DNA of 64,000 nt from positions 1,736,001-1,800,000 of the forward strand of contig NZ_CP021404.1 in NCBI RefSeq assembly GCF_002504165.1. The letters are read 5' to 3'. Numbering within the stretch: position 1 is the stretch's first letter; the number at the start of each line of letters is the position of its first letter. The notes beneath the pieces were generated by a model. That model saw nothing but the letters and a program-made list of their open reading frames with translations. It did not search any database and was not told the DNA's origin. This document shows, piece after piece, positions 1 to 64,000 of this stretch. The position numbers and the translations under genes were made by a program. The stretch is from Pacificitalea manganoxidans. GTDB lineage: Bacteria > Pseudomonadota > Alphaproteobacteria > Rhodobacterales > Rhodobacteraceae.

Positions 1-1
1 G

Positions 2-43
2 CTGTCGGTCGGTCGGGTGCAGGACATCGCGGTGCGACGGTGA
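2..43 (+). CDS. C-terminal tail of an upstream gene (partial, tentative)
   Basis: An open frame enters from the left edge and stops at TGA 41-43, giving a tail of 13 residues ending in AVRR. The stop overlaps the GTG start of the next small gene as GTGA, the tight coupling used throughout the phage part of this window. Nothing can be said of its function. If real, it shows that a rightward operon continues beyond the left edge. Confidence 0.3.
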   Translation: MSVGRVQDIAVRR

Positions 44-261
44 CAGGGGTCTTCATCGTCGTCATGGAAAACACCGCTTGGCCCTTCGACTATCCAGCGC
101 GTCGCGTTGAGATCGAAGCTGACAGCGAGCAGGAGGCGCGGCGCTTGGCCTTGGCACAGGATCCCTTCGGCGCGGTTGTTTGGGTTGAGGGGCAGGTGGC
201 CGGGCTCGGCTCAGGCGGGGGATCGGGCCTAATAGAAGCTGACGCTCCGAGGCGACGCTGA
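40..261 (+). CDS. Small hypothetical protein
   Basis: This is a 73-residue frame with a GTG start overlapping an upstream stop; ATG at 64 is an alternative start giving MENTAWPFDYPARRVEIEAD. The first 50 residues look protein-like (acidic, ending in a hydrophobic strand) while the Gly/Arg-rich tail looks weak. I do not recognise a family. Its position at the head of a cargo region, coupled to an upstream frame, suits a small early-region gene of the prophage, but this is inference. Confidence 0.4.
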   Translation: MTGVFIVVMENTAWPFDYPARRVEIEADSEQEARRLALAQDPFGAVVWVEGQVAGLGSGGGSGLIEADAPRRR

Positions 262-288
262 TGGCTCCCGCAGGAGCGAACGGCCCTC

Positions 289-346
289 TGCGGACATTCG
301 CATTATATGCCTGTTCTGCGTCACAATGGTCGCGTTGCGGACATTC
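289..346 (+). repeat. Two direct copies of TGCGGACATTC
   Basis: The 11-mer TGCGGACATTC occurs at 289-299 and again at 336-346, both in the non-coding stretch before the DUF4160 gene. The exact spacing is 47 bases. They could be operator half sites for the next gene or copies of an intergenic repeat; the sequence alone does not decide. Confidence 0.5.
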
Positions 347-389
347 AAGTGTTACTGTGGTGCAAACTGAATAGGCGGGGTCCAGTAGA

Positions 390-773
390 TTGAGTCTTGT
401 TTCGCTGAATGTTCCTGACGAGTTGGTTCGGGATCTCAGGATGATCATAGAACGGGGGATCACCCCAGAACGGCGGGCCGACGGAAGTTTTTCTCTATAT
501 GCCGAGAAAGCCCTCGTTGATAAGGTGCGAGGACTAAAGTTCGAGATATTTGCAAATGAACACCCGCCACCCCATTTTCATGTCACCACAGCGGACTGTC
601 GAGCGTCATTCGCTTTGAGCGACGGACGAAAACTTAAGTCCAGCGGCGACACACGTAAACTTGAGAAACAGGTCGCGTGCTATTTCCAAGAAAACAGAAG
701 CAAACTGATTGATTTCTGGAACGGCAGCCGTCCAGAGAATTGCAGCGTTGGACCTTATGTCCAATCTGTATAG
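390..773 (+). CDS. DUF4160-family protein
   Basis: The 127-residue protein carries the family hallmark FANEHPPPHFHV at about residues 51-62, followed by a short beta-rich core (FALSDGRKL) and a helical end. DUF4160 proteins are small and of unknown role; they often sit beside a DUF2442 protein, which is absent here. The start shown is TTG at 390, giving about 45 residues before the core, so the N-terminus is uncertain; an internal ATG at 441 is possible. It stands alone on the plus strand, convergent with the Beta-family operon, in the cargo part of the prophage. Confidence 0.6.
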   Translation: MSLVSLNVPDELVRDLRMIIERGITPERRADGSFSLYAEKALVDKVRGLKFEIFANEHPPPHFHVTTADCRASFALSDGRKLKSSGDTRKLEKQVACYFQENRSKLIDFWNGSRPENCSVGPYVQSV

Positions 774-874
774 CTACCGGCTTACAACCGACGTTCGCGC
801 CGATTAAAACCTGGTGCAGCGCGGCGTCCGTGGCTAGGCGCATTCAATGCGCAGTGCAGCACAGCCAAAGCGGA

Positions 875-1951
875 TCAGTCTTCCCAATCTTCCTCGAAGT
901 CCATGCCACTCAACCCCTGCTGGCCGTAGAATGCCTGCCTGTGAAGATGGATGTTCACTCGTGCTGCGACGTTTTTCTGCGGAGTATCGATCCCGATCTC
1001 CTCGTTGATCGTCGTCTGATAAATCATCTCTTCTCCCCAGACATTTAGAGAACCATCCCAAACACCACTACGCTTTACCAGCTCTTCGGCGGCATCTTCA
1101 AAATCCCACTTTTCATCCTTGTTTCGAACGATGATCCAAGAATTTTCGGTCGGATAGTCGATGCGGTCAAGCGGCCGGTTCGCAAAGCCCCCTGGCTCAC
1201 GGGGCCGAGTGCTACCCCAATCCCCGTAAACTACAGAGGTTCGGTTTGTCTGCCGGCGCAGTTGGTCCACAAGTCGTCGATTATGGAACGGAACTTCTGT
1301 TGCACCAGAGTAGTTCGAGAACAGCTTTGGCATCGACGTGCAGGAAACAACGACTGGGACAGATGCCTCGATAGCCATTAGTCCACCCGCGATGAGGCCA
1401 TCAAACCAAGCAGAAAGCGTGAGCGGATCAAGGGTCCACCCGCCTTCCAAAATGACGAAGAAGTCAGCGGTCCCGCCAGCCGCAAAGGCTGCAACGATCT
1501 CGTCGAAATTATTAGGGAAACGGTCCCGGACAATCCGCATACAGTATTGGCGTCCCAGTCCTTGGAATGCCATGATTTGCTGCCTTATCTCCGCCTCAGA
1601 TTGATCCCGAGACTGAATACAAGGGATCAACTCCTCATGTTCGCTCACGAATTCCACCCAGTTTGAGTAGGCATCAGTAGGATCAAGCAAACGCATCATC
1701 TCTTGCTGAGGGCCACTTTCTGGGTTGGTGAACTGGTAATCGCGATCCAAATCGAGGATGTATTGTCGGTTTGGGAAAGCGCGCCTGACACGGTCAATAG
1801 CTCGTTCCAACGTGCTGGAATTGGCCCATGGAGCAAGGAGGATGCACGGCGTCATCCTGTCCTTCGTCGCACCAGGCAGAAACTCGAGGCCGTTCATTTC
1901 GCTCGCGCGGATCGCCAGCGTCGGCACGTAGTTCTTATTCTTTAGGGCCAT
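875..1951 (-). CDS. Beta-protein family protein (T4 beta-like)
   Basis: This 358-residue soluble protein opens with the pattern YVPTLAIRASEMNGLEFL and then P-C-I-L-L, typical of the Beta_protein family named after a phage T4 protein. No catalytic motif is obvious. It is the last gene of a minus-strand trio, 10 bases after the ImmA/IrrE peptidase gene. Families of this type are commonly seen in mobile elements next to regulators, and their biochemical role is not settled. The family call rests on N-terminal pattern and length, so it is good but not certain. A partner role with the upstream peptidase is inferred from gene order only. Confidence 0.6.
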   Translation of the reverse strand: MALKNKNYVPTLAIRASEMNGLEFLPGATKDRMTPCILLAPWANSSTLERAIDRVRRAFPNRQYILDLDRDYQFTNPESGPQQEMMRLLDPTDAYSNWVEFVSEHEELIPCIQSRDQSEAEIRQQIMAFQGLGRQYCMRIVRDRFPNNFDEIVAAFAAGGTADFFVILEGGWTLDPLTLSAWFDGLIAGGLMAIEASVPVVVSCTSMPKLFSNYSGATEVPFHNRRLVDQLRRQTNRTSVVYGDWGSTRPREPGGFANRPLDRIDYPTENSWIIVRNKDEKWDFEDAAEELVKRSGVWDGSLNVWGEEMIYQTTINEEIGIDTPQKNVAARVNIHLHRQAFYGQQGLSGMDFEEDWED

Positions 1952-1961
1952 TCCAACTCAC

Positions 1962-2474
1962 TCACGCTGATGCGTATGTTGACAGCCTAACCTCCATTGC
2001 AGCTTTGGAAACCCCGAAGCGCGCAGCCAGAGCTTCAATTGTTCGCTCTGTAACCTCACCTCGGAATTCTTCCTGCAAAACCTTCTCTACGAGGTCCAAC
2101 GGCATTACGATGTCTGCAGCCAATCGGTTTGCCTCATATTCAATCCTCTCGGGCGCGCCGGATCGGTACAGGACGTTGTCCCGAATCCCTTCCTCGGAAC
2201 TGTCGATAATATGCCGATGTAACAAATAATGGGAAAGTTCATGGGCGATTGTAAAACGTTGTCGCTCACGGGCCTCATGGCGGTTGACGCGGATCACGTA
2301 ACCGTCATCTTCCTTTGTGATTTGGCCGGAGATTCCGGTCTTCATGCTCGAGACCTTAATCGCGACACCCAGATCCTTCGCTATTTTCCCTAACTTGACG
2401 GGATAGCTCGACAAGTGCGCGACAAGCGTCTCCTTCTCATCGCCTTTGAGAGAACGCAGTTCACGTGAAGTCAT
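1962..2474 (-). CDS. ImmA/IrrE-family zinc metallopeptidase
   Basis: The 170-residue protein contains the zinc-peptidase signature FTIAHELSHYLLHRH (HELSH is the HExxH site) at about residues 74-88, and a further acidic helix with EYEANRLAADIVMP, the downstream element that completes the active site. In this family ImmA cleaves the repressor ImmR of a mobile element, and IrrE cleaves the DdrO repressor, so the usual role is proteolytic derepression. No XRE repressor is encoded beside it here. It lies between a small membrane protein and a Beta-family protein with gaps of 10-18 bases, so the three are probably cotranscribed. Confidence 0.85.
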   Translation of the reverse strand: MTSRELRSLKGDEKETLVAHLSSYPVKLGKIAKDLGVAIKVSSMKTGISGQITKEDDGYVIRVNRHEARERQRFTIAHELSHYLLHRHIIDSSEEGIRDNVLYRSGAPERIEYEANRLAADIVMPLDLVEKVLQEEFRGEVTERTIEALAARFGVSKAAMEVRLSTYASA

Positions 2475-2492
2475 TTCTCACTCCTGCTCCTA

Positions 2493-2900
2493 TTATTCAT
2501 CTTCGTAGTCCTTGCCCTCAAGCTCACCGTTCCCTGTGGCGAAGGCGATTTCTGCAACGCGGCGCTTGATCACTTCATCCGACAGCCGGACCTTGACTAA
2601 CTCTTCAACTCGGTTCTCAGCCCTACGTTCCAACTGCTGGAAGGTGTATGCAGCGACCACGCCGACCCCGATAGCAACGGCAGCTAGGACAACGGTGACA
2701 GCTGTCAGCATGACAGAGACGAAGCTCAGGTAGGTGGGTAGCGAAAATACAGGCTCCTCTTGAGTCCCGGGGATCCCATCGACACGGTCGACGACGCCCA
2801 ACGAGATCAATAGAAAAACCAGTACTCCTCCGCTGGTAAAGGCAGCCATGAGTTTTACGGCTCTCATGCCTCTGGCCGTGCGTCCTGATGCTCCTGCCAT
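2493..2900 (-). CDS. Small two-segment membrane protein
   Basis: The 135-residue protein has two hydrophobic segments at about residues 17-36 and 55-85, then a charged coiled-coil-like tail (QQLERRAENRVEELVKVR) and an acidic end. No family is recognised. It is the first gene of the minus-strand trio with the ImmA/IrrE peptidase and Beta-family protein. A candidate promoter overlaps the ATG at 2900, so the true start may be ATG at 2867 or the message may be leaderless. A membrane anchor or sensor for the peptidase pair is possible but only inferred. Confidence 0.6.
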   Translation of the reverse strand: MAGASGRTARGMRAVKLMAAFTSGGVLVFLLISLGVVDRVDGIPGTQEEPVFSLPTYLSFVSVMLTAVTVVLAAVAIGVGVVAAYTFQQLERRAENRVEELVKVRLSDEVIKRRVAEIAFATGNGELEGKDYEDE

Positions 2901-2926
2901 CTATGTTCTACTTATGTTTCTGTCAA
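2898..2926 (-). promoter_or_regulatory. Candidate sigma-70 promoter of the membrane/ImmA/Beta operon
   Basis: On the minus strand a perfect TTGACA (2926-2921) is followed after 17 bases by TAGATG (2903-2898), a weak -10 that overlaps the first ATG of the operon. No ribosome-binding site precedes that ATG. This argues for a downstream start codon. Confidence 0.35.
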
Positions 2927-3412
2927 TGCGTTTCACTCAACGTGGCATTTACACAGTGATTTGGCCATAGGAACTTCCACATGGTCTGCTCCCGATTACG
3001 TAAACACGAAGAAATGATCGCGACCGTGGAACTGAGAAGCAGGTGCGATGAGAGGACGTTTCAGCCACGAGTTTACTATCGCATGGTAGAGCTAATGACC
3101 TAGCGAGACGTTCGATCTCTCAGGCGTGTCGAGGTAGGAGGTGGGCCAAGCGCGTTCTGCGTCGTTGGTGCTTGCACTACCCCTTGCTCAAAAGGTAGCG
3201 CGTCGAGGTTTCGTTTGTGGGTGGAGCCCATCGAAGCGCCATAGTGACGACCGCGATCTGCCAGGCTAACTTTTTGGTTCCTGCTGGCAGCGAAGTTCCA
3301 CTTCCCAGCCTCTTCATACCGGGCTAAACAGTTGTCGTGCTCCTTGGTTGGCAAAAAAGAGCTGCCGTCATGTCCCGCTTCGCATTGAAACGGCCCCAGC
3401 GACACCTACGGG
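2927..3412. other. Non-coding stretch, no gene supported
   Basis: About 490 bases separate the minus-strand trio from the epimerase gene. A 101-codon frame on the minus strand (3100-3405) has low-complexity, non-protein-like composition and no ribosome-binding site. No tRNA, terminator with a U-tract or attachment-like repeat was found by eye. Confidence 0.5.
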
Positions 3413-4300
3413 CTACACTTGCACCTCATTCCGCCAGCCATGCTCGGGGACAAAGCCCAGAAGCTCACGCGCCTTGTCGATGGCGTAGAAGGTTTCGTTC
3501 TCGCCCATCTCCCGCTTAACCGGTACGTCCGGGTAGAACCGTCGCCGCACCTCGGCGTTGTCGATGCCGACCGACAGGTCCGGATTGGCGACGTTGAACA
3601 CCTGGTATCCGAGCCCATCCGTCTGCAGGCACCGCTCGACCATCTGGCCAAGATCGCGGGCATCGATATAGGCGAAGATATTGCGCCGCCGTAGCGCGGG
3701 ATCTTCGAGATAGGCCGGAAAATCGCGGGCGTATTCATGCGGCTCGATGACATTGTTGATCCGCAGCCCGTAGATATCCGCGCCGCTGCGCGCTTGGAAG
3801 TTGCGCGCGGTGACCTCGTTGGCGACCTTGGACATGGCGTAGCTGTCATGCGGCACGGTAGGATGCTCTTCGTCGACCGGCAGGTAGTCCGGGCGCATTT
3901 CTCCTTGTGCGAAACAGATCCCGTAGGTGGTCTCGGACGAGGCGAAGATCACTTTGGGGATGCCGAGCTTCGTCGCCGCCTCGAGCACGTTGTAGGTCGA
4001 CATGACGTTGACGCGGTATGTCTCGCTGTCAGGCTCGATCAGGATGCGAGGCAAGGCCGCGAAATGCACGACAGCGTCGTAGCGCGGCACTGAGGCGAGA
4101 TCGAGTTCGTCAAGCCCGGCCAGTGCGCTCAGGGCGTTGAATACCTGCCCGCTCTCGGTCAGTTCGATGCGCAAATTGTCCACGCCCGGCAGGTCGAGCG
4201 GCACACGATCAGCGTTGACCACCCGATGCCCGCGTTCAAGCAGGTAGGGGATGACATGGCGCCCGGCCTTGCCGGAGCCACCCGTAAAGAAAATCCGCAT
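3413..4300 (-). CDS. NAD(P)-dependent epimerase/dehydratase (extended SDR)
   Basis: The protein of 295 residues starts MRIFFTGGSGKAGRHV, whose GGSGKAG is the Rossmann glycine motif (GxxGxxG). The catalytic set of extended SDRs is present: a Ser-rich strand (FASSETTYG) and Tyr-x3-Lys in SYAMSKVANE. ATG 4300 was chosen over the longer frame because AGGGGGG lies just before it and the protein begins directly at the Rossmann strand. Such enzymes act on nucleotide sugars or sugar acids in the cytosol; substrate is not readable here. It stands alone between phage cargo and the lysis genes, so it is either prophage cargo or a host gene at a boundary. Confidence 0.85.
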   Translation of the reverse strand: MRIFFTGGSGKAGRHVIPYLLERGHRVVNADRVPLDLPGVDNLRIELTESGQVFNALSALAGLDELDLASVPRYDAVVHFAALPRILIEPDSETYRVNVMSTYNVLEAATKLGIPKVIFASSETTYGICFAQGEMRPDYLPVDEEHPTVPHDSYAMSKVANEVTARNFQARSGADIYGLRINNVIEPHEYARDFPAYLEDPALRRRNIFAYIDARDLGQMVERCLQTDGLGYQVFNVANPDLSVGIDNAEVRRRFYPDVPVKREMGENETFYAIDKARELLGFVPEHGWRNEVQV

Positions 4301-4479
4301 TTGCCCCCCTAAGTGCTGCATATGCGCGCAGAATACAGAGCTGTCCTGTCGAAACAAGCGCAAGGGCCCGGACTATAACGCAGGGGCGTTGGCGCAGAAG
4401 CCGCACCGGAATTTGGGCGTCCCGCAGTAAGCGACCGCTTCCTGCCCTGCCCTCATCCTAAGCCCGCAATATGAACCCT

Positions 4480-4508
4480 AACCCGCCAGAGGACAGCACC
4501 GCCCCGTT
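4480..4508 (+). promoter_or_regulatory. Phage late-module motif, copy 1
   Basis: The core AACCCGCCAGAGGAC (4480-4494) is followed at bases 11-14 after it by CGTT. It stands 57 bases before the first lysis gene. The same core with CGAT at the same offset occurs before the capsid, baseplate and sheath modules. Confidence 0.5.
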
Positions 4509-4550
4509 CCCTGCATCTTAGCCGCGAGGCCATGGGAGCACGGAGTTGGG

Positions 4551-4739
4551 ATGTCGGAGCCAGAGATTGCGCAAGCGCGGCTTGAGGAGCGTCTGAGCGG
4601 GCTGCAGCGGGAGCTGGAGCGGCTAGGTGATCGGATGACGCGTCAGGAGAACCGGCTCTGGCTGGGGGTCGCGGGCGTGGTGTCCGTTGTCGTGTCGCAG
4701 GTGCTGCGGCAGTTCCTCTTGGGTGGAGGGCTGCAATGA
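4551..4739 (+). CDS. Small coiled-coil membrane protein (XhlA/holin-like)
   Basis: The 62-residue protein has an N-terminal charged coiled coil (EERLSGLQRELERLGDRM) and one hydrophobic C-terminal segment (LWLGVAGVVSVVVSQVL). This layout resembles XhlA-type lysis accessory proteins and small phage holins. It opens the lysis module, overlaps the next gene by ATGA, and lies three genes before a second membrane protein by the endolysin. A role in forming or regulating the membrane lesion is inferred from layout and position, without a recognised family match. Confidence 0.6.
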   Translation: MSEPEIAQARLEERLSGLQRELERLGDRMTRQENRLWLGVAGVVSVVVSQVLRQFLLGGGLQ

Positions 4740-5179
4740 TCAGCGCCGCCAATGCCATGGGCGCGGCGGGCGCGGTGGCTCTGGCCTTCAGCACCGCCAT
4801 AACGGCCGACACCATCGTGCAGGTGACGAAGCGGCCGATGATCCAGGCCGAAGGCTCCTATCATCGTGCGGTCGCGCCCGGTGAGACCATCCTCATCCCG
4901 TGGCGGGTCAACAAGGCTGCCGATTGCCCCGGCAACGCCGGGCGGGTCTGGAGCGGTGCGCAAGGCTTTCACCTGGCTGAGCCGCTGAAGCCTGCAGCCA
5001 TACCCACCACCGACAGCTGGCGCCTGTTCCGCATCGAGACCACGATCCCCGCGCTGGCGCCCGAAGGTCCGCTGCAGCTGCGGATCGTGGGCACGTATGC
5101 CTGCCCGGAAGGCCGGTTCGATTTCACGCTCGGACCGGTCGTGCTGACCGTCCGTGCTCCCGTAGAGAAGGAGAGCTGA
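4736..5179 (+). CDS. Phage protein with N-terminal membrane/signal segment, unknown
   Basis: The 147-residue protein starts with a hydrophobic stretch (residues 3-25) that could be a signal peptide or anchor. The rest is beta-rich, with two cysteines (C63 and C122 by approximate count), and would suit an exported domain. I do not recognise a family. It is translationally coupled to the gene before it (ATGA) and one base from the endolysin, so it probably belongs to lysis or to the cell surface of the lysogen. Confidence 0.6.
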   Translation: MISAANAMGAAGAVALAFSTAITADTIVQVTKRPMIQAEGSYHRAVAPGETILIPWRVNKAADCPGNAGRVWSGAQGFHLAEPLKPAAIPTTDSWRLFRIETTIPALAPEGPLQLRIVGTYACPEGRFDFTLGPVVLTVRAPVEKES

Positions 5180-5180
5180 G

Positions 5181-5855
5181 ATGCGCTCGAACTATCCGCA
5201 GATGCAGCGTTGGATTGGATTGTCGGAGGGCGGGTTCATCGATCATCCGGACGATCCCGGCGGCGCTACGGATCGCGGCATTACGCAAGCCACCTTTGAT
5301 GCTTGGCGGCGACGCTTGGGCGAGCCGCTGGAGCCGGTGCGGGGGATCTCCAAGGCCGAGGCAGAGCGGATCATCGCCTTCCAATATCTCGACCGCGTCG
5401 GTGCCGATGAATTGCCCGCGGGCCTCGATTACGCCGTGGCGGATTTCGCGGTGAATAGCGGCGTGAGCCGGGCCGCGCGCGAGTTGCAGCGCGTGCTGGG
5501 CGTCACCGTCGATGGCGTCGTGGGGGTGCAGACGCTGGCCGCTGCGAACCGGCTCAGCGCGCAGGGCGTGGAGGAGGTCATCATTGCGCTCTGCGAGGGG
5601 CGCATGGCGTTTTTGAAGCGGCTGCGGCACTGGGGCACCTTTGGGCGCGGCTGGACGCGGCGGGTGATGGGGGAGCGGCCCGGCATCCAGCACCGCGACA
5701 ATGGCGTGATCGATCGCGCGGTGATGCTGGCGCGGGCTACACGCAGCACCACCGTCAACACCTTGGTGCCGGGACCGGTGCGGGCGGGACAGGGCAAGGG
5801 CGATCCTACCGCGCGGAGTTGCGCCCTGACACGGATGTTCCGGAGGCCCGCGTAA
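5181..5855 (+). CDS. Phage endolysin, glycoside hydrolase family 108 muramidase
   Basis: The N-terminal half carries the GH108 pattern LSEGGFIDHPDDPGGATDRG (about residues 13-32); the glutamate of SEGG is the catalytic acid. A C-terminal peptidoglycan-binding-like region follows (DGVVGVQTLAAAN). The 224-residue length is slightly above the usual 170-200. It cuts glycan strands of peptidoglycan at the end of the lytic cycle. No signal peptide is visible, so release depends on a holin, for which the flanking small membrane proteins are candidates. The stop TAA overlaps the next ATG (TAATG). Confidence 0.85.
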   Translation: MRSNYPQMQRWIGLSEGGFIDHPDDPGGATDRGITQATFDAWRRRLGEPLEPVRGISKAEAERIIAFQYLDRVGADELPAGLDYAVADFAVNSGVSRAARELQRVLGVTVDGVVGVQTLAAANRLSAQGVEEVIIALCEGRMAFLKRLRHWGTFGRGWTRRVMGERPGIQHRDNGVIDRAVMLARATRSTTVNTLVPGPVRAGQGKGDPTARSCALTRMFRRPA

Positions 5856-6079
5856 TGGCTGCCCATCAGAACGCTAAGGTCTGGTGGCTGAGCCGCACCA
5901 TCTGGTTCAACGTCGCGATTGGCATGGTCGGGATCGGCAGCGAGTTGATGATCGTGGCCGACTACCTGCCGCAGGAGTGGCAGGCACCGGCACGGCTGGG
6001 CCTGTCGCTGCTGACTGCCGCGGGCAATGTCATCCTACGCGGCCTTACCCGCCAGCCCGTGACGCGGAGCCCGGCGTGA
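5855..6079 (+). CDS. Small membrane protein beside endolysin (holin candidate)
   Basis: The 74-residue protein has two hydrophobic segments (about 16-36 and 46-62) separated by a short polar turn. The start ATG 5855 overlaps the endolysin stop. The size, topology and place between endolysin and Rz-like gene fit a class II holin, though no family signature is recognised. The gene ends in a GTGA overlap with the Rz-like gene, which marks a compact lysis cassette. Confidence 0.55.
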   Translation: MAAHQNAKVWWLSRTIWFNVAIGMVGIGSELMIVADYLPQEWQAPARLGLSLLTAAGNVILRGLTRQPVTRSPA

Positions 6080-6339
6080 GCGCACTGCTGGCTTGGGTGG
6101 CAGGCACCCGCGCAGGACGGGCGCTGAGCGCCGCCCTGACGACCGTGGCCGCGTTGGCGCTGGCGCTATGGGTCGCATTCACCAAGGGCAAACGGGAGGC
6201 AGGGCAGAGCCATGCGCGCGAGGATCACAAGCGAGCGGAGGCGCTGCGGCGTCGGGTGCAGGCGGCGCGCGATCACAGTCGGAGCGATAAGCGTGGCCCT
6301 GATGAGCGGCTGCGCGAGCACGGGCGGCTCCGTGACTGA
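6076..6339 (+). CDS. Rz-like inner-membrane spanin subunit
   Basis: The 87-residue protein, starting at GTG 6076 in a GTGA overlap, has one N-terminal membrane segment (about 12-36) and then a long charged helix (KRAEALRRRVQAARDHS). That is the topology of i-spanins such as lambda Rz, which span the periplasm and disrupt the outer membrane after murein digestion. A lipoprotein frame (6212-6460) overlaps its 3' half in another frame, the usual Rz/Rz1 arrangement. Identity rests on topology and context. Confidence 0.6.
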   Translation: MSALLAWVAGTRAGRALSAALTTVAALALALWVAFTKGKREAGQSHAREDHKRAEALRRRVQAARDHSRSDKRGPDERLREHGRLRD

Positions 6340-6460
6340 GCGCGCACTCTGCGACGAGCTCCGCCGCGATCTGCCGAGCTGGTCGCGCGCCGACACCGCG
6401 CAGTCGCGGCGCGAGGGGGCGGATTTCCTCGACACATTCGCCGCCGCATGCCCCGGGTAA
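6212..6460 (+). CDS. Rz1-like outer-membrane lipoprotein spanin subunit (overlapping frame)
   Basis: In a frame overlapping the Rz-like gene by 128 bases, an 82-residue protein contains a hydrophobic stretch ending in a lipobox (SVALMSGC), so the mature lipoprotein would start CASTGG. O-spanins such as Rz1 are encoded out of frame inside or across Rz. The N-terminus before the signal is Arg-rich and the start at 6212 is uncertain; a downstream non-ATG start is possible. The mature part is longer than lambda Rz1 and not proline-rich. Confidence 0.55.
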   Translation: MRARITSERRRCGVGCRRRAITVGAISVALMSGCASTGGSVTERALCDELRRDLPSWSRADTAQSRREGADFLDTFAAACPG

Positions 6461-6576
6461 TGGGTCCTTCTCAGGCCCGGGCGGCCTGCGGGTAGCAGGG
6501 CAGCGCAGGAGTTTATTTCTGCGTGGGCGCTGGGATCGCGGCTTTTTATTATATCTGAGCCAAGCGGGCAGGGGCG

Positions 6577-7107
6577 ATGAGCAACAGGATCGGACGGGGA
6601 CAGACCCTCAACCGCACGGAGATGGCCGATCATCTGGGGATTGCCATGCCGACGCTCGACGATTGGGTGCGGCGCGGCTGCCCGGTCGTGTCGCGGGGCG
6701 GCCGGGGCCGGGCCTGGCAATATAACACCGCCGATGTCCGCGAGTGGCGCGATCAGGATATTCGCGAAGAGATGGCCGGCACCGCCACCGCCAGCACCGA
6801 TGAGCTCAAGCGCCGCAAGCTGCAGGCCGAGACCGAGCAGGCGGAGCTGGATCTGGCGCGGGCCAAGGGGCAGGTCGTGCCGGTGGCGCAGTTCGAGCGT
6901 GCCATGTCGATCGCCTTTGGCGAGGTGCGCGCCCGGCTGCGCAATGTGGTGCCGAGCCGGGCCGGGCGGCGGCTGGTGGGCGAGGGCGACGAGACCCGGA
7001 TCAAGGCGGTGCTGCGCGAGGAGATCGACCAGGTGCTGGAGGCGCTCGCCGATGATGCGCTGATCGCCGAGGAGGATCTCGTCATCGATGCCGAGGACGA
7101 CGAATGA
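6577..7107 (+). CDS. Terminase small subunit (Nu1-like)
   Basis: The 176-residue protein has an N-terminal winged helix-turn-helix typical of Nu1 (NRTEMADHLGIAMPTLDDWV, about residues 12-31) and a Lys/Glu-rich helical middle (LKRRKLQAETEQAELDL) used in other Nu1-like proteins for oligomerisation. It binds the packaging-initiation site and presents DNA to TerL. It overlaps terL by ATGA. The 116 bases before it contain an AT-rich run (CTTTTTATTATATC near 6541-6555) unlike its surroundings, which could be a promoter or part of a cos/pac region. Confidence 0.8.
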   Translation: MSNRIGRGQTLNRTEMADHLGIAMPTLDDWVRRGCPVVSRGGRGRAWQYNTADVREWRDQDIREEMAGTATASTDELKRRKLQAETEQAELDLARAKGQVVPVAQFERAMSIAFGEVRARLRNVVPSRAGRRLVGEGDETRIKAVLREEIDQVLEALADDALIAEEDLVIDAEDDE

Positions 7108-9134
7108 CCGTCTTTGATCGCAAGCTCCGATCCGTAGGCCAGTTCGGCAATGTGTTTGGTCTGCTGGGCGCGGCGGCACGGGCGCAGTCCTTCCTGCGCC
7201 CCCCGCCTGATCTGACGCCGTCAGCTTGGGCGGAGGCCAATATTCAAATCCCGATCGGCAATGCGGTGCCCGGCCTGATCCGGTTCGACAACGCGCCCTA
7301 TCAGCGCGAGCCACTGGATATGACCGCGAACCCCGCCTGTACCCGCATCACGCTGATGTGGGGCGCGCAGGTCGGCAAGACCCAGACCGCGCTCTGCGCT
7401 CAGGCCTTCCGGGTGGCCTTCGACCCGGTGTCGCAGATCATGATGCAGCCCAGCCAGGGCGATCTGCACACCTGGCTCGAGACCAAGTTCAACCCGCTGG
7501 TCGAGGCCAACGACACGCTGCAGGAGTTGATCGCAAAGCCGCGCGGGCGCGATGGCGTCAATAACCAGCGCATGAAAAGCTATCCCGGCGGTTTCATGAT
7601 GTTCAGTTGGTCGGGATCGCCCAAGACCATGCGGGGCCGTTCGGCGCCGTTTATCGTCTGCGATGAGACCGACGGCTACGACCGCACCCATGAGGGTCAT
7701 CCGGTGGGGCTGCTGTTCCAGCGTGCCGCGACCTTTGGCGATCAGCGTCTGCTCATGGAGATCAGCACGCCCACGATCAAGGATGCCAGCTGGATCGAGG
7801 GGGCGTTCGAGCAGGGCGATCAACGCCGCTATCATGTGGTCTGCCCGCATTGCGGCCATCACCAGACCCTCGACTGGGCCCATGTCAGCTGGGAGAAGGA
7901 TGCAAATGGCGCGCATTTGCCGCAAACCGCGAGCTATCTCTGCGCGGGGCCCGGCTGCGGCACCGCTTGGAGCGATGGCGAGCGCATCGCCGCGATCCGT
8001 GACGCTGAGCGGCTCGGCGCGGGCTGGAAGGCAGCGCGGCCGTTCCGGGGGCATGCCTCCTATCACCTGAGCGAGCTTTACAGTTGCTTTCGGCGGCTGT
8101 CGGACATCGTGCAATCCTTCCTCGACAAAAAGGCGGCGAATGATCTGCAGACCTTCATCAACGTCTCGCTGGCCGAAACCTGGGAGGAGGAGGGCGAGCA
8201 GGTCGATAGCGCGGAGCTGATCCAGCGCGCTCAGGCCTTTGCCGCGCCGGTGCCGCAAGGTGCGGTGCTGCTGACCGCCGGGATCGACATGCAGGAGGAC
8301 CGGCTCGAGGTCGAGGTGGTGGGCTGGGGCCTGGGCGAGGAAAGCTGGTCGGTCGATTATCAGGTGCTCTGGGGTGATCCGATGCGCGCCGATGTCTGGG
8401 CCGATCTCGATGATCTGCTCGATAGCAGCTATCTGCACCAATCCGGCGCGCAGCTGCCGATTGCCAGTGCGGCGCTCGACACAGGCGGCACGGGCGGCAT
8501 GACCACTGCCGCCTATGAGTATGTGCGCACGCGGAAGGGCCGGCGGCTTTTCGCGATCAAGGGTGTGGGCGGTTGGGGGCGACCGATCGTCACCGCACCC
8601 AGCCGCAAGCGCACCGGGCGCGGCGCGCGCCCCGTCGATCTGTTCAATGTCGGCGTAGATGAAGCCAAGGTCGTGGTGATGCGGCGTCTGGGCATCACCG
8701 CACCGGGGCCGGGCCACTGCCACTTTCCACTAAGCCGCGACCCGGAATGGTATGCCCAGCTCACAGCCGAACAACTGCGCACCCGCATGCTGAAGGGCTA
8801 TGCGGTGCGCGAATGGCATCAGCGCCGACCGCGCAACGAGGCCTTCGATTGCCGGGTCTATGCGCTGGCGGCGCTGAAGATCCTGAACCCTAACCTCAAG
8901 AAGCTGGCGGACCGGCTGGGGCTGGCCGCGCCGCAATCAGCGCCGCACACCCCGCCAGTGGCGGACGCTCCCACCGCGTCGGAGGAGCGCGCGCCTGCGC
9001 CCAAGTTGCGCCGCCGGTCGAGCCGCAAGCCGCCAGAGGAAACTGCGATGGCAATGGGCGAAGATGCCGCCAAGCCCCGCCGGCGCGCCAAGCGTCGCAA
9101 GCGCCGGGGTGGTGGCTGGATGAACGAATGGTGA
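7104..9134 (+). CDS. Terminase large subunit (lambda GpA family)
   Basis: The 676-residue protein has a Walker-A-like motif MWGAQVGKTQ at about residues 85-94 and a Walker B in PFIVCDETDGYD near residue 185, giving the packaging ATPase. Cysteine pairs (CPHCGHH and CAGPGCG) follow, as in GpA-type terminases, and the nuclease region begins with AGIDMQEDRLEVEV. The basic C-terminal tail (KPRRRAKRRKRRGGG) may bind DNA or the portal. It pumps the genome into the prohead. The segment 9027-9041, coding for RKPPEE, is a diverged copy of the late-module DNA motif. Confidence 0.92.
   Translation: MTVFDRKLRSVGQFGNVFGLLGAAARAQSFLRPPPDLTPSAWAEANIQIPIGNAVPGLIRFDNAPYQREPLDMTANPACTRITLMWGAQVGKTQTALCAQAFRVAFDPVSQIMMQPSQGDLHTWLETKFNPLVEANDTLQELIAKPRGRDGVNNQRMKSYPGGFMMFSWSGSPKTMRGRSAPFIVCDETDGYDRTHEGHPVGLLFQRAATFGDQRLLMEISTPTIKDASWIEGAFEQGDQRRYHVVCPHCGHHQTLDWAHVSWEKDANGAHLPQTASYLCAGPGCGTAWSDGERIAAIRDAERLGAGWKAARPFRGHASYHLSELYSCFRRLSDIVQSFLDKKAANDLQTFINVSLAETWEEEGEQVDSAELIQRAQAFAAPVPQGAVLLTAGIDMQEDRLEVEVVGWGLGEESWSVDYQVLWGDPMRADVWADLDDLLDSSYLHQSGAQLPIASAALDTGGTGGMTTAAYEYVRTRKGRRLFAIKGVGGWGRPIVTAPSRKRTGRGARPVDLFNVGVDEAKVVVMRRLGITAPGPGHCHFPLSRDPEWYAQLTAEQLRTRMLKGYAVREWHQRRPRNEAFDCRVYALAALKILNPNLKKLADRLGLAAPQSAPHTPPVADAPTASEERAPAPKLRRRSSRKPPEETAMAMGEDAAKPRRRAKRRKRRGGGWMNEW
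9027..9055 (+). promoter_or_regulatory. Phage late-module motif, diverged copy 5 (inside terL)
   Basis: AAGCCGCCAGAGGAA (9027-9041) matches the core CGCCAGAGGA, and CAAT stands where other copies have CGAT. It lies in coding sequence 98 bases before the next gene, so it may be a chance or decayed copy. Confidence 0.3.
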
Positions 9135-9138
9135 GCCC

Positions 9139-9675
9139 GTGACCCGAACCCTCCCGAAGCAGATTACCGCTGGCGAGACGCTGGCATGGCCGATCACGCT
9201 GACCGCCTATCCAGCAGGCGACTGGACGTTGACGCTGATCCTGCGTGGTGCCGGAGCCATCGACCTGACCGCCGAGGCCGATGGCGCGTCACATCTGCTG
9301 CGTGCCGACGCGGCGCAGACCACCGCCTGGGTGCCGGGTCGCTACTGGTATGTCCTGCGGGTGAGCGATGGCACGGATGTGCTGGGGCTGGAGGAGGGCA
9401 CGTTGGAAATCCGCGCCGATCTCGCCAGCCTCGAGGCGGGCCATGACGGGCGCGATCATGTCGCACGGGTGCTGGCCGCGATCGAGGCGGTAATCGAGAA
9501 CCGGGCCACCATCGATCAAGAGCGCTACCGCATTAACAACCGCGAGCTGCAGCGCACGCCGTTGGGCGAGTTGCTGAAACTGCGCGACCGCTACACCCGC
9601 GAAGCGCAGCGCAAGGCGATGGCCGCGCGGGGGCAGTCCCTGCTGGGCCGCAAGATCCATACGAGGTTCGTCTGA
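9139..9675 (+). CDS. Phage head-tail connector-position protein, two domains, unknown
   Basis: The 178-residue protein starts with GTG 9139. Its first 90 residues are beta-rich and Ig-like (TLTAYPAGDWTLTLILRG), and its last 80 are helical, with a RYRINNRELQRTPLGELLKL core. It lies exactly where lambda has gpW, between TerL and portal, so a head-completion role is possible. The C-terminal pattern is common beside portal genes in alphaproteobacterial prophages, from memory, but I cannot name the family. It is coupled to the portal gene, whose ATG overlaps its stop. Confidence 0.7.
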   Translation: MTRTLPKQITAGETLAWPITLTAYPAGDWTLTLILRGAGAIDLTAEADGASHLLRADAAQTTAWVPGRYWYVLRVSDGTDVLGLEEGTLEIRADLASLEAGHDGRDHVARVLAAIEAVIENRATIDQERYRINNRELQRTPLGELLKLRDRYTREAQRKAMAARGQSLLGRKIHTRFV

Positions 9676-11273
9676 TGTTGGGCTGGCGTCGCGGCTCTGC
9701 CGCATCCGTCCCTGCATCGGCTCCCGAACCTGCCAAAGGCCGGCCGCTGGCGACATCCCGACCCCGACGGATGCCAGGGGTCGGACGGGCGCTGGCCCGG
9801 CTCTATGACGCGGCCAAGAGCGACCGGCTGACCGGCAATTGGGGCACCCAGCCATTGACCGCCGATGAGGTGGTGCGCCGCAACCTGCGCTCGCTGGTGG
9901 CACGCTCGCGCGAGCAGGCTGCCAATAACGACTATGCCCGCAGGTTCCTCAAGATGTGCCGCCAGAACATCGTCGGGCCGCGCGGCGTGCTGTTGCAAGC
10001 GCAGGCAAAGGATCCCGGCGGTGCGCTCGACACGCTGGCAAACGATGCGATCGAGGCCGCCTGGTCAGAGTGGTGCCGCCCCGGCAATTGCGACGTCACC
10101 GGCCGCCAGTCGCTGCGCGCGATCCAGGCACAGGCGGTGGTGAGCATGGCGCGCGATGGCGAGTATATGATCCGGCTGGTGACCGGCACGGCGGCGGGCG
10201 ATTGGGGGCTGGCGCTCCAAGTGCTCGATCCGCAGCGCTGTCCGGTCGATTACGACGTGAAGAAGCTGCGCGGCGGCGGCTTTATCCGGCACGGCATCGA
10301 GTTCAACGCCTGGGGGCGGCCTGTGGCGTACCACTTCACCACTGCTTCCGCCGAGGATGATGACGACGCCTATCTGCGCCAAGGTCGGGCGTTCGTGCGG
10401 ATCCCGGCGGATCAGATCGTGCATGGTTTTGAGCCGGAGATGACTGGCCAGAAGCGCGGCCTGCCTTGGATGGCCACGGCGCTTTGGCGGATGCAGATGC
10501 TGGGCGGGTTCGAAAAGGCGGCGCTGGTCAATGCGCGGGCCAGCGCGGCCAAGGGCGGCTGGTTCCAGTGGAAGGAAGGCTTCGGCCCAGATCACGACGA
10601 GGAGGATGGCGATCTGGAAATGGAGGTCAGCCCCGGCATCTGGCAGGAGCTGCCAGAAGGGGTCGAGGCCGTGGCCAATGATCCGCAATATCCCTCGGGC
10701 GAGTTTGCCATGTTCCACAAGGCCATGCTGCGCGGCATGGCTTCGGGGATGAACGTCACATACGTCAATCTCGCCAATGACCTCGAAGGCGTGAACTTCA
10801 GTTCTATCCGCCAGGGCACGCTCGATGAGCGTGAGCATTGGAAAGAGATGCAAGAAGGCCTGATCGAGCAGCTGCTGGCGCCGATCTTCGAGGCTTGGCT
10901 GCGCCGCGCGCTGCTCAAGGGGCGGATTGTCGTTAATGGTAAGCCGCTGCGCGCCGAACGGCTGGAGAAGTATCGCGCAGTGGTCTGGCAACCGCGGCGC
11001 TGGGACTGGATCGATCCCAATGCCGATGTGAAGGCGGCGGTGACCAGCAAGAACAACCTGCTGGCCAGCCCCTCGCAGATCATCCGCGATCGCGGGCAGG
11101 ACCCCGAAACCATATGGCGCGAGATCGGCCGCGACATCGCTGCAATGCGCGGCGCCGGCATCGACGACCGCTTCATCGAGATCGCCTTGGGCATGAAGGT
11201 CGCCCCGCAGGGCGAGGGTGAAGGCGGCGATGAGGGGGCTGCGCCGGGTTCCCGCAAACCGCCAGAGGACTGA
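9675..11273 (+). CDS. Portal protein (lambda gpB family)
   Basis: The 532-residue protein fits the lambda-type portal family in length and pattern, with ARDNDYAR-like motif NNDYARRFLKMCRQNIVGP near residues 84-102, a DPQRCP strand, and the conserved VNFSSIRQGTLDEREHWKEM in the last third. Twelve copies form the ring at the unique vertex through which DNA is packed. A long stop-free antisense frame here is a GC artefact. The last codons (RKPPED) include a copy of the late-module DNA motif that precedes the capsid gene. Confidence 0.9.
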   Translation: MLGWRRGSAASVPASAPEPAKGRPLATSRPRRMPGVGRALARLYDAAKSDRLTGNWGTQPLTADEVVRRNLRSLVARSREQAANNDYARRFLKMCRQNIVGPRGVLLQAQAKDPGGALDTLANDAIEAAWSEWCRPGNCDVTGRQSLRAIQAQAVVSMARDGEYMIRLVTGTAAGDWGLALQVLDPQRCPVDYDVKKLRGGGFIRHGIEFNAWGRPVAYHFTTASAEDDDDAYLRQGRAFVRIPADQIVHGFEPEMTGQKRGLPWMATALWRMQMLGGFEKAALVNARASAAKGGWFQWKEGFGPDHDEEDGDLEMEVSPGIWQELPEGVEAVANDPQYPSGEFAMFHKAMLRGMASGMNVTYVNLANDLEGVNFSSIRQGTLDEREHWKEMQEGLIEQLLAPIFEAWLRRALLKGRIVVNGKPLRAERLEKYRAVVWQPRRWDWIDPNADVKAAVTSKNNLLASPSQIIRDRGQDPETIWREIGRDIAAMRGAGIDDRFIEIALGMKVAPQGEGEGGDEGAAPGSRKPPED

Positions 11274-11284
11274 GCGTCACCGAT
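11256..11284 (+). promoter_or_regulatory. Phage late-module motif, copy 2
   Basis: AAACCGCCAGAGGAC (11256-11270), partly inside the end of the portal gene, is followed at bases 11-14 by CGAT (11281-11284). It lies 54 bases before the capsid fusion start chosen here. Confidence 0.45.
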
Positions 11285-11324
11285 GTTCGATGTTGGGCCC
11301 AGCAGACGAACACAAGGGGCGATT

Positions 11325-13325
11325 ATGGCGGATGATCATCGACAGGCGGGAGGGCTGGCTGCCGCGCTGCTGGGGCATTGCCTAACCCGTGCGGTGACGG
11401 CGGAGCAGATCAATGCCGGCGGCACCCAGGGGCAGCTGCGACGGACGGGCGAGGTTCGCAATGTCGACACCGAAGCGCGAACGGTGGAGCTGGCTTTCTC
11501 CAGCGAGACTGAGGTCGAGCGCTGGTTTGGCACGGAGGTGCTCGACCATCGCCCTGGCGCGATGCGCTCCGAACGGCTGGCGGGCGGCGCGGCGCTTTTG
11601 GTCAATCACGACTGGCACGATCAGATCGGCGTCGTCGACCGGGTGCTCGAGGGCACGGATGCGCATCGTGCGGTGGTGCGCTTCGGGCGGGGGCCGCGCG
11701 CCGACGAGATTTTCCGCGACGTGCAGGACGGCATCCGGCGCCATGTCAGCGTCGGCTACGTCGTGCACCGGGTCGAGGTGGAGACCCGCAAGGGTCAGAG
11801 CGACCTGGTGCGGATCACCGATTGGGAGCCGCTGGAGATCTCGATCGTCAGCGTGCCTGCCGACCCCAATGTGGGCGTCGGCCGCAGCCTGGAGACGGGA
11901 TCGCCGTCCGGGGCAACACTCAACGAACAAGGGAACACTGGGATGCATACAAAGATCACCCGTGACGCATCGGGCAATCTGGTCCGGGCCAAGGTCGATG
12001 ACGACGGCAATATCGTCGAGGTCCTCGAGATCATCGAACGCGCGGGCGAGGATGCCGCCGCCGCGCAGCGGCGCGGCTCGGAAGCCGAACGCGCCCGGGT
12101 CCGTGCGATCATCGAGATGGGCGATCAATACGGCGCCCCGGATCTGGCCCGTGATCATGTCCGCGATGGCCGCACGGCGGCGGAAATGCAGGCCGCGCTG
12201 CTGGCGCATCTGGCCGAGGGCCGCAGCGCGCCGCTGACAGAGGCCGAGGGCGCCGATATCGGTCTGACCGGGCGTGAGGCCGAGAGCTTCAGCTTTACCC
12301 GTGCCCTGCGCGCGCTGGCCAATCCCGCAGACCGCCGCGCGCAGGAAGCCGCCGCGTTCGAGTTCGAAGCCTCTGCCGCCGCCGCACAGCGCTCGGGCCG
12401 CGATCCGCAGGGCATTCTGGTGCCGGCGGATGTGCTGCGCCGCGCGCTCAACACCGCCAGCGATGGCTCGGCGGCAGGCGACACCGGCGGTTATTCCGTC
12501 GACAATGAGCTGATGTCGCAGAGCTTCGTGGAGATGCTGCGCAACCGGACGGTGGCCATGCAGCTGGGCCGGGTGATGGGGGGCCTCGTCGGCAATATCA
12601 CCGTGCCGCGGCAAGCAGCTGGTGCGTCGGGTTACTGGATCGGCGAGGATGAGGACGCCACCGAGGACAACCTCGAACTCGACCAGATCGGGATGAGCCC
12701 GAAGACGGTCGCAGCCTATTCCGAGATTACCCGCCGCCTGCTGATGCAGTCGAGCCTCGATGTCGAAGCTATCGTGCGCGCGGATCTCGCCTCGGCGCTG
12801 GGTCTGACCATCGACAAGGCTTTCTTCTACGGCACCGGCTCCGACAACCAGCCGCGCGGCATCAAGAATTATGCGGGCATCAACGCAGTGGACTTCGGCA
12901 CCGATGGGGCGGGGGCGGGCACCGGGCAAATGCCGAGCTACGCTGAGATCGTGGCAATGGAGAGTGCCATCGCTGCCGACAACGCCGATGTAAACGCCAT
13001 GGCCTATGTGATGAACTCCGGCATGCGCGGGCATTGCAAGACCACGCCCAAGTTCACCGGCGGTGCCGACCAAGGGCTGATCTGGGAGCCGGGCGGCACG
13101 GTCAACGGCTACCGCTCGGAGGTCACCAACCAGATTGCCGCGGGGGATCTGTTCTTTGGCAACTTCGCCGATGCGCTGATCGGCATGTGGGGCGGGCTGG
13201 AGATCAACGTCGATCCCTACACCCATTCCAAGAAGGGCCGCCTGCGGGTGGTGGCGATGCAGGATGTCGACTTCGTTCTGCGCCGGCTCGAGAGCTTCTG
13301 CTACGGCGCCGACAGCACCGCCTGA
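11325..13325 (+). CDS. Fused prohead protease and HK97-type major capsid protein
   Basis: One frame of 666 residues joins a U35-type prohead protease to a capsid. The protease part holds the histidine in LLVNHDWHDQIGVV and the serine in RRHVSVGYVV. A charged helical linker (scaffold or delta region) follows, and the last 330 residues show the HK97 capsid pattern, including STVRADLASALG-like IVRADLASALGLTIDKAFFY and a GTGSDNQPRGI motif. ATG 11325 was chosen because AAGGGGCG precedes it; the frame is open back to 11283. Protease and capsid must be separated by self-cleavage for assembly. Fused forms are known in other phages and prophages. Confidence 0.9.
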   Translation: MADDHRQAGGLAAALLGHCLTRAVTAEQINAGGTQGQLRRTGEVRNVDTEARTVELAFSSETEVERWFGTEVLDHRPGAMRSERLAGGAALLVNHDWHDQIGVVDRVLEGTDAHRAVVRFGRGPRADEIFRDVQDGIRRHVSVGYVVHRVEVETRKGQSDLVRITDWEPLEISIVSVPADPNVGVGRSLETGSPSGATLNEQGNTGMHTKITRDASGNLVRAKVDDDGNIVEVLEIIERAGEDAAAAQRRGSEAERARVRAIIEMGDQYGAPDLARDHVRDGRTAAEMQAALLAHLAEGRSAPLTEAEGADIGLTGREAESFSFTRALRALANPADRRAQEAAAFEFEASAAAAQRSGRDPQGILVPADVLRRALNTASDGSAAGDTGGYSVDNELMSQSFVEMLRNRTVAMQLGRVMGGLVGNITVPRQAAGASGYWIGEDEDATEDNLELDQIGMSPKTVAAYSEITRRLLMQSSLDVEAIVRADLASALGLTIDKAFFYGTGSDNQPRGIKNYAGINAVDFGTDGAGAGTGQMPSYAEIVAMESAIAADNADVNAMAYVMNSGMRGHCKTTPKFTGGADQGLIWEPGGTVNGYRSEVTNQIAAGDLFFGNFADALIGMWGGLEINVDPYTHSKKGRLRVVAMQDVDFVLRRLESFCYGADSTA

Positions 13326-13341
13326 CCCTGATCCTCCCGAT

Positions 13342-13367
13342 GCGGCAGGGCCTGCGGGTTCTGCCGC
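13342..13367 (+). other. Hairpin after the capsid gene
   Basis: GCGGCAG (13342-13348) pairs with CTGCCGC (13361-13367) across a 12-base loop. No U-tract follows, so it is more likely to stabilise the capsid message or slow polymerase than to end transcription. Confidence 0.35.
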
Positions 13368-13394
13368 TCCATCCTCATATTCGGAGCCAAATGC

Positions 13395-13730
13395 ATGAAA
13401 ACCTTCGATCTGGAGATCACTTCCGCCGTCGTCATCGACGGTAAGATCCGCGCAGCGGGCAGCCGCGTCACCGCGAACCGCCGCCTTGCGGTGAACCTGC
13501 TGCAACGGGGAAAGGCGCAGGTTGCCTCGGGCGAGGGCCCGTTGCGGATGAGCGGCCCCATCGCCTCCGACAGCAGCGCGACCGAGGGAGATGATCTGCC
13601 GCTGGCCGACCACACCGTGGCGGAGCTTGTCGAGCTGGCGGCAGAATACGGCATCGAGGGCGCAGGCCGGATGAAGAAGGCCGAGCTGGTCGCCGCCATC
13701 GAAGCCGCCGAGGAAGGCGCGCAGGACTGA
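13395..13730 (+). CDS. FI-like head protein with C-terminal SAP/Rho-N-type domain
   Basis: The 111-residue protein has a beta-rich start (KTFDLEITSAVVIDGKI) and a C-terminal helix-turn-helix of the Rho-N/SAP kind (VAELVELAAEYGIEGAGRMK). Small proteins of this layout follow capsid genes in many lambda-type heads, near the place of gpFI. The function is probably in packaging or head completion. The stop overlaps the next ATG. The family call is by position and C-terminal pattern only. Confidence 0.65.
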   Translation: MKTFDLEITSAVVIDGKIRAAGSRVTANRRLAVNLLQRGKAQVASGEGPLRMSGPIASDSSATEGDDLPLADHTVAELVELAAEYGIEGAGRMKKAELVAAIEAAEEGAQD

Positions 13731-14050
13731 TGCCCGCGCCGTCCTGGGAACAGCTCGACAGCTTTCTACAGCCCGGTGATTTTGCTGTGCTGGCTGAGGT
13801 CGCGCTGCAGGGCGGCGGCATCCGCGCGGTGCTGGGGCTCTTCGATGCGCCCTACTACAACGCGGAGCTCGGTGAATACGATTTCGACACGCGGCAACCG
13901 CGCTTCACCTGCACGGCGGCGGAGGCGGGCGGCATCGGGCGCGGCGATATCCTGAGCCTTGCTGGAACGAGCTATGACGTGCTGACCGCGCCGCAGGAGG
14001 ACGGCACCGGCCTCGCGGTTCTCGAACTGGCTGAGCGCGCAGGCACCTAA
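13730..14050 (+). CDS. Head-tail joining protein (lambda gpFII-like)
   Basis: The 106-residue protein resembles gpFII-type attachment proteins: an N-terminal helix (WEQLDSFLQPGDFA), a beta domain with LGLFDAPYYNAELGEYDFDT, and a final beta-sandwich strand pattern (RGDILSLAGTSYDVL). Such proteins cap the filled head and join the tail. It follows the capsid and FI-like genes in lambda order, which supports the call. Confidence 0.7.
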   Translation: MPAPSWEQLDSFLQPGDFAVLAEVALQGGGIRAVLGLFDAPYYNAELGEYDFDTRQPRFTCTAAEAGGIGRGDILSLAGTSYDVLTAPQEDGTGLAVLELAERAGT

Positions 14051-14060
14051 GGAGAGGCAG

Positions 14061-14285
14061 ATGGCGAACACCGAACAGCGCATCCTCGAGCGTGACCAGA
14101 CCGGGCGGCTTCTGACCGTGCAGACCAATGGCGGAACCGTCGTGATCGAGGTCGAGCACGCGCCCGGCATCTGGATCACCGCTGACACGATCGCGGCGGA
14201 TTATGTGGGCGAGATCCGAGGCATCGGCGCCGCCCGCTTCCGCCTGACGCCCTCAGACGGCGCAAGCTGGCAGGTGCACCCATGA
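14061..14285 (+). CDS. Small phage protein, unknown
   Basis: The 74-residue protein begins MANTEQRILERDQTGRLLTV and is mostly beta-strand in pattern. A good ribosome-binding site (AAGGAGAGG) precedes ATG 14061. It overlaps the following spike gene by ATGA. No family is recognised; its place between head-completion and spike genes suggests a small structural or chaperone role. Confidence 0.6.
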   Translation: MANTEQRILERDQTGRLLTVQTNGGTVVIEVEHAPGIWITADTIAADYVGEIRGIGAARFRLTPSDGASWQVHP

Positions 14286-14659
14286 GCGTCACCGGCGCAA
14301 TCCTGACCCCCGGCGTGGTGTTCGCGCCGCGGCTGCCGGTGCTCCCGCGTTTTCCACTGCAGCCCGAAGGGTTGTTCCGGGACGGCACGGCGGGCGCTCT
14401 TATGGACGCGAGCGCGCTGGCCCTGGCCGGCCGGGCGCTGTTCTACACGGATGCTGGCAACACCGCGGCGGGACCGGGCGAGAACGTCCATACGTTCCTC
14501 GACACCGCCCGCGCGCGCCTATGGTCATCTGGCGCAGCCTATGGTGCCCTCGAAGGCCACCACGCCACGCAGGCCACGACCAGCCAACAGCCGGTGCTGG
14601 GGAGTGCGCCAGTGGAGGTGCGGAACCTGCTTGCAGACAGCGCCGACTTCTCGGGATGA
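14282..14659 (+). CDS. Spike/adhesin-type phage protein, N-terminal part up to in-frame TGA
   Basis: This 125-residue frame has the usual opening of phage decorated spikes: a short N-terminal anchor, then GLFRDGTAGALMDASAL, ALEGHHATQATTSQQP, and the typical RNLLADSADFSG. It stops at TGA 14657-14659 exactly where related proteins continue with tryptophan after DFS-x. The frame downstream (14660-15910) is the same frame and continues the protein without a break. Thus one gene of about 542 residues is interrupted by a single stop codon: a nonsense mutation, a sequencing error, or read-through. I compared frames by codon position to exclude a frameshift. Confidence 0.75.
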   Translation: MSVTGAILTPGVVFAPRLPVLPRFPLQPEGLFRDGTAGALMDASALALAGRALFYTDAGNTAAGPGENVHTFLDTARARLWSSGAAYGALEGHHATQATTSQQPVLGSAPVEVRNLLADSADFSG

Positions 14660-14788
14660 GGGATACTCGGTGCTACAGTAACGCCTCGTCCCGTATCCGG
14701 GAAAGATGCTGACTTCCTAGCTGCTGATGCCAAGGGATTTGAGCGATACACCGGTTCTGTTATTCAAGTCGTTCCGTATGGCACCGGT

Positions 14789-15910
14789 TTGCACACCGTA
14801 TGGGCCGATCTTGAAAAAGGGACCGCGCGTTATGCGGTAATCGGCATCGACAATGGTTCAGGGTATAAAGGTAACGCCGCCTTCGATCTACAAACCGGAA
14901 CGGTCATAGGGTTTTCTGCTCACCCCGTAATCGGGATCATTGATGCTCGCGTAGTCGCGCGAACAGGTGGCGGATATCGGTGCGAGGTCGTATTTTCCCG
15001 AACCAGCACCGCGCCAAAGGCAATACGCATACAGAGTTCAATTGGCGAGCCTATCCGTGGCGGAAGTCATGGTTACGACACGGACGGTGACGGTGTGTCT
15101 GGCATCTACCTATACCGCGCACAGCTGGAGACTGGTGATACGTCAACTGCCTTTCAGAAGACTGACGGCGATCACCTTGTCATCGTCGAAGCGGGTGCGC
15201 CTTCCTTTAATTATCTGCGCTTTGATACCGTTGATGATAAACTGCCCCAAGTCATGCCCGATGGCCTCAACGGCGATGTGATGATCTTTGGACGTAAAGG
15301 CGCGTGGATCGACACTGGCGTGACGATTGCACCGGGCGGCACCCTGACCGCAATCAATGGCGCCGATAGCGTGGGCACTGCGGGCATCATTCCCGTCCTT
15401 GGTGATATCGTCGGGTGGATCGCGCTTGATCGGCCCATCACGGCCTGGGAGCAAGCGCAGCTATTGGCCTATTACGCAAAGCGTGGGGCAGGCGGTTTGT
15501 ATACGCTTGGGCCGGAATTGGTTGTCAACGGCACGTTTGACACCGACCTTAGCGGTTGGACTTTGACTACCAACGCAACGCAGTCCGGCGGTCAGGCGCT
15601 CCTTGGCAATGAGGCCTATCTTCGTCAGCCTGCCATACCGTCTGGCACCGAGGGTTTCGCGGTGATCGAGTGGGATCAGGTGATCACCGAGGGAACCAGA
15701 ACTAGGCTCAGAGGTCGCAACGAGAACGACTCGGGCTATGTCGATAACGTTATATTGGGCTCCGTAACCATTAGTGGCTACGCGACAGGTAGCGGTCATT
15801 TCAGGGCTATGGTTCCCACTGAGGACGGCTACCTGTTGTCCCTTGTTACAGAAGGCGCGAACTCCGCCCAGGTAGATAATCTGTCCGTAAAGCGCTTGGT
15901 GAAATCATGA
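14789..15910 (+). CDS. Spike/adhesin-type phage protein, C-terminal part with lectin-like domains
   Basis: This is the continuation of the gene above. The open frame extends back to 14660; TTG 14789 is only a nominal start, and no good ribosome-binding site was seen. It holds a ligand-binding-like region, the FDTVDDKLPQVMPDGLNGD and RPITAWEQAQLLAYY patterns of laminin-G/concanavalin-like phage spikes, and a C-terminal carbohydrate-binding-like module (NGTFDTDLSGWTLTTNATQS). Base composition is clearly less GC-rich than its neighbours, suggesting recent exchange of the receptor-binding part. It overlaps the next gene by ATGA, so translation coupling would need ribosomes to reach this end. Confidence 0.7.
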   Translation: MHTVWADLEKGTARYAVIGIDNGSGYKGNAAFDLQTGTVIGFSAHPVIGIIDARVVARTGGGYRCEVVFSRTSTAPKAIRIQSSIGEPIRGGSHGYDTDGDGVSGIYLYRAQLETGDTSTAFQKTDGDHLVIVEAGAPSFNYLRFDTVDDKLPQVMPDGLNGDVMIFGRKGAWIDTGVTIAPGGTLTAINGADSVGTAGIIPVLGDIVGWIALDRPITAWEQAQLLAYYAKRGAGGLYTLGPELVVNGTFDTDLSGWTLTTNATQSGGQALLGNEAYLRQPAIPSGTEGFAVIEWDQVITEGTRTRLRGRNENDSGYVDNVILGSVTISGYATGSGHFRAMVPTEDGYLLSLVTEGANSAQVDNLSVKRLVKS

Positions 15911-16329
15911 CCCATTATTCCGCTGTCCTGATCATCCCTGCCGATCTGCTCGACAAGGCCAATGCTCTCGGCGCCGCAATGGGACACGGGCCGGAGAGCT
16001 ACTCCGTGCCGCTCTCTGATGGCGAAGGCGTCACGCATTTCGGTGCACGAGCTCGGGTCTTGCCTGCCTTCTCCGCCATGTTGGCGGCGGCAGGGCGCAT
16101 CCCGCAGGAGAACTGGCCTCTCTACGGTCTCGATGCGGCACAGGTTACAGGGGGCGGCTCGGCGGTCGCGGCTCTTGACCTAGCCGCCTACGATCTGACC
16201 GAGGCTGACCGCGACGAGGTCATCACGCAACTGATCTTCGACATTCGAGCGGAGGGTGCAGCTGATCCGCGCGATCATTTCGTAGATGTTTGCGCGGTGA
16301 ACGGGTTGACGCCGCATGATCGAGCTTGA
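15907..16329 (+). CDS. Phage protein of unknown function next to the spike gene
   Basis: The 140-residue protein begins MTHYSAVLIIPADLLDKANA and looks like a compact alpha-beta protein. It is coupled to the spike gene by an ATGA overlap and overlaps the following Z-like gene by 14 bases. No family is recognised. A spike-associated chaperone is possible because of the coupling, but there is no direct evidence. Confidence 0.6.
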   Translation: MTHYSAVLIIPADLLDKANALGAAMGHGPESYSVPLSDGEGVTHFGARARVLPAFSAMLAAAGRIPQENWPLYGLDAAQVTGGGSAVAALDLAAYDLTEADRDEVITQLIFDIRAEGAADPRDHFVDVCAVNGLTPHDRA

Positions 16330-16867
16330 TCTCGATCCCGGCCAGCTGCGCCGCATTGGTGCGGAGTTCGGCGCAAGCGAGCAGGACCTGCGCCGCGCCT
16401 TCGCCCGCGCGCTGTCGCGCACCGCTCGCAGCCTGCGCAGTCAGGCGCGGCAGGCGCTGCGTCAGGGGCTGGGGCTGCGCGCGGCGTCGGTCCTGAAGGC
16501 ACGGCTGAAACTCGACCGGCTGCGTGCCCAGGGCAACCGGATGGGGGCTGCCCAGCTCTGGGTTGGGACCAACGATCTGCGCGCCGACGCGTTCAAGGGT
16601 AAGCCGCGACGCGGCGCGGGCGGGGCACAGGTCGGGGGGCACAGCTGGCCCGCTGGCTTCGTCGCCCGGGGCGCGGGGAGCGGCAAGGTCATGGTGTTCG
16701 AGCGGAGGGGTCGCGCCCGGCTGCCGATCGAGGTCGCCACCGAGCCGGTCCATGAGGAGATGGTCGAGATCCTCGACCGTCAGGTCTTTGCCGAGGCGCG
16801 GCAGCTGGTGATGAAGAACTTCCGAGCCGAGGTGAAAACTCGGACGATCTATAAGGTGGGCCGATGA
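16316..16867 (+). CDS. Minor tail protein (lambda gpZ-like)
   Basis: The 183-residue protein matches the Minor_tail_Z pattern: a helical N-terminus rich in Arg (ALSRTARSLRSQARQALRQG), then LWVGTNDLRADAFKGKPRR, and a C-terminal helix (MVEILDRQVFAEARQLVMKN). Z-type proteins sit at the head-proximal tail end and help DNA pass or position correctly. Gene order (before a U-like and the V gene) agrees with tail-completion genes. It overlaps its successor by ATGA. Confidence 0.75.
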   Translation: MIELDLDPGQLRRIGAEFGASEQDLRRAFARALSRTARSLRSQARQALRQGLGLRAASVLKARLKLDRLRAQGNRMGAAQLWVGTNDLRADAFKGKPRRGAGGAQVGGHSWPAGFVARGAGSGKVMVFERRGRARLPIEVATEPVHEEMVEILDRQVFAEARQLVMKNFRAEVKTRTIYKVGR

Positions 16868-17409
16868 ACGCCGAGACCGAGGTCGCGCTCGACACGCTGC
16901 ATCAGGCGATCCTCGACCACATCGCCGCGGCCTACCCGGCACTGGCCACCGTAAGCGACTATCCCGAGGAGCGCCGGCACCTGCCGCTGCCCGCTTGTCT
17001 GGTGGAACTGGCGGAGATGGACGGCGTGCCGGACCTCGACCCCGGCACCGGGCAGCTAGCGGTGATGACCCGCTGGGAAGCACGCCTGATCATCGGCTGG
17101 CGCACTGCCAGTGCCGCACGCGAGATCCGCAGGCTGGCGGGCGCGCTGGGTGTCACCATCCATCAGCAGCGCTGGGGCCTGCCGGTCGGCCCGGCAGAGG
17201 TGCTGGGCATGACGCCCGACGCCTTCGAGCCGCAGCTCGACCAGTTCGTTGTCTGGCGCGTCGACTGGCAGCAGGTCGTGCATCTGGGCGAAAGCGTCTG
17301 GACCCCGGATGGGAGCCTGGTCCCGAGCGAGATCCTCTACAGCACAGCGCCAGAGATCGGCCCGGTGCATGAGGAGGCCTATGCGCCGATCGATGAGGTC
17401 GCGCCGTGA
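16864..17409 (+). CDS. Tail terminator/completion protein candidate (U-position)
   Basis: The 181-residue protein starts with an amphipathic helix (VALDTLHQAILDHIAAAYPA) and then has alternating strands with a central basic helix (ASAAREIRRLAGALG), a layout seen in tail terminator proteins. Its place between the Z-like and V-like genes is that of gpU/gpS-type proteins. No sequence signature was recognised, so the role is inferred. It overlaps both neighbours by four bases. Confidence 0.55.
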   Translation: MNAETEVALDTLHQAILDHIAAAYPALATVSDYPEERRHLPLPACLVELAEMDGVPDLDPGTGQLAVMTRWEARLIIGWRTASAAREIRRLAGALGVTIHQQRWGLPVGPAEVLGMTPDAFEPQLDQFVVWRVDWQQVVHLGESVWTPDGSLVPSEILYSTAPEIGPVHEEAYAPIDEVAP

Positions 17410-17831
17410 GTTGGAGCGCCGGAGAGCAGGCGCGCCGCCTGCACGGGCTGGTGCGGATCGGCCGGGTGACAGCCGTCGATCCCGGTCGGGCGCGCGCCCG
17501 CGTTAGCCTCGGCGGCGCAGCAGAGACCGCCTGGTTGCCTTGGACCGGTGGCCGGGCGGGCGGTATTCGGGAATGGGCGCCAGTAACTGTGGGCGAGCAG
17601 GTGGTGGTGCTTTCGCCCGGCGGCGAGACGGGGCAGGGCGTGATTGCCGGATCGCTCTTCAGCGCCGCCCATGCCGCCCCTTCAAACGATGGCGCCGCGC
17701 ATCGGCTGGAGCTGGGCGGCTCCTCGATCACCATGACCGGCGATGCCATCACGCTGGAAAGCAATGGCTCCACCCTCACGCTCGACGCGGCAGGCATCCG
17801 CCTCAATGGCGCACGGATCGATCTGAACTGA
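17406..17831 (+). CDS. Baseplate assembly protein V (P2 gpV-like)
   Basis: The 141-residue protein begins with an OB-fold region (VRIGRVTAVDPGRARARVSL) and the P2-V-type WLPWTGGRAGG and GEQVVVLSPGGE, then ends in a beta-helix-like spike stem (SITMTGDAITLESNGSTLTL). gpV trimers form the central membrane-piercing spike of contractile tails. It is about two thirds the length of P2 V, and the tip is supplied by the next gene, a PAAR protein, overlapping at TGATG. Confidence 0.85.
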   Translation: MSWSAGEQARRLHGLVRIGRVTAVDPGRARARVSLGGAAETAWLPWTGGRAGGIREWAPVTVGEQVVVLSPGGETGQGVIAGSLFSAAHAAPSNDGAAHRLELGGSSITMTGDAITLESNGSTLTLDAAGIRLNGARIDLN

Positions 17832-18127
17832 TGCCGGCTGTCGCGCGCATCGGCGATCCCTTCGCCACCGGGCATCCCTGCGACGGCATGAGCACCATCG
17901 CGACTGGCAGCAGCACGGTCTTCGCCAATGGCATCCCCGTCGCGCGGCGCGGCGATGCGTCGGCCAGCCATAACCAGCTAGTGGGCGGGGTCTGTGTGCC
18001 GCACACCGTCGCGATCGCAGGCGGCAGCGGCACGGTCAGCGCCAACGGCATCGCGCTCGCGCGGATGGGGGACGGAATTGACGCGGGGGCGATCAGCGGC
18101 GGCTCGGGGGATGTGTTTGCGGGGTGA
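17831..18127 (+). CDS. PAAR-domain spike-tip protein
   Basis: The 98-residue protein is one PAAR domain: three repeats of the xxGDP/GNG turn type (ARIGDPFATGHPCDG, FANGIPVARRGD, SANGIALARMGD), with His residues placed to bind the tip metal (HPCDG, CVPHTVAI). PAAR proteins sharpen the tip of the gpV spike. The gene directly follows V. After it the tail operon is interrupted by the lipoprotein and kinase/TPR cassette before continuing at W. Confidence 0.88.
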   Translation: MPAVARIGDPFATGHPCDGMSTIATGSSTVFANGIPVARRGDASASHNQLVGGVCVPHTVAIAGGSGTVSANGIALARMGDGIDAGAISGGSGDVFAG

Positions 18128-18173
18128 CGGGCCCAGCCTAGGATATGCCCAAGATAGAAACCTGACAGCGTTC

Positions 18174-18203
18174 TTGACGGTACCAGCTTTTGGGCGGTCT
18201 ACT
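18174..18203 (+). promoter_or_regulatory. Promoter of the lipoprotein gene
   Basis: TTGACG (18174-18179) and TCTACT (18198-18203) are separated by 18 bases and lie 28 bases before the lipoprotein ATG. A private promoter inside a phage late operon is the mark of a moron gene expressed in the lysogen. Confidence 0.5.
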
Positions 18204-18231
18204 GTCAGCGATTTAAGCTGAGGTTGATTGC

Positions 18232-18489
18232 ATGAAAGTTTCTGTTTTAAGCGCTCTCGTAGTGCTCACAGTTGGTGTTGCGGGGTGCACCGGTTCGGAT
18301 GACCCACCATCGTCCGGTGCTGATCGAGAAGAGGAAGGTGAGGGATATCAGTACGGTGAGAGCTACCTCGGACCGGGAGAGCGTATCCCCGACTACAGTA
18401 ACAGAGACAACACAATTGAAGTCCCTCGGCAGTCAGGCGGGCCAAGCTGTAAACGGGTTGAAGGATGCACTCCGCAACTCGTGCACTAA
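18232..18489 (+). CDS. Small lipoprotein (moron, possible lysogenic conversion)
   Basis: The 85-residue protein has a classic lipoprotein signal peptide: MKVS, hydrophobic core LSALVVLTVGV, and lipobox GVAGC with the acylated Cys19. The mature part is short, acidic and Gly/Ser-rich, with two further cysteines near the C-terminus (PSCKRVEGC). GAGG precedes the ATG. Its own promoter, lower GC and place between tail genes point to a cargo gene expressed in the lysogen, possibly at the outer membrane; such lipoproteins often block superinfection, but no homology supports that here. Confidence 0.7.
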   Translation: MKVSVLSALVVLTVGVAGCTGSDDPPSSGADREEEGEGYQYGESYLGPGERIPDYSNRDNTIEVPRQSGGPSCKRVEGCTPQLVH

Positions 18490-18907
18490 AGTGAGGGAGC
18501 GTTGGTAAGGGGGGGCGTCAACGCAGCCTGAGACAGCAGCGCGGCGTTGTTCCCGGCCCTTAGCCGTCGTTCGCGGGAGGCGTAGCGAATGACTGGTCCC
18601 AGCCCTTTCCTGACGTTCTCGCCGGGCGCAGTGAATTCTGATAGGCGCGCCAAAGTAGACGGATGTGTCCTCTATGCGAACCACCGGACCCAAACCAAAC
18701 TTGTTGGACTAACTTGGTGTGAAGAGCGACGTCGAGCCCCCACTTTTTGAACCAAGCAGCCTAATGAGAACATGAAAAAAATTTCGTACTGAGCTGTAAA
18801 CAGCTCTATTAGATGCAGCCCGAAATGGGGAACCTCAGCTGAGTTTAGAATATAAACACTTATCACTGACATTCACGCGCCAATGTCGATCACGCGAAAT
18901 TCAAACG
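18490..18907. other. Non-coding, low-GC stretch with a 16-bp palindrome
   Basis: No gene is supported in these 418 bases. They lie between two convergent units. The palindrome GAGCTGT-AA-ACAGCTC is at 18791-18806. On the minus strand it is followed about ten bases later by seven T residues, so it may be an imperfect terminator for the kinase/TPR operon, or a regulator binding site. Confidence 0.4.
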
Positions 18908-20518
18908 CTACAAATCCAGTGCGCGCTCTACGTCCGAGGTCGACAATGGTGCGAAATCTAAGAGAAGTTCCGCTGACGACATTTCATCCGTGGCAAATTC
19001 TTCTCTCATAAGGGCAACCTCCCGCGGAAGCTGCCTATTTCGTTTATTCATGATCTTCTCCGCCTTGTTAATCTCCTGCAGAACAACAGGCTGCACGTGA
19101 GGGTCGATGCGGCATAACTCCCGGGCGAGGAAAGCATAAGCCCTCAGGTAAAGGTCAGCACGTCGGCTCTCAACCGCGCGATCCATCGCCTTTTGGTATT
19201 CGGACGCGCCCTGGTCGGCTTTACCCTCCCTGAAGAGAATTAGACCTCTTGTTGCCATGTTCGCTATATCATTCTTGTCTTCTGAAGTTTGCCGAGCTCT
19301 CTCGGCAAATTTCTTCGCTGAAGGAATATCTCCCTGATAGGCGTGAAGTACGGATAAGTTATTTAGCAAAGCAGAGTTGCCAGGGTTGCTCGCAAGGCCT
19401 CTTTGGGCCAAAGCTATCCCTCGAATAGGCGTATTCATTCTCGCTGTAGACAAGAAGGATCCAAAAATCGCAGGCCTCACACTGAAGGGCTCCAGCTCCT
19501 GCCATTCCTCACACGCATCAAGCGCACTTCGTAACTCGCCCTTCCAGTAACAGCTAAGGGCTCGCGCCTCGGTCGCCCCAGAAATATCCGGCAGCACATC
19601 CTCCCTCGAAAAGTCTCGAGTACGCTCAGCAAGAAATTCCACTTGCGCAGCCGCATTCTCCGTAGGATTGCCTGCCGCCAATTTTATTTTCTTCAACGCG
19701 GCTCGCCGTCCGCCGGCTTCAAATTCTAGAGTCGCGAGTTCTGCCGCCAGCTCTGACCGGTCCAACACCGACAATGCCTTGTCCTCAGCGAGCGTCTTTG
19801 ACTGCCTCCATTGTGTAATCGGCCTCCCACAGATGCTTGAGATTGCCAACTCGGCGGACTTTAACCAAGGATCCGTTTGATGTCTCGGGGATCTTTGCAG
19901 CAAAGCAAGCGCTTGATCTGGTTTGTCAATGTGGCAGTAGAAACGCGCAGCAGAGCGCAAGACATATCGGCTATTCGGAGCAAGCGCTGCGGCGCGTTTC
20001 AAAAGCACTCGGCTCTTTTCACCCTGCCCAAGATTGGTGTGGAGCAAAGCCGTTTCTGCTAATAGCAACCCATCTCGCGGATTTAGGCGTAGAAGTATCT
20101 TCCTCTTGCGAATGTCCTCCCTGATGGTCGCCGCTTGATGTGCGAAACCGTCCGAGGTATCGTGAACTGCTCCATCGAGAATGTTATTTGCAAGGGCCCG
20201 CATAAGGGGCCCGCTTTCTTCGTCAGACGCAACTTGAAACGCTGCATTCTGGACGTCCCTGTCGAGCTCGCGACCTGCTATGAATGCTATGGCTAAAAGC
20301 TCTTCTCCAGCCTGTGGCTCACCGCTCAGCCTCCATGCCCTTCGGCAGTTCTCCAGAGAGGTTTCTATCGATTTCTCATTCTCAGCACGAGAAATTTTCC
20401 AAGTTTTTGAAAGCACTGTTGACCCGGGCCTATCGAACATACCTTGGGTTCGGGCCCTTGAAATCGATATCCACCGTGGGAGAACGTGTCGATCGTCCAG
20501 CTCACCATTTTCGATCAC
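18908..20518 (-). CDS. TPR-repeat protein paired with a protein kinase
   Basis: The 536-residue soluble protein is helical throughout and contains TPR-like helix pairs in two blocks, for example ALLHTNLGQGEKSRVLLKRA near residue 165 and LNNLSVLHAYQGDIPSAKKF near residue 395. The first 130 residues are not recognised. No enzymatic motif was seen. It overlaps the kinase gene by four bases (ATGA), so the two are made together. TPR proteins usually serve as binding platforms, so it may be the substrate, sensor or effector partner of the kinase. Codon use is less GC-rich than the phage genes on both sides, a sign of transfer. Confidence 0.8.
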   Translation of the reverse strand: MIENGELDDRHVLPRWISISRARTQGMFDRPGSTVLSKTWKISRAENEKSIETSLENCRRAWRLSGEPQAGEELLAIAFIAGRELDRDVQNAAFQVASDEESGPLMRALANNILDGAVHDTSDGFAHQAATIREDIRKRKILLRLNPRDGLLLAETALLHTNLGQGEKSRVLLKRAAALAPNSRYVLRSAARFYCHIDKPDQALALLQRSPRHQTDPWLKSAELAISSICGRPITQWRQSKTLAEDKALSVLDRSELAAELATLEFEAGGRRAALKKIKLAAGNPTENAAAQVEFLAERTRDFSREDVLPDISGATEARALSCYWKGELRSALDACEEWQELEPFSVRPAIFGSFLSTARMNTPIRGIALAQRGLASNPGNSALLNNLSVLHAYQGDIPSAKKFAERARQTSEDKNDIANMATRGLILFREGKADQGASEYQKAMDRAVESRRADLYLRAYAFLARELCRIDPHVQPVVLQEINKAEKIMNKRNRQLPREVALMREEFATDEMSSAELLLDFAPLSTSDVERALDL

Positions 20519-21753
20519 ACCGAACCTACCTTCCGTGCTTTAATCGAGGCAAGCAACGCAAGCCGGTCAAAAATGGAGACAAACCTTTCCAACGAGTAGA
20601 TGCGGCCGCCACCATTTCTGGTAAGCGGATGACCACGGACTGCAGGGTCAGGGTTTGCAAGTTGGCTGGCACACAAGACCAGCTCATCCGCGATCTCACC
20701 TTCGCCAAGCGCTTCCTTGAGTTCGAGGAGCATCTCTGAAAAAACATTCTGAAGTACCGGCAGGATTGTCATGTAGTTTCCTTCCCACCCACCTCCGAAG
20801 AGGTACGGCCAGTTCTCTCGGGAGAGCTTTCTTAGAAAGAGCTGCGTCGCCCCCATTTCAAGTCCGAAGAAAAAAATCATACTTCCTAACATGTAGCAGT
20901 CGCTGCTCATACGGCGCTGAAAAGCATCTTTGTTCACGAAGTTGTAAAGAATCTCTAAGGGGGCGTACGATCGGTCCCCCGTGAAGACCTCGTCGTCAAA
21001 CGGCCCGGGATGGTCTTCACAAACTGAGCGCCCGAGGTCGGCAAGTTTGAAACCGGTTTGTTCCCCGAAATTTAGGATGTTGGAAGGCTTAAGGTCCTGA
21101 TGGGTTACTCGCCTTGAATGAAGTTGATTCAGCCCTACTGACGTATGGTGTAGTGCACGTAACCACCATACAAATTTTTGGCCTGCTTGAACGTTCGGTA
21201 GACTACGGCGAACATCACCTTCAGCAAGCTCGAAGATCAGGTATGGGACTACGTCCGCCAAACCTTCGCCAAGACGTTCCTCACCGCTGTCCAAGGCAAC
21301 TACGATCCTGTCCAGACGCGCCCCGGCACACAGATCGAGGATCGACACCTCAAACTGATGCTCAGCAGTAACTCGATGAAGCGCGGCCATCACATGAGCC
21401 TCACGCAAAGGCTCTGTGAGATCGATCGCTTTTAGAAAAGCTTGCTGGCCCTCTTTCTCCACAAGATATGTCTTTGAAAAGTTCCCGCCAGTACCATTGT
21501 ATACCTCTTTTGCGACACCAGTCTTTGGATCCCAACCAATCGCTCGAACGACTTTCCACCCTGACTGCAGGGTCTTGCCTTCCAAACGCCATGCTCCCGC
21601 CACGCCCAGATCGTTCAATAGCTTACTCTCCAAAACCCTTCGCTTGCCACTGTGGCACTTCAGAGCCTTTTTGCGCAAGGTGTAGCGCTCTCGTGAGTGC
21701 GTTGTGTGCGAACCCCGCCCCCTATTCCAATCACAGCGATACCAGGCTGCCAC
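20515..21753 (-). CDS. Hanks-type serine/threonine protein kinase
   Basis: All key kinase elements are present: glycine-rich loop TGGNFSKTYLV (about 88-98), ATP-anchoring Lys108 in AFLKAI, helix-C Glu118, catalytic loop THQDLKPSN (217-225, HQD in place of HRD), metal-binding DLG in KLADLG (DLG for DFG), an APE-like APLE at 264-267, and the helix-F Asp285 in SDCYMLG. No membrane segment is seen. The frame opens at GTG 21753, but the first 50 residues look poor and a start nearer residue 40-50 is likely. The pair with the TPR protein in a tail operon suggests an anti-phage or exclusion system; that is inference. Confidence 0.85.
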   Translation of the reverse strand: MAAWYRCDWNRGRGSHTTHSRERYTLRKKALKCHSGKRRVLESKLLNDLGVAGAWRLEGKTLQSGWKVVRAIGWDPKTGVAKEVYNGTGGNFSKTYLVEKEGQQAFLKAIDLTEPLREAHVMAALHRVTAEHQFEVSILDLCAGARLDRIVVALDSGEERLGEGLADVVPYLIFELAEGDVRRSLPNVQAGQKFVWWLRALHHTSVGLNQLHSRRVTHQDLKPSNILNFGEQTGFKLADLGRSVCEDHPGPFDDEVFTGDRSYAPLEILYNFVNKDAFQRRMSSDCYMLGSMIFFFGLEMGATQLFLRKLSRENWPYLFGGGWEGNYMTILPVLQNVFSEMLLELKEALGEGEIADELVLCASQLANPDPAVRGHPLTRNGGGRIYSLERFVSIFDRLALLASIKARKVGSV

Positions 21754-21943
21754 TTGAACGAAACTAGGCCTCGGCTTCAGATTTCGAAAATTGCGCCGTG
21801 CAAGCGCTTAGGAAGGCGCATTGATCCTCCGCTTCCGGCGCTTGGCGGCTGCCCAGTCGAGGTCCGCTCCCTGCGCATAGCTGGCCTTGGCGCTAAACGC
21901 AGCAAAAGTCCGCTACCCGCCCTTCCTACCCAGGTCCCCCCCC

Positions 21944-21972
21944 AACCCGCCAGAGGACCGCGCTTAGCCGAT
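21944..21972 (+). promoter_or_regulatory. Phage late-module motif, copy 3
   Basis: AACCCGCCAGAGGAC (21944-21958) with CGAT at bases 11-14 after it (21969-21972) stands 30 bases before the W gene. It lies right after the inserted cassette, where the tail operon would need a restart of transcription. Confidence 0.55.
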
Positions 21973-21988
21973 AGGGCACACTGGCCCC

Positions 21989-22327
21989 ATGAACGGCATC
22001 AGCGCACTCACCGGCACCTCGCTTTCGGGCATCGATCACCTGCGGCAGTCGATCCGCGACATCCTGACGACGCCGATCGGCAGCAGGGTGATGCGGCGGG
22101 ACTATGGCTCGCGGCTACCGGCGCTGATTGATGCGCCGATGAATGCCGCGACCTTGCTCGATCTCTATGCGGCCACGGCGGAGGCGCTGAGCACCTGGGA
22201 GCCGCGGCTCGATCTCGAGCAGGTCACCGCCAGCAGCGCGGCCGCGGGCCATGTCGTGCTGTCGCTGAGCGGCACCTATCTGCCTGATGGCCAGGCGATC
22301 ACCCTAGACGGGATCGAGGTGAACTGA
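21989..22327 (+). CDS. Baseplate protein W (gpW/gp25 family)
   Basis: The 112-residue protein shows the gp25/W pattern: GIDHLRQSIRDILTTPIGSR followed by VMRRDYGSRLPALID, the most conserved part of the family. It forms part of the baseplate wedge or sheath initiator that triggers contraction. It begins the second half of the tail operon and overlaps J at its stop (TGATG). Confidence 0.92.
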   Translation: MNGISALTGTSLSGIDHLRQSIRDILTTPIGSRVMRRDYGSRLPALIDAPMNAATLLDLYAATAEALSTWEPRLDLEQVTASSAAAGHVVLSLSGTYLPDGQAITLDGIEVN

Positions 22328-23223
22328 TGGCGGGGTTTACTGCAGTCGACCTGTCGCAGCTGGCCCCACCGGAGGTGGTCGAGCCGCTGGATTATGAGGG
22401 CATCCTGGGGGCAATGGTCAGCGACCTGCGTAATCGCGCGCCGGAGTTCGATGCTCTGGTGGAGAGTGACCCGGCCTTCAAAATCCTCGAGGTGGCAGCC
22501 TATCGCGAGCTGCTGCTGCGCCAGCGGGTCAACGAGGCTGCGCAGGGCGTGATGCTGGCCTATGCCGGTGGCGCGGATCTCGATCAGATCGGTGGGAACT
22601 TCAGCGTGGCGCGGCAGGTTCTTGATCCCGGTGATCCGGCGGCGCTCCCGCCGGTGCCCGCGACCTATGAGAGCGACACCGACTTCCGGCGTCGCATTCA
22701 GCTGTCGCCCGAGGGCTACACGGTGGCGGGCTCTGCCGGCAGCTATGTGTTCCACGCTCTGGGCGCGGATGCGGCGGTGCGCGATGCGCAGGCGGTAAGC
22801 CCGACGCCGGGTGCGGTGACGGTTTACCTGCTGGCGCGGGACGGCGATGGTGCGGCAGGCGTCGATCTGGTCGATGCGGTGCAGGCTGTGCTGTCGGCCG
22901 ATGCGGTGCGCCCCATGACGGACAGTGTGACCGTGCAGTCGGCGGTCATTACCTCCTACGCTGTGACCGCAGCGCTGACGGTCTATCCCGGGCCCGATGC
23001 CGAGGTAGTGCGACAGACGGCGGTGACGGCTGCCGAGACCTATGTCGCCGCGCAGCACCGGATTGGCCATGATGTGACCCTCTCGGGGCTCTATGCGGCG
23101 CTGCACCGTCCCGGCGTGCAGAAGGTCACCCTGACCAGCCCCGCAGCAGATCTGGTGATCGGGGCAGGTGAGGCCGCGTGGTGCAGCGGCGTCACCGTCA
23201 CCTTGGGCGGCACCGATGTCTGA
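22327..23223 (+). CDS. Baseplate protein J (P2 gpJ-like)
   Basis: The 298-residue protein fits Baseplate_J: VEPLDYEGILGAMVSDL, then a helical part with LLLRQRVNEAAQGVMLAYA, and the GADLDQIGGNFSVARQV motif, with the conserved SDTDFRRRIQLSPEGYTVAG. It builds the baseplate periphery with W and I and links fibres to the hub. It overlaps the next gene by eight bases. Confidence 0.92.
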   Translation: MAGFTAVDLSQLAPPEVVEPLDYEGILGAMVSDLRNRAPEFDALVESDPAFKILEVAAYRELLLRQRVNEAAQGVMLAYAGGADLDQIGGNFSVARQVLDPGDPAALPPVPATYESDTDFRRRIQLSPEGYTVAGSAGSYVFHALGADAAVRDAQAVSPTPGAVTVYLLARDGDGAAGVDLVDAVQAVLSADAVRPMTDSVTVQSAVITSYAVTAALTVYPGPDAEVVRQTAVTAAETYVAAQHRIGHDVTLSGLYAALHRPGVQKVTLTSPAADLVIGAGEAAWCSGVTVTLGGTDV

Positions 23224-23761
23224 GCTGCTCCCGCATAATGCCAGTTCAGGCGAACACGCGCTCGACGATACCACCGCCCGGCTGGGCGCGGTGCCCGTGC
23301 CTTTGCGCGATGTCTGGTCAGCGTCTGACTGTCCGGCTCAAGCCCTGCCTTGGCTCGCCTGGGCGCTGTCTGTGGATCTGTGGGAGACCGGGTGGAGCGT
23401 GGAGCAGAAGCGCGGCGCGGTGCGCAGCGCGATCGAGGTGCAGCGCCGCAAGGGCACGATTGGCGCGGTGAAGCAGGCGCTCGAGGCAATCGGTGTCGAT
23501 GCCCGCGTGCTGGAATGGCATCGTCAAGACGATCCCGGTGCTGCCTTCACCTATCAGCTGCTTTTGGAAACCCGCGCCACAGCTATTGGTCTGGGCACGC
23601 TCGATACGTTGATTGCCGCCGTCGATCGGGTCAAATCCCTTCGCTCCCATCTCGACCAAATCCGATTGACCGCCGTCGCCGTGGCCCCGCCGCAAGTCGC
23701 CGTGGTGGGCACCTGCGGCCATGCCATTACCGTGAAATATATCGAGGACAGCGATGCCTGA
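23216..23761 (+). CDS. Tail protein I (P2 gpI-like)
   Basis: The 181-residue protein starts MSELLPHNASSGEHALDDTT and contains the gpI hallmark ALPWLAWALSVDLWETGWS followed by KRGAVRSAIEVQRRKGTIGA. gpI connects the baseplate wedge to the fibre protein. ATG 23216 was chosen because the protein begins directly at the family N-terminus; the frame is open further upstream inside J. It overlaps the fibre gene by eight bases. Confidence 0.9.
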   Translation: MSELLPHNASSGEHALDDTTARLGAVPVPLRDVWSASDCPAQALPWLAWALSVDLWETGWSVEQKRGAVRSAIEVQRRKGTIGAVKQALEAIGVDARVLEWHRQDDPGAAFTYQLLLETRATAIGLGTLDTLIAAVDRVKSLRSHLDQIRLTAVAVAPPQVAVVGTCGHAITVKYIEDSDA

Positions 23762-25088
23762 CTTCCAGACCCTGCATACCGAGGCCGGTCTCGCCGCGAT
23801 CTACGCCGCATCCGGCAGTGAGCAGATCACCCTCACCCATATGGCGGTGGGCGATGGCGGCGGTCTGGACGTCATCCCCGACCCGAGCCAGACCGCGCTG
23901 GTGCGCGAGGTGTTCCGCGCCGAGATCAACCGCGTCTACAAGCCTGACCCCAGTGGCGACCCCACGCGCTTTGCCGCTGAGCTGGTGGTGCCAGCTACCG
24001 AGGGGGGCTTCACCCTGCGCGAGGTTGGTGTGTTCGACGCGGATGGCAGCCTCTTCGCGGTAGGTAACTTGCCGGCCACCTATAAACCCACCGAAGCCGA
24101 TGGCGCCTATGCAGACACTGTCATCCGGCTGGAGTTCATCGTTTCCAACGCCGAGGTGATCACCCTGCGGGTCGATCCCAATGTGGCCGTGGCATCGCAA
24201 CAATGGGTGGTCAATAACATCGTGGCCGCAACGGTGATCCCCGGCGGCACCACGCAGCAGGTGCTGCGCAAGGTCTCCAACGCCGATGGCGATGTGGAAT
24301 GGGCCGATCCGACCGATGCCAATATCACGGTCTCCACGATCGAGGAGCGGCAGGTGCTGGCGGGTGGTCAGACGCAGGTCGATCTGACGTTGACCAACAC
24401 GACTGGCCTTGCGGTTTATATCGAGGGGCTGCGGCTGCCTAATGAGGCGATTGCGGAGGGCTGGCAGCCCGATGGCAGCCTCTCGACCCGGCTGCATCTG
24501 GGGCAGAGCTATCCCGCCGGGTCAGAGCTTATCGCGGTTCAAAATGAGCCGGCCTCAGCATTGCCCGAGGCGCTGCGCAAGGATCAGAACCTCGCCGATG
24601 TGCCCGACAAGGCGGCAGGGCGCGCCAATCTCGGCGTGCCGAGCCTGGATCAGATGCGGCAGCGCACGCCGACCGGCGCGGTTATGGACTTTGCGATGCC
24701 CACCGCACCTGCAGGTTGGCTTAAATGCAATGGCGCTGAGATCAGCCGCACAGTCTATGCCGATCTCTTTAACGCAATCGGCACCATCTGGGGCGGGGGC
24801 AACGGTTCGACGACGTTCAACCTGCCAGACTTCCGTGGGGAATTTCGACGCGGCTGGGATGACGGTCGCGGTATTGATGCGGGGCGTTCCTTCGCCGCCG
24901 CACAGGCCGATGCCTTCCGCGCGCACACGCACCAACTAGTTGGCAATGATGCTGATACCGGTGGTCAGTCGCGGGCGGTGCATATCGACGATGATGGCAA
25001 GGAGGGTCGGATCGACGTGACCGAACCTACCGGAGGTAACGAAACCCGGCCGCGCAATATCGCGGTACTCACCTGCATTAAGTTCTGA
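23754..25088 (+). CDS. Tail fibre protein with gpH-type N-terminus and collar domain
   Basis: The 444-residue protein opens with the tail-fibre N-terminal domain that docks on gpI (LAAIYAASGSEQITLTHMAV and LREVGVFDADGSLFAVGNLP). A repetitive middle follows, with the short fibre motif NLADVPDKAAGRANLGV. It ends in a phage tail collar domain (APAGWLKCNGAEISRTVYAD, NLPDFRGEFRRGWDDGRG). The C-terminal tip presumably binds the receptor. It is a second possible receptor-binding protein beside the spike at 14.3-15.9 kb. Confidence 0.9.
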   Translation: MPDFQTLHTEAGLAAIYAASGSEQITLTHMAVGDGGGLDVIPDPSQTALVREVFRAEINRVYKPDPSGDPTRFAAELVVPATEGGFTLREVGVFDADGSLFAVGNLPATYKPTEADGAYADTVIRLEFIVSNAEVITLRVDPNVAVASQQWVVNNIVAATVIPGGTTQQVLRKVSNADGDVEWADPTDANITVSTIEERQVLAGGQTQVDLTLTNTTGLAVYIEGLRLPNEAIAEGWQPDGSLSTRLHLGQSYPAGSELIAVQNEPASALPEALRKDQNLADVPDKAAGRANLGVPSLDQMRQRTPTGAVMDFAMPTAPAGWLKCNGAEISRTVYADLFNAIGTIWGGGNGSTTFNLPDFRGEFRRGWDDGRGIDAGRSFAAAQADAFRAHTHQLVGNDADTGGQSRAVHIDDDGKEGRIDVTEPTGGNETRPRNIAVLTCIKF

Positions 25089-25096
25089 GGCTCCGC

Positions 25097-25366
25097 ATGA
25101 AGATCTACCAATATGACGTGGCCGGTGTGCTGGTGGGCAAGGCAGAGGCGGATCCCTCACCGCTGGAGCCTGGGCGCTACTTGATCCCCGCCCGCTGCAC
25201 CGCGCTCGCCCCGCCGGAGGAGATCCCGGCGGATAAGACCGCGCGCTGGACCGGGGCCGGGTGGGAGCTGATCGCGCGCCCCAGCACCGCCAGTCGCGAG
25301 GATGCAGTGTCCAAGCTACAGGCCTTTCTGACCCAAAATCCCGATGTGGCCGCGCTGCTGGAATGA
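25097..25366 (+). CDS. Tail-fibre-associated small protein
   Basis: The 89-residue protein begins MKIYQYDVAGVLVGKAEADP and contains DKTARWTGAGWELIARP, a pattern of fibre-assembly or fibre-cap proteins encoded just after fibres. It is half the length of P2 gpG. A chaperone role in fibre trimerisation is likely from context. The gene is followed by a copy of the late-module motif before the sheath gene. Confidence 0.6.
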   Translation: MKIYQYDVAGVLVGKAEADPSPLEPGRYLIPARCTALAPPEEIPADKTARWTGAGWELIARPSTASREDAVSKLQAFLTQNPDVAALLE

Positions 25367-25372
25367 TCCCCC

Positions 25373-25401
25373 AACCCGCCAGAGGATCGCACACCGACGA
25401 T
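25373..25401 (+). promoter_or_regulatory. Phage late-module motif, copy 4
   Basis: AACCCGCCAGAGGAT (25373-25387) with CGAT at 25398-25401 stands 48 bases after its core end from the sheath ATG region. It divides the W-fibre genes from the sheath-tube unit, which needs the highest expression of all tail genes. Confidence 0.5.
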
Positions 25402-25449
25402 CTGTCATGAATGCCTGAGAGCAGATGCATTCGGGAACGGGAACAGATC

Positions 25450-26985
25450 ATGGCCGACAAATTCTTGCATGGGGTCGAGGTGCTGGAGATCGACACGGGG
25501 CCGCGTCCGGTGCGGTCCGTGCGCTCGGGTGTGATCGGCCTCATTGGCACCGCGCCTGATGCGGCGGGTGCTACCCCAGCCAGCTTGGCGCTGGGCCGGG
25601 CTGCCACCGATACGGCGCTGACGCTGACCGCCGTCGCCGCTGGCGTCGCCGGCAGTGCGATCACTGTCGCGCTCGTCGACCCTCTGGCAAGTTCCGCCGC
25701 CCTGACTGTCACGGTCGCGGGCCGCGCCATTACCGTCGCGCTGGCCACGGATGCGAGCGGCGCGCTGACCTCGACCGCCGCAGAGGTCGCCGCCGCGCTG
25801 GGGGCCAGCCCCGAGGCCGCGGCTCTGATCACCGCCACGCATGGCGTGGGCAGCGATGGCAGCGGCGTAATGCGCGCCACGGGCACGGCGCAGGCGCTGA
25901 GCGGCGGTGCGGCAGAGCCATTTCCGCTCAACACGCCGGTGCTGATCGCAGGCAATCGCGGAGCGGCAGCCGGACTGGACACGACTGGCGCGGGAGCGGG
26001 AACGCTGCCTGCGGCGCTTGACGGGATCTTCGATCAGATCGGCGCAGTGGTGATCGTGGTCCGCGTCGCCGAGGGCGCGGATGAGGCCGAGACGCTGGCC
26101 AATATCATCGGCGGCGTCGATGCCGGGACCGGTCAGTTCGAAGGCGTGCATGCGCTGGCCGGAGCCGAAAGCGTCACCGGCTTTGCGCCTCGGATCCTCT
26201 GTGCTCCGGGTTGGACGCATCAACGCCCCGACGGCGGCGCCAACCCGGTGGTCGCCGAACTGCTGGGGCTGGCGGAACGGATGCGTGCGGTGATCATCGC
26301 CGATGGCCCCAACACCATCGATGCCGCCGCGATCGCCTGGCGCGAGGATTGGGGCAGCGACCGGATCTTTGTCATCGATCCGTGGGTCACGGTCTACGCT
26401 GCCGATGGCACCACCCGCGCCGAGCCTGCCTCCGCCCGCGTCGCAGGGATGATCGCGCGCAGCGACAATGATCGCGGCTTTTGGCATTCGCCTTCGAACC
26501 AGGTGATGAATGGCATCACCGGCACCGCGCGCGCGGTCGACTTCAAGCTGGGCGATGCGAATGCGCGCGCCAACCTTCTTAACGAGCAGGAGGTGGCGAC
26601 GATCATCCGGCAGGATGGCTACCGGCTTTGGGGCAACCGTTCCACCGCCGCCGATCCGAAATGGGCCTTTCTCTCGGTGCGCCGGACGGCCGATATCATC
26701 AACGAAAGCCTGCAGCGCGCCCATCTTTGGGCTGTCGATCGCAATATCACCCGGACCTATCTGGAGGACGTGACCGAAGGCGTAAACGCCTATCTGCGCG
26801 ATCTGGTGAGCCTTGGCGCGATCCTGGGCGGCACATGCTGGCCCGATCCCGATCTCAACAGCGCCGCCAACATCGCCCAGGGCAAGGTGTTCTTCAACTT
26901 CGACTTCACCCCGCCTTATCCCGCCGAGCACATCACCTTCCGCTCGCATCTCGTCAACACCTACATCTCGGAGGTATTTGCCTGA
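25450..26985 (+). CDS. Contractile tail sheath protein (P2 gpFI-like) with inserted domain
   Basis: The 511-residue protein starts MADKFLHGVEVLEIDTGPRP and carries the P2-type sheath core, such as FPLNTPVLIAGNRG, FWHSPSNQVMNGI, and a C-terminal FNFDFTPPYPAEHITFRS. Compared with P2 FI (close to 396 residues), it is longer by about 115, matching an Ala/Thr/Val-rich beta-strand insertion at about residues 40-156. ATG 25450 is preferred over the upstream 25411 because the family N-terminus begins there. The sheath contracts to drive the tube through the envelope. Confidence 0.92.
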   Translation: MADKFLHGVEVLEIDTGPRPVRSVRSGVIGLIGTAPDAAGATPASLALGRAATDTALTLTAVAAGVAGSAITVALVDPLASSAALTVTVAGRAITVALATDASGALTSTAAEVAAALGASPEAAALITATHGVGSDGSGVMRATGTAQALSGGAAEPFPLNTPVLIAGNRGAAAGLDTTGAGAGTLPAALDGIFDQIGAVVIVVRVAEGADEAETLANIIGGVDAGTGQFEGVHALAGAESVTGFAPRILCAPGWTHQRPDGGANPVVAELLGLAERMRAVIIADGPNTIDAAAIAWREDWGSDRIFVIDPWVTVYAADGTTRAEPASARVAGMIARSDNDRGFWHSPSNQVMNGITGTARAVDFKLGDANARANLLNEQEVATIIRQDGYRLWGNRSTAADPKWAFLSVRRTADIINESLQRAHLWAVDRNITRTYLEDVTEGVNAYLRDLVSLGAILGGTCWPDPDLNSAANIAQGKVFFNFDFTPPYPAEHITFRSHLVNTYISEVFA

Positions 26986-27491
26986 TGGCCGCCCGCGACG
27001 TTCTTAAGAATATCAATCTCTTCGTCGACGGGCGCGGCTATGCCGGGCAGATCGACGAATACAATGCCCCCGATCTGACGCTGCAGCTCGAAGATTACCG
27101 TGCTGGCGGGATGGATGCGCCCATCGCCATCGAGATGGGGCAGGAGGCGCTGGAGACGAGCTTCCAGTTGATCAGCTATGATGCGGATGTGCTGGCGCTC
27201 TGGGGTGTGGCCGAGGGCGCGAGCGTGCCGCTTACGGTGCGCGGCGCGCTCGAAAGCTTCGACGGCACGGTGAAGCCGGTGCTGCACCAGATGCGGGGGC
27301 GGATCACCAGCATGCAGCGCGGCGCATGGACCCCCGGCTCCAAGCCCGCGCTAACCGTCACCCTGCGCCTGACCTATTACAAAGAAACCCATAACGGCAG
27401 CGTGCTTCATGAGATCGACGTGGAGAACATGGTGCGCATCGTCAACGGCACCGACCGGCTCGCCGCGCAGCGCGAAGCGCTGGGGCTGTAA
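26985..27491 (+). CDS. Tail tube protein (P2 gpFII-like)
   Basis: The 168-residue protein begins MAARDVLKNINLFVDGRGYA and has the tube pattern DLTLQLEDYRAGGMDAPIAI, with a C-terminal KETHNGSVLHEIDVENM. Its length agrees with P2 FII (about 170). It forms the inner tube inside the sheath. The ATG overlaps the sheath stop (TGATG), as expected for two proteins made in equal amounts. Confidence 0.93.
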   Translation: MAARDVLKNINLFVDGRGYAGQIDEYNAPDLTLQLEDYRAGGMDAPIAIEMGQEALETSFQLISYDADVLALWGVAEGASVPLTVRGALESFDGTVKPVLHQMRGRITSMQRGAWTPGSKPALTVTLRLTYYKETHNGSVLHEIDVENMVRIVNGTDRLAAQREALGL

Positions 27492-27497
27492 GGAGAC

Positions 27498-27743
27498 ATG
27501 GACATGACCAAGACCATCGAACTGGAGCGCGGCGTCGAGATCGCCGGCGCCCGCGTCATGACGCTGACCATGCGCGAGCCGACGGTAGATGATCAGATCA
27601 TTGCCGGTGAAACCAAAGGGGGCAGCGCCCTGCAGGAGGTGACGCTCTTGGCGAACCTCTGCGAGGTTGCGCCTGCCGATATCCGGCGTCTGGCAATGCG
27701 GGATTACGTAAAGCTGCAGAAAGCCTACGCGGCTTTTCTCTGA
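27498..27743 (+). CDS. Tail assembly chaperone, short form (P2 gpE-like)
   Basis: The 81-residue protein starts MDMTKTIELERGVEIAGARV and contains LTMREPTVDDQIIAGE, the gpE pattern. It chaperones the tape measure while the tube polymerises. GGAG lies before the ATG. The stop TGA 27741-27743 follows a T-TTT run, and the -1 frame stays open to 27877, overlapping the tape measure start. This is the E/E' arrangement of P2. Confidence 0.82.
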   Translation: MDMTKTIELERGVEIAGARVMTLTMREPTVDDQIIAGETKGGSALQEVTLLANLCEVAPADIRRLAMRDYVKLQKAYAAFL

Positions 27744-27877
27744 TCGCTCCTGACGAGATCCGCGCCGGCGTTCTGGTGCTGGCGCGGTTCACCGGCTGGG
27801 GCTGGGGCGAGATAGCAGCAATGCCCACCAGCCGGTTCTTGTGGTGGTTGCAGGGGATGCCAAAGCGCGATGTCTAG
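27738..27877 (+). CDS. Frameshift extension of the tail assembly chaperone (E' part)
   Basis: In the -1 frame relative to E, the sequence reads APDEIRAGVLVLARFTGWGW and later MPTSRFLWWLQGMPKRDV before TAG 27875-27877. It has no start codon of its own that makes sense. The zero frame reads GCT TTT CTC TGA, so a Phe tRNA on TTT (27735-27737) can re-pair with TTT at 27734-27736. The fused product would span about 125 residues. In P2, E+E' arises by -1 shifting at a U-rich site at the same place in the gene order. The aromatic, well-ordered protein pattern makes this extension likely real. Confidence 0.6.
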
Positions 27878-30110
27878 AAATCAGCGTCTCGACGCGACGA
27901 TCACCGTTGGCAGCGTCCTGCAAGCCTCCGTGAAGCGCAACTTCAGCGTCATCCAAGGCGGGCTCGATGCTGTGGGCTCGGAGTTGCGCGAAGTGACGAA
28001 GCGGCAGCGCGAGATGTCGAAGCAGAGTGCTTCGCTGCGCAAGGCCGGGCAGAATGTCGAGCACCTCGACCACGAATATGCCCAGCTGGGTCGGACGCTG
28101 GACGAGCTGCGCCGCAAGCAGCAACGCTTCGAGCGGGCGCAGCGGGCGGCCAATCAGGTCGGGCGTAGCTTCAACCGGGCGGCCTCGGATATCGGACGCG
28201 TTGCCCGCGGGGCCGCAATCGGCGTCACCGCGCTGGGCGGCGCGCTCTACAAGCCGGTGATGATCGCGGCAGAGTTCGAGCAGAACATGGATCGGGTCGG
28301 CGCGGTTGCGCGCGCCACCGAGGCTGAGCTGGCAGCGATGACAGCCACGGCGCGCGAGCTCGGAGCCTCGACCAGCTGGTCGGCCAGCGACGCGGCGGAC
28401 GGCATGCAATATCTCGCGATGGCAGGCTTTGACGTGAATGAGATCATCGCCGCGATGCCGGGGATGCTTGATCTGGCGACGGCCGGGGCGATCGAACTCG
28501 GTGACGCGGCTGATATCGCCTCGAACGTGCTGACCGGCTTCGGGCTGAACGCCGGGGACATGGTCCGGATCGGCGACACGATGGCCAACACCTTCACCAC
28601 CTCCAACACCACACTCGAAAGCCTCGGGCATACGATGAAGTATGTCGCGCCCGTCGCAAACTCACTTGGCGTGAGCATTGATGAAGTCGCGGCGATGGCG
28701 GGCAAGCTCGGGGATGCTGGTATCCAGGGCGAGATGGCGGGCACGGCGCTGCGCGCGATTATGGTGCGGTTGTCTGCGCCCACCAGCAAAGCCTCCGATG
28801 CGCTGGATCAGCTTGGTGTAAAAACCAAGGACGCGGCCGGCAACATGCGGCCAGTCTTTGATATTATGACGGACATCCAGAAATCGATGGAAGGGATGGG
28901 CACGGCCGATCGGGGTGAGATCGGTTCCGTGATCTTTGGGGTGGAAGCGCTGAGCGCAGCGACTGTTCTGCTGGGCGAAGCCAGCAGCGGCTCTCTGGCG
29001 GACTATGTCGAGCGGCTGGGCAAAGCAGGCACGGTCAGCGAGGTGGCGCGCCGACAGAACGACAACTTCATGGGCGCGCTGCGCCGCCTCCGCAGCGTGT
29101 TGGAGGAAGTGGCCATCACGGTGGGCGATCAGCTGTTGCCGGTGCTGTCGACGACCTTCGACGATCTCGGCTCCTACCTGACCGAGAACCGCGACAAGAT
29201 CGAAGACTTCGCGACCAGTCTCGCCGATGGGCTGCGTGGCGCGATCCCGATCCTAAAGGACATTGGCAGCGGACTTGGAACTGTCGCGGTGAAGGTGGGC
29301 GACATCACCGCGCAGGTGGCGGATATGGTCGGCGGCTGGGAGAATTTCGGCATCCTGATCGGCGGAGCGCTTCTTACCAAGGTCATGATCTCCGTGGGTC
29401 GGATGATCGGCTCGGTGGGGCGTTTTGGGTTCGCGGTCGCAGGGTTGGTGGGTAAGATCGGCGGTATCGGCACGGCCATGAGTGGCGCAGCGACCAAGAC
29501 CGAACTGGCCGCCACCCGCATGAACACCGCCATGAGCCGGATCAAGTTCGGCGCGGCCCTGGCTGCGATGCAGACCGCACTGGCGATCAACAACATGCCC
29601 GAAGATCCGGAGGAGCGTGAAGCCTGGCAGAAGAAAAATGCCGAGGGCATGGAGAGCCGGCTGCGCAATACGCCCATCGTCGGCGGCGCAATGCGAACCT
29701 ATGAGGGCGTGCGCGACTGGTATCATGACGATACGGGCGACACACCGCCGCTGGCGTTCCCCTCCAACCATCCGATGGCGCAGAAGCGCGCGGTGGGCGG
29801 CGCATTCGCTCCCGGGCCGTTGTTGGTGGGCGAGCGCGGGCCGGAACGCATGTGGGCCGATCGCGCGGGTTATGTCGAGAACAATCGCTCGCTGGAGCGC
29901 GCGGCCCGGTTGGCCGCTCGAGCACGGGCAGGCTTGAGCGAGAGCCTGAGCGGCGGGTTGCGCAGTGGCGGTGCCACAACGATCAACGTCACCATAAATG
30001 CGCTGGGCACGTCCGCCCGTGAGGTCATCCAGGAGATCGAGCGCATCCAGCGCCGCGCCGCCAGCGGCGCGCTCTTCGACGGTCCGACCACATGGGGGCA
30101 GTATGGCTGA
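27870..30110 (+). CDS. Tail tape measure protein (P2 gpT-like)
   Basis: The 746-residue protein has an N-terminal coiled coil (LREVTKRQREMSKQSASLRK), the tape-measure core AMTATARELGASTSWSASD with MAGFDVNEIIAAMPGMLDLA, a hydrophobic helical stretch near residues 470-530 able to cross a membrane, and a C-terminal helical end. The length predicts a tail of roughly 110 nm if 0.15 nm per residue applies. It starts inside the end of the E' frame and overlaps gpU by eight bases. Confidence 0.92.
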   Translation: MSRNQRLDATITVGSVLQASVKRNFSVIQGGLDAVGSELREVTKRQREMSKQSASLRKAGQNVEHLDHEYAQLGRTLDELRRKQQRFERAQRAANQVGRSFNRAASDIGRVARGAAIGVTALGGALYKPVMIAAEFEQNMDRVGAVARATEAELAAMTATARELGASTSWSASDAADGMQYLAMAGFDVNEIIAAMPGMLDLATAGAIELGDAADIASNVLTGFGLNAGDMVRIGDTMANTFTTSNTTLESLGHTMKYVAPVANSLGVSIDEVAAMAGKLGDAGIQGEMAGTALRAIMVRLSAPTSKASDALDQLGVKTKDAAGNMRPVFDIMTDIQKSMEGMGTADRGEIGSVIFGVEALSAATVLLGEASSGSLADYVERLGKAGTVSEVARRQNDNFMGALRRLRSVLEEVAITVGDQLLPVLSTTFDDLGSYLTENRDKIEDFATSLADGLRGAIPILKDIGSGLGTVAVKVGDITAQVADMVGGWENFGILIGGALLTKVMISVGRMIGSVGRFGFAVAGLVGKIGGIGTAMSGAATKTELAATRMNTAMSRIKFGAALAAMQTALAINNMPEDPEEREAWQKKNAEGMESRLRNTPIVGGAMRTYEGVRDWYHDDTGDTPPLAFPSNHPMAQKRAVGGAFAPGPLLVGERGPERMWADRAGYVENNRSLERAARLAARARAGLSESLSGGLRSGGATTINVTINALGTSAREVIQEIERIQRRAASGALFDGPTTWGQYG

Positions 30111-30513
30111 GGCGATGTTGCAGCTTGGGGCCTATCAGTTCGCGGTCAGCGCCGCGGCCTATCAGGATCTGACCCGCCGCGCCGAATATCGGTGGGCGGC
30201 GCAGGAACGGGTCGGGGCGACTGACGCGCTGCAGTTCACAGGCTTCGGCGCCGAAAGCATAGAGCTGCGCGGGGTGATTTACCCCTTCTACAAAGGCGGG
30301 CTGGAGCAGCTGGACCGGTTGCGCGCGCAGTCAGCACTTGGGGTGCCACTGCCGTTGATCTCGGGACAAGGCCGGGTGCTAGGCCTCTGGGTGGTGCTGG
30401 AGGTGATCGAGGGGCAGAAGGTTTTCGCCCCCGGCGGGGTGCCGCGCCGCCAGGACTTCGAGATGCGCCTGCGCCGCTATGATGGAGGCTTGCGTGCTCT
30501 TCTACCGTTCTAA
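30103..30513 (+). CDS. Tail protein U (P2 gpU-like)
   Basis: The 136-residue protein begins MAEAMLQLGAYQFAVSAAAY and contains YRWAAQERVGATDALQFTG and IELRGVIYPFYKGGLEQLD, the P2 U pattern. It is needed for tail assembly and probably sits in the baseplate hub. ATG 30103 is within the end of the tape measure gene. It overlaps gpX by 35 bases. Confidence 0.88.
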   Translation: MAEAMLQLGAYQFAVSAAAYQDLTRRAEYRWAAQERVGATDALQFTGFGAESIELRGVIYPFYKGGLEQLDRLRAQSALGVPLPLISGQGRVLGLWVVLEVIEGQKVFAPGGVPRRQDFEMRLRRYDGGLRALLPF

Positions 30514-30703
30514 GAATGGCGACACCGTCGATCGTATCGTCTGGGCGCATTACGGCCGCCAACCGGCCGCGCTGATCGACGCGGTGCTGAAGGCCAATCC
30601 GGGGCTGGCCGGGCAGGGGGCGCTTCTACCGGCTGGCCTGCGCATCGCACTGCCGGAGTTCGCCGAGGATCCCGACACTGCGAGCGTTCGCCTGTGGGAT
30701 TGA
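30479..30703 (+). CDS. Tail protein X (P2 gpX-like, LysM fold)
   Basis: The 74-residue protein carries the small LysM-like fold of gpX: DTVDRIVWAHYGRQPAALID then VLKANPGLAGQGALLPAGLR. It is a hub component that may touch peptidoglycan. The start could be ATG 30479 or 30482; a start at GTG 30494 would match the P2 length more closely. It overlaps gpD by TGATG. Confidence 0.85.
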   Translation: MMEACVLFYRSKNGDTVDRIVWAHYGRQPAALIDAVLKANPGLAGQGALLPAGLRIALPEFAEDPDTASVRLWD

Positions 30704-31692
30704 TGGACTGGAAGCCAGCCTTTGCCATCCGCGTCGATGGGCAGGACATCACCGCACCGATTACCGCGCGGCTGGTCTCGCTCAGCCTGTCGGATGAGGC
30801 TGGCGTCACCTCCGACAGTGTCGAGATTACGCTCGCCGACCATCTTGGGCTGGCGCGGCTCGCGGTGCCGCGCACCGGTGCGGTGCTGAGTGTGGCGCTG
30901 GGATACGGCTTCGGGCTGAAGAATATGGGGCTCTACACCGTCGAGGAGGTCGAGATGGAGGGTCCGCCCAATCAGATGCGGATCCGCGGCGCCGCGCTGA
31001 TCACCGGCGGGGTCACCTCGCTGACCGCGCAGCGCTCGCGCAGCTGGCCTGAGGGCACGACCATCGCCGATCTGGTGGCCACTATCGCCGGGGAGCATGG
31101 CCTAGATCCGGCGGTGTCTGACAGCCTCGCGCGTGTCGCGCTGCCGCATCTCGACCAGATCGACGAAAGCGACATCAACCTGCTGACCCGGGTCGCACAT
31201 GACCATGACGCCATCGCCAAGCCCGGCGGCGGCAAGCTGGTCTTTGCCCTGCGCGGTGAAAGTTTGACCGTCTCGGGCCAGCCGATGCCGGTAGTGGCTC
31301 TCACCCCGGCGCAGGTCAGCAGCTGGCGGGTGCAGATCAAGACCCGGGCCACGGCGGGCACGGTCGTTGCTGTGTGGCGTGATCAGCAGGCCGCCGAGGA
31401 TGTCGAGGAGACCGCAGGCGAGGGCGACCCCCTGCGCCGCCTGCGCGAGCGCTTCACCAGCGCTGAGGCCGCGCGCGCCGCTGCCCGCGCCGAATGGACC
31501 CGCGCTAGCCGTGCTGGCACCCAGCTTTCGCTATCGCTGCCGGGCAACCCCGATCTGGTCGCCGAAGGCCGCGTGCAGCTCACAGGCTTCCGACCCGGGG
31601 TGGATGGCAACTGGCTAGTAACCGGCGTCGAACATCAGCTCGACAGCGGCGGCTATCGCTGCCGGCTGCGCGGGGAAGTAGGGGAGGATTGA
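30703..31692 (+). CDS. Baseplate hub/late-control-type protein D (P2 gpD-like)
   Basis: The 329-residue protein starts MDWKPAFAIRVDGQDITAPI and has the gpD pattern LSDEAGVTSDSVEITLADH, with DESDINLLTRVAHDHDAIAK and a C-terminal NWLVTGVEHQLDSGGYRC. It is the trimeric hub to which V binds. In P2 it is called late control D for historical reasons. It is the last phage gene before the tRNA, as in P2 where D ends the tail cluster. ATG 30703 overlaps the stop of X. Confidence 0.9.
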   Translation: MDWKPAFAIRVDGQDITAPITARLVSLSLSDEAGVTSDSVEITLADHLGLARLAVPRTGAVLSVALGYGFGLKNMGLYTVEEVEMEGPPNQMRIRGAALITGGVTSLTAQRSRSWPEGTTIADLVATIAGEHGLDPAVSDSLARVALPHLDQIDESDINLLTRVAHDHDAIAKPGGGKLVFALRGESLTVSGQPMPVVALTPAQVSSWRVQIKTRATAGTVVAVWRDQQAAEDVEETAGEGDPLRRLRERFTSAEAARAAARAEWTRASRAGTQLSLSLPGNPDLVAEGRVQLTGFRPGVDGNWLVTGVEHQLDSGGYRCRLRGEVGED

Positions 31693-31790
31693 ACTCGCGC
31701 GGATAGATCGGGTCAGCGATTGAATGGAGAAAGGCGCAGGTGGATCGAATCTCGTGGTCCACTTTCTCTGTAACCCACTGAAAACTATAA

Positions 31791-31809
31791 ACGCGACCGG
31801 CGGTCGCGT
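31791..31809 (-). terminator. Hairpin downstream of the tRNA gene
   Basis: ACGCGACC and GGTCGCGT form an 8-bp stem with a 3-base loop. On the minus strand it is followed by TTTATAGTTTTC, so it can end transcription of the tRNA gene. If the prophage did enter at the tRNA, this terminator is phage DNA. Confidence 0.5.
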
Positions 31810-31850
31810 GGGTCACTTATTGCTTGATTTTAAACGATATTTTGGCGGTA

Positions 31851-31927
31851 TGGTAGGCCCGGCAGGACTTGAACCCGCAACCAAAGCGTTATGAGCGCTC
31901 TGCTCTAACCAATTGAGCTACAGGCCC
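31851..31927 (-). tRNA. tRNA-Ile2 (anticodon CAT, lysidine type)
   Basis: The 77-base cloverleaf on the minus strand has a 7-bp acceptor (GGGCCTG with CGGGCCT), D arm GCTC/GAGC, anticodon arm GAGCG-CTCATAA-CGCTT, T arm GCGGG-TTCAAGT-CCTGC, and encoded CCA. Anticodon CAT allows Met or Ile2. C4-G69 and C5-G68 are present, the acceptor pairs recalled as positive determinants for the lysidine enzyme TilS in E. coli, and no initiator features are seen. So it likely becomes k2C34 and reads AUA. Its 3' end faces the prophage, and the T stem has one G-U pair. Confidence 0.85.
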
Positions 31928-32131
31928 GCCTGCGCGTTCGCTTAGGGCATCGGGCGGAGCGGCGTCAAGGGGCGGGGCGAGGTTGATGCGGGGCGTCGGG
32001 GCGGGCAGGGTTTGCGCGGCTTTGTCATGCGGATCGGCGGGGCATGCACGGAGCAGGTTCCCTTTGGGCGCGCGATGGCTTAGAGCATCGCGCAAATCGG
32101 AACACCACATTGGATCACCGGGGATGACTGC

Positions 32132-33178
32132 ATGACCGAGGGCAAGAACGGGCTCACCTACAGCCAGTCGGGCGTCGATATCGACGCGGGCAACGCGCTG
32201 GTGGAGGCGATCAAGCCGGCCGCGAAGGCCACGCAACGCGCGGGCGTGATGGCGGGGCTGGGCGGCTTCGGCGGTCTGTTCGATCTGAAGGCCGCGGGCT
32301 ACAGCGATCCGGTTCTGGTGGCCGCGACCGACGGCGTCGGCACCAAGCTGCGCATTGCGATCGACACGGGCGAAACCGGCGGGGTCGGCATCGACCTTGT
32401 TGCGATGTGCGTCAACGATCTGGTCTGTCAGGGCGCGGAGCCGCTGTTCTTCCTCGACTATTTCGCGACCGGCAAGCTCGATGTCCCGGCGGCGGCCAAG
32501 ATCATCGACGGCATCGCGGAGGGCTGCAAACGCTCCGGCGCGGCTCTGATCGGGGGCGAGACGGCGGAAATGCCGGGCATGTATGACGGCAAGGATTTCG
32601 ACCTTGCAGGCTTTGCCGTGGGCGCGATGGAGCGGGGGCAGGCGCTGCCTGCGGGCGTCGCGAAGGGCGATGTGCTGCTGGGATTGGCCTCAAACGGCGT
32701 GCATTCCAATGGCTATTCGCTGGTGCGCAAGGTCGTCTCGGTTCTGGGGCTGGGCTGGCAGGGTCGGGCGCCGTTCGGCTCCGGCACGCTGGGCGAGGAA
32801 TTGCTGAAACCCACGCGCATCTATGTCAAACCCGCACTGGCCGCGATCCGCGCAGGCGGGGTGCATGGGCTGGCCCATATCACCGGCGGCGGGCTGACCG
32901 AAAACCTGCCCCGCGTTCTGCCCGAAGGTCTGGGCTGCCATGTCGATCTGGATGCGTGGTCGCTGCCGCCCGTGTTCCGCTGGCTGGCTGAGAGCGGCGG
33001 GCTGAAGGAAAGCGAATTGCTGAAAACCTTCAACGCCGGGATCGGCATGGTGCTGGTCGTAGCACCCGATGCCGCCGACAGCCTGACATCGCTTTTGAAG
33101 GCCGGTGGCGAGACGGTGCATCGCATCGGCACGGTGACCGAGGGCGAGGGCGTCAGCTACTCGGGTGCTCTGCTCTGA
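32132..33178 (+). CDS. purM: Phosphoribosylformylglycinamidine cyclo-ligase
   Basis: AIR synthetase makes 5-aminoimidazole ribotide from FGAM with ATP in purine synthesis. The 348-residue length is normal. Signatures are [39 protein letters not shown] and the [13 protein letters not shown] loop. It is the first gene of a two-gene operon; its stop and the purN start overlap (TGATG). It is divergent from the tRNA gene, from which 200 bases separate it. Confidence 0.97.
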
Positions 33179-33849
33179 TGGAGATGGCCGTGGGCAAGAA
33201 GCGCGTCGCGATCATGATCTCGGGCGGCGGCTCCAATATGCTGGCGCTGCTTGAGGACATGGCGCGGCCCGATCACCCCGCCGCGCCCTGTCTGGTGCTG
33301 TCCAACGATCCCGGTGCCGCCGGGATCGCGCGTGCGTCGGCGCGCGGCGTGGCAACGGATGCGGTCAGCCACAAGCCGTTCGGCAAGGACCGCGCGGCGT
33401 TTGAGGCTGAATTGACCGCGCGGCTGGAAGCGGCCAACCCCGATATCATCTGCCTTGCCGGGTTCATGCGGGTGCTGACCGAAGGCTTCGTGACCCGCTG
33501 GCAGGGGCGGATGCTGAACATCCATCCTTCGCTTCTGCCCAAGTATCGCGGTTTGCACACCCATGCCCGCGCGCTGGAGGCCGGCGAGGCAGAGCATGGC
33601 TGCTCCGTGCACGAGGTCACGCCGGAGCTTGATGACGGGCCGATCCTGGGCCAGGCGCGGGTGCCGGTGCGTGCAGGCGATACTGCGGAAGCGCTGGCCG
33701 CACGGGTGTTGGGGCAGGAACATCGGCTTTACCCGGCTGTGCTGCGGCGTTTCGCGGCGGGCGACCGGCGTCCGGTCTGGCTGGACTTCGACGGGCGGCA
33801 CGAGGCCCCCGAGCGCGGCGCTGCGGGGGGACCGGGGGCGGTGAGTTGA
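33178..33849 (+). CDS. purN: Phosphoribosylglycinamide formyltransferase
   Basis: PurN transfers a formyl group from 10-formyl-THF to GAR. The 223-residue protein has the folate-enzyme signature LNIHPSLLPKYRGLHTH (Asn and His of the active site) and HEVTPELDDGPILGQ with the catalytic Asp. The N-terminal ISGGGSNMLAL is the GAR-binding loop. ATG 33178 overlaps the purM stop. The C-terminal tail is slightly longer than in E. coli PurN. Confidence 0.96.
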   Translation: MEMAVGKKRVAIMISGGGSNMLALLEDMARPDHPAAPCLVLSNDPGAAGIARASARGVATDAVSHKPFGKDRAAFEAELTARLEAANPDIICLAGFMRVLTEGFVTRWQGRMLNIHPSLLPKYRGLHTHARALEAGEAEHGCSVHEVTPELDDGPILGQARVPVRAGDTAEALAARVLGQEHRLYPAVLRRFAAGDRRPVWLDFDGRHEAPERGAAGGPGAVS

Positions 33850-33990
33850 GCCGGGGCTGCAACACCCTCGACTTAATTGCATATTCCCTTTGCACCGACC
33901 GACGGTTGCAGGAACAGTGACGGCCATGATTGACGATATTTGCTTCTCCGGCCGTGTGTGGGCCGCTCTGACCTCGCACCGGAACCCGCT

Positions 33991-35142
33991 ATGAGAACAC
34001 TGACCAAGACCGAAGACCTCGCCGAGTTTTGCCGGGAGGCCGCGCGCCACGACTATGTGACGCTGGACACCGAGTTCCTGCGCGAGCGGACGTATTATTC
34101 CAAACTGTGTCTGGTGCAGATGGCCATCGCGGGGGATGGCGAGGCAGTGCTGGTCGATCCGCTGGCCGAGGGGCTGGACCTTGCGCCGCTCTATGATTTG
34201 TTCCGCGACACGTCGGTGGTAAAGGTGTTCCACGCCGCGCGGCAGGATCTGGAGATCTTCTTTGTCGAGGCGGGCGTATTCCCCGAGCCGCTTTTCGATA
34301 CGCAGGTCGCTGCGATGGTCTGCGGTTTTGGCGAACAGGTGGGCTACGAGACGCTTGTCAAACGCATCGCGAAAGGCACCGTCGACAAAAGCTCCCGCTT
34401 TACCGATTGGTCCCGGCGGCCGTTGTCGGATGCGCAGAAAACCTATGCGCTGGCCGATGTGACCCATTTGCGCGTGATCTACGAATTCCTGCGTGACGAG
34501 TTGGAAAAATCCGGCCGGGACCGCTGGCTGCGCGAAGAGCTGGGGGTTCTGACCGATCCCGAAACCTACACCGTGCGTCCGCATGAAGCATGGCAGCGGG
34601 TCAAGACGCGCACCAATTCCGGCCGGTTCATGGCAGTGGTGCAGGCGCTGGCCGAGTTCCGCGAATCCTACGCGCAAGAACGCAACATCCCGCGCAACCG
34701 CGTCTACAAGGACGATGCCCTGCTGGAAATGGCGTCAACCAAGCCCCGCAATGCCGCCGACCTGAACCGCTCGCGCCTGCTGCTGCGCGAGGCGCGCAAG
34801 GGGCCGATTGCCGACGGTATTCTGGAGGCCGTGACCCGTGGGCTGGAGGCCGACCCCGCCACCTTCCCCGAGGTGGATCGCCGCCGCGAGAAGCTACAGG
34901 TCAATCCGGCATTGGCCGATCTGCTGCGGGTGCTGCTGAAGGCAAAGTCCGAGGCATCCGGCGTGGCGCAGAAACTGATCGCCACCGCGTCTGATCTGGA
35001 CATGATCGCCGCGGGCGAACGGGACGTTGCGGCCCTGCGTGGATGGCGGGCAGAGGTGTTCGGCGACGATGCGCTGCGGCTCTGCGCGGGTAAGATCGCT
35101 CTGGCCGCGCATAAAGCCGAAGTGCGCCTGATCGAGCTGTAA
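33991..35142 (+). CDS. rnd: Ribonuclease D
   Basis: A 3'-5' exonuclease that trims tRNA precursors. DEDDy residues are visible: LDTEFLRE (Asp and Glu), FHAARQDLEIF (Asp) and YALADVTHL (Tyr-x3-Asp). An HRDC region follows (SRLLLREARKGPIADGILEA near residue 265). ATG 33991 gives 383 residues and begins MRTLTKTEDL; the open frame continues 17 codons upstream, but the family starts here. A strong terminator follows. Confidence 0.93.
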   Translation: MRTLTKTEDLAEFCREAARHDYVTLDTEFLRERTYYSKLCLVQMAIAGDGEAVLVDPLAEGLDLAPLYDLFRDTSVVKVFHAARQDLEIFFVEAGVFPEPLFDTQVAAMVCGFGEQVGYETLVKRIAKGTVDKSSRFTDWSRRPLSDAQKTYALADVTHLRVIYEFLRDELEKSGRDRWLREELGVLTDPETYTVRPHEAWQRVKTRTNSGRFMAVVQALAEFRESYAQERNIPRNRVYKDDALLEMASTKPRNAADLNRSRLLLREARKGPIADGILEAVTRGLEADPATFPEVDRRREKLQVNPALADLLRVLLKAKSEASGVAQKLIATASDLDMIAAGERDVAALRGWRAEVFGDDALRLCAGKIALAAHKAEVRLIEL

Positions 35143-35166
35143 TTCAAGATTTCAGTTGGCTGACCA

Positions 35167-35201
35167 CAAATGCGCCTGCGGAGAACGCGGGCGCATTTTT
35201 T
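35167..35201 (+). terminator. Rho-independent terminator after rnd
   Basis: AATGCGCC (35169-35176) pairs with GGCGCATT (35190-35197), followed by a T-run to 35201. The outer CACAAA/TTTGTG bases extend the stem, so it may work in both directions. Confidence 0.85.
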
Positions 35202-35509
35202 GTGGGCTGGCCAACAGCATGTCAGTGAAGCGTGCCACGCAGGGGGCCCGGTGCCGACCTGCGAGATGAAATTATCCCCCAGGCCGACGGTCCGGTCACC
35301 CGGAGCGCCCGTGCAGACCCGAATCCGAGGTCCATCCGAGCATGTTCCTTGGCTAATCGCCACCACTCACGGAACGCTGAGATTGTGCCATTCAACTCCT
35401 GGTAAGGAAAGTCCGGAATTCCGTACTTCCCTAGGAATTTCTGGGGGATGCACCTGCGACTTCGGGTTGTTTGTTACGCAATTTGCGTGATCTCAGGGCA
35501 AGTTGGGGA
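35202..35509. other. Non-coding stretch between convergent rnd and luxR-type genes
   Basis: Apart from the terminator, no gene is supported here. Frames on either strand are short and lack family patterns. No tRNA or repeat was seen. Confidence 0.5.
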
Positions 35510-36295
35510 TCAGGGTTGCCGCACACCACGCGGGGCGCCATTAACCAGATACATCTGGTTTTGAACCGACGCTTTCAGCACCGCTTGGGCCGTCGTCTCG
35601 ACATTCAGGGTTTCGCGGGCAAGGCGCAGATGTTTCTCCACCGTCGCAGGCTGTAAGCCCATGATCTGTGCGATGTCCTGAATGGTCTTTCCGTCGCCGG
35701 TCCATTCCAGCACCTCGCGCTGCCGGTCTGTCAGGCTGTTACGGGCATAGGGCATATGGATCAGCTTCAAATGCAGCACATTGTTCATCGCCGCGATCCG
35801 CCCACCGTGATGCTGCCAGACCTCGTCTATGTCGGTTTGGGACAGGCCGCGCGCGGCGGTCAGCGCGATAGCGCCTTTTGCCCGGCGCGATTGTTCGGGA
35901 AAGCTGATGGAATAGCCCGCTGTGACGCCGTGGCGCAGGTTAAATTCATAAACCCGTCGTTCCGCCGCGGTCATCATGCCGCCTTGGGATTGTTCTTGCA
36001 GCCAGCGCCATGAACAGGCGCCATCGTTTTCCAGCGCCCAGCGAACCATTGGCGCATGGTGGTAATGGTTTTGGTCCAGAAAGGTCTGGATATATTCGGG
36101 CGCGTGATTGGTGAGGATCAGCATATCCGCCGGATTGCCAAGCGATGTCGGCGTGCGGTAGCGGGTAAAGCCATACAGCAGGCGGTCAAAGCCGTAGCTT
36201 GCCATCTGGTCGCAATGAAACTGCCATACCTCATCGACCGTCCTGCATTGGGTCAGTCGCTCGATATATTCTTCTAGTCCCATGACACTCGTCAC
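35510..36295 (-). CDS. LuxR-family autoinducer-binding regulator (solo)
   Basis: The 261-residue protein has an N-terminal autoinducer-binding domain (QNHYHHAPMVRWALEND, GVTAGYSISFPEQSRRAKGA) and a C-terminal LuxR helix-turn-helix (LTDRQREVLEWTGDGKTIQD, GLQPATVEKHLRLARETL). No luxI synthase is nearby, so it is a solo. GTG 36295 is chosen since AGAGG precedes it by five bases; ATG 36283 is the alternative. A 20-bp dyad lies 88 bases upstream. Ligand binding cannot be told from sequence. Confidence 0.85.
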   Translation of the reverse strand: MTSVMGLEEYIERLTQCRTVDEVWQFHCDQMASYGFDRLLYGFTRYRTPTSLGNPADMLILTNHAPEYIQTFLDQNHYHHAPMVRWALENDGACSWRWLQEQSQGGMMTAAERRVYEFNLRHGVTAGYSISFPEQSRRAKGAIALTAARGLSQTDIDEVWQHHGGRIAAMNNVLHLKLIHMPYARNSLTDRQREVLEWTGDGKTIQDIAQIMGLQPATVEKHLRLARETLNVETTAQAVLKASVQNQMYLVNGAPRGVRQP

Positions 36296-36382
36296 TTTCA
36301 CCTCTTGCAGATTGATAATCCGCAGAATGGGATCGTGTCGAGAAACTCTATGCAAAAGAGCAAATAGGAATCATTTAGGGTA

Positions 36383-36402
36383 GTTTCCCGGAAATCGGAA
36401 AC
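36383..36402 (-). promoter_or_regulatory. 20-bp dyad upstream of the LuxR-type gene
   Basis: GTTTCC-N8-GGAAAC is a perfect 6-bp inverted repeat with an 8-base centre, total 20 bp, the size of lux-type boxes. It may be the autoregulatory site of the LuxR-type regulator. Confidence 0.4.
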
Positions 36403-36558
36403 AATCACAGGATGCAAATACTCGCAGCGCTCCAACATCGTGCTATCTTAGTGTCAGCAGGATGTAGACAAGCATACAGGCGTACCGATTTTCACGCATC
36501 TACCAATCATCCGGTAGAATCAGTGCCTTGTGGGGTCCCTCGGAGTCCGTTGCCCCGG

Positions 36559-37056
36559 TCAGGCGGAGCGAAGCCCGGTTTCGACCAACAGTCCCCGCCG
36601 CTTGGCCTCGTAATAGTAGCCTTTCGCATACCACATCACCGCGCGATCCGGATTTCCGTCCGACACCATCCATGCGCCTTTGAGGTATTTCACCGCGTAG
36701 CGCAAATTCGTATCGGCATCGAGCAGGCCTTCGGCTGGGCCGCGATAACCCATCGTGCGGGCCGTTTGCGGGAGGATCTGCATAAGCCCGTAATAGGGAC
36801 CATTGCGAGCGCCGGGCTGGTGGCGGCTTTCCCGGATCACAACGCGGTGGATCAGGCTTACCGGCACATCGTAGAGCCGCGCGTATTTATTGATGAGCAG
36901 CCGAAGTTCCGGCGTTTCATTGGCGTGCAACGGGGTGGCGAATGCCACCTTCCGGCTTACCTCGGCGCTGCCGCCGGGGCCTGCCGCGCCACAGGCGGAT
37001 AGCAAGGGCAGGGCGGCAAGGCCGAACAGGGCGGTGCGGCGGGAAAGTCGGGTCAT
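36559..37056 (-). CDS. Lipoprotein lytic transglycosylase (SLT fold)
   Basis: The 165-residue protein has a lipoprotein signal ending LSACG (Cys22) and an SLT/GEWL domain with catalytic Glu in VVIRESRHQPGARNG and the GLMQILPQTARTMGY motif, followed by NLRYAVKYLKGAWMVSDGN. It cleaves peptidoglycan glycan chains with anhydro-muramyl formation, at the outer membrane or in the periplasm. It is monocistronic, divergent from the luxR side and followed by a short gap. Confidence 0.92.
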   Translation of the reverse strand: MTRLSRRTALFGLAALPLLSACGAAGPGGSAEVSRKVAFATPLHANETPELRLLINKYARLYDVPVSLIHRVVIRESRHQPGARNGPYYGLMQILPQTARTMGYRGPAEGLLDADTNLRYAVKYLKGAWMVSDGNPDRAVMWYAKGYYYEAKRRGLLVETGLRSA

Positions 37057-37192
37057 GGGGCGCGCTCACGGCTGTGTCATCCGGCGCGATCTAACCGCGA
37101 TTGGAAGGGTCGGCCAAGCGTGTTGAGACAGGGGTGGCGGCGGTCCGCCTATTGCGGTGCCGGGGCTGCGATGCGCAGCGCTTCGCGTCCGC

Positions 37193-37435
37193 TCAATCCT
37201 CGGATCGGCGCAGCCGCGCGGCCCGGCCACCGCGACGGCGCGGGGCCACCTGATCCTTGCGCGCTGGCAGGTCGGCCATCACGGCGCGGCGTTCGTCAGC
37301 GGACATCAGGCTCCAGCCGCCGATCTCATTGATCGAACGCAGACAGCCAAGGCAAAGCCTGCTTTTTGGATCGATCACGCAGACCTTGATGCACGGACTT
37401 TCGATCTCGTCGCGTTTCCAGACCTCGTCACTCAT
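37193..37435 (-). CDS. DUF1289 protein (Fe-S-type cysteine motif)
   Basis: The 80-residue protein shows the DUF1289 cysteines [20 protein letters not shown], a likely metal or Fe-S site, then a [15 protein letters not shown] helix. The C-terminal tail is highly basic. DUF1289 function is unknown. It follows ruvX with a four-base overlap, so is cotranscribed with ruvX and ccmI. Confidence 0.88.
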
Positions 37436-37911
37436 GCGGAGGCCCTCAGATGTCGCAGCCGGTCCAGCGCCCCTTGCAGGATATATCCAGCGGCGACCTG
37501 ATCGATGACTTCGGCGCGCTTGCGGCGGGAGGCATCCGCCTCCAGCAACGCACGTTCCGCCGCCACGGTGGACAGCCGTTCATCCCAGAACGCAATCGGC
37601 AGGTCGATCAGCGTCGCCAGATTGCGGGCAAAGGCGCGGGTCGATTGGCAGCGCGGCCCTTCCGACCCGTCCATATTGCGCGGCAGGCCAAGGATGATCC
37701 CCGCGAGTTCCCGCGTCTGCGCGATTTCAACCAAGCGCGCCGCGTCGAGCGTGAACTTCTTGCGCCGGATCACTTCGGTCGGGGTCGCGGCTGACAGCAG
37801 CCGGTCCGAAATGGCGACGCCGATGGTTTTGGTGCCCAGATCCAGCCCGGCAATCGCGCGACCGGGAGCAAGCGCGGCGGCGAAATCGGCGATATCGTCA
37901 TGAATAGGCAT
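37432..37911 (-). CDS. ruvX: RuvX/YqgF-family Holliday-junction resolvase-like nuclease
   Basis: The 159-residue protein has the RNase-H-like opening [16 protein letters not shown] and the YqgF motifs [16 protein letters not shown] and [13 protein letters not shown]. In E. coli YqgF acts in 5' maturation of 16S rRNA, and related proteins resolve junctions. The ATG overlaps the ccmI stop (37911), and the end overlaps DUF1289. Confidence 0.93.
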
Positions 37912-39188
37912 CAGTTCGCGCCTCCGGCAGCGGCGGCGTCATCCAGCAGCGCCTGCGCATCGGCATCGCCAACAAAGACCTCGCGCGCTTCGGTGCGGAT
38001 CGCGCTGGCCCGCTCCGTTTGGCCCAGCACGCCAAGCGCGCGGATCAGACGGGCCCAATCCTCGACCGGGCCGCCCTCATCCGCCAGCCGCGCGGCAAGC
38101 CCTTCGACCATGCCTTCGATCATCGCGTTGCGGTCGCCTTCGTCCAGTTCCGCGGCGGCGGCAACGTCTTCGGCGGTGGGGCCAGGTTGTGCCACCCCGC
38201 CGGGGATGCGTTCCGGGATGGCGGGCATCTCAAAGGTCTCGCCCGCGCGGATCGCGACCGTTTCGATCTGCGACAGGATCGGATCGATCCACGGCGCATC
38301 GCGCGGACCTTCGCGCAGCAGCGGCAGCCAGAACCGATAGGCCAGATCCGGACGCCCCGTCTGCGCATGCAACAGCCCGGCATAGTAACGCGCCGGGCCG
38401 TTCTGCCGGTCGCGTTGCAGCGCGGCGCTCAGCGCTTCTTCGGCTTCGGGGGAGACATAGCCCCCCGCGGCACTGACCTGCAGATCGGCAAGTTCGGCGT
38501 AATCCTCCGCGCTGCTTGTGTCGCCCATAAGCGCGATCACGCGGGCCTGCGCGGGCCAAGCGGCGCGATACCGTCCCAGTGCGGCCTCGTTACGGGCCAG
38601 CAGGCGATAGCCTTCCAGATCGTCGGGGCGGGTTTCCAGCGCGGCGCGCAGCTTGCCCATCAGATCGGTGAATTCAGGTGCGGCGGTGCGGGGCAATTCC
38701 GGCCCGAGCGAGGCTTCGGCCTCGGCCTGATCGGGGCGGGTTTCACGCGCCTCGCGCGCAGCGTCGAGCCGGGCGGCCAGCGGCAGATCCCCGTAGCCCG
38801 GCGCCCCGATCCGGGCGTAAAGCGCAAGCGAGCCGACACAGACCAACACCAGCGCGAGCGCCATCATCACGAGCGTGGCCCCACGCGGCGCGCGGCGGGG
38901 GGCGGTCGCGTCCTCATCGTCGTTGCGATCCGCGTCGAGCAAGCGGCGCGAGACTTCGGTGCGCAGGCGCTCGGCCTCATCCGCGCTTAGAACGCCGCGC
39001 TCCAGATCGCGCTCCACGCCCGCCAGCTGATCGCGATACAGCGCCAGTTCGGGACGCGGGGCGGGCGTGTCTACAGTCGCAGCGTCGTCCGACATCGTTC
39101 CTGTCGCGCCGCGCCCACGCCACATCGCGACAGCCAGCGGCACGGCAACCAGCAACGACAGGGCAAGAGCGATGAACCAAAACAGCAT
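37911..39188 (-). CDS. ccmI: Cytochrome c biogenesis protein CcmI
   Basis: The 425-residue protein begins [20 protein letters not shown], the first membrane helix, then a cytoplasmic loop with [20 protein letters not shown] (typical CcmI leucine-zipper-like loop), a second helix ([20 protein letters not shown]), and a periplasmic TPR part. It presents apocytochrome c to the heme ligation complex. GAGG precedes ATG 39188. The frame is open upstream but without family match. Confidence 0.93.
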
Positions 39189-39459
39189 GACGGACCTCGA
39201 ACAGGGTTGGCGGCAAATGCGGACGGAGCAGGGAATACGGTGTTTCGGCCCGCGAAGGTAGCCCCTGCGACCATCCCCCACGGGGGCGTGAACAGCGCGC
39301 ATCCCCGGCGGATGGGGCAGGGGTGTTGCGCGGGCGCAACGTCGCAGCGGGCGCGTGAGGCTTATCGGGCGGCTATGTCATAAAACATCCGTCCGCGTGG
39401 AACTATGCTTAAACTTCGGGCGTTCTCCGGCCAATACGACATCAATCGGAGCGCCTGAC

Positions 39460-39753
39460 ATGGCTGAGTATAACAGCACCACCAACACCACCAATACCAC
39501 CCCGCCCGAGCGCCGCAGCGGCACCGGCATCGCGTTCATCGTCGGCGCGCTGGTCGTGGCCGTTCTGGTTCTGGCATGGTTTTTCTTTGCTGGCGCCGAC
39601 CCCGACACCAGCGCCACCACTGGCGGCGGTGACATCGACGTTTCTGTCGAGGCACCTGACACCGGTGCGTCCGAGGCTGTCGAAGGCGCTGCCGAAAGCG
39701 TTGGCGAAGCCGCCGAGAACGTGGAAGGCGCTGCGGAAGAGGCTGCGAACTAA
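39460..39753 (+). CDS. Small single-span membrane protein with acidic tail
   Basis: The 97-residue protein has a Thr/Asn-rich start (MAEYNSTTNTTNTTPPERRS), one membrane helix (FIVGALVVAVLVLAWFFF), and an acidic Ala/Glu-repeat tail (ESVGEAAENVEGAAEEAA) that could form a coiled coil. A GGAG site precedes the ATG. No family is known to me. A strong terminator follows, so it is a single-gene unit. Confidence 0.75.
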   Translation: MAEYNSTTNTTNTTPPERRSGTGIAFIVGALVVAVLVLAWFFFAGADPDTSATTGGGDIDVSVEAPDTGASEAVEGAAESVGEAAENVEGAAEEAAN

Positions 39754-39782
39754 TCCCGGCCTGACTGTAGTAGCGACAATTC

Positions 39783-39813
39783 AGGAGCGTCCCCGCCGGG
39801 GCGCTCCTTTTTC
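39783..39813 (+). terminator. Rho-independent terminator
   Basis: AGGAGCG (39783-39789) pairs with CGCTCCT (39802-39808) around a GC-rich inner stem (CCCCGCCGGGG), followed by TTTTT. Confidence 0.85.
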
Positions 39814-39963
39814 GTTTTGGGCGGGCCTGCCTTTGACAGGGTGAAACTGCGCGACTTTCGTCGGGGGGGGGCGGCGCGAGGGCTTTTGCCTGCTGCGCGA
39901 AGCGGTCATGCTGCGCCACAACGCGCCCTCTTTGCGACGGGTCCGAACCGAACAGGCAGACAC

Positions 39964-40938
39964 ATGGCAGAGCATTTCGACGACATTCCCGCAATTGCGC
40001 TTGGCTGGCACCGCGACGGCACCGGGGCGGCGCTGGCCACTGTGGTTCAGACATGGGGATCGGCCCCGCGCGGTGTCGGCAGTCAGTTGGCGATTTCGGG
40101 ACAGGGCGATATCGCGGGCTCCGTCTCGGGCGGCTGTGTCGAGGGCGCGGTGGTGGTCGAGGCGCTCGACGCGCTGGAAGACGGCGCACCGCGCCTGTTG
40201 GAATACGGTGTCAGCGATGATGACGCTTTCGCCGTCGGGCTGGCCTGTGGCGGCACGATCCGCATCCTTGTCGAGCCTGTGGGTGCGGCGCTGCCGGAAG
40301 CTCTGTTGTCTGATCTGGTCGCCGCACGGCAGGCCCGCCGCGCCGTGGCCTATGTCGTGGACACCGAAACCTGGACGCGGCGGCTGGTCGGGCCCGACGA
40401 TAGCATAGCGCAGGCCCGGTTTCGCAGCGACCAAAGCGGGTTCGAGAGGGCGGAGTTCGTCGCCATTCACAACCCGCCTTTGCGGATGATCGTCGTCGGC
40501 GCGGTGCATATCGCCCAACCCTTGGTGGCGATGGCGCGGCTTGCGGGGTTCGACCCGATGCTCATCGACCCGCGCGAGACATTCGGCGCGCAGGCCCGGT
40601 TTCCGGGTGAGGTAATTTCCCATGACTGGCCGGATGAGGCGATGGCGGCGCAGGGCATTGATGCGCGCACGGCCATTGTCACCCTGACCCATGACCCCAA
40701 GATCGACGATCCGGCGATCATCACCGCGCTGCGATCTGATGCGTTTTATCTGGGATCGCTCGGCTCCACCCGCACCCATGCCAAACGGGTCGAACGGCTG
40801 ACCCAGCAGGGGTTCTCGGAGGCTGAAATCGCCCGCATCCATGCGCCGGTCGGGCTCGATATCGGGGGGCGCAGCCCGGCGGAGATCGCCGTGTCCATCA
40901 TGGCGGAGATCGTCCGGGTTCTGCGGAAGGGCGCCTAA
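39964..40938 (+). CDS. XdhC/CoxI-family molybdenum-enzyme maturation factor
   Basis: The 324-residue protein has the XdhC N-terminus (ATVVQTWGSAPRGVGSQLAI and GSVSGGCVEGAVVVEALDAL, with the conserved SGGCVE) and a C-terminal Rossmann domain (LRMIVVGAVHIAQPLVAMA). XdhC-type proteins bind molybdenum cofactor, help its sulfuration and pass it to xanthine-dehydrogenase-type enzymes. It is linked to the next, molybdopterin-binding gene. No molybdo-enzyme subunit lies in the window. Confidence 0.9.
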   Translation: MAEHFDDIPAIALGWHRDGTGAALATVVQTWGSAPRGVGSQLAISGQGDIAGSVSGGCVEGAVVVEALDALEDGAPRLLEYGVSDDDAFAVGLACGGTIRILVEPVGAALPEALLSDLVAARQARRAVAYVVDTETWTRRLVGPDDSIAQARFRSDQSGFERAEFVAIHNPPLRMIVVGAVHIAQPLVAMARLAGFDPMLIDPRETFGAQARFPGEVISHDWPDEAMAAQGIDARTAIVTLTHDPKIDDPAIITALRSDAFYLGSLGSTRTHAKRVERLTQQGFSEAEIARIHAPVGLDIGGRSPAEIAVSIMAEIVRVLRKGA

Positions 40939-40939
40939 G

Positions 40940-41944
40940 ATGCGGTTCGGTCCGGTCCCGGTCGGGGAGGCCGCCGGTGCGATCCTTGCTCATTCCATGC
41001 GGATCGGCGCGCGACGGCTCAAAAAGGGCGTGGTGTTGAACGCCGACGATATCGTCGCGCTGCAGGCGGCGGGCGAAGCGCGGATCACGGTGGCGCGGCT
41101 GGAACCCGGTGATATCGCCGAGGACGCCGCCGCCGCCGAACTTGCCCATGCCTTGGTCCCTGATCCCAAGGCCGCCGGGTTGCAGGTGGGCCGCGCGTTT
41201 ACCGGGCGCGTGAACCTGCATGCCACCCGGCCCGGTATCCTGCATGTCGATGCGTCGGCGGTGCATGCGCTTAACCGGGTCGATCCGGCGATCACGCTGG
41301 CCACGCTGGCGCCGTTGACACGGGTCAGCGCGCGGCTTCTGGCGGGCACGGTCAAGATCATCGCCTATGCCGTGCCGGGGACCGCGCTGGAGACCGCCTG
41401 CGCGGCGGTGGCGGGCCGCGATGCCCTGCGGGTTCTACCCGTCATCCGTCGCCGCGCCGGGCTGATACTGACCGAAGTGCCGGGGCAGAAGCCGTCGCTA
41501 TCGGTCAAGGGCCGCGCGGCGGTCGAGACACGTTTGCAGGCGCTGGGAATGGAACTGGCCGAGTGCCGCGCCGTCGCGCACGATACCGACGCGATCGCGG
41601 CGGCCTTGCCCGCAGTCGCGGGCGATATGGTGCTGATCCTTACCGGGTCCGCCACATCCGATCTGCGCGACACCGCGCCGGAGGCCGTGCGCGCCGCAGG
41701 CGGGCAGGTCGCGCGGTTCGGGATGCCCGTGGATCCCGGCAATCTGCTGTTCACCGCGCATCTCGGCGAGCGGCCTGTGATCGGCCTGCCCGGCTGTGCC
41801 CGCTCGCCCGCGCTCAATGGCGCGGATTGGGTTTTGGAGCGGATCGCCTGCGGTCTGGAGGTGGGCGACGACGACATTGCCATGCTGGGAGTGGGCGGGC
41901 TGCTGAAAGAGATCCCTATCCGTCCGCAGCCCCGCGAAGGTTAG
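40940..41944 (+). CDS. MoeA/CinA-type molybdopterin-binding protein
   Basis: The 334-residue protein begins MRFGPVPVGEAAGAILAHSM and ends with a molybdopterin-binding domain (VAGDMVLILTGSATSDLRDT, VIGLPGCARSPALNGADWVL). Similar proteins in the family often carry an extra C-terminal nucleotidyltransferase (MobA/MocA-like) domain, which is missing here. It starts one base after the XdhC-like stop, so the two probably act together in cofactor insertion. Confidence 0.85.
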   Translation: MRFGPVPVGEAAGAILAHSMRIGARRLKKGVVLNADDIVALQAAGEARITVARLEPGDIAEDAAAAELAHALVPDPKAAGLQVGRAFTGRVNLHATRPGILHVDASAVHALNRVDPAITLATLAPLTRVSARLLAGTVKIIAYAVPGTALETACAAVAGRDALRVLPVIRRRAGLILTEVPGQKPSLSVKGRAAVETRLQALGMELAECRAVAHDTDAIAAALPAVAGDMVLILTGSATSDLRDTAPEAVRAAGGQVARFGMPVDPGNLLFTAHLGERPVIGLPGCARSPALNGADWVLERIACGLEVGDDDIAMLGVGGLLKEIPIRPQPREG

Positions 41945-41991
41945 GCCCGTCAGGCGGCGCGCCGCGCGTCAGCAACGCCGCCTTTCGACTT

Positions 41992-43386
41992 CTAGCTTTT
42001 CGCGGTGCGGCGGCGCGCCGGGGCGGGGCGGACCTTCTTCTCGACCTCGGACATGATGATCTCGGCCACGTTCTTGCGGGAGCTTTTCTCGATGCCTTCG
42101 AGGCCGGGGGAACTGTTGACCTCCAGCACCTTCGGGCCGTCACTGGCGCGCAGCAAATCGACACCGGCCATATTCAGGCGGAATGCCTTGGCGGCCCGGA
42201 TCGCGGTTTCACGCTCGTCCTTGGTGATGCGCACGGTTTCGGCGGTGCCGCCCTGATGCAGGTTGGAGCGGAAGTCCCCGGGTGCGGCGGTGCGGCGCAT
42301 AGCAGCCACCACCTTGGACCCCACGACAAAGCAGCGAATGTCTTCGCCTGCCGCTTCCTTGACGAAATCCTGCACGAGGAAGTTCGCGCGCAGGCCGCGG
42401 AACGCGGAAATCACCGACTCCGCCGCCTTCTTGGTCTCGGCAAGGACCACGCCTTTGCCTTGGGTCGATTCCAGCAATTTGACGATCAGCGGTGCGGTGC
42501 CGACCAGTCCGATCAGGTTGCCGGTATCCTTGGGCGAGTTGGCGAAGGCCGTCGTGGGCATGCCGATGCGATGCCGCGCGAGGATCTGATGCGCATGCAG
42601 CTTGTCGCGGCTGGCGGTGATGCCTTCGGAGCCGTTGACGCAATAGGTGCCGATGGTTTCGAACTGCCGGATGACCGCCGTGCCGTAGGGCGTGATCGAG
42701 GCGCCGATGCGCGGGATCACGGCGTCATAGCGGGGCAGGCGGCGGCCGTCGTAATGCACTTCAGGGGCCAGCGCATTCAGCGCCATGTAGCATCGTGTGG
42801 TGTCGATCACTTCGACAACATGGCCGCGCTTCTCACCTTCGGAAACCAGTCGCGTGGTGGAATAGTTGTTGGGCTCGCGCGACAGCACGGCGATGCGTAG
42901 CGCGCGCTGCGGCTGGGCTTCGCGCACACGGGCGGAATGATAGACCTGATAGTCCAGTTCCGGCTGGCAGAAGCTTTCCGATGGCGCGACGACGATATCC
43001 TCGGGCAGAGCCTGCCGCCCCAGCAGCATGCGATAGGCCATCGTATACCGGTCGGTCAGCGTGATCTCGATCGGCCAGCTGCGCCCCCCCACGGAAATGG
43101 TGGTCCCGATAACGTAGCGCAGTTCCGTCTCACCGTTGGAGGAGGTGACCTCCCTCCGGTCGATGATTTCGGCGGAGCAGGGGATGACCGGCTCATCGCG
43201 GCCCGGCACCGGATGCACGGCAAACCGCACGCGGGGTTTATGCTTGGGGCCGAACGGCTCGATGTCGAAGGCATGCAGCGCGGAGGTGCGCGCGCCGGTA
43301 TCGACCTTAGCCTTCAGCGCGGGCAGGCCCAGATCGCTGAGGCTGACCCATTCTTCCCAGCCAAGGCGGAACGGTTGGTCACTCAT
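41992..43386 (-). CDS. RimB-RimK fusion: retropepsin-like protease plus ATP-grasp glutamate ligase
   Basis: The 464-residue protein is a fusion. Residues about 1-150 form a retropepsin-like domain with the DTGA motif ([16 protein letters not shown]), the RimB/ATP-dependent zinc-protease type. Residues about 165-450 form an ATP-grasp domain of the RimK type: [36 protein letters not shown] and [17 protein letters not shown]. RimK adds glutamates to ribosomal protein S6; RimB in pseudomonads modifies the same reaction. Here both are one protein, and rpsF is 4 kb away. Confidence 0.88.
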
Positions 43387-43649
43387 GGTCTAGGGTCCTT
43401 TCATCGGGCGCGCGGGAGGGCGCGGCATGGGGGTCGCGGGGAAGGAGGATAGCAGCGGTCGGGTCAGCGGTCATTACAGCGGGCGAGGCGTGGCTCGGGT
43501 CACGGGGCCGGGCAGGGCGCAAAGCCGCCCCGCGGCGCGCCTCGCTGTGACAGCCTTGCCGCGCCATCGCAACCGTTTCATGTCGGCAGGCCCGGCGGAC
43601 GTGGCGCCGCTGCGACGACGGACAGACGACCGGATCGGACACGGCGCGC

Positions 43650-45377
43650 TCATGACGGCCCATCGTCAAGCGGCGGATGATCGGGGAAGGCCGGGCGCGC
43701 CTGCGTGCCGATTTCATGGGCATGGGCCAACAGCCGCTCGCGGTAGACACATTCGAAATCCCACCCGGTGGAGGGATTGAGGCTTGGCAATTCGAACCGC
43801 ACCACGGTGCCGAAGGCGTCCTGCGACACGACACGCACAGCCGCGGACTCCTTTGGGCCGATATGCTCGTCGTCATCCTCCTGCACCGTGGAAATGAAGA
43901 AATTGCGCATGGCCGACACATCGGCCTCGTGATGAAGCACAAGGTCGATGACGCGGATCATGTCCCGTTCTTCGATCGACCAGTTTTGAAACGGCTCGGA
44001 GACGAAATCCGACACCGGCACCACCAGCCTGTTGCCGGTCCAGATGCGCAACTGCACAAAGGTGAAGTGAATGTATTCGACGGTCACGAACTCGCCGCGA
44101 AAGATCAACTGATCGCCGATCCGGGCGGAGCGGTTCATCGCGATTTGCAGCGAGGCCATGATATTGCCCAGCACCTGCCGCGCGGCAAAGCCCAGAACCA
44201 GCGTCAGCGCCCCGGCGGAGGCCAGCAGAGACAGGCCCAGCGTGCGGAACAGATTGGCCTGTGCCAGCACCAGACCGGTGGCGAGCAGCACCGCCACCAC
44301 AAGAAATATCCGCCGCACCGCTGTAACCGTGGTGGCCATGTTGCGGGTCGCGGCATTGGCGGGGTCGGACAGCGCCTCGGGGCCGGAGGGCACCAGCCGG
44401 TCAAGGATGCGGTCCAGCACGGACACCACGAACATCACCAGCGCCACGGCATAGCCGATGAAAATGCCGGGCTCCAGCAGCGCATCGATCGATCCCGACA
44501 CCACCAGCACATTGCGTGTGCCAAAGCCCACGATGGTCACGCCCACCACCAGCGATGCGGGCCAGCATAGCGCGTTCAGCGCCAGCCTCCGCCAGCGCTT
44601 GCGGGCGACCCGTGCGCGCCAGCGGACCAGATCATGGGTCCATTTCGAGGCCAGAAATCCGACCACCAACAGGATCGGCAGAAACACGACCTCCCAGACA
44701 TGCAGCCCCCAGAAGGCTTCGGTCAGCAGCGGGTCGGGGAGCCAGCGTTCGAACCGGGTAGGGCCATACATGTCATACAGAAGGCCGACATTCTGAACCG
44801 TCTGCTGAGAAAACAGCCAGACGGGATCCGCGCCCTCCGCCTTTAGCCGGTTCAGCCGCAGCGGCGCGTCGATGCCGTTCATGTCGAGCAGATCGAGCAA
44901 CACCGACCGGCGGGCCATCCCGGCCACGGCAGAGTTGGTCGAGGCCATCTCGTCCATGCCATCGGGCCGGTCGATCAGGTCGTTCCACGGGATGACGACC
45001 TTCCGGTCGAGCACGGTATATAGCTGCTGGGCGATCTCTGGCCCGCGTGCGGCTTGATCTTCCTCCGCCAGTCCCGACAGATCGAGCATCTGCGCCGCCA
45101 CGTCCCATTCGCCGCGCCGCCCGTGGTGCTGAAACGCCTCCATCGACGAGCGGGGCGTGGCCCGGTCGAGCCAAGGCGACGGCGCGGGGAGACCGGCGTT
45201 GAGTGACGGCACTTCGAAAAAAGCCTCCTGCGCGGAGGCCGGGGACAATGCAGTGGCAAGAATGAAGAGAAGCGCGGTCAGAAGCGCACGCGCCGCCCCG
45301 AAAGCCGCCCGCGCGCGCAGCATTAGCGCCGCAGGTGCGGCAGGTCGGGAGGAGGAACGGCGCGACATGTCACGCAT
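43650..45377 (-). CDS. MscS-family mechanosensitive channel with periplasmic N-terminal domain
   Basis: The 575-residue protein starts MRDMSRRSS and has a signal peptide ([20 protein letters not shown]), a periplasmic domain, about four to five membrane helices and the MscS pore helix and beta domain ([39 protein letters not shown]). It opens under hypo-osmotic tension. ATG 45377 was chosen because a G-run precedes it; ATG 45368 is the alternative. The upstream open frame overlaps the tgt region and is rejected. It is divergent from tgt. Confidence 0.88.
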
Positions 45378-45508
45378 CAAACCCCCGCAGCCGCCGGGTG
45401 GTTCCGATGCTTTCGCGGCAAAGGGGCGGCACGGGCCGCGATCCGAGCGGCATCGCCCGCACAGGAACCATTGCGCGCAGCATGTCTGCTGCGCTATCTG
45501 CCCGCCCC

Positions 45509-46639
45509 ATGAGCCAGAAATTTTCATATGCGGTGCACGCCACCGACGGCAGCGCCCGGTTGGGCACGATCTCCACTCCACGCGGCGATATCCGCACCCC
45601 GGCCTTCATGCCCGTTGGCACGGCGGCGACCGTCAAGGCGATGCGCCCCGAAAGCGTGCGGGAAACCGGCGCGGACATCCTGCTGGGCAATACCTACCAT
45701 TTGATGCTGCGCCCGACGGCAGAGCGGATCGACAGGCTTGGCGGGCTGCATCGTTTCATGAACTGGGATCGTCCGATCCTGACCGACTCGGGCGGGTTTC
45801 AGGTGATGAGCCTCGCGGACCTGCGCAAGCTGACCGAAGAGGGCGTGACCTTCCGCAGCCATGTCGACGGGTCGCGTCACCACCTGACGCCCGAACGGTC
45901 AATGGAAATTCAGAAGCTGCTCGGCTCCGATATCGTGATGTGCTTCGACGAATGTCCTGCGCTGCCCGCCGATGAGATGCGCGTGGCCGAAAGCATGCGC
46001 CTGTCGATGCGGTGGGCGCAGCGCTCCCGCGATGCGTTCGGCGACCGGCCTGGGCACGCGCTTTTCGGCATCCAGCAGGGCGGTGTGACCCAGCATCTGC
46101 GTGCCGAAAGCGCGGAGAAGCTGCGCGAGATCGGCTTTGACGGATACGCGGTGGGCGGGCTTGCCGTGGGCGAGGGGCAGGAGGCGATGTTCGGCGTGCT
46201 CGACTACGCCTGCGACATGCTGCCCGAGGACCGCCCGCGCTATCTAATGGGCGTGGGCAAGCCCGACGATATCGTCGGCGCGGTCAAGCGCGGCATCGAC
46301 ATGATGGATTGCGTGTTGCCGTCCCGATCAGGCCGGACGGGCCAAGCCTTTACCCGGCGCGGTGTGGTCAACATCAAGAACGCTCGCCATCAGGACGATC
46401 CCCGCCCGCTGGACGAAGACTGCACCTGTCCCGCCTGCCGCAGCTATTCGCGGGCCTATCTGCACCATGTTTTCCGCTCGCAGGAAATCATCTCCTCCAT
46501 GCTGCTGACATGGCACAACCTGCACTACTATCAGGAACTGATGGGGGACATGCGCGCCGCCATCGGCCAAGGGCGCTTTGCCGCGTTCGAGGCTCAGTTC
46601 CACGCGGACCGTGCCGACGGCGATATCGAACGGCTTTGA
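45509..46639 (+). CDS. tgt: tRNA-guanine transglycosylase
   Basis: Tgt exchanges G34 for preQ1 in GUN tRNAs. The 376-residue protein has the general acid/base Asp in [15 protein letters not shown], the nucleophile region [17 protein letters not shown], the substrate loop [15 protein letters not shown] and the zinc site [19 protein letters not shown] 45509 ([14 protein letters not shown]) is the family start, although the frame is open for 58 codons upstream. Confidence 0.97.
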
Positions 46640-46658
46640 CCCGCGCGGGTTGCCCGAC

Positions 46659-47291
46659 CTAGCGGTGGCTCAATTCGGTATCGAGCGCCTCGGCCACGGG
46701 GCGCAGATCGACCGCGCGGCCTGTCAGCAGCGTGATCCGGTCCCGGCCAAAGTCGATCCACAGCCGCGCCAGCGCCGGACGATGAGGGCAGGGGCCAATG
46801 CCCATGCGGCGGATCTGCGCGGTTTCGATCCGGGCCATGACCGCCCCGATCCGCCCGCGGCGTCCGCCGGGGGTATGATGCACGACAATCTGGCCTGCGG
46901 CCCGGTCGAGGCGCAGCGCGCGACGCGGCTCCCCGCCCAGATGGATCAGCCACAACGCCAGCAATGCGGCCCCCAGCGCCAGCGCGCTTGCCTCCATCGC
47001 CAGGCCGGGTGACGACAGCCGCAGCGCCAGCGCGCCGGTGGCGACCATGCCCAGAACGCAAGCGCGGCGCAGCACGCGGGGGGCAGGGTCGTGGCGCATC
47101 GGCGCGGTGTCGACGATTTCCATCGTCTGGGCCGCGTGCGAGATGCGAAAGCGTGGCAACGCCGTGACCATCGATGCCGCAAGTGACGTAAGCGCCGCCG
47201 GCGCGTCTGCGCCGCGCAGGACAGCCCCGCTGGCAGTAGGGCGCTGGGGCGTTTTGCGCGGGACGGTGATGATGGATACAGCTCGGCTCAT
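46659..47291 (-). CDS. Small membrane protein, unknown
   Basis: The 210-residue protein starts MSRAVSIITVPRKTPQRPT and has two hydrophobic segments near residues 76-95 and 99-112, followed by a soluble C-terminus that resembles a PH-like fold (RRALRLDRAAGQIVVHH, LWIDFGRDRITLLTG). No named family is recognised. It is monocistronic, convergent with tgt. A start further upstream (47312) is possible. Confidence 0.65.
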   Translation of the reverse strand: MSRAVSIITVPRKTPQRPTASGAVLRGADAPAALTSLAASMVTALPRFRISHAAQTMEIVDTAPMRHDPAPRVLRRACVLGMVATGALALRLSSPGLAMEASALALGAALLALWLIHLGGEPRRALRLDRAAGQIVVHHTPGGRRGRIGAVMARIETAQIRRMGIGPCPHRPALARLWIDFGRDRITLLTGRAVDLRPVAEALDTELSHR

Positions 47292-47519
47292 GGGCCGGGT
47301 ATCGCCCCGCAATCGGGCGGATTACAGGCGGGGCGGTGACATCTTCGGGCCGGTCTTCGGGCAGCATGTGCCGTGCCCTGTGGCCGAGGGTTGCAATCGC
47401 CCCCTGCCCCTGTATAAGGCCGCATCTCCGCAGAGGTATGACCAGCGGCGCCCCTCGTGGACGGGACGCGGAGATATCGAACCCGTTCTTTGAAGCCCGC
47501 TTTGACAAAGGAATAGCAC

Positions 47520-47870
47520 ATGCCGCTCTACGAGCATGTCTTTATCGCGCGTCAGGATCTGTCCAACTCGCAGGCTGAAAGCCTCGTCGAGCATTTCGGC
47601 ACCGTCCTGTCCGACAATGGTGGCTCTCTCGTCGACAGTGAATACTGGGGCGTGAAGACCATGGCCTACAAGATCAACAAGAACCGCAAGGGGCATTACG
47701 CCTTCCTGCGCACCGACGCCCCGGCGACCGCGGTGCAGGAAATGGAGCGTCTGATGCGCCTGCATGACGACGTCATGCGCGTTCTGACCATCAAGGTCGA
47801 CGAGCATAAAGAAGGCCCGTCGGTTCAGATGCAGAAACGTGACGAGCGCGAACCTCGCCGTCGCAACTGA
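47520..47870 (+). CDS. rpsF: 30S ribosomal protein S6
   Basis: The 116-residue S6 begins MPLYEHVFIARQDLSNSQAE and contains GVKTMAYKINKNRKGHYAFL. It pairs with S18 in the platform of the 30S subunit. The AAAGGA site lies before the ATG. The C-terminus ends DEREPRRRN; in E. coli the S6 C-terminus ends in glutamates to which RimK adds more, while here the terminal residue is Asn after a basic run. A RimK-type gene lies 4 kb away. Confidence 0.98.
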   Translation: MPLYEHVFIARQDLSNSQAESLVEHFGTVLSDNGGSLVDSEYWGVKTMAYKINKNRKGHYAFLRTDAPATAVQEMERLMRLHDDVMRVLTIKVDEHKEGPSVQMQKRDEREPRRRN

Positions 47871-47890
47871 TCTTGAAAGGACTGTAAACC

Positions 47891-48118
47891 ATGGCCGCAA
47901 AACCGTTTTTCCGTCGCCGTAAGGTGTGCCCCTTCTCGGGCGACAACGCACCTGCGATCGACTACAAGGACACGCGTCTCCTGCAGCGCTACATTTCCGA
48001 GCGTGGCAAGATCGTGCCCTCCCGCATCACCGCCGTTTCTTCCAAAAAGCAGCGTGAGCTGGCCCGTGCGATCAAGCGCGCCCGCTTCCTCGCCCTGCTG
48101 CCCTATGCCGTGAAGTAA
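47891..48118 (+). CDS. rpsR: 30S ribosomal protein S18
   Basis: The 75-residue S18 begins [20 protein letters not shown] and contains [20 protein letters not shown] and [14 protein letters not shown]-like [20 protein letters not shown]. It binds S6 in the platform. AAGGA lies before the ATG, and the gene is 20 bases after rpsF. Confidence 0.98.
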
Positions 48119-48130
48119 GGAGACCGACCA

Positions 48131-48754
48131 ATGGACGTCATCCTGCTCGAACGCGTGGCCAAGCTGGGCCAGATGGGCGAAGTCGTTTCCGTGAAGGAAG
48201 GCTACGCCCGGAATTTCCTGCTGCCGCAAGGCAAGGCACTCCGCGCGAACGACAATAACATCGCCCGCTTCGAAGCCGAGAAAGCTCAGCTTGAAGCGCG
48301 CAACCTCGAAACCAAGAAAGAGGCCGACAGCCTCGGCGAGAAGCTGGCAGGCCAGCAGTTCGTCGTGATCCGGTCCGCCTCCGACTCGGGCGCGCTTTAC
48401 GGCTCCGTCACCACCCGTGACGTCGCCGATGCCGCAACCGAGGAAGGCTTCTCGGTGGACCGCAAGCAGATCGTGCTCTACGCGCCGATCAAGGAACTGG
48501 GTGTGCACCCGGTTCAGGTCAAGCTGCACCCCGAGGTCGAGGTCGAGATCGAAATCAACGTCGCCCGTTCCGCCGAAGAGGCAGAACTGCAAGCGTCCGG
48601 CAAATCGATCCAGGAACTGGCCGCCGAAGAAGAGGCACAGGCCGAGTTCGAGATCTCCGAACTGTTCGACGATATCGGTGCTGCCGGTGCCGACGATTAC
48701 GGCGACGACGACCAGCCGCGTGAGGCTGCGTCCGAGGACGACGATCAGAACTGA
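48131..48754 (+). CDS. rplI: 50S ribosomal protein L9
   Basis: The 207-residue L9 begins [20 protein letters not shown] and has the N-terminal domain with [20 protein letters not shown], the long linking helix, and a C-terminal domain, then an acidic alphaproteobacterial tail ([16 protein letters not shown]) of about 40 extra residues. It binds 23S rRNA and helps keep the reading frame. AAGGAGA precedes the ATG, and a terminator follows. Confidence 0.97.
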
Positions 48755-48779
48755 TCGCGCTCCCGCGTTGCACGACCTT

Positions 48780-48811
48780 AAAGCCGCTCCTGAAAAGGGG
48801 CGGCTTTTCTT
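48780..48811 (+). terminator. Rho-independent terminator after rplI
   Basis: AAGCCGCTCC (48781-48790) pairs with GGGGCGGCTT (48797-48806) with a short A-rich loop, followed by TTCTTTT. Confidence 0.85.
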
Positions 48812-48825
48812 TTAGTCCCGGTGCG

Positions 48826-49539
48826 TTATAGCGCGAAGATCATGTCGCGGCTGCGGTTGTGGATGCGATCCACGGCGGCCCCGTCCCAATGGAAGTCGTA
48901 ATGATCGCCCTGCACCGGCACCGGGATCGCATCGGGCCAGAAGATCCCGACACAGACCCCGCCCGGCGCGCGCACGGACCGATAGAGAACCCCGTCAGAG
49001 CCCGCGCTGCGCAGCGCCCGGCCCATCTCCTGCGAGGGGCGGTATTCGTCTGGCTGGTGCATCGCCTCGATCCCGGTCAGGTCGTGCAGATCGCGAGACA
49101 CATGGCCGACCAGCATCCGGAACTGTGCGGTCCAGCCCGGCGGTTGCGCAGTGGCGCGCATGAACCGGGCGTGATGGTGGGCAACCTCTCGCAGCGCGGT
49201 TTCGGCGCTGTCCCCGGCGCTGTAGACGCCATAACTGCCATCTGTGAACCGTCCCGGCCTGTCGGGCGAGACATGCACGAAGGGCGCCATCAGCAGGCTC
49301 GCGCCCGGTCCGCCGACGCGGCGCGCAGGCGGGATCAGGTCCAGCCGTCCCAGACTGTCACGCAGGCGCGGGTTGGTTTTCGATTCAGCCGAGGCCAGCG
49401 CCTCCCAGTCTTCGGGATCGGCGATGTCCTCGAACAGGTCGATGGGCGGGTGTATGGACCGGATGATGCGGTAGCTGCGGGGCCACTCGACGGCGCGCAG
49501 GGGCACATCGGCGGCGCGGGGCAGGGCTGCGCTGCTCAC
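48826..49539 (-). CDS. RES-domain toxin
   Basis: The 237-residue protein is a RES-type toxin: RSYRIIRSIHPPIDLFEDIA near the N-terminus holds the conserved Arg, and GSYGVYSAGDSAETALREVAHHHARF has the Tyr and Glu residues. RES toxins act on NAD (phosphorolysis or ADP-ribosylation). GTG 49539 overlaps the antitoxin stop (GTGA); the longer open frame upstream runs antisense-like through the antitoxin gene and is rejected. The toxin follows its antitoxin, the standard order. Confidence 0.85.
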   Translation of the reverse strand: MSSAALPRAADVPLRAVEWPRSYRIIRSIHPPIDLFEDIADPEDWEALASAESKTNPRLRDSLGRLDLIPPARRVGGPGASLLMAPFVHVSPDRPGRFTDGSYGVYSAGDSAETALREVAHHHARFMRATAQPPGWTAQFRMLVGHVSRDLHDLTGIEAMHQPDEYRPSQEMGRALRSAGSDGVLYRSVRAPGGVCVGIFWPDAIPVPVQGDHYDFHWDGAAVDRIHNRSRDMIFAL

Positions 49540-49946
49540 CAGCCGCCGCGCTCCGCATCCAGATAGCTGCGCACGCGGGCCAGATGAAACAGGGTGCCGC
49601 CGCGCATGACCGCCAGCGCGGACTGGCCCGCAAATGCGGTGTTGGGCTGGCGTATCCAGCCATAGCCCCGCTCGGCCTCGCTGAACATGTAGCGCAGCGC
49701 CTTGTGAATCCCCATCAGCAGCGACATGCGCGTGCCAAGGTCGCGGGTAATGCGCCCCACCTCGCCCGCTTTCCAACGGGCCCAAGTGCGGGCCGTCATC
49801 CCGCCCAGCAGATCGCGTGCCTCCGCATCCGTCAACTGCCAACGATCAAAGAGGCGCAGGGTCGCGCGGGCCAGCGCTTCGGCTTCCGCATCGGTCAGCA
49901 GATCGGCATCGGGTGCGGCAGGCGTGGGGTGGAGTTGCGTAAGCAT
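49536..49946 (-). CDS. Xre/MbcA/ParS-type antitoxin
   Basis: The 136-residue protein has an N-terminal HTH region (LTDAEARDLLGGMTARTWAR) and the C-terminal DUF2384/toxin-binding domain (LLMGIHKALRYMFSEAERGY, AVMRGGTLFHLARVRSYLD). It should cover the RES toxin active site and repress the operon. ATG 49946 lies in a small gap after which nothing is coded to 50038. The RES-Xre pair is the best supported toxin-antitoxin system in the window. Confidence 0.85.
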   Translation of the reverse strand: MLTQLHPTPAAPDADLLTDAEAEALARATLRLFDRWQLTDAEARDLLGGMTARTWARWKAGEVGRITRDLGTRMSLLMGIHKALRYMFSEAERGYGWIRQPNTAFAGQSALAVMRGGTLFHLARVRSYLDAERGGW

Positions 49947-50038
49947 GGCGGCCTCCTGAAACTGGCGTCATGCTCAATATAGGCGATCTATGCCGTTTGG
50001 CAAGTTTCAGGTCGTGATATGCAAAGTGGCGGGCCAAT

Positions 50039-50791
50039 TTAAGGACGCAACCCGAATTCCGCCGTCACCCGCGCTTCGGCGCGCCGCAGCGCCAGTTCCA
50101 TCCGCGGCGCGTTTTCATCGAACCGGGTGCTGGGCACCGGAACCGAAATTGCATGATAGCTGCCGCTGAGGTCGCGAAAGGCAAAGCCAATGGCCGAGAT
50201 GCCGGGCGTGTGTTCTTCCCGGTCATAAGCCAACCCGGTGCTGCGGATCTCGTCCAGCCGGTCTTGGATCTGCGCTATATCTTTGCCGGCCTGCTCCTGT
50301 AGGATCACCTCCTGCGCTTCGTCGCCGGGCATGATTGCGAGGCATGCCAGTCCGTTTGCGGTTGTTGTGAGGGGGAAGACGTCTCCGACGGAGGAGACGG
50401 TTCGGAGGCGGTGGAGGCCTGGGACTTGGTCGAGGAAGATCATGCCGCCGTTGCGCAGGACGGCGAGGTCGGTTGTTTCTCCGGTGTCGCGGGTGACGTC
50501 GTTGAGGATGGCGCGGCAGCGTTCGGCGATGTTGAAGTTCGCGGCCTCTGCGAAGGCGCCGAGTTCGGGGCCGAGGCGGATGCCGCCGCCCCTGGGGTCT
50601 TGGATGATGAAGCGCTCTGCGGCGAGGGCGCCGGTGATTCTTTGTACCGTGGAGCGGGGCAGGTCGGCGCGGGTTGCGATCTGTCCGAGGCTGAGGCCGC
50701 TGCGTTCGTCTTTCAGGACGCGCAGGATCGCGGCGGCGCGGGCGATCACCTGGATGCCGGAGCGTTCCTTTTTATCATCTTTTACAGGCAT
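50039..50791 (-). CDS. IclR-family transcription regulator
   Basis: The 250-residue protein starts MPVKDDKKERSGIQVIARAA and has an N-terminal winged HTH (LSLGQIATRADLPRSTVQRI) and a C-terminal IclR effector domain with GLACLAIMPGDEAQE and ISAIGFAFRDLSGSYHAISV. IclR proteins control catabolic operons by binding a pathway intermediate. It is divergent from the cyclase operon. ATG 50791 was chosen over longer frames because the family N-terminus starts here. Confidence 0.93.
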   Translation of the reverse strand: MPVKDDKKERSGIQVIARAAAILRVLKDERSGLSLGQIATRADLPRSTVQRITGALAAERFIIQDPRGGGIRLGPELGAFAEAANFNIAERCRAILNDVTRDTGETTDLAVLRNGGMIFLDQVPGLHRLRTVSSVGDVFPLTTTANGLACLAIMPGDEAQEVILQEQAGKDIAQIQDRLDEIRSTGLAYDREEHTPGISAIGFAFRDLSGSYHAISVPVPSTRFDENAPRMELALRRAEARVTAEFGLRP

Positions 50792-50890
50792 TTGAGGTGG
50801 GTCTCTCCGCGGGGCCGCATGGGGGCCGGTCAGGGGGTCTATGGCATGTATCGCGATGCGATGCAACTCTTGCGCTGGTGGTATGGGGCA

Positions 50891-50919
50891 TTGATCGCGA
50901 TGTGGGTATGCTGTATCAC
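50891..50919 (+). promoter_or_regulatory. Candidate promoter of the catabolic operon
   Basis: TTGATC (50891-50896) and TATCAC (50914-50919) are 17 bases apart in the divergent region between the IclR gene and the cyclase gene. Both boxes match consensus in 4 of 6 positions. Confidence 0.4.
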
Positions 50920-50965
50920 TATTCGGAACAGAGGGAGGAGCTCTCTGAACATTTTCACAACGCGA

Positions 50966-50984
50966 CACCGGCGTGCTGCCGGTG
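50966..50984 (+). promoter_or_regulatory. Inverted repeat in the 5' region of the cyclase gene
   Basis: CACCGGC and GCCGGTG (7-bp arms, 5-base centre) lie 20 bases before the cyclase ATG, downstream of the candidate promoter. It may be an IclR operator or a leader hairpin. Confidence 0.35.
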
Positions 50985-51003
50985 CACAGGGAAGGTGCAT
51001 CCG

Positions 51004-51840
51004 ATGGTCGAAATCCGCGGGATCGAGTTTCAATCCAACACCGACAACGACATGGGGCTGGAGTTTTACAACCTGAGCCACCGGTTCGGTTTCCAGAACC
51101 CGAACTGGCCGTATTTTCAGGATACCAAGATCGAGCGTATCCATTACATGGCCAAGTCGGGCGTTCTGAGCCAGCGCATCACCACGACGATGCACGCGAC
51201 CACCCATATCGACGCGCCGGCGCATGTGGTGCAGGGCACGCCCTTCATCGACGAGGTGCCGCTGCCGCATTTCTTTGGCACCGGTCTGGTCGTGTCGATC
51301 CCGAAGAAGAAATGGGAGCCGATCACCGGCGAGGATCTGGAGAAGGCCTGCGGCCACGCGATCCGCAAGGGCGACGTGCTGATCATCAACACCGGCTGGC
51401 ACCATGATTACGAGGACGGCGATTATTTTGCCTATTGCCCGGGTCTGGTGTCTTCGGCTGCCGAATGGATGGTGGAGAAGGGCGTGAAGGTCGTGGGTCA
51501 CGACACGCAGGCCAACGACCACCCTCTCGCCACCGCGATCGGCCCGCAGCGCAACGGGCCGCTGCTGCCGCATCTGGAGCAGGAATATAAGGAATGGTCC
51601 GGCGGCCGCGACTGGAAAGACGATTTCCCCGAATGGGAGCCGGTGCATAACATCCTGTTCAAGAACGGCATTCTGGGCATCGAGAATGTCGGCGGCGATC
51701 TCGACGCGGTGACGGGGAAGCGCTGCACCTTCGCGTTCTTCCCGTGGAACTGGGATCGCGGCGACGGCTGCATCATCCGTCTGGTGGCGATGATCGACAA
51801 GTCTCAGAACTTCCGCATCGACGACGGCGCGGAGTTCTGA
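51004..51840 (+). CDS. Cyclase-family metal hydrolase (kynurenine formamidase/isatin hydrolase fold)
   Basis: The 278-residue protein has the family metal motif HATTHIDAPAH near residues 60-70, and DTQANDHPLATAI and GIENVGGDLDAV later. Cyclase-family enzymes hydrolyse amides or lactams, such as N-formylkynurenine and isatin. The product here is unknown. AAGGTG precedes ATG 51004. It is the first gene of the plus-strand catabolic set and is followed by a strong terminator, so it can be expressed more highly than the rest. Confidence 0.85.
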   Translation: MVEIRGIEFQSNTDNDMGLEFYNLSHRFGFQNPNWPYFQDTKIERIHYMAKSGVLSQRITTTMHATTHIDAPAHVVQGTPFIDEVPLPHFFGTGLVVSIPKKKWEPITGEDLEKACGHAIRKGDVLIINTGWHHDYEDGDYFAYCPGLVSSAAEWMVEKGVKVVGHDTQANDHPLATAIGPQRNGPLLPHLEQEYKEWSGGRDWKDDFPEWEPVHNILFKNGILGIENVGGDLDAVTGKRCTFAFFPWNWDRGDGCIIRLVAMIDKSQNFRIDDGAEF

Positions 51841-51853
51841 GCGCTCCCTGACT

Positions 51854-51882
51854 GGCCGCCGGGCAACCGGCGGCCGTTTTTT
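51854..51882 (+). terminator. Strong terminator-like hairpin after the cyclase gene
   Basis: GGCCGCCGG (51854-51862) pairs with CCGGCGGCC (51867-51875) over a GCAA loop, followed by G and six T. It separates the cyclase from the next genes. Confidence 0.85.
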
Positions 51883-51914
51883 CCACCTGAACTCAGCCAT
51901 GGAGGAGAGGCGTG

Positions 51915-52898
51915 ATGCGCAGGGCAAGACAGAGGATCACGACGGCACTGACGACGATTGCTCTGGCGGGGCAGCCTTTGGTGGCCAGCGCCGACAGCGT
52001 GATCGCCACCGAGGGGGAGATGGTCGTCACCTTGCTGGGCACCGGCACGCCGGCGCCGCTGCTGGACCGGTTCGGCTATGCCACGCTGGTCTCGGCGGGG
52101 GAGCAGGTGCTGTTGTTCGACGTGGGCCGCGGCGCGGTGCAGCGGCTTTGGCAGGTGGGTCTTCTGCCGGGCGAGGTGGATGAGGTGTTTCTCACCCATT
52201 ACCATTCCGACCATTTGATCAGCCTGCCGGATCTGTGGCTGACCTCCTGGTTGCCGCCTTATGGCGCCAAATCCGATCCGTTGCGGATCACCGGGCCTGC
52301 GGGCGTGCGCGCGTTGACCGAGGGTCTGAGCGCGGCCTTTGCCGCCGATATCGCGATCCGCATCGAGGATCAGAACCTGCCGCCTGCCGGGGTCGCCTGG
52401 GATGTGACCGAGTTCACCGAGGACGGGGTCGTCTATGACGAGAACGGCATCACGGTGACGGCGTTCACGGTGAACCACGGCGAGAAGATCGAGCCTGCGG
52501 TGGGCTACAAGATCACCTATGGCGGCCACACGGTCGTTCTGAGCGGGGACACCAAGAAGGAAGCGGCGGTGATCGAGGCGGCCACCGGCGCCGATCTTCT
52601 GGTGCATCAGGTCGCCATGGCCGCGGGGGCCATTGCCGACACGCCGCCGGTCGTTGCGATCATGGGGCATCACACCTCGCCGGTCGAGGCGGGGGAGGTC
52701 TTTGCCGCCGCCGCGCCGGGTCTTGCGGTCTATTCCCATATCGTGCGCCTCGGCCCGCCGACGGCGGCTGACATCTCGCTCGAGGCGCTGATCGCGCAGA
52801 CCCGCGAGAGCTATGACGGCCCGCTCGAGGTGGGGGCGGATCTGATGACCATCACCATCGGGGACGAGATCACCGTCGGCACCGCCGACACCCGCTGA
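51915..52898 (+). CDS. Exported metallo-beta-lactamase-fold hydrolase
   Basis: The 327-residue protein has a signal peptide (RITTALTTIALAGQPLVASA, cleavage near residue 26) and the MBL metal motif THYHSDHLISLPDLW, with further HHTSPVEAGE and GDTKKEAAV elements. The GTGTPAPLLDRFGYATLV opening resembles RNase Z/arylsulfatase-like MBL enzymes. It should act in the periplasm on a substrate of the cluster. ATG 51915 follows GGAGGAGAGG; GTG 51912 is an alternative. Twenty-five bases separate it from the cupin. Confidence 0.85.
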   Translation: MRRARQRITTALTTIALAGQPLVASADSVIATEGEMVVTLLGTGTPAPLLDRFGYATLVSAGEQVLLFDVGRGAVQRLWQVGLLPGEVDEVFLTHYHSDHLISLPDLWLTSWLPPYGAKSDPLRITGPAGVRALTEGLSAAFAADIAIRIEDQNLPPAGVAWDVTEFTEDGVVYDENGITVTAFTVNHGEKIEPAVGYKITYGGHTVVLSGDTKKEAAVIEAATGADLLVHQVAMAAGAIADTPPVVAIMGHHTSPVEAGEVFAAAAPGLAVYSHIVRLGPPTAADISLEALIAQTRESYDGPLEVGADLMTITIGDEITVGTADTR

Positions 52899-52923
52899 TC
52901 CAGGCGCCAACAGGGAGGACGTC

Positions 52924-53268
52924 ATGCATTTGAAACGGTTCAAGGAGGCGCAGGCTTACGAGGCGCCGCATCACTTTGGGTGTCACGGGCTTCGGCTTCA
53001 GGGGTTCGAGGCGGGCGGCCCGGCCAACCAGTGGGTTGGCTACAGCCAGTTTTTGCCGGGGGGTGGCGCGGGGCCTGACGCGAGGCCGTTCGAGAAGGTC
53101 TATGTCGTGCTCGAAGGCGAGATGACGGTGATCGTGGACGGCGAGGAGACGGTTCTGGGGCGGCTCGACAGCTGCACGATCGCGCCGGACGAGGTGCGGC
53201 GGATCGAGAACCGCGGTCAGGACACCTGCAAGATGCTGGTCGTCATTCCCTATCCGGCGGAGGTGTAA
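52924..53268 (+). CDS. Single-domain cupin protein
   Basis: The 114-residue protein is a cupin: GPDARPFEKVYVVLEGEMTV carries a first-motif-like region in which Glu and others but few His are seen, and DEVRRIENRGQDTCKMLVVI is the second part. The usual double-His first motif is weakened, so metal binding is uncertain. It sits between the MBL gene and the SDR gene, 3 bases before the latter, and is probably in one operon. Function is unknown. Confidence 0.8.
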   Translation: MHLKRFKEAQAYEAPHHFGCHGLRLQGFEAGGPANQWVGYSQFLPGGGAGPDARPFEKVYVVLEGEMTVIVDGEETVLGRLDSCTIAPDEVRRIENRGQDTCKMLVVIPYPAEV

Positions 53269-53271
53269 GCG

Positions 53272-54069
53272 ATGAGCGCGATGACAAACCCCCTTTCGAT
53301 GTTCGACGTGGCGGGCAAGGTGGCGTTGATCACGGGGGCCTCCGGGGCGTTCGGGATGGTGGCGGCGCGCATCCTGGGCGGTGCGGGCTGCAAGCTGGTG
53401 CTGGTGGCGGGCAATGCTGAGGCGCTGGACGAGATCGCCACGGAGTGCCGCACGGGCGGGGCGGAGGTGACGACGATCAATGCGCGCCCCTCCGACGAGG
53501 CGACGGTGAACGGTCTGGTGGCGCAGGCGGTGGAGGCCTATGGGCGGCTCGACATTCTTGTGGTTGCGTCTGGCATGAACAAGGTGGCGCTGATCAACGA
53601 CATGGCGCCCGAGACGTTCGAAAGCGTGATGGATGCGAATGTCACGCAAAGCTGGCTGCTGGCGCGGGCGGCGGCGGCGCAGATGAAGGCGCAAGGGGAC
53701 GGCGGCAAGATCGTTCTGGTGTCCTCGGCGCGGGGTCTTCTGGGCCATCCTGCGGGCTACACGGCCTATTGCGCGTCGAAGGCCGCGACCGACGGCATCA
53801 CCCGGGCGCTTGGCTGTGAGCTGGGGCCGACGGGGATCACGGTGAACGCGATTGCGCCGACGGTGTTCCGCTCGCCGCTGACGGCGTGGATGTTCGAGGA
53901 TACGGAGAAGGCGGCGGAGGTGCGCAAGGGCTTTCTGGCCCGCGTGCCGAAGGGGCGTCTGGGCGAGCCCGAGGATCTGGCCGGGCCGCTGCTGTTTCTC
54001 GCCTCGAAGGCGTCGGACTTTTACACCGGGCATATTCTTTATGCCGACGGCGGCTATACGGCGGGCTGA
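53272..54069 (+). CDS. Short-chain dehydrogenase/reductase
   Basis: The 265-residue protein has the classical SDR motifs: ALITGASGAFGMVAARIL (TGxxxGxG), GRLDILVVASGMN (NAG-like), and the catalytic Tyr-x3-Lys in YTAYCASKAATDG with a serine in LVSSARG. It oxidises or reduces a hydroxyl or keto group with NAD(P). The place before a hydroxyacyl-CoA-dehydrogenase-like enzyme suggests serial oxidation of one substrate. Confidence 0.92.
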   Translation: MSAMTNPLSMFDVAGKVALITGASGAFGMVAARILGGAGCKLVLVAGNAEALDEIATECRTGGAEVTTINARPSDEATVNGLVAQAVEAYGRLDILVVASGMNKVALINDMAPETFESVMDANVTQSWLLARAAAAQMKAQGDGGKIVLVSSARGLLGHPAGYTAYCASKAATDGITRALGCELGPTGITVNAIAPTVFRSPLTAWMFEDTEKAAEVRKGFLARVPKGRLGEPEDLAGPLLFLASKASDFYTGHILYADGGYTAG

Positions 54070-54072
54070 GGC

Positions 54073-54999
54073 ATGGAAAAGAACCTTCAGACCGCCGTCA
54101 TCGGCGCGGGGCTCATGGGGCACGGGATTGCGCTGACGCTGGCGCGGGCCGGGCAATATGTGGCGATCACGGACCCGCATGCGGAGACGCTCAAATCGGC
54201 ACCGGCGCGGATCTCCGACAGTTTGCGGCTGCTGGGCGCGGACGCGGCCGAGATCGCCCGGACGCTCAAGAAGATCGAGCTCTTCGACACGGTGGGTCCG
54301 GCGGTGCGGGAGGCGGCCTTCGTGTTTGAGGCGGCGCCCGAGAAGCTGCCGCTGAAGCAGGCGATCTTTGCGGAGGTGGAGGCGCATGCGCCGGCGGAGG
54401 CGATCCTTGCGTCGAACACGTCCGTCATCCAGATCACCAAGATCATGGAGGGTCTGCGGGGCCGTCACCGGGCGCTTGGCACCCATTGGTGGAACCCGCC
54501 GCATATGATCCCGCTGGTGGAGGTCATCAAGACCGAGTGGACCGATGCGGCGGTGGCCGCGCGGATGATGGCGCTGCTGGGGGATGCGGGCAAGACGCCG
54601 GTTCTGGTGGAAAAGGACGTGCCGGGTTTTATCGGCAACCGGTTGCAGCACGCGCTGTGGCGGGAGGCGGTGAGCCTTGTGGAGCGGGGCATCTGCGACG
54701 CGGAGGCGGTGGACACGGTGGTGAAGTCGTGCTTCGGGCGGCGGCTTGCGGTGCTGGGCCCGCTGGAGAACGCGGATCTGGTGGGGACCGATCTGACGCT
54801 CGACATCCATGAAAACGTGCTCTTCGATCTCGAAAGCCGCCAAGGACCGTCGCCCTATCTCGCGCAGCTCGTCGCAGACGGCAAGCTGGGCATGAAAAGC
54901 GGCGAAGGGTTCCGCAGCTGGACCGAGGCCGAGGCCGAGGCCACCCGCGCCCGCGTCGCCACGCATCTGCGCAGGCTGGACGGAATTTTAGAAAAATAA
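54073..54999 (+). CDS. 3-Hydroxyacyl-CoA-dehydrogenase-family beta-hydroxyacid dehydrogenase
   Basis: The 308-residue protein has the NAD-binding GAGLMGHGIALTLARAG motif, the catalytic His region (LGTHWWNPPHMIPLVEVI) and a C-terminal helical domain with DVPGFIGNRLQHALWREAV. Family members oxidise beta-hydroxy acids, CoA-linked or free (such as L-gulonate and carnitine). Next to BKACE, the product should be a beta-keto acid. Only a few bases separate it from the SDR. Specific substrate not readable. Confidence 0.9.
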   Translation: MEKNLQTAVIGAGLMGHGIALTLARAGQYVAITDPHAETLKSAPARISDSLRLLGADAAEIARTLKKIELFDTVGPAVREAAFVFEAAPEKLPLKQAIFAEVEAHAPAEAILASNTSVIQITKIMEGLRGRHRALGTHWWNPPHMIPLVEVIKTEWTDAAVAARMMALLGDAGKTPVLVEKDVPGFIGNRLQHALWREAVSLVERGICDAEAVDTVVKSCFGRRLAVLGPLENADLVGTDLTLDIHENVLFDLESRQGPSPYLAQLVADGKLGMKSGEGFRSWTEAEAEATRARVATHLRRLDGILEK

Positions 55000-55046
55000 C
55001 AGGCTTATAAGGCTGCCGGGATACACCGGCGAATGGGAGGACGTTC

Positions 55047-56327
55047 ATGACACATATCTTCAAGACACCATCGCGCCGCGGCTTTCTGGCGGGGGGCAGT
55101 GCGCTTTTGGCGGCCCCTGCGCTGTTGCGCAGCACCCGCGCCTATGCGGCCAACCCGGTGCTTCGGGTGGGCCATGTCAGCCCGCGCACCGGCCCTTTGG
55201 CGGGGTTTGCGGAGGCCGATGACTATGTGCTGCAGGCGGTGGCGGAGGCCTTTGCCGGCGGGATCGAGAACAACGGCAAGACCTGGAGCGTCGAGATCAT
55301 CTCGAAGGACAGCCAGTCCAACCCGAACCGCGCCGCCGAGGTGGCCGCGGATCTGATCCTGGGCGACGAGGTCGATCTGATCGTGGCGGCCTCGACCCCC
55401 GATACGGTGAACCCGGTCTCCGATCAGGCGGAGATCAACGAGGTGCCCTGCATCACCACCGACTGCCCGTGGCAGCCGTATTTCTTTGGCCGCAATGGCG
55501 TGCCGGGGCAGGGGTTCGACTATACCTATCACTTCTTCTGGGGTCTGGAGGACGTGATCGCGGCCTTCCTCGATATGTGGGACGCGACCGGGGTGCAGAA
55601 GGTCGTGGGCGGCCTGTTCCCCAACGATGCCGATGGCAATGCGTGGGGCGATCCGGAACTGGGCCTGCCCAAGCCGCTGGCGGCGGCGGGCTATGCGCTG
55701 ACCGATCCGGGCCGGTATCAGCCGCTGACCGATGACTTCTCGACCTATATCGCGGCCTTCAAGGAGGTGGGCGCTGAGATCGTGACGGGCAATATGATCG
55801 CGCCGGATTTTGCGACCTTCTGGGCGCAGGCGGCGCAGCAGGGCTTCTCGCCCAAGATCGTGACCATCGGCAAGGCGCTGTTGTTCCCGTCGGTGATCGA
55901 GGCTCTGGGCGATCGCGGCGATGGCCTGTCCTCGGAGGTGTGGTGGTCGCCGTCGCATCCGTTCTCGTCGTCGTTGACGGGGGCGAGCGCGCGGGAGCTT
56001 GCGGAGGGCTACGCGGCGGCGTCGGGCCGTCCGTGGACCCAGCCCATCGGCTTCAAGCATGCGTTGTTCGAGGTGGTGGCCGATGTGCTGCGCCGGGCGG
56101 AGGATCTGGAGGATTACGAGGCCATCGCGGCGGCGGTGGGCGGCACGAAGCTCGACACGATCGTGGGGCCTGTCGACTGGTCCACGGGGCCTGTGCGCAA
56201 CGTGTCGAAGACGCCGCTGGTGGCGGGGCAGTGGCAGAAGGAAGCCGAGGGCTACGACCTGAAGATCGTGGCCAACAGCGCCGCGCCGCAGATCCCGCTG
56301 ACCGGCGAGATGAAGCTTCTGGGCTGA
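55047..56327 (+). CDS. Branched-chain-type ABC transporter substrate-binding protein
   Basis: The 426-residue protein starts MTHIFKTPSRRGFLAGGSAL with a twin-arginine-type signal (RRGFLAGG) and cleavage near AYAANP. The mature part is a type I periplasmic binding protein (LRVGHVSPRTGPLAGFAEAD, KVVGGLFPNDADGNAWGDPE). It captures the transported substrate in the periplasm. Genes for both ATPases and both permeases follow directly, so the transporter is complete. GGGAGGA precedes the ATG. Confidence 0.93.
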   Translation: MTHIFKTPSRRGFLAGGSALLAAPALLRSTRAYAANPVLRVGHVSPRTGPLAGFAEADDYVLQAVAEAFAGGIENNGKTWSVEIISKDSQSNPNRAAEVAADLILGDEVDLIVAASTPDTVNPVSDQAEINEVPCITTDCPWQPYFFGRNGVPGQGFDYTYHFFWGLEDVIAAFLDMWDATGVQKVVGGLFPNDADGNAWGDPELGLPKPLAAAGYALTDPGRYQPLTDDFSTYIAAFKEVGAEIVTGNMIAPDFATFWAQAAQQGFSPKIVTIGKALLFPSVIEALGDRGDGLSSEVWWSPSHPFSSSLTGASARELAEGYAAASGRPWTQPIGFKHALFEVVADVLRRAEDLEDYEAIAAAVGGTKLDTIVGPVDWSTGPVRNVSKTPLVAGQWQKEAEGYDLKIVANSAAPQIPLTGEMKLLG

Positions 56328-56435
56328 TCTGGACAGATCTGGGGGCGGCGGCGGCATAGGGGTGCCGCCGCTTCCCGCACCCGGCCGCGTTTGGGCGGCA
56401 TCCGGGCGCAGCTATGACCCCAGGGGGAGGGCTTG

Positions 56436-57164
56436 ATGACGCAGATCCTGAAACTCGACGGCGTGTCGCGCGCCTTCGGCGCGGTGAAGGTCGCCGACGA
56501 ACTGAGCTATGGGCTGGCCGAGGGCGAGGCGCTTGGCGTTCTGGGGCCCAATGGCGCGGGCAAGACATCGATGTTCAACCTGATCACCGGCACGTTGCAG
56601 CCGGGCTCCGGGCGGATCGAGTTCGCGGGCGAGGACATCACCCGCCACAGCGCCGCGCGCCGGTCGCGGGCGGGGATCGCGCGCAGCTTCCAGGTGCCGC
56701 AGCCCTTCACCCATATGACGGTGTTCGAGAACGCGATGGTCGCGGCGACGCAATCGGCGGGGCTGTCGGGGCATGCGGCGGAGCGGTTGTGTCTGGAGGT
56801 GCTGGAGCGGACGCATCTGCTGGACAAGGCCAATCTGCCGGCGGGGGGTCTGACGCTTCTCAACCGCAAGCGTCTGGAACTGACGCGGGCGCTTTGCGCC
56901 AAGCCCCGTCTGCTGCTGCTCGACGAGATCGCGGGCGGTTTGACGGAGGCGGAATGCCGGTCGCTCATCCAGACCATCAAGGAGATCCATGCCAGCGGCG
57001 TGTCGATCATCTGGATCGAGCATGTGGTGCATGCGCTGATGGCGGTGGTGGAGCGTCTGATCGTGATCGACTTCGGGCGCAAGATCGCGGAGGGCGAGCC
57101 CAAGGCGATCATGGCGAGCCCCGAGGTGCAGGAGATCTATCTGGGGATCGCGGCCGATGCCTGA
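56436..57164 (+). CDS. Branched-chain-type ABC transporter ATPase (LivG-like)
   Basis: The 242-residue protein has Walker A (LGPNGAGKTSMFNLITG), an LivG-type signature region (TLLNRKRLELTRALCAKPRL in place of LSGGQ, odd), and Walker B (LLLLDEIAGGLTEAE). It powers uptake with its LivF-like partner. ATG 56436 follows GGGGGAGG. The weakened signature loop (no LSGGQ, replaced by LNRKR) is also seen in some LivG proteins; note it as a difference. It overlaps the next gene by 8 bases. Confidence 0.9.
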   Translation: MTQILKLDGVSRAFGAVKVADELSYGLAEGEALGVLGPNGAGKTSMFNLITGTLQPGSGRIEFAGEDITRHSAARRSRAGIARSFQVPQPFTHMTVFENAMVAATQSAGLSGHAAERLCLEVLERTHLLDKANLPAGGLTLLNRKRLELTRALCAKPRLLLLDEIAGGLTEAECRSLIQTIKEIHASGVSIIWIEHVVHALMAVVERLIVIDFGRKIAEGEPKAIMASPEVQEIYLGIAADA

Positions 57165-57864
57165 GCGGATTTTGACGATTGCCGGGCTCGATGCCTTTTA
57201 CGGGGATTTCCAGGCGCTTTACGGGGTGGATATGACCGTGGCGCAGGGCGAGGTGCTGGCGATCATCGGTGCCAATGGCGCGGGCAAGACGACGCTTTTG
57301 CGCTCGATCTCGGGGCTGATCCGCAACGAGGCGGCGCAGATCCGGTTCCGCGACCGGGCGATCGGGGCGGAGCGCCCCGATATGGTGGCGCGGATGGGTC
57401 TGGCGATGGTGCCCGAGGGGCGGCAGCTGTTCCCGTCGCTGTCGGTCGAGGAGAACCTGCTGATCGGGGGCCGGGTCGGGCGGCCGGGACCGTGGAGCCT
57501 GCGCCGGGTCTATGAGCTGTTCCCGATCCTCGAAGAGCGGCGGCATCAGGCGTCGACCTCGCTGTCGGGGGGGCAGCAGCAGATGGTGGCGATCGGGCGG
57601 GCGCTGATGTCCAATCCCGATCTGATCATGTTCGACGAGATCAGCCTCGGTCTGGCGCCGGTGATCATCCGCGACATCTACGCGGCGCTGGCGGGGATCG
57701 TGGGCGGCGGCATGAGCGCGATCATCGTGGAGCAGGACATCACCAAGGCGCTGTCGGTCTCGTCGCGGGTCTATTGCCTGCAGGAGGGCCGGGTGTCTCT
57801 GGAGGGACGTTCGGACAGCATCTCGCGCGAGGAGATCACCCGCGCCTACTTCGGAGTGGCATGA
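57157..57864 (+). CDS. Branched-chain-type ABC transporter ATPase (LivF-like)
   Basis: The 235-residue protein has Walker A (IGANGAGKTTLLRSISG), the ABC signature TSLSGGQQQMVAIGRALM, Walker B (LIMFDEISLGLAPVI), and GMSAIIVEQDITKALSVS with the LivF-type Q-loop and H-type switch positions. It pairs with the LivG-like ATPase. It begins inside the end of that gene and is one base before the permease gene. Confidence 0.94.
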   Translation: MPERILTIAGLDAFYGDFQALYGVDMTVAQGEVLAIIGANGAGKTTLLRSISGLIRNEAAQIRFRDRAIGAERPDMVARMGLAMVPEGRQLFPSLSVEENLLIGGRVGRPGPWSLRRVYELFPILEERRHQASTSLSGGQQQMVAIGRALMSNPDLIMFDEISLGLAPVIIRDIYAALAGIVGGGMSAIIVEQDITKALSVSSRVYCLQEGRVSLEGRSDSISREEITRAYFGVA

Positions 57865-57865
57865 C

Positions 57866-58729
57866 GTGGATCTGATGAACGCACTTGTGCAAGGCACGCT
57901 GCTGGGGGGGCTTTATGCGCTCTTTGCGGCGGGGTTGTCGCTGATCTTCGGGGTGATGCGGCTGGTCAATATCGCCCATGGCGATCTGATCGTGCTGGCG
58001 GCCTATCTGGGTCTGACCACGACCGTGGCGCTTGGCGTGCATCCGCTGCTGGCGCTGATCGTGGTGGTGCCGGCGATGGCGGGGATCGGCTATTGCCTGC
58101 AGCGTCTGGTGCTGAACCGGACGCTGGGCGATGACATCCTGCCGCCGCTGCTGGTGACCTTCGGGCTGTCGGTGATCTTGCAGAACGCGCTGCTCGAAGG
58201 CTATTCCGCCGATCCGCAGAAACTGGATGCGGGCCCGCTGGAGACCGCGTCGCTGATGCTGGGGCCGCTGTCGCTGGGGGTGCTGCCGGTGCTGACCTTC
58301 GTCATCGCGGTGGCGGTGATCGCGGCGCTGCAATGGACCTTCTACCGCACCCCGCTGGGCCGGGTGTTCCGCGCCACGTCCGACAATCAGGACATCGCGC
58401 AGCTGATGGGTCTGAACAAGGCGCATGTGTTCGGTCTGGCGATGGCGCTGGCGCTGGCGGTGACCGCCGTGGCCGGGATCTTGCTGGGCATCCGCACCAG
58501 CTTTGATCCGGCGGCGGGCGGCGGGCGTCTGATCTTTGGCTTCGAGGCGGTGATCATCGGCGGTCTGGGCAACCTGTGGGGCACGCTGGCGGGGGGCGTC
58601 ATTCTGGGCGTGGCGCAGGCCATCGGCGCCACCATCAACCCGGGCTGGCAGTTGCTGGCGGGGCATGTGGCCTTTCTTGTCATTCTCGCCGTGCGTCCCA
58701 ACGGCCTGTTCCCGAGGATCAGCGGATGA
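57866..58729 (+). CDS. Branched-chain-type ABC permease (LivH-like)
   Basis: The 287-residue protein has about eight hydrophobic segments and the LivH motifs LLGGLYALFAAGLSLIFGVM with MRLVNIAHGDLIVLAAYLGL and FRATSDNQDIAQLMGLNKA. It forms one half of the channel. GTG 57866 or ATG 57875 could start it. Its stop overlaps the LivM ATG by ATGA. Confidence 0.94.
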   Translation: MDLMNALVQGTLLGGLYALFAAGLSLIFGVMRLVNIAHGDLIVLAAYLGLTTTVALGVHPLLALIVVVPAMAGIGYCLQRLVLNRTLGDDILPPLLVTFGLSVILQNALLEGYSADPQKLDAGPLETASLMLGPLSLGVLPVLTFVIAVAVIAALQWTFYRTPLGRVFRATSDNQDIAQLMGLNKAHVFGLAMALALAVTAVAGILLGIRTSFDPAAGGGRLIFGFEAVIIGGLGNLWGTLAGGVILGVAQAIGATINPGWQLLAGHVAFLVILAVRPNGLFPRISG

Positions 58730-59748
58730 GCCAGTCGATCCGGATCAGCCGCGGCTCGCGCGCCGCGCGCATCGCCGCCCTTCTTGCCGCTGTGATCGTG
58801 GTTTTGCTCATCGCCGCGCCGTGGTGGGCGGGCCGGGCGGATCTGCGGCTGCTGGGGGAGATCTTTCTCTATCTCGCGCTGGCCTCGCTGTGGAACCTGC
58901 TGGCGGGCTATGCCGGGCTCGTCTCGGTGGGCCAGCAGGCCTATGTGGGCTTTGGCGGCTACATGCTGTTTGCGCTGACCATGTTCGCGGGGCTGCCGCC
59001 GCTGCTGGCGATCGCGCTGGCGGGGGTTCTGGGGGCGGCGATCTCGGTGCCGGTGGCGGCGCTGATCTTCCGGCTGCGGGGGGCGTATTTTGCCATCGGC
59101 ACCTGGGTCATGGCCGAGGTGTTCCGGCTGAGCTTTGCGCAGATCTCCGCGCTTGGCGGTGGCTCCGGCACCTCGCTGCCCACCGATATCGTGCGGTCCA
59201 TGGCCGAGGGGCGTTCGGCGCGCGAGGCGCTGAGCTACTGGCTGGCGCTTGGCGCCGCGCTGGTGGTCGTCAGCGCCGTCTATCTGCTGTTGCGCTCCCG
59301 CAAGGGGCTGGCGCTGACCGCGATCCGCGACAATGAACTTGCCTCCGCCTCGCTCGGCATCGACATCTGGCGGACCAAGTTCTTTGTCTATGTCGTGACC
59401 TCGGGGCTGACGGCGGTGATCGGGGCGCTGATCTTTCTGCAAAAGCTGCGGATCTCGCCGGATGCGGCCTTCAGCGTGAATGACTGGACCGCCTTCGTGA
59501 TCTTTATCGTGGTGATCGGCGGCATCGGCACGCTCGAAGGACCGATCATAGGAACGCTGGTGTTCTTTGCCCTGCGCGAGACCCTCGCCGATCTGGGCAC
59601 CGTCTATCTGATGGTGCTGGGGCTCGTGGCGATCGTGGTGATGCTGAAGGCCCCGCGCGGGATCTGGGGCTTCATCCGGCACCGGTTCGATCTGCAACTC
59701 TTTCCGCTGGGCTATCGCGTCGAGCGGGACACCGACACCGACACCTGA
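58726..59748 (+). CDS. Branched-chain-type ABC permease (LivM-like)
   Basis: The 340-residue protein has about nine hydrophobic segments, YAGLVSVGQQAYVGFGGYML and the LivM coupling motif LTAIRDNELASASLGIDIWR. The open frame is longer upstream, but ATG 58726 in ATGA overlap with LivH is the family start. It forms the other half of the channel. Fourteen bases separate its stop from the BKACE gene. Confidence 0.94.
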   Translation: MSQSIRISRGSRAARIAALLAAVIVVLLIAAPWWAGRADLRLLGEIFLYLALASLWNLLAGYAGLVSVGQQAYVGFGGYMLFALTMFAGLPPLLAIALAGVLGAAISVPVAALIFRLRGAYFAIGTWVMAEVFRLSFAQISALGGGSGTSLPTDIVRSMAEGRSAREALSYWLALGAALVVVSAVYLLLRSRKGLALTAIRDNELASASLGIDIWRTKFFVYVVTSGLTAVIGALIFLQKLRISPDAAFSVNDWTAFVIFIVVIGGIGTLEGPIIGTLVFFALRETLADLGTVYLMVLGLVAIVVMLKAPRGIWGFIRHRFDLQLFPLGYRVERDTDTDT

Positions 59749-59762
59749 AAGGACCCTCTCTC

Positions 59763-60698
59763 ATGGCCCGCCAGAAGACGATCATCACCTGCGCCATCAC
59801 CGGCGCCATCCACACCCCCACCATGTCCGACGCGCTGCCCTATACCTATGACGACATCGCCAATCAGGCGGTCGCCGCGGCCGAGGCCGGCGCCTCGATC
59901 CTGCATCTGCATGCGCGCGACAATGACACGGGCGCGCCCTCGGTCGATCCCAAGGACTTCCAGCCCTTCCTGCCGCGGATCAAGCAGGCCACCGATGCGG
60001 TGGTCAATATCTCCACCGGCGGGTCGCTGAGCCTGTCGATCCAGGACCGGATCACGCCGGCCAAGACCTTCTCGCCCGAGATGTGTTCGATGAACATGGG
60101 CTCGATGAACTTCTCCTTCCATCCGCTGGCCAAGCGCTACGGCGACGATGACTGGAAGTTCGACTGGGAGAAGGACTATGTCGCGAATTCCGATGGCAAC
60201 ATCTTCCGCAACACGTTCCGCGACATCCGCGAGGCCGCCGAGACACTGGCCCCCCATGACATCAAGTTCGAGCATGAATGCTACGATGTCGGCCATCTCT
60301 ATAACCTGAAATTCTGCATGGATATCGGGCTCTTCAAGGCGCCGATCTTCATCCAGTTTATCTTTGGCATCCTGGGCGGGATCGGCCCCGAGGTCGACAA
60401 TCTGGTGTTCATGAAACGCACCGCCGACCGGCTCTTTGGCGACGATTACCGCTGGTCGGTGCTGGGCGCGGGCGGCGCGCAGATGACCCTGGCCACAACC
60501 GCCAGCCAGATGGGCGGCCATGTCCGCGTCGGCCTCGAAGACAGCCTCTTCATCAGCCGCGGCAAACTCGCCGACAACAACGCCCACCAAGTCGCCAAGA
60601 TCCGGCGCATCGTCGAAGACCTCGGCTGCGAGGTCGCAACCCCAGACGAAGCCCGCGATATCCTCGCCCTCAAAGGTGGAGATCGCGTCAATTTTTGA
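59763..60698 (+). CDS. BKACE: beta-keto acid cleavage enzyme (DUF849)
   Basis: BKACE enzymes, like Kce of lysine fermentation, condense a beta-keto acid with acetyl-CoA and cleave to acetoacetate and a new acyl-CoA. The 311-residue protein has the zinc-ligand pair ILHLHARDNDTG, VNISTGGSLSLSIQDRI, SMNMGSMNFSFHPLAKRY and the C-terminal VRVGLEDSLFISRGKLADNN. The substrate class depends on pocket residues that I cannot score. It is the last gene of the ABC-linked operon. Confidence 0.93.
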   Translation: MARQKTIITCAITGAIHTPTMSDALPYTYDDIANQAVAAAEAGASILHLHARDNDTGAPSVDPKDFQPFLPRIKQATDAVVNISTGGSLSLSIQDRITPAKTFSPEMCSMNMGSMNFSFHPLAKRYGDDDWKFDWEKDYVANSDGNIFRNTFRDIREAAETLAPHDIKFEHECYDVGHLYNLKFCMDIGLFKAPIFIQFIFGILGGIGPEVDNLVFMKRTADRLFGDDYRWSVLGAGGAQMTLATTASQMGGHVRVGLEDSLFISRGKLADNNAHQVAKIRRIVEDLGCEVATPDEARDILALKGGDRVNF

Positions 60699-60757
60699 TC
60701 TGACCCCACCGGGCGGGGCCGGCTGATGCGTGCGCCTCGTCCGCGATAGCAACGTGC

Positions 60758-60781
60758 GGCGGGCGGCGCGGGTTGCCCGCC
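60758..60781 (+). other. GC-rich inverted repeat between BKACE and TRAP genes
   Basis: GGCGGGC (60758-60764) pairs with GCCCGCC (60775-60781) with a 10-base loop and no T-run. It may mark the end of the first operon or a transcript-stabilising hairpin. Confidence 0.35.
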
Positions 60782-60837
60782 GACCCCAAGACCAACAAGA
60801 CTGCTGGAGGAGGCAGTCGCAACATGGAGGACCCAAC

Positions 60838-61854
60838 ATGACCAACAAGGCACTCTTGGCAGCGCTCGCGCTTGCCGTCAGCGCGACCGGCGCGCAGGCG
60901 AAAACCCGAATTCTGGTGAACTGCTTCTGGCCGTCGAGCCATTTCGTCTGCGCCGATGTGCTGCCGGCGTGGATCGACGAAATCGAGCGCGTCACCGAAG
61001 GACGTGTCACTGGCCTGCTGCCGCCGAAATCCGTCGCGGCCCCGCCCGAACAGCTTGCCGCGGTGGAAAAGGGGATCGCCGATGCGGCGGTTCAGTTCAA
61101 CGGCCTGATCCAGAACCGTGTCACGGGCCCGGCGGTGGCGATGCTGCCCTTTACCGGATCGAATGACGCGGCAGCGATGAGCCGGGCGCTGTGGGAAACC
61201 AACCGCAAGTATTTCCCCGACGAATTCGACACCGTGCACCTGTTGTCGCAATTCGTGATCTCGCCCGGGCAGCTCTACAGCCAGACCGACACCCCGATCA
61301 ATTCGATCGAGGAACTGGCCTCGCGCAAGATCTGGACCCTCCCCGGACCGCTCACTGCCGTGGTCAAGAAACTGGGCGCGGGGGTTGTCTCCACCCCGGC
61401 GGCGGCGTCGAACGAGATCATCTCGCGCGGGGTCGTGGACAGCCATATCGGGCTCGATGCGCAGGCACTTCAGGCCTATCAGGTGATGGCCTACACCAAG
61501 ACGAACACCCGCTTCCAAGGCGCGATCTACACCTCGTCCTTCTCGGTGTTCATCAATCAAGACAAATGGGCCGAAATCTCCCCCGAGGATCAGGACGCGA
61601 TCATGAGCGTCAGCGGCGCGGCGCTGGCCGAGAAATTCGGTGCGGGCTGGGACGCGGAAAATGCGGCGGCAGAGGCCGCATATGCCGATGCGGGGCTGAC
61701 CGTGATCGACGCCGATCCGGACTTTGAAGCGGCGCTGAAGGACGCGTCCAGCTTTCTGACCGAAGCATGGATTGCCTCGGCAGAAGAGGCCGGGATCGAC
61801 GCACAGGGCGCGCTTGATTTCTACCAGAGCCAACTTACCGCGACGACGAACTGA
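60838..61854 (+). CDS. TRAP transporter substrate-binding protein (DctP-like)
   Basis: The 338-residue protein starts MTNKALLAALALAVSATGAQ with a signal peptide cleaved after GAQA. The DctP pattern follows (ILVNCFWPSSHFVCADVLPA) with the YTSSFSVFINQDKWAEISPE region. It binds an organic anion in the periplasm. GGAGG precedes ATG 60838. The operon with DctQ and DctM parts follows, and a sulfatase gene comes after. Confidence 0.93.
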   Translation: MTNKALLAALALAVSATGAQAKTRILVNCFWPSSHFVCADVLPAWIDEIERVTEGRVTGLLPPKSVAAPPEQLAAVEKGIADAAVQFNGLIQNRVTGPAVAMLPFTGSNDAAAMSRALWETNRKYFPDEFDTVHLLSQFVISPGQLYSQTDTPINSIEELASRKIWTLPGPLTAVVKKLGAGVVSTPAAASNEIISRGVVDSHIGLDAQALQAYQVMAYTKTNTRFQGAIYTSSFSVFINQDKWAEISPEDQDAIMSVSGAALAEKFGAGWDAENAAAEAAYADAGLTVIDADPDFEAALKDASSFLTEAWIASAEEAGIDAQGALDFYQSQLTATTN

Positions 61855-61877
61855 GACTACGCCCGGAGGGCAGCATC

Positions 61878-62375
61878 ATGGCACGCAAATTACTAACAAC
61901 AATCACCGGATTACTTGAGATCCTTGCAAGCATTGTGCTCGCGGCCATGATGCTGCTGACCTTTATCGATGTGGTCGGCCGCTACGCTTTGGGCGAGCCG
62001 GTCTTTGGCGCGACGGAGATGATCAGCTCCATGCTGGCGCTGCTCATCTTCATCGGGCTGGGTGTCGCGAATGCGCGGGACAAGCACATCGTCGTCGAAC
62101 TGGTCGACGGTTATGTGCGGGCGCTGAACCCCCGGATCTACGATATCATCGTGCAGGGCTTCTCGATCCTCGCCATGGCGTTGATCGTGTTCGTTCTCTA
62201 CGAGCAGGCGGTCGAGGCCGCGCATCTCGACGCGCGCACCGTTGTTCTGGAATGGCCGCTGGCATGGATCATGGGCATGGTCACGGCGCTCGGAGCCTTG
62301 AGCATCGTCAGCCAGATCCTCGGACTTGTGACCCGCAATCCCGAACCGTCCGCTCATCATCTGGAGGATATGTGA
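61878..62375 (+). CDS. TRAP transporter small membrane subunit (DctQ-like)
   Basis: The 165-residue protein has four hydrophobic segments and the DctQ pattern MLLTFIDVVGRYALGEPVFG followed by LLIFIGLGVANARDKHIVVE. It links the binding protein to the DctM channel. A GGAGG-like site lies before ATG 61878. Its TGA overlaps the ATG of the next gene. Confidence 0.92.
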   Translation: MARKLLTTITGLLEILASIVLAAMMLLTFIDVVGRYALGEPVFGATEMISSMLALLIFIGLGVANARDKHIVVELVDGYVRALNPRIYDIIVQGFSILAMALIVFVLYEQAVEAAHLDARTVVLEWPLAWIMGMVTALGALSIVSQILGLVTRNPEPSAHHLEDM

Positions 62376-63670
62376 TGGCTATAGCCCTAATCGGGTTCGC
62401 CGTTCTGCTTGGCCTGTGTTTCCTTGGGTTTCGGGTGGGCTTTGCCACCCTGATCGTGGGGTTCGTCGGCTTTGCCATGCTGCGGGGCTGGGAAGCCTCC
62501 TTTGCGATGGTGGGCCAGCAGGTTTTCCACGACAGCATGAATTACAACCTGTCGGTCATTCCGCTGTTCATCCTGATGGGGGTGTTCATCGTGCATGCCC
62601 AGATCAGCAAGGATCTGTATGATGCGGCCTATGCGGCGCTTGGCCGGTTCCGCGGCGGGCTCGCGCTGGCGACCGTGCTGGCAGCGGGCGGGTTTTCCGC
62701 CGTCTGCGGCTCGACGCTGGCCACCGCGGCCACGATGTCCAAGGTGGCGATGCCGCCGATGCGGAACTACAAATATTCAGACCGGCTGGCGGCGGGGACC
62801 ATCGCTGCGGGCGGCACGCTGGGGATCATGATCCCGCCGTCCGTGCCACTGGTCATCTACGGCCTGATCGCCGAGCAGGATATCGGCCTGCTGTTCATCG
62901 CGGGGATCCTGCCGGGGCTGCTGCTGATTACGCTGTTCATGATCTGCGTGGGCATCGTGGTGCGGCGCGATCCGCTGGCCGCGCCGGATGCCCCGCCGCT
63001 GGAACCCGCCCGCAAGAAAGAAGCCATCCGCGGCACATTGCCCGTGCTGATCCTGTTTATCGTCGTGCTGGGCGGTATCTATTCGGGCGCGTTCACCGCC
63101 ACCGAGGCCTCTGGCATCGGGGCGTTCGGCGCGGCGGTGATCGCGGTCATGCGCGGCAATCTGCGCAGCATCGGCGAATGGCGCACCTGTCTGGCGGACG
63201 CCACGGTGACCACCGCGACGATCTTTATCGTGCTGCTGGGGGCGATCGTATTCTCGCAGTTCATCAACCTGTCGGGCATGCCCTATGATCTGCTCGACTT
63301 CGTCGACCACCATGAATTGACACCCTTCCAGTTGGTGATCTTCGTCTGCGTGATCGCCATTCTGATGGGCATGGTGTTCGAGGCCATCGGTATCCTTGTC
63401 CTGCTCGTTCCGGTTTTCCTGCCGGCGCTGCAACTGAGCGGAATCGACATGATCTGGTTTGGCATCCTTGTCGTGCTGGTGTCCGAGATCGGGCTGATTA
63501 CGCCGCCCATCGGAATGAACGTGTTTGTGGTCAAATCGGTGCTGCCCGATGTGAAGCTGGGCGCGATCTTCCGAGGGGTGACCCCCTATATCATCGCGTT
63601 GGTCACCGGCCTCATTCTGGTGCTGCTGGTGCCACAGATCGCTACTTTCCTACCCGGCCTGATGAGGTAA
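62375..63670 (+). CDS. TRAP transporter large membrane subunit (DctM-like)
   Basis: The 431-residue protein has about 12 hydrophobic segments and the DctM motifs FSAVCGSTLATAATMSKVAM and GGTLGIMIPPSVPLVIYGLI, then SEIGLITPPIGMNVFVVKSV. It is the Na-driven channel of the TRAP system. ATG 62375 (MAIALIGFAV) was chosen since it overlaps the DctQ stop; the frame is longer upstream. A GTG for the next gene follows six bases after its stop. Confidence 0.93.
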   Translation: MAIALIGFAVLLGLCFLGFRVGFATLIVGFVGFAMLRGWEASFAMVGQQVFHDSMNYNLSVIPLFILMGVFIVHAQISKDLYDAAYAALGRFRGGLALATVLAAGGFSAVCGSTLATAATMSKVAMPPMRNYKYSDRLAAGTIAAGGTLGIMIPPSVPLVIYGLIAEQDIGLLFIAGILPGLLLITLFMICVGIVVRRDPLAAPDAPPLEPARKKEAIRGTLPVLILFIVVLGGIYSGAFTATEASGIGAFGAAVIAVMRGNLRSIGEWRTCLADATVTTATIFIVLLGAIVFSQFINLSGMPYDLLDFVDHHELTPFQLVIFVCVIAILMGMVFEAIGILVLLVPVFLPALQLSGIDMIWFGILVVLVSEIGLITPPIGMNVFVVKSVLPDVKLGAIFRGVTPYIIALVTGLILVLLVPQIATFLPGLMR

Positions 63671-63676
63671 ACACCC

Positions 63677-64000
63677 GTGACTGCAATCAAGAACATCCTC
63701 TTCATCATGGCCGATCAGCTGCGCTGGGATTACCTGAGCTGCTACGGTCACCCGCATCTGCACACGCCGCATATCGACCGGCTGGCGGCGCGGGGGGTGC
63801 GGTTCGACCGGGCCTATGTGCAATCGCCGGTCTGTGGGCCGTCGCGGGCATCGTGCTACACCGGACGCACGGTGTTCAGCCACGGCGCCACATGGAACCG
63901 GGTGCCGCTGCCCGTGGGGGAACTGACGCTGGGCGATTACCTGCGGCCCCTTGGCGTGCGCACGGCGGTGGTGGGCAAGACCCACATGGTGCCCGACCGC
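63677..64000 (+). CDS. Sulfatase (partial, runs off the window)
   Basis: The first 108 residues are present, starting at GTG 63677: VTAIKNILFIMADQLRWDYL holds the metal-binding Asp of sulfatases (ADQLRWDYLS), and SPVCGPSRASCYTGR is the CxPSR signature whose Cys becomes formylglycine. It should hydrolyse a sulfate ester, cytosolic since no signal peptide is seen. It is close to and possibly cotranscribed with the TRAP genes, so the imported anion may be sulfated. The C-terminus is beyond the right edge. Confidence 0.9.
   Translation, partial: MTAIKNILFIMADQLRWDYLSCYGHPHLHTPHIDRLAARGVRFDRAYVQSPVCGPSRASCYTGRTVFSHGATWNRVPLPVGELTLGDYLRPLGVRTAVVGKTHMVPDR

Follow-up and report, generated by a model that had tools for sequence, protein, structure and literature searches.

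A Mem–M78 peptidase–Beta operon in an alphaproteobacterial prophage, a putative undescribed relative of the anti-phage systems PD-lambda-2 and gop-beta-cII

In this study, we describe a three-gene operon in a prophage of Pacificitalea manganoxidans that encodes a small membrane protein (here Mem), an M78 (ImmA/IrrE) peptidase and a Beta protein. It has the appearance of an undescribed relative of two anti-phage systems with experimental validation, PD-lambda-2, which contains both Beta and an M78 peptidase, and gop-beta-cII, which contains Beta. On this basis, we propose that it may constitute a mobile, three-component, toxin-antitoxin-like module acting by abortive infection, with Mem as the effector, a reading that we consider evenly balanced between right and wrong. 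No paper on this gene set was found in the literature searched, a search that left most subscription papers and bioRxiv outside its scope.

Organization of the Operon in the Prophage

The window is a stretch of 64,000 nucleotides (contig NZ_CP021404.1, positions 1,736,001 to 1,800,000) in which the operon lies on the minus strand (Table 1). Mem and the peptidase gene are separated by 18 bases, the peptidase and Beta genes by 10, confirming the spacing of 10-18 bases given in a preliminary description made from the sequence. The shared promoter postulated there was not recovered: a sigma-70 consensus scan of positions 700-3400 yielded no site upstream of Mem, all six matches falling within genes or in the gap before the peptidase gene, and alphaproteobacterial promoters may deviate from this consensus. 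The absence of an Xre repressor gene was borne out, as no Xre or HTH repressor adjoins the operon among the window ORFs and their Pfam matches, the neighbors being a DUF4160 gene and an epimerase-like gene. The latter, odd cargo for a prophage, separates the operon from the genes for phage lysis.

Table 1. Features of the operon and its neighborhood, and loci with Mem and peptidase genes in the absence of Beta
Feature	Position	Strand	Description
Mem	2493-2900	-	ORF, 135 aa; predicted two-helix membrane protein with a long cytosolic helix and an acidic C-terminal tail
M78 (ImmA/IrrE) zinc peptidase	1962-2474	-	ORF, 170 aa; single domain, motif HELSH
Beta	875-1951	-	ORF, 358 aa; PF14350, predicted TIM barrel, conserved acidic-aromatic tail
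Mem-M78 gap	2475-2492	-	Sequence, 18 bases; AGGAG ribosome-binding-like sequence before the peptidase start
DUF4160 gene adjoining the operon	390-773	+	PF13711, 3e-9
NAD-dependent epimerase/dehydratase (sugar-nucleotide-epimerase-like) gene	about 3416-4303	-	PF01370, 9e-24
Mem-M78 pairs without Beta	L162, L163, L164, L178, L192-L198, L200, L201, L203		Larger stretches L204-L218

A phage-type integrase gene (PF00589, L002 7150-8319) is situated about 8.6 kb from the operon in the direction of the window start, and on the other side follow genes for a GH108 lysozyme, terminase, portal, major head, baseplate and tape-measure proteins. The operon is antisense cargo between the early and late genes of the prophage. 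The PF14350 match is the only one in the host genome. Beyond the tape-measure gene, a tRNA-Met gene is present at window positions 31851-31927.

Conservation of the Operon as a Mobile Unit

The co-occurrence of the three genes, suggested in the preliminary description as a check, was surveyed first through the Beta family. A search for PF14350 covered three genome sets, from the order (292 genomes), the class (385) and the phylum (398), and gave matches in 14, 12 and 13 genomes, respectively, with the P. manganoxidans genome counted in all three sets and one other genome common to the class and phylum sets. The matches occupy 43 distinct places; at 32 of them the ORF is 300 aa or longer, and the others are fragments, pieces or contig ends. 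Directly upstream of 24 of the 32 intact Betas lies an M78 ORF, which is absent beside the other eight. Beta genes apart from the peptidase, which by the preliminary description would refute the module reading if they prevailed, are the minority in this survey. Fifteen of the 24 peptidases are single-domain proteins (165-203 aa) and nine are longer fusions with an extra N-terminal part (294-442 aa). All 15 single-domain loci have a membrane-protein ORF upstream, immediately adjacent in 13, at a distance of 219 bases in one and of 1.2 kb in the last (L020); 12 of these ORFs were recognized by the Mem profile and three by hydropathy only. At L037, one Mem helix is in frame and the first helix is in another frame. 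In the Nioella copy at L020, an ORF that appears transposase-like by eye stands between the Mem and peptidase genes (L020:7779-8870).

A homologue scan of named genomes, a few of them shared with the Pfam survey, used an alignment of 12 three-gene Betas as query and is therefore biased towards the three-gene type. With this bias, it revealed 79 Beta loci, 75 of which carry all three genes in order; the other four comprise L119, whose two-helix protein escaped the profile, two loci cut by contig ends and one remnant. With the same query, 12 loci were found on viral contigs, 11 having the three genes in order and the twelfth having only 499 bases of upstream sequence. The window Beta by itself, used as query, recovered no locus from the viral contigs. 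Most hosts belong to the Alphaproteobacteria and some to the Gammaproteobacteria, and a Neorhizobium plasmid carries the three-gene operon as well. In the Paracoccus and Maritimibacter copies, identity in Beta is about 75%. In the gammaproteobacterium AqS3, a Mem-M78-Beta operon is directly followed in tandem by a second M78-Beta pair (L084:4933-9031). Pairwise protein distances over 82 distinct loci correlate at 0.93, 0.91 and 0.90 (maximum of 0.16 in 1000 permutations), which fits inheritance as a unit, common ancestry itself adding to the correlation. Mem-M78-Beta is a conserved mobile unit, its genes co-occurring far beyond chance.

The surroundings of the other operon copies are rich in defence genes. 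The scan took in two flanking genes on either side at 46 three-gene loci, with 139 of the 179 genes called there by a GC3 rule, and an equal-sized control in which 139 of 194 genes were used, drawn from 20 stretches at hand-picked positions in nine genomes. At E-values up to 1e-10, 74 PADLOC families were matched in the flanks versus four in the control, counts in which families overlap; the flank matches include type IIG restriction, PD-T7-1, reverse-transcriptase and MzaA models. Mobility genes also surround the operon, with four Resolvase, three Recombinase and two phage integrase matches in Pfam, none of which occurs among the 25 control families listed.

Properties of the Three Proteins

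Beta matches PF14350 over nearly its full length (E-value 1e-71; 242.7 bits versus a cut-off of 27; profile positions 1-341 of 342) and the PADLOC models beta (8.7e-44) and PD-Lambda-2_C (5.4e-6). Its AF2 model, built from 68 sequences (pLDDT 92.7, pTM 0.91), predicts a TIM barrel, with structural matches (Foldseek, VIA-align) to TIM barrels of several families over 190-250 residues, the best at Z 13.0 and many at 11-12; a fold held in common does not by itself indicate function. A fold search of BFVD gave one strong match, an uncharacterized Gordonia phage protein, and the Beta profile found no credible relative among PDB sequences. Conservation of at least 85% in the alignment is seen at D67, D69, S203, R225, D244, R263, D265, R276, R331, N333, H335 and Q339, among others. 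According to the strands listed for the model, several of them occur at the end of a strand, which suggests that Beta carries a binding pocket.

The last ten or so residues of Beta, modeled with low confidence, are acidic. This tail has a net charge of -2 or lower at all 83 three-gene loci, and an acidic tail is also found in both Gop-type Betas and in two orphan Betas of the same tree half (L040, L055). In the nine Betas with fused peptidases the tail charge ranges from -2 to +3. The acidic tail is missing at L041, L053 and L054, where a membrane partner and an M78 peptidase are present and the Betas group with the Gop type. Since the Beta of P4 possesses the tail without any peptidase, we infer that the tail faces the membrane partner.

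The peptidase has M78 as its only domain above cut-off (PF06114; E-value 3.4e-22; 79 bits versus 22), and the HExxH zinc site is kept in all 130 M78 homologue ORFs, duplicates included. Its best PADLOC match is capP (6.6e-32); PD-Lambda-2_B is matched at 2.4e-7 by the C-terminal part of that profile only (positions 261-372 of 402). An acidic C-terminus is no property of the peptidase, with a net charge of -2 or lower at only one of the 83 three-gene loci. Its closest relatives of known structure, by sequence, are CapP (7t5t, 2.7e-6) and IrrE (3dte, 2.8e-5). The peptidases of the CapP/CapH pair, which controls CBASS, and of the PprI(IrrE)/DdrO pair belong to the same family. In contrast to these pairs, the operon peptidase has no HTH partner, a CapH-type repressor as in CapHP/CBASS being absent beside it, and is accompanied by a membrane protein and Beta instead. 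At 170 aa versus about 290-300 aa in CapP and PprI, it also lacks their extra C-terminal part.

Mem has transmembrane segments at residues 19-37 and 63-81 according to hydropathy and matches no Pfam family above cut-off and no PADLOC family at E-values up to 1. Its AF2 model, of moderate quality (mean pLDDT 71, pTM 0.40), shows helices at 7-33 and 57-105, and exactly two helices are predicted for 77 of 85 distinct Mem homologues, which sit upstream of M78 genes. On average the loop of these homologues is negative and their end acidic, and the Mem C-terminus carries a net charge of -2 or lower at 72 of 83 three-gene loci.

To follow Mem independently of Beta, its alignment was searched against the 292 genomes of the order and the 385 of the class. 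In the order, six matches are strong (E-values up to 4.3e-32), and each of them is a Beta locus. The 19 places in the class comprise six Beta loci, ten Mem-M78 pairs without Beta, one place at a contig end and two that are apparently false. At E-values up to 0.01, the order search gave 33 places with four more such pairs (L162, L163, L164 and L178) and a locus (L166, larger stretch L215) where an M78 gene is accompanied by a hydrophobic ORF missed by the Mem profile; the other 22 have no M78 gene nearby in those retrieved. The existence of pairs without Beta implies that Mem and the peptidase form the core pair, with Beta as an addition. The pairs are often found between core genes. Several adjoin ORFs judged transposase-like by eye, and the pair may therefore be a stand-alone toxin-antitoxin-like element or a transposon passenger.

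Relation to PD-lambda-2 and gop-beta-cII

The preliminary description stated that Beta proteins have no agreed role, which overlooks both validated systems. No mechanism for Beta proteins was found in the searchable literature. PD-lambda-2 consists of genes for a HigB-like protein (A), a HigA(Xre)-peptidase fusion (B) and a Beta resembling a P4 antitoxin (C); B is toxic alone and neutralized by A, making the peptidase fusion the toxic part, while Beta is dispensable for neutralization and required for defence against lambda vir (PMC9519451). The gop-beta-cII system protects against lambda and P1, and Gop is toxic without Beta (PMC9122126).

The operon shares with PD-lambda-2 a three-gene layout in which the M78 peptidase is followed by Beta as the last, third component. 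Its peptidase is, however, single-domain and preceded by the two-helix Mem, whereas that of PD-lambda-2 is fused to Xre/HigA and preceded by a HigB-like gene; neither the HigB-like gene nor the Xre/HigA fusion occurs in the operon. The Betas with fused peptidases also occupy a different part of the Beta tree. Among eight fused-peptidase loci whose upstream ORFs were read by eye, only L047 appeared to have a HigB-like gene.

With gop-beta-cII, the operon has in common a small membrane-type protein encoded directly 5' of Beta, the grouping of the Betas, the acidic Beta tail and carriage by a phage or satellite. The 133-aa P4 Gop, encoded immediately before Beta, combines hydrophobic segments at its N-terminus with a polar tail and resembles Mem in these respects. 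P4 differs in having no peptidase match and in the gene beyond Beta, a cII gene of the sce7726 family compared with DUF4160 here; in Pmp11, too, a membrane-type protein is paired with Beta and no peptidase match is present in the stretch read. No homology between Mem and Gop was detectable (hhalign probability 0.5%, with a Gop profile of only four sequences, since the P4 Beta as query gave three near-copies only), and the two proteins are linked only by their position, their similar size and layout and the tree of the Betas.

That midpoint-rooted tree comprises 65 chosen rows, namely 46 Betas with Mem and M78, nine with fused peptidases, eight without adjoining M78 and two of Gop type. A branch supported at 100/96 places all 46 Mem-M78 rows together with both Gop-type Betas and two orphans on one side (50 rows), and all nine fused-peptidase Betas with six Betas without M78 on the other (15 rows). 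A membrane partner accompanies 48 of the 50 rows, and none was seen beside the two orphans, L040 and L055. The Gop-type pair joins near L041, L053 and L054, through long branches. The operon Beta groups, according to this phylogeny, with the Gop-Beta of P4 and not with the fused-peptidase Betas. The operon falls outside PD-lambda-2 and gop-beta-cII as these are defined, and most likely works like them.

Proposed Mechanism and Alternatives

Within the sensor-protease-effector scheme put forward in the preliminary description, we propose Mem, and not Beta, as the effector. As a predicted two-helix protein of the inner membrane and the putative counterpart of P4 Gop, Mem would damage the membrane when activated. 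The Beta barrel would restrain it, possibly through the acidic-aromatic tail, and probably reads the state of infection. The M78 peptidase would be the switch: upon a phage cue it would cut a partner, by which Mem is freed or activated, and the infected cell would stop growing before phage release. By analogy with IrrE and CapP, single-stranded DNA is a candidate for this cue: it activates CapP and PprI(IrrE) (PMC10904395), and among proteins of known structure these two come closest to the operon peptidase in sequence. This reading is favored by the conserved gene order and correlated distances, the membrane partners of the single-domain peptidases, the grouping with Gop-type Betas, the acidic Beta tail, the defence-rich flanks and the prophage context, and weakly by the decayed loci. 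Against it speak the lack of Mem-Gop homology, the toxin assignment in PD-lambda-2, the tail-less Betas of L041, L053 and L054 and the eight of 32 intact Betas without M78. The pairs without Beta do so as well: Beta cannot be required to restrain Mem everywhere, and the notion that Mem needs Beta is weakened.

Given these pairs, Mem and the peptidase may balance each other, as in an alternative that transfers the logic of PD-lambda-2 to the operon. The peptidase would then be the toxic effector, Mem would replace the HigB-like neutralizer as an anchor or sensor restraining it, and Beta, needed in PD-lambda-2 for defence only, would bring phage specificity. The toxicity of PD-lambda-2 B, its neutralization by A and the invariant HExxH site favor this alternative. 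The operon peptidase, though, is devoid of an Xre part, and its Beta belongs with Gop-Beta. In P4 and Pmp11 the peptidase cannot be the toxin, as none was matched in the stretch read. Altogether, we deem a peptidase toxin unlikely.

An addiction module that stabilizes a prophage or plasmid as a selfish toxin-antitoxin element, without direct anti-phage activity, would explain the prophage, plasmid and recombinase-associated contexts and the transposase-like neighbors of the Mem-M78 pairs. It would not account for the defence-rich flanks or for the part of Beta in two validated anti-phage systems, and we find it improbable. The same two observations make a role in phage competition, one of the two proposed in the preliminary description, likely. 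The other, a regulatory module inducing the prophage, we reject as the main reading and regard as very improbable: ImmA-type peptidases do cleave repressors coded nearby and the operon resides in a prophage, but no Xre repressor adjoins it, such a module would leave Mem and Beta without a task, and its recurrence outside this phage, on a plasmid and across numerous unrelated genomes, makes a dedicated repressor target unlikely.

Returning to Mem as effector, a broader view, doubtful as a whole, is that Mem-M78-Beta would be an undescribed, widespread defence system joining the two known ones. Beta would be a conserved TIM-barrel regulator whose toxin partners are exchangeable: P4 would use a membrane toxin alone, the operon a membrane toxin plus a peptidase, and PD-lambda-2 HigB with an Xre-peptidase. 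The tail would act as a plug on the membrane toxin, released by the peptidase once infection is sensed. The operon is compact, and the jobs of Beta, peptidase and effector could be separated by single-gene removals. It suggests how Beta, poorly understood and common to both known systems, is used, and its recognition would bring into defence annotation those loci that current models register only as loose beta or capP matches.

Decayed Loci

Three loci have a broken Beta. Two of them combine it with a broken Mem and an intact peptidase, a weak pattern that we rejected as proof of toxin-antitoxin logic since only these two fit. At the third, L092, the Mem frame is open and lacks only an ATG, GTG or TTG start, which counts against Mem as the effector; the Mem frame is open at L078, too. 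At L129 (6001-9865), the last third of a broken Beta is located about 2.7 kb downstream, with a truncated Mem upstream and the peptidase intact.

Follow-up and report, generated by a model that had tools for sequence, protein, structure and literature searches.

The spike gene of a Pacificitalea manganoxidans prophage is interrupted by an in-frame TGA, and this raises the question of whether the stop is a recent loss of function, an error in the sequence, or a signal that allows both a short and a long spike protein to be made. The window, as the term is used here, is the whole 64,000-nucleotide stretch of DNA analysed, and its coordinates are used throughout (Table 1). Translation of 14282-15910 gives a frame that runs from an ATG at 14282 through 125 codons to the TGA at 14657-14659, and through a further 416 codons to a second TGA at 15908-15910. 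There is only one such interruption, and the frame is the same before and after it. None of 20,000 mononucleotide shuffles of 14660-15907 is free of stops, and the other five frames of the downstream part contain 8-28 stops; its openness is therefore not due to chance. The downstream part is poorer in G+C (0.56 vs 0.70), and homologues of both halves form one continuous protein. The preliminary description, which had claimed a single TGA within one frame and good protein patterns in both halves, is thus confirmed by translation, by the shuffles and by these homologues.

The same description had proposed a comparison with close prophages, and this comparison is informative. The IMG/VR prophage IMGVR_UViG_2791355035_000001 (L026) has the same genes as the window prophage, with DNA identities of about 94.7% over 4476-15531 and 97.3% over 22839-31692. 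Its spike is one uninterrupted 547-aa frame with tryptophan in the TGA column, and it thus provides the intact orthologue, carrying a sense codon where the window has a stop, by which a pseudogene can be recognised. It is also the only close intact relative (n=1). In searches of phages, plasmids, IMG/VR and GTDB contigs, the whole protein had no relatives other than L026 and L002, a distant homologue located in a tail region, and no other IMG/VR record of the stop site was found with any base at the third codon position. Weak N-terminal matches (L005-L013) were dismissed as unrelated proteins or chance frames.

Table 1. Features of the spike region and prophage boundary, in window coordinates
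Feature	Coordinates	Strand	Remarks
Head closure gene (Hc1, Phage_attach)	13730-14050	+	Left neighbour of module
74-aa gene, phrog_8454 (unknown function), E 9.5e-8	14061-14285	+	Directly upstream of spike, same module
5' part of spike gene; probable attachment part and fibre start	14282-14656	+	125 codons; 89.5% aa identity to start of L026 547-aa protein
Exchanged (mosaic) stretch	about 14540-15900	+	L026 identity drops from about 95% to 55-83%; TGA inside
In-frame TGA	14657-14659	+	Column holds a tryptophan kept in L026, RcapMu, RcWaterboi and Rcc01080
Downstream open part	14660-15910	+	Sugar-binding-type domain, then second region and variable C-terminal region
140-aa gene, unknown function	15907-16329	+	ATGA overlap with spike end; 89% aa identity, L026 only
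Neck1/tail completion gene (gpZ-like)	16316-16867	+	Right neighbour of module
Right attachment repeat, 23 bp	31844-31866		Overlaps 3' end of tRNA-Met 31851-31927

The identity of the protein is seen from the Protein Data Bank, where both the intact L026 protein and the downstream part in the window have matches to Rcc01080 (GhsB), the head spike fibre of RcGTA. The expectation values are 7.1e-10 for a two-sequence profile, 1.9e-9 for the intact relative alone and 1.5e-7 for the window downstream part (PDB 6tb9), and this range of 7.1e-10 to 1.5e-7 supports homology to the sugar-binding domain of Rcc01080/GhsB. The assignment as a spike gene made in the preliminary description therefore holds. 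Weaker matches are to structural proteins of Pseudomonas phages, and the downstream part matches the phrog_5939 tail protein (E 1.8e-7). A tryptophan had been claimed to follow DFS-x in related spikes; the corresponding L026 sequence is ADFTQW, the RcapMu and RcWaterboi proteins share the tryptophan in the same column, and it is also aligned in Rcc01080. Its preservation in RcapMu, RcWaterboi and Rcc01080 argues for a head-spike-fibre-like, sugar-binding protein, and the gene product is probably a head-spike-fibre-like adhesin of a tailed prophage. RcapMu and RcWaterboi relatives of rcc01080 have been reported previously (PMC8601537). The N-terminus is rich in hydrophobic residues and lies outside the region aligned to Rcc01080. 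The structure predicted from the two sequences has a mean pLDDT of 32, too poor for use.

A comparison with L026 along the spike gene reveals an abrupt change. Identity is 90-98% up to about 14540, falls to 55-83% as far as about 15560, gives no clean alignment to about 15900, and is again 85-100% past about 15920. By the Nei-Gojobori method, the flanking genes diverge at silent sites by about 0.06-0.28 and the first 90 spike codons by 0.14; in spike codons 127-416 the value reaches about 2.2, near saturation, with a dN/dS of about 0.08. Silent divergence thus jumps inside this stretch relative to its flanks, which shows that a distant allele was swapped into one lineage, with both alleles long selected as protein downstream of the stop. 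Near-saturated silent divergence and the low dN/dS ratio likewise show that the long protein was under selection until recently. The two phages differ greatly over the last 125 or so spike codons. At 15530-15900, this C-terminal end, a second exchangeable region, has a dN of about 0.7 and keeps the ending '-DN.SVK.LV.S'.

Most of a tailed prophage lies within the window, with genes for terminase, portal, capsid with protease, head closure, the spike module and neck, followed by baseplate, collar fibre, sheath, tape measure and late tail genes. The 23-bp attachment repeat has an identical copy at L129:11046-11068, about 9 kb outside the left edge of the window and adjacent to an integrase gene, so that the two repeats and the integrase define an element of about 40.8 kb. 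The terminase, portal, capsid, connector, sheath, tape measure and baseplate genes are intact, mostly with 96-99% amino acid identity. Since the prophage is bounded by attachment repeats with an integrase and its virion genes are intact, one gene has been hit, and not the whole element. A candidate two-gene anti-phage defence module is inserted in the tail region (18908-21753, minus strand), with matches to PADLOC PDC-M71A (E 1.8e-102) and PDC-M71B (E 9.6e-88) and a kinase-like part; L026 has other DNA there. At 875-1951 and 1962-2474 (both minus strand), a gene matching PADLOC 'beta' (E 8.7e-44), and weakly PD-Lambda-2_C, stands beside an ImmA-like metalloprotease, and the two may form another pair with which the prophage provides defence or immunity.

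Within the prophage, the spike belongs to a three-gene module that sits between the head closure and neck genes. This position is circumstantial evidence for a place on the virion head, and phage homologues of the spike are annotated as tail proteins. The upstream 74-aa gene and the spike share an ATGA, in which the stop of the one overlaps the start codon of the other, and the 74-aa and 140-aa genes, which both overlap the spike in this way, were found only with it. In the relatives with both flanking genes detected (L016-L019 and L027-L030), the neck gene comes directly after the head closure gene, and by this gene order the three-gene module is an insertion. In L031-L038 nothing of the module was detected either, and the 74-aa gene was not found in L016-L019 or L027-L038. 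In RcGTA, a pentamer of the base protein holds one fibre via fibre residues 2-10 (PMC7296036); no base protein of this kind was identified for the window spike. The 74-aa gene is a possible spike base or adaptor, and together the 74-aa and 140-aa genes are candidates for the spike base and a spike assembly protein.

How recent the stop is can be judged from the downstream part, whose 416 codons contain no second stop or frameshift. Neutral drift is expected to produce about 33 new stops per substitution per site; with no other stop present, drift after function was lost can therefore amount to no more than about 0.09 per site. This limit implies that the stop is recent on that scale, that the downstream part is still used, or that the base is an error, and the lack of further decay is also expected from a sequencing error or from read-through that is in use. 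An error of sequencing or assembly, with the gene intact in the organism, is unlikely. It would account for a remaining frame that is perfect and was formerly under selection among intact virion genes, and a single-base difference would be enough. However, an isolated substitution is rarer than an indel in an assembled consensus, the TGA lies outside any long homopolymer, and the gene is single copy in the 8-contig genome, where no second intact spike was found, so that no collapsed repeat lies behind the TGA. None of these points is decisive, but we infer that the base is real.

Programmed or leaky read-through, by which a minor long spike would accompany a major short product, like the coat/A1 proteins of Q-beta, is a very improbable explanation despite the shared frame on both sides of the stop and the conserved downstream part. 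The stop and downstream frame are not conserved together across relatives, since the nearest, L026, has tryptophan instead of a stop at this site. The genome-wide reading of UGA as tryptophan was ruled out, as TGA terminates most genes checked (22 of the 26 window genes that are called with confidence). None of the 46 tRNA genes detected in the host genome has a UCA anticodon, and the sole above-threshold match to the Rfam tRNA-Sec covariance model is a tRNA-Ser(TGA), by which selenocysteine was also rejected. RF2 is present and intact in the host. RNA structure in the 120 nt after the stop is no better than in shuffles (z 0.6), and the tRNAs, the selenocysteine tRNA search and the downstream structure thus yield neither a decoding factor nor a cis element for read-through. 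The base after the TGA is G, a poor context for read-through. The features discussed for suppressor forms of tRNA-Trp are a 4-bp anticodon stem, A9C and G24A (PMC13092985). In the host tRNA-Trp the anticodon is CCA, the anticodon stem has its full 5 bp, and A9 and G24 are both kept, so that it shows none of them; a suppressor tRNA among the 46 tRNAs was accordingly ruled out. Basal decoding of UGA by tRNA-Trp does occur in bacteria (PMC13092985), and in principle it could give a few full-length spikes among many stubs per particle, such that the stop would tune spike number or act as a reversible off-switch for polysaccharide binding; we regard this variant as very doubtful.

The two halves might also be separate genes, with a short protein that works alone and a downstream part translated from an internal start, for which an in-frame TTG (14789), GTG (15095) and ATG (15254) are available. 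However, no Shine-Dalgarno-like sequence precedes any of these three codons, an internal start would lose the first part of the sugar-binding domain, and the L026 gene is continuous, all of which makes this the least plausible of the readings considered.

The explanation that we hold with considerable confidence is that a head-spike-fibre-like gene has recently acquired a nonsense mutation, in a prophage that is otherwise intact. Of the options put forward in the preliminary description, a fresh nonsense mutant is the one favoured, by an intact relative that bears the tryptophan, by purifying selection downstream, by the lack of further decay and by the intact state of the other virion genes; the minor long form made by read-through fares badly, given a stop that is not conserved and a host with ordinary decoding. 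Most likely, then, the stop is an ordinary loss-of-function mutation and not programmed read-through, and the event appears recent because the downstream part keeps the mark of strong past purifying selection without further damage. In the intact spike, the N-terminal part would probably anchor the protein to the capsid, and the C-terminal sugar-binding part would probably grip a host surface polysaccharide. A single-base nonsense change at the conserved tryptophan would end translation after 125 residues. These residues include the presumed anchor and end where the sugar-binding-type domain begins, and the short product should therefore lack binding: the gene should yield no more than a stub that lacks the binding domain, and polysaccharide binding should be lost. 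Should the stop be real, the induced phage would be expected to adsorb less well to cells with the surface polysaccharide that the spike grips, or to have become independent of this polysaccharide.

The observation is thus confirmed but ordinary, and it illustrates on a small scale the loss and exchange of adhesins in temperate phages. The more useful result is the identity of the gene, a spike of the RcGTA head-fibre type in an ordinary prophage head operon, with a binding part that has been exchanged between lineages and, in this copy, probably lost by one base.

Several known systems can be set beside this gene. UGA read-through in the Q-beta coat/A1 gene is established and functional, and there too a gene for a virion protein has an in-frame UGA with a long open frame behind it; in the window, however, the stop is not conserved and no aid to read-through was found. 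L026 shares the prophage type, the module and the gene (70% amino acid identity over the spike, 99% over the capsid), but its spike is uninterrupted and has a different C-terminal end. The tail fibre/minor tail proteins RcapMu58 (AER29981.1) and RcWaterboi 56 have the same domain and tryptophan, and are likewise preceded by a short gene with an overlapping start. In contrast to the window spike, they are uninterrupted proteins of about 325 aa encoded at the genome end beside tail-spike genes, and their short upstream gene has no detectable relation to the 74-aa gene. Rcc01080 itself (PDB 6tb9/6tba; PMC7296036, PMC8601537) belongs to the head fibres that enable RcGTA to attach to the capsule (PMC7296036). 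The window gene differs from it in lying inside a prophage head operon, in being interrupted, and in its length (542 codons vs 325 residues), with an unrelated N-terminus and extra C-terminal domains; the two nevertheless share a homologous domain, the tryptophan at the stop position, and a general plan in which an N-terminal part is followed by a sugar-binding-type domain.
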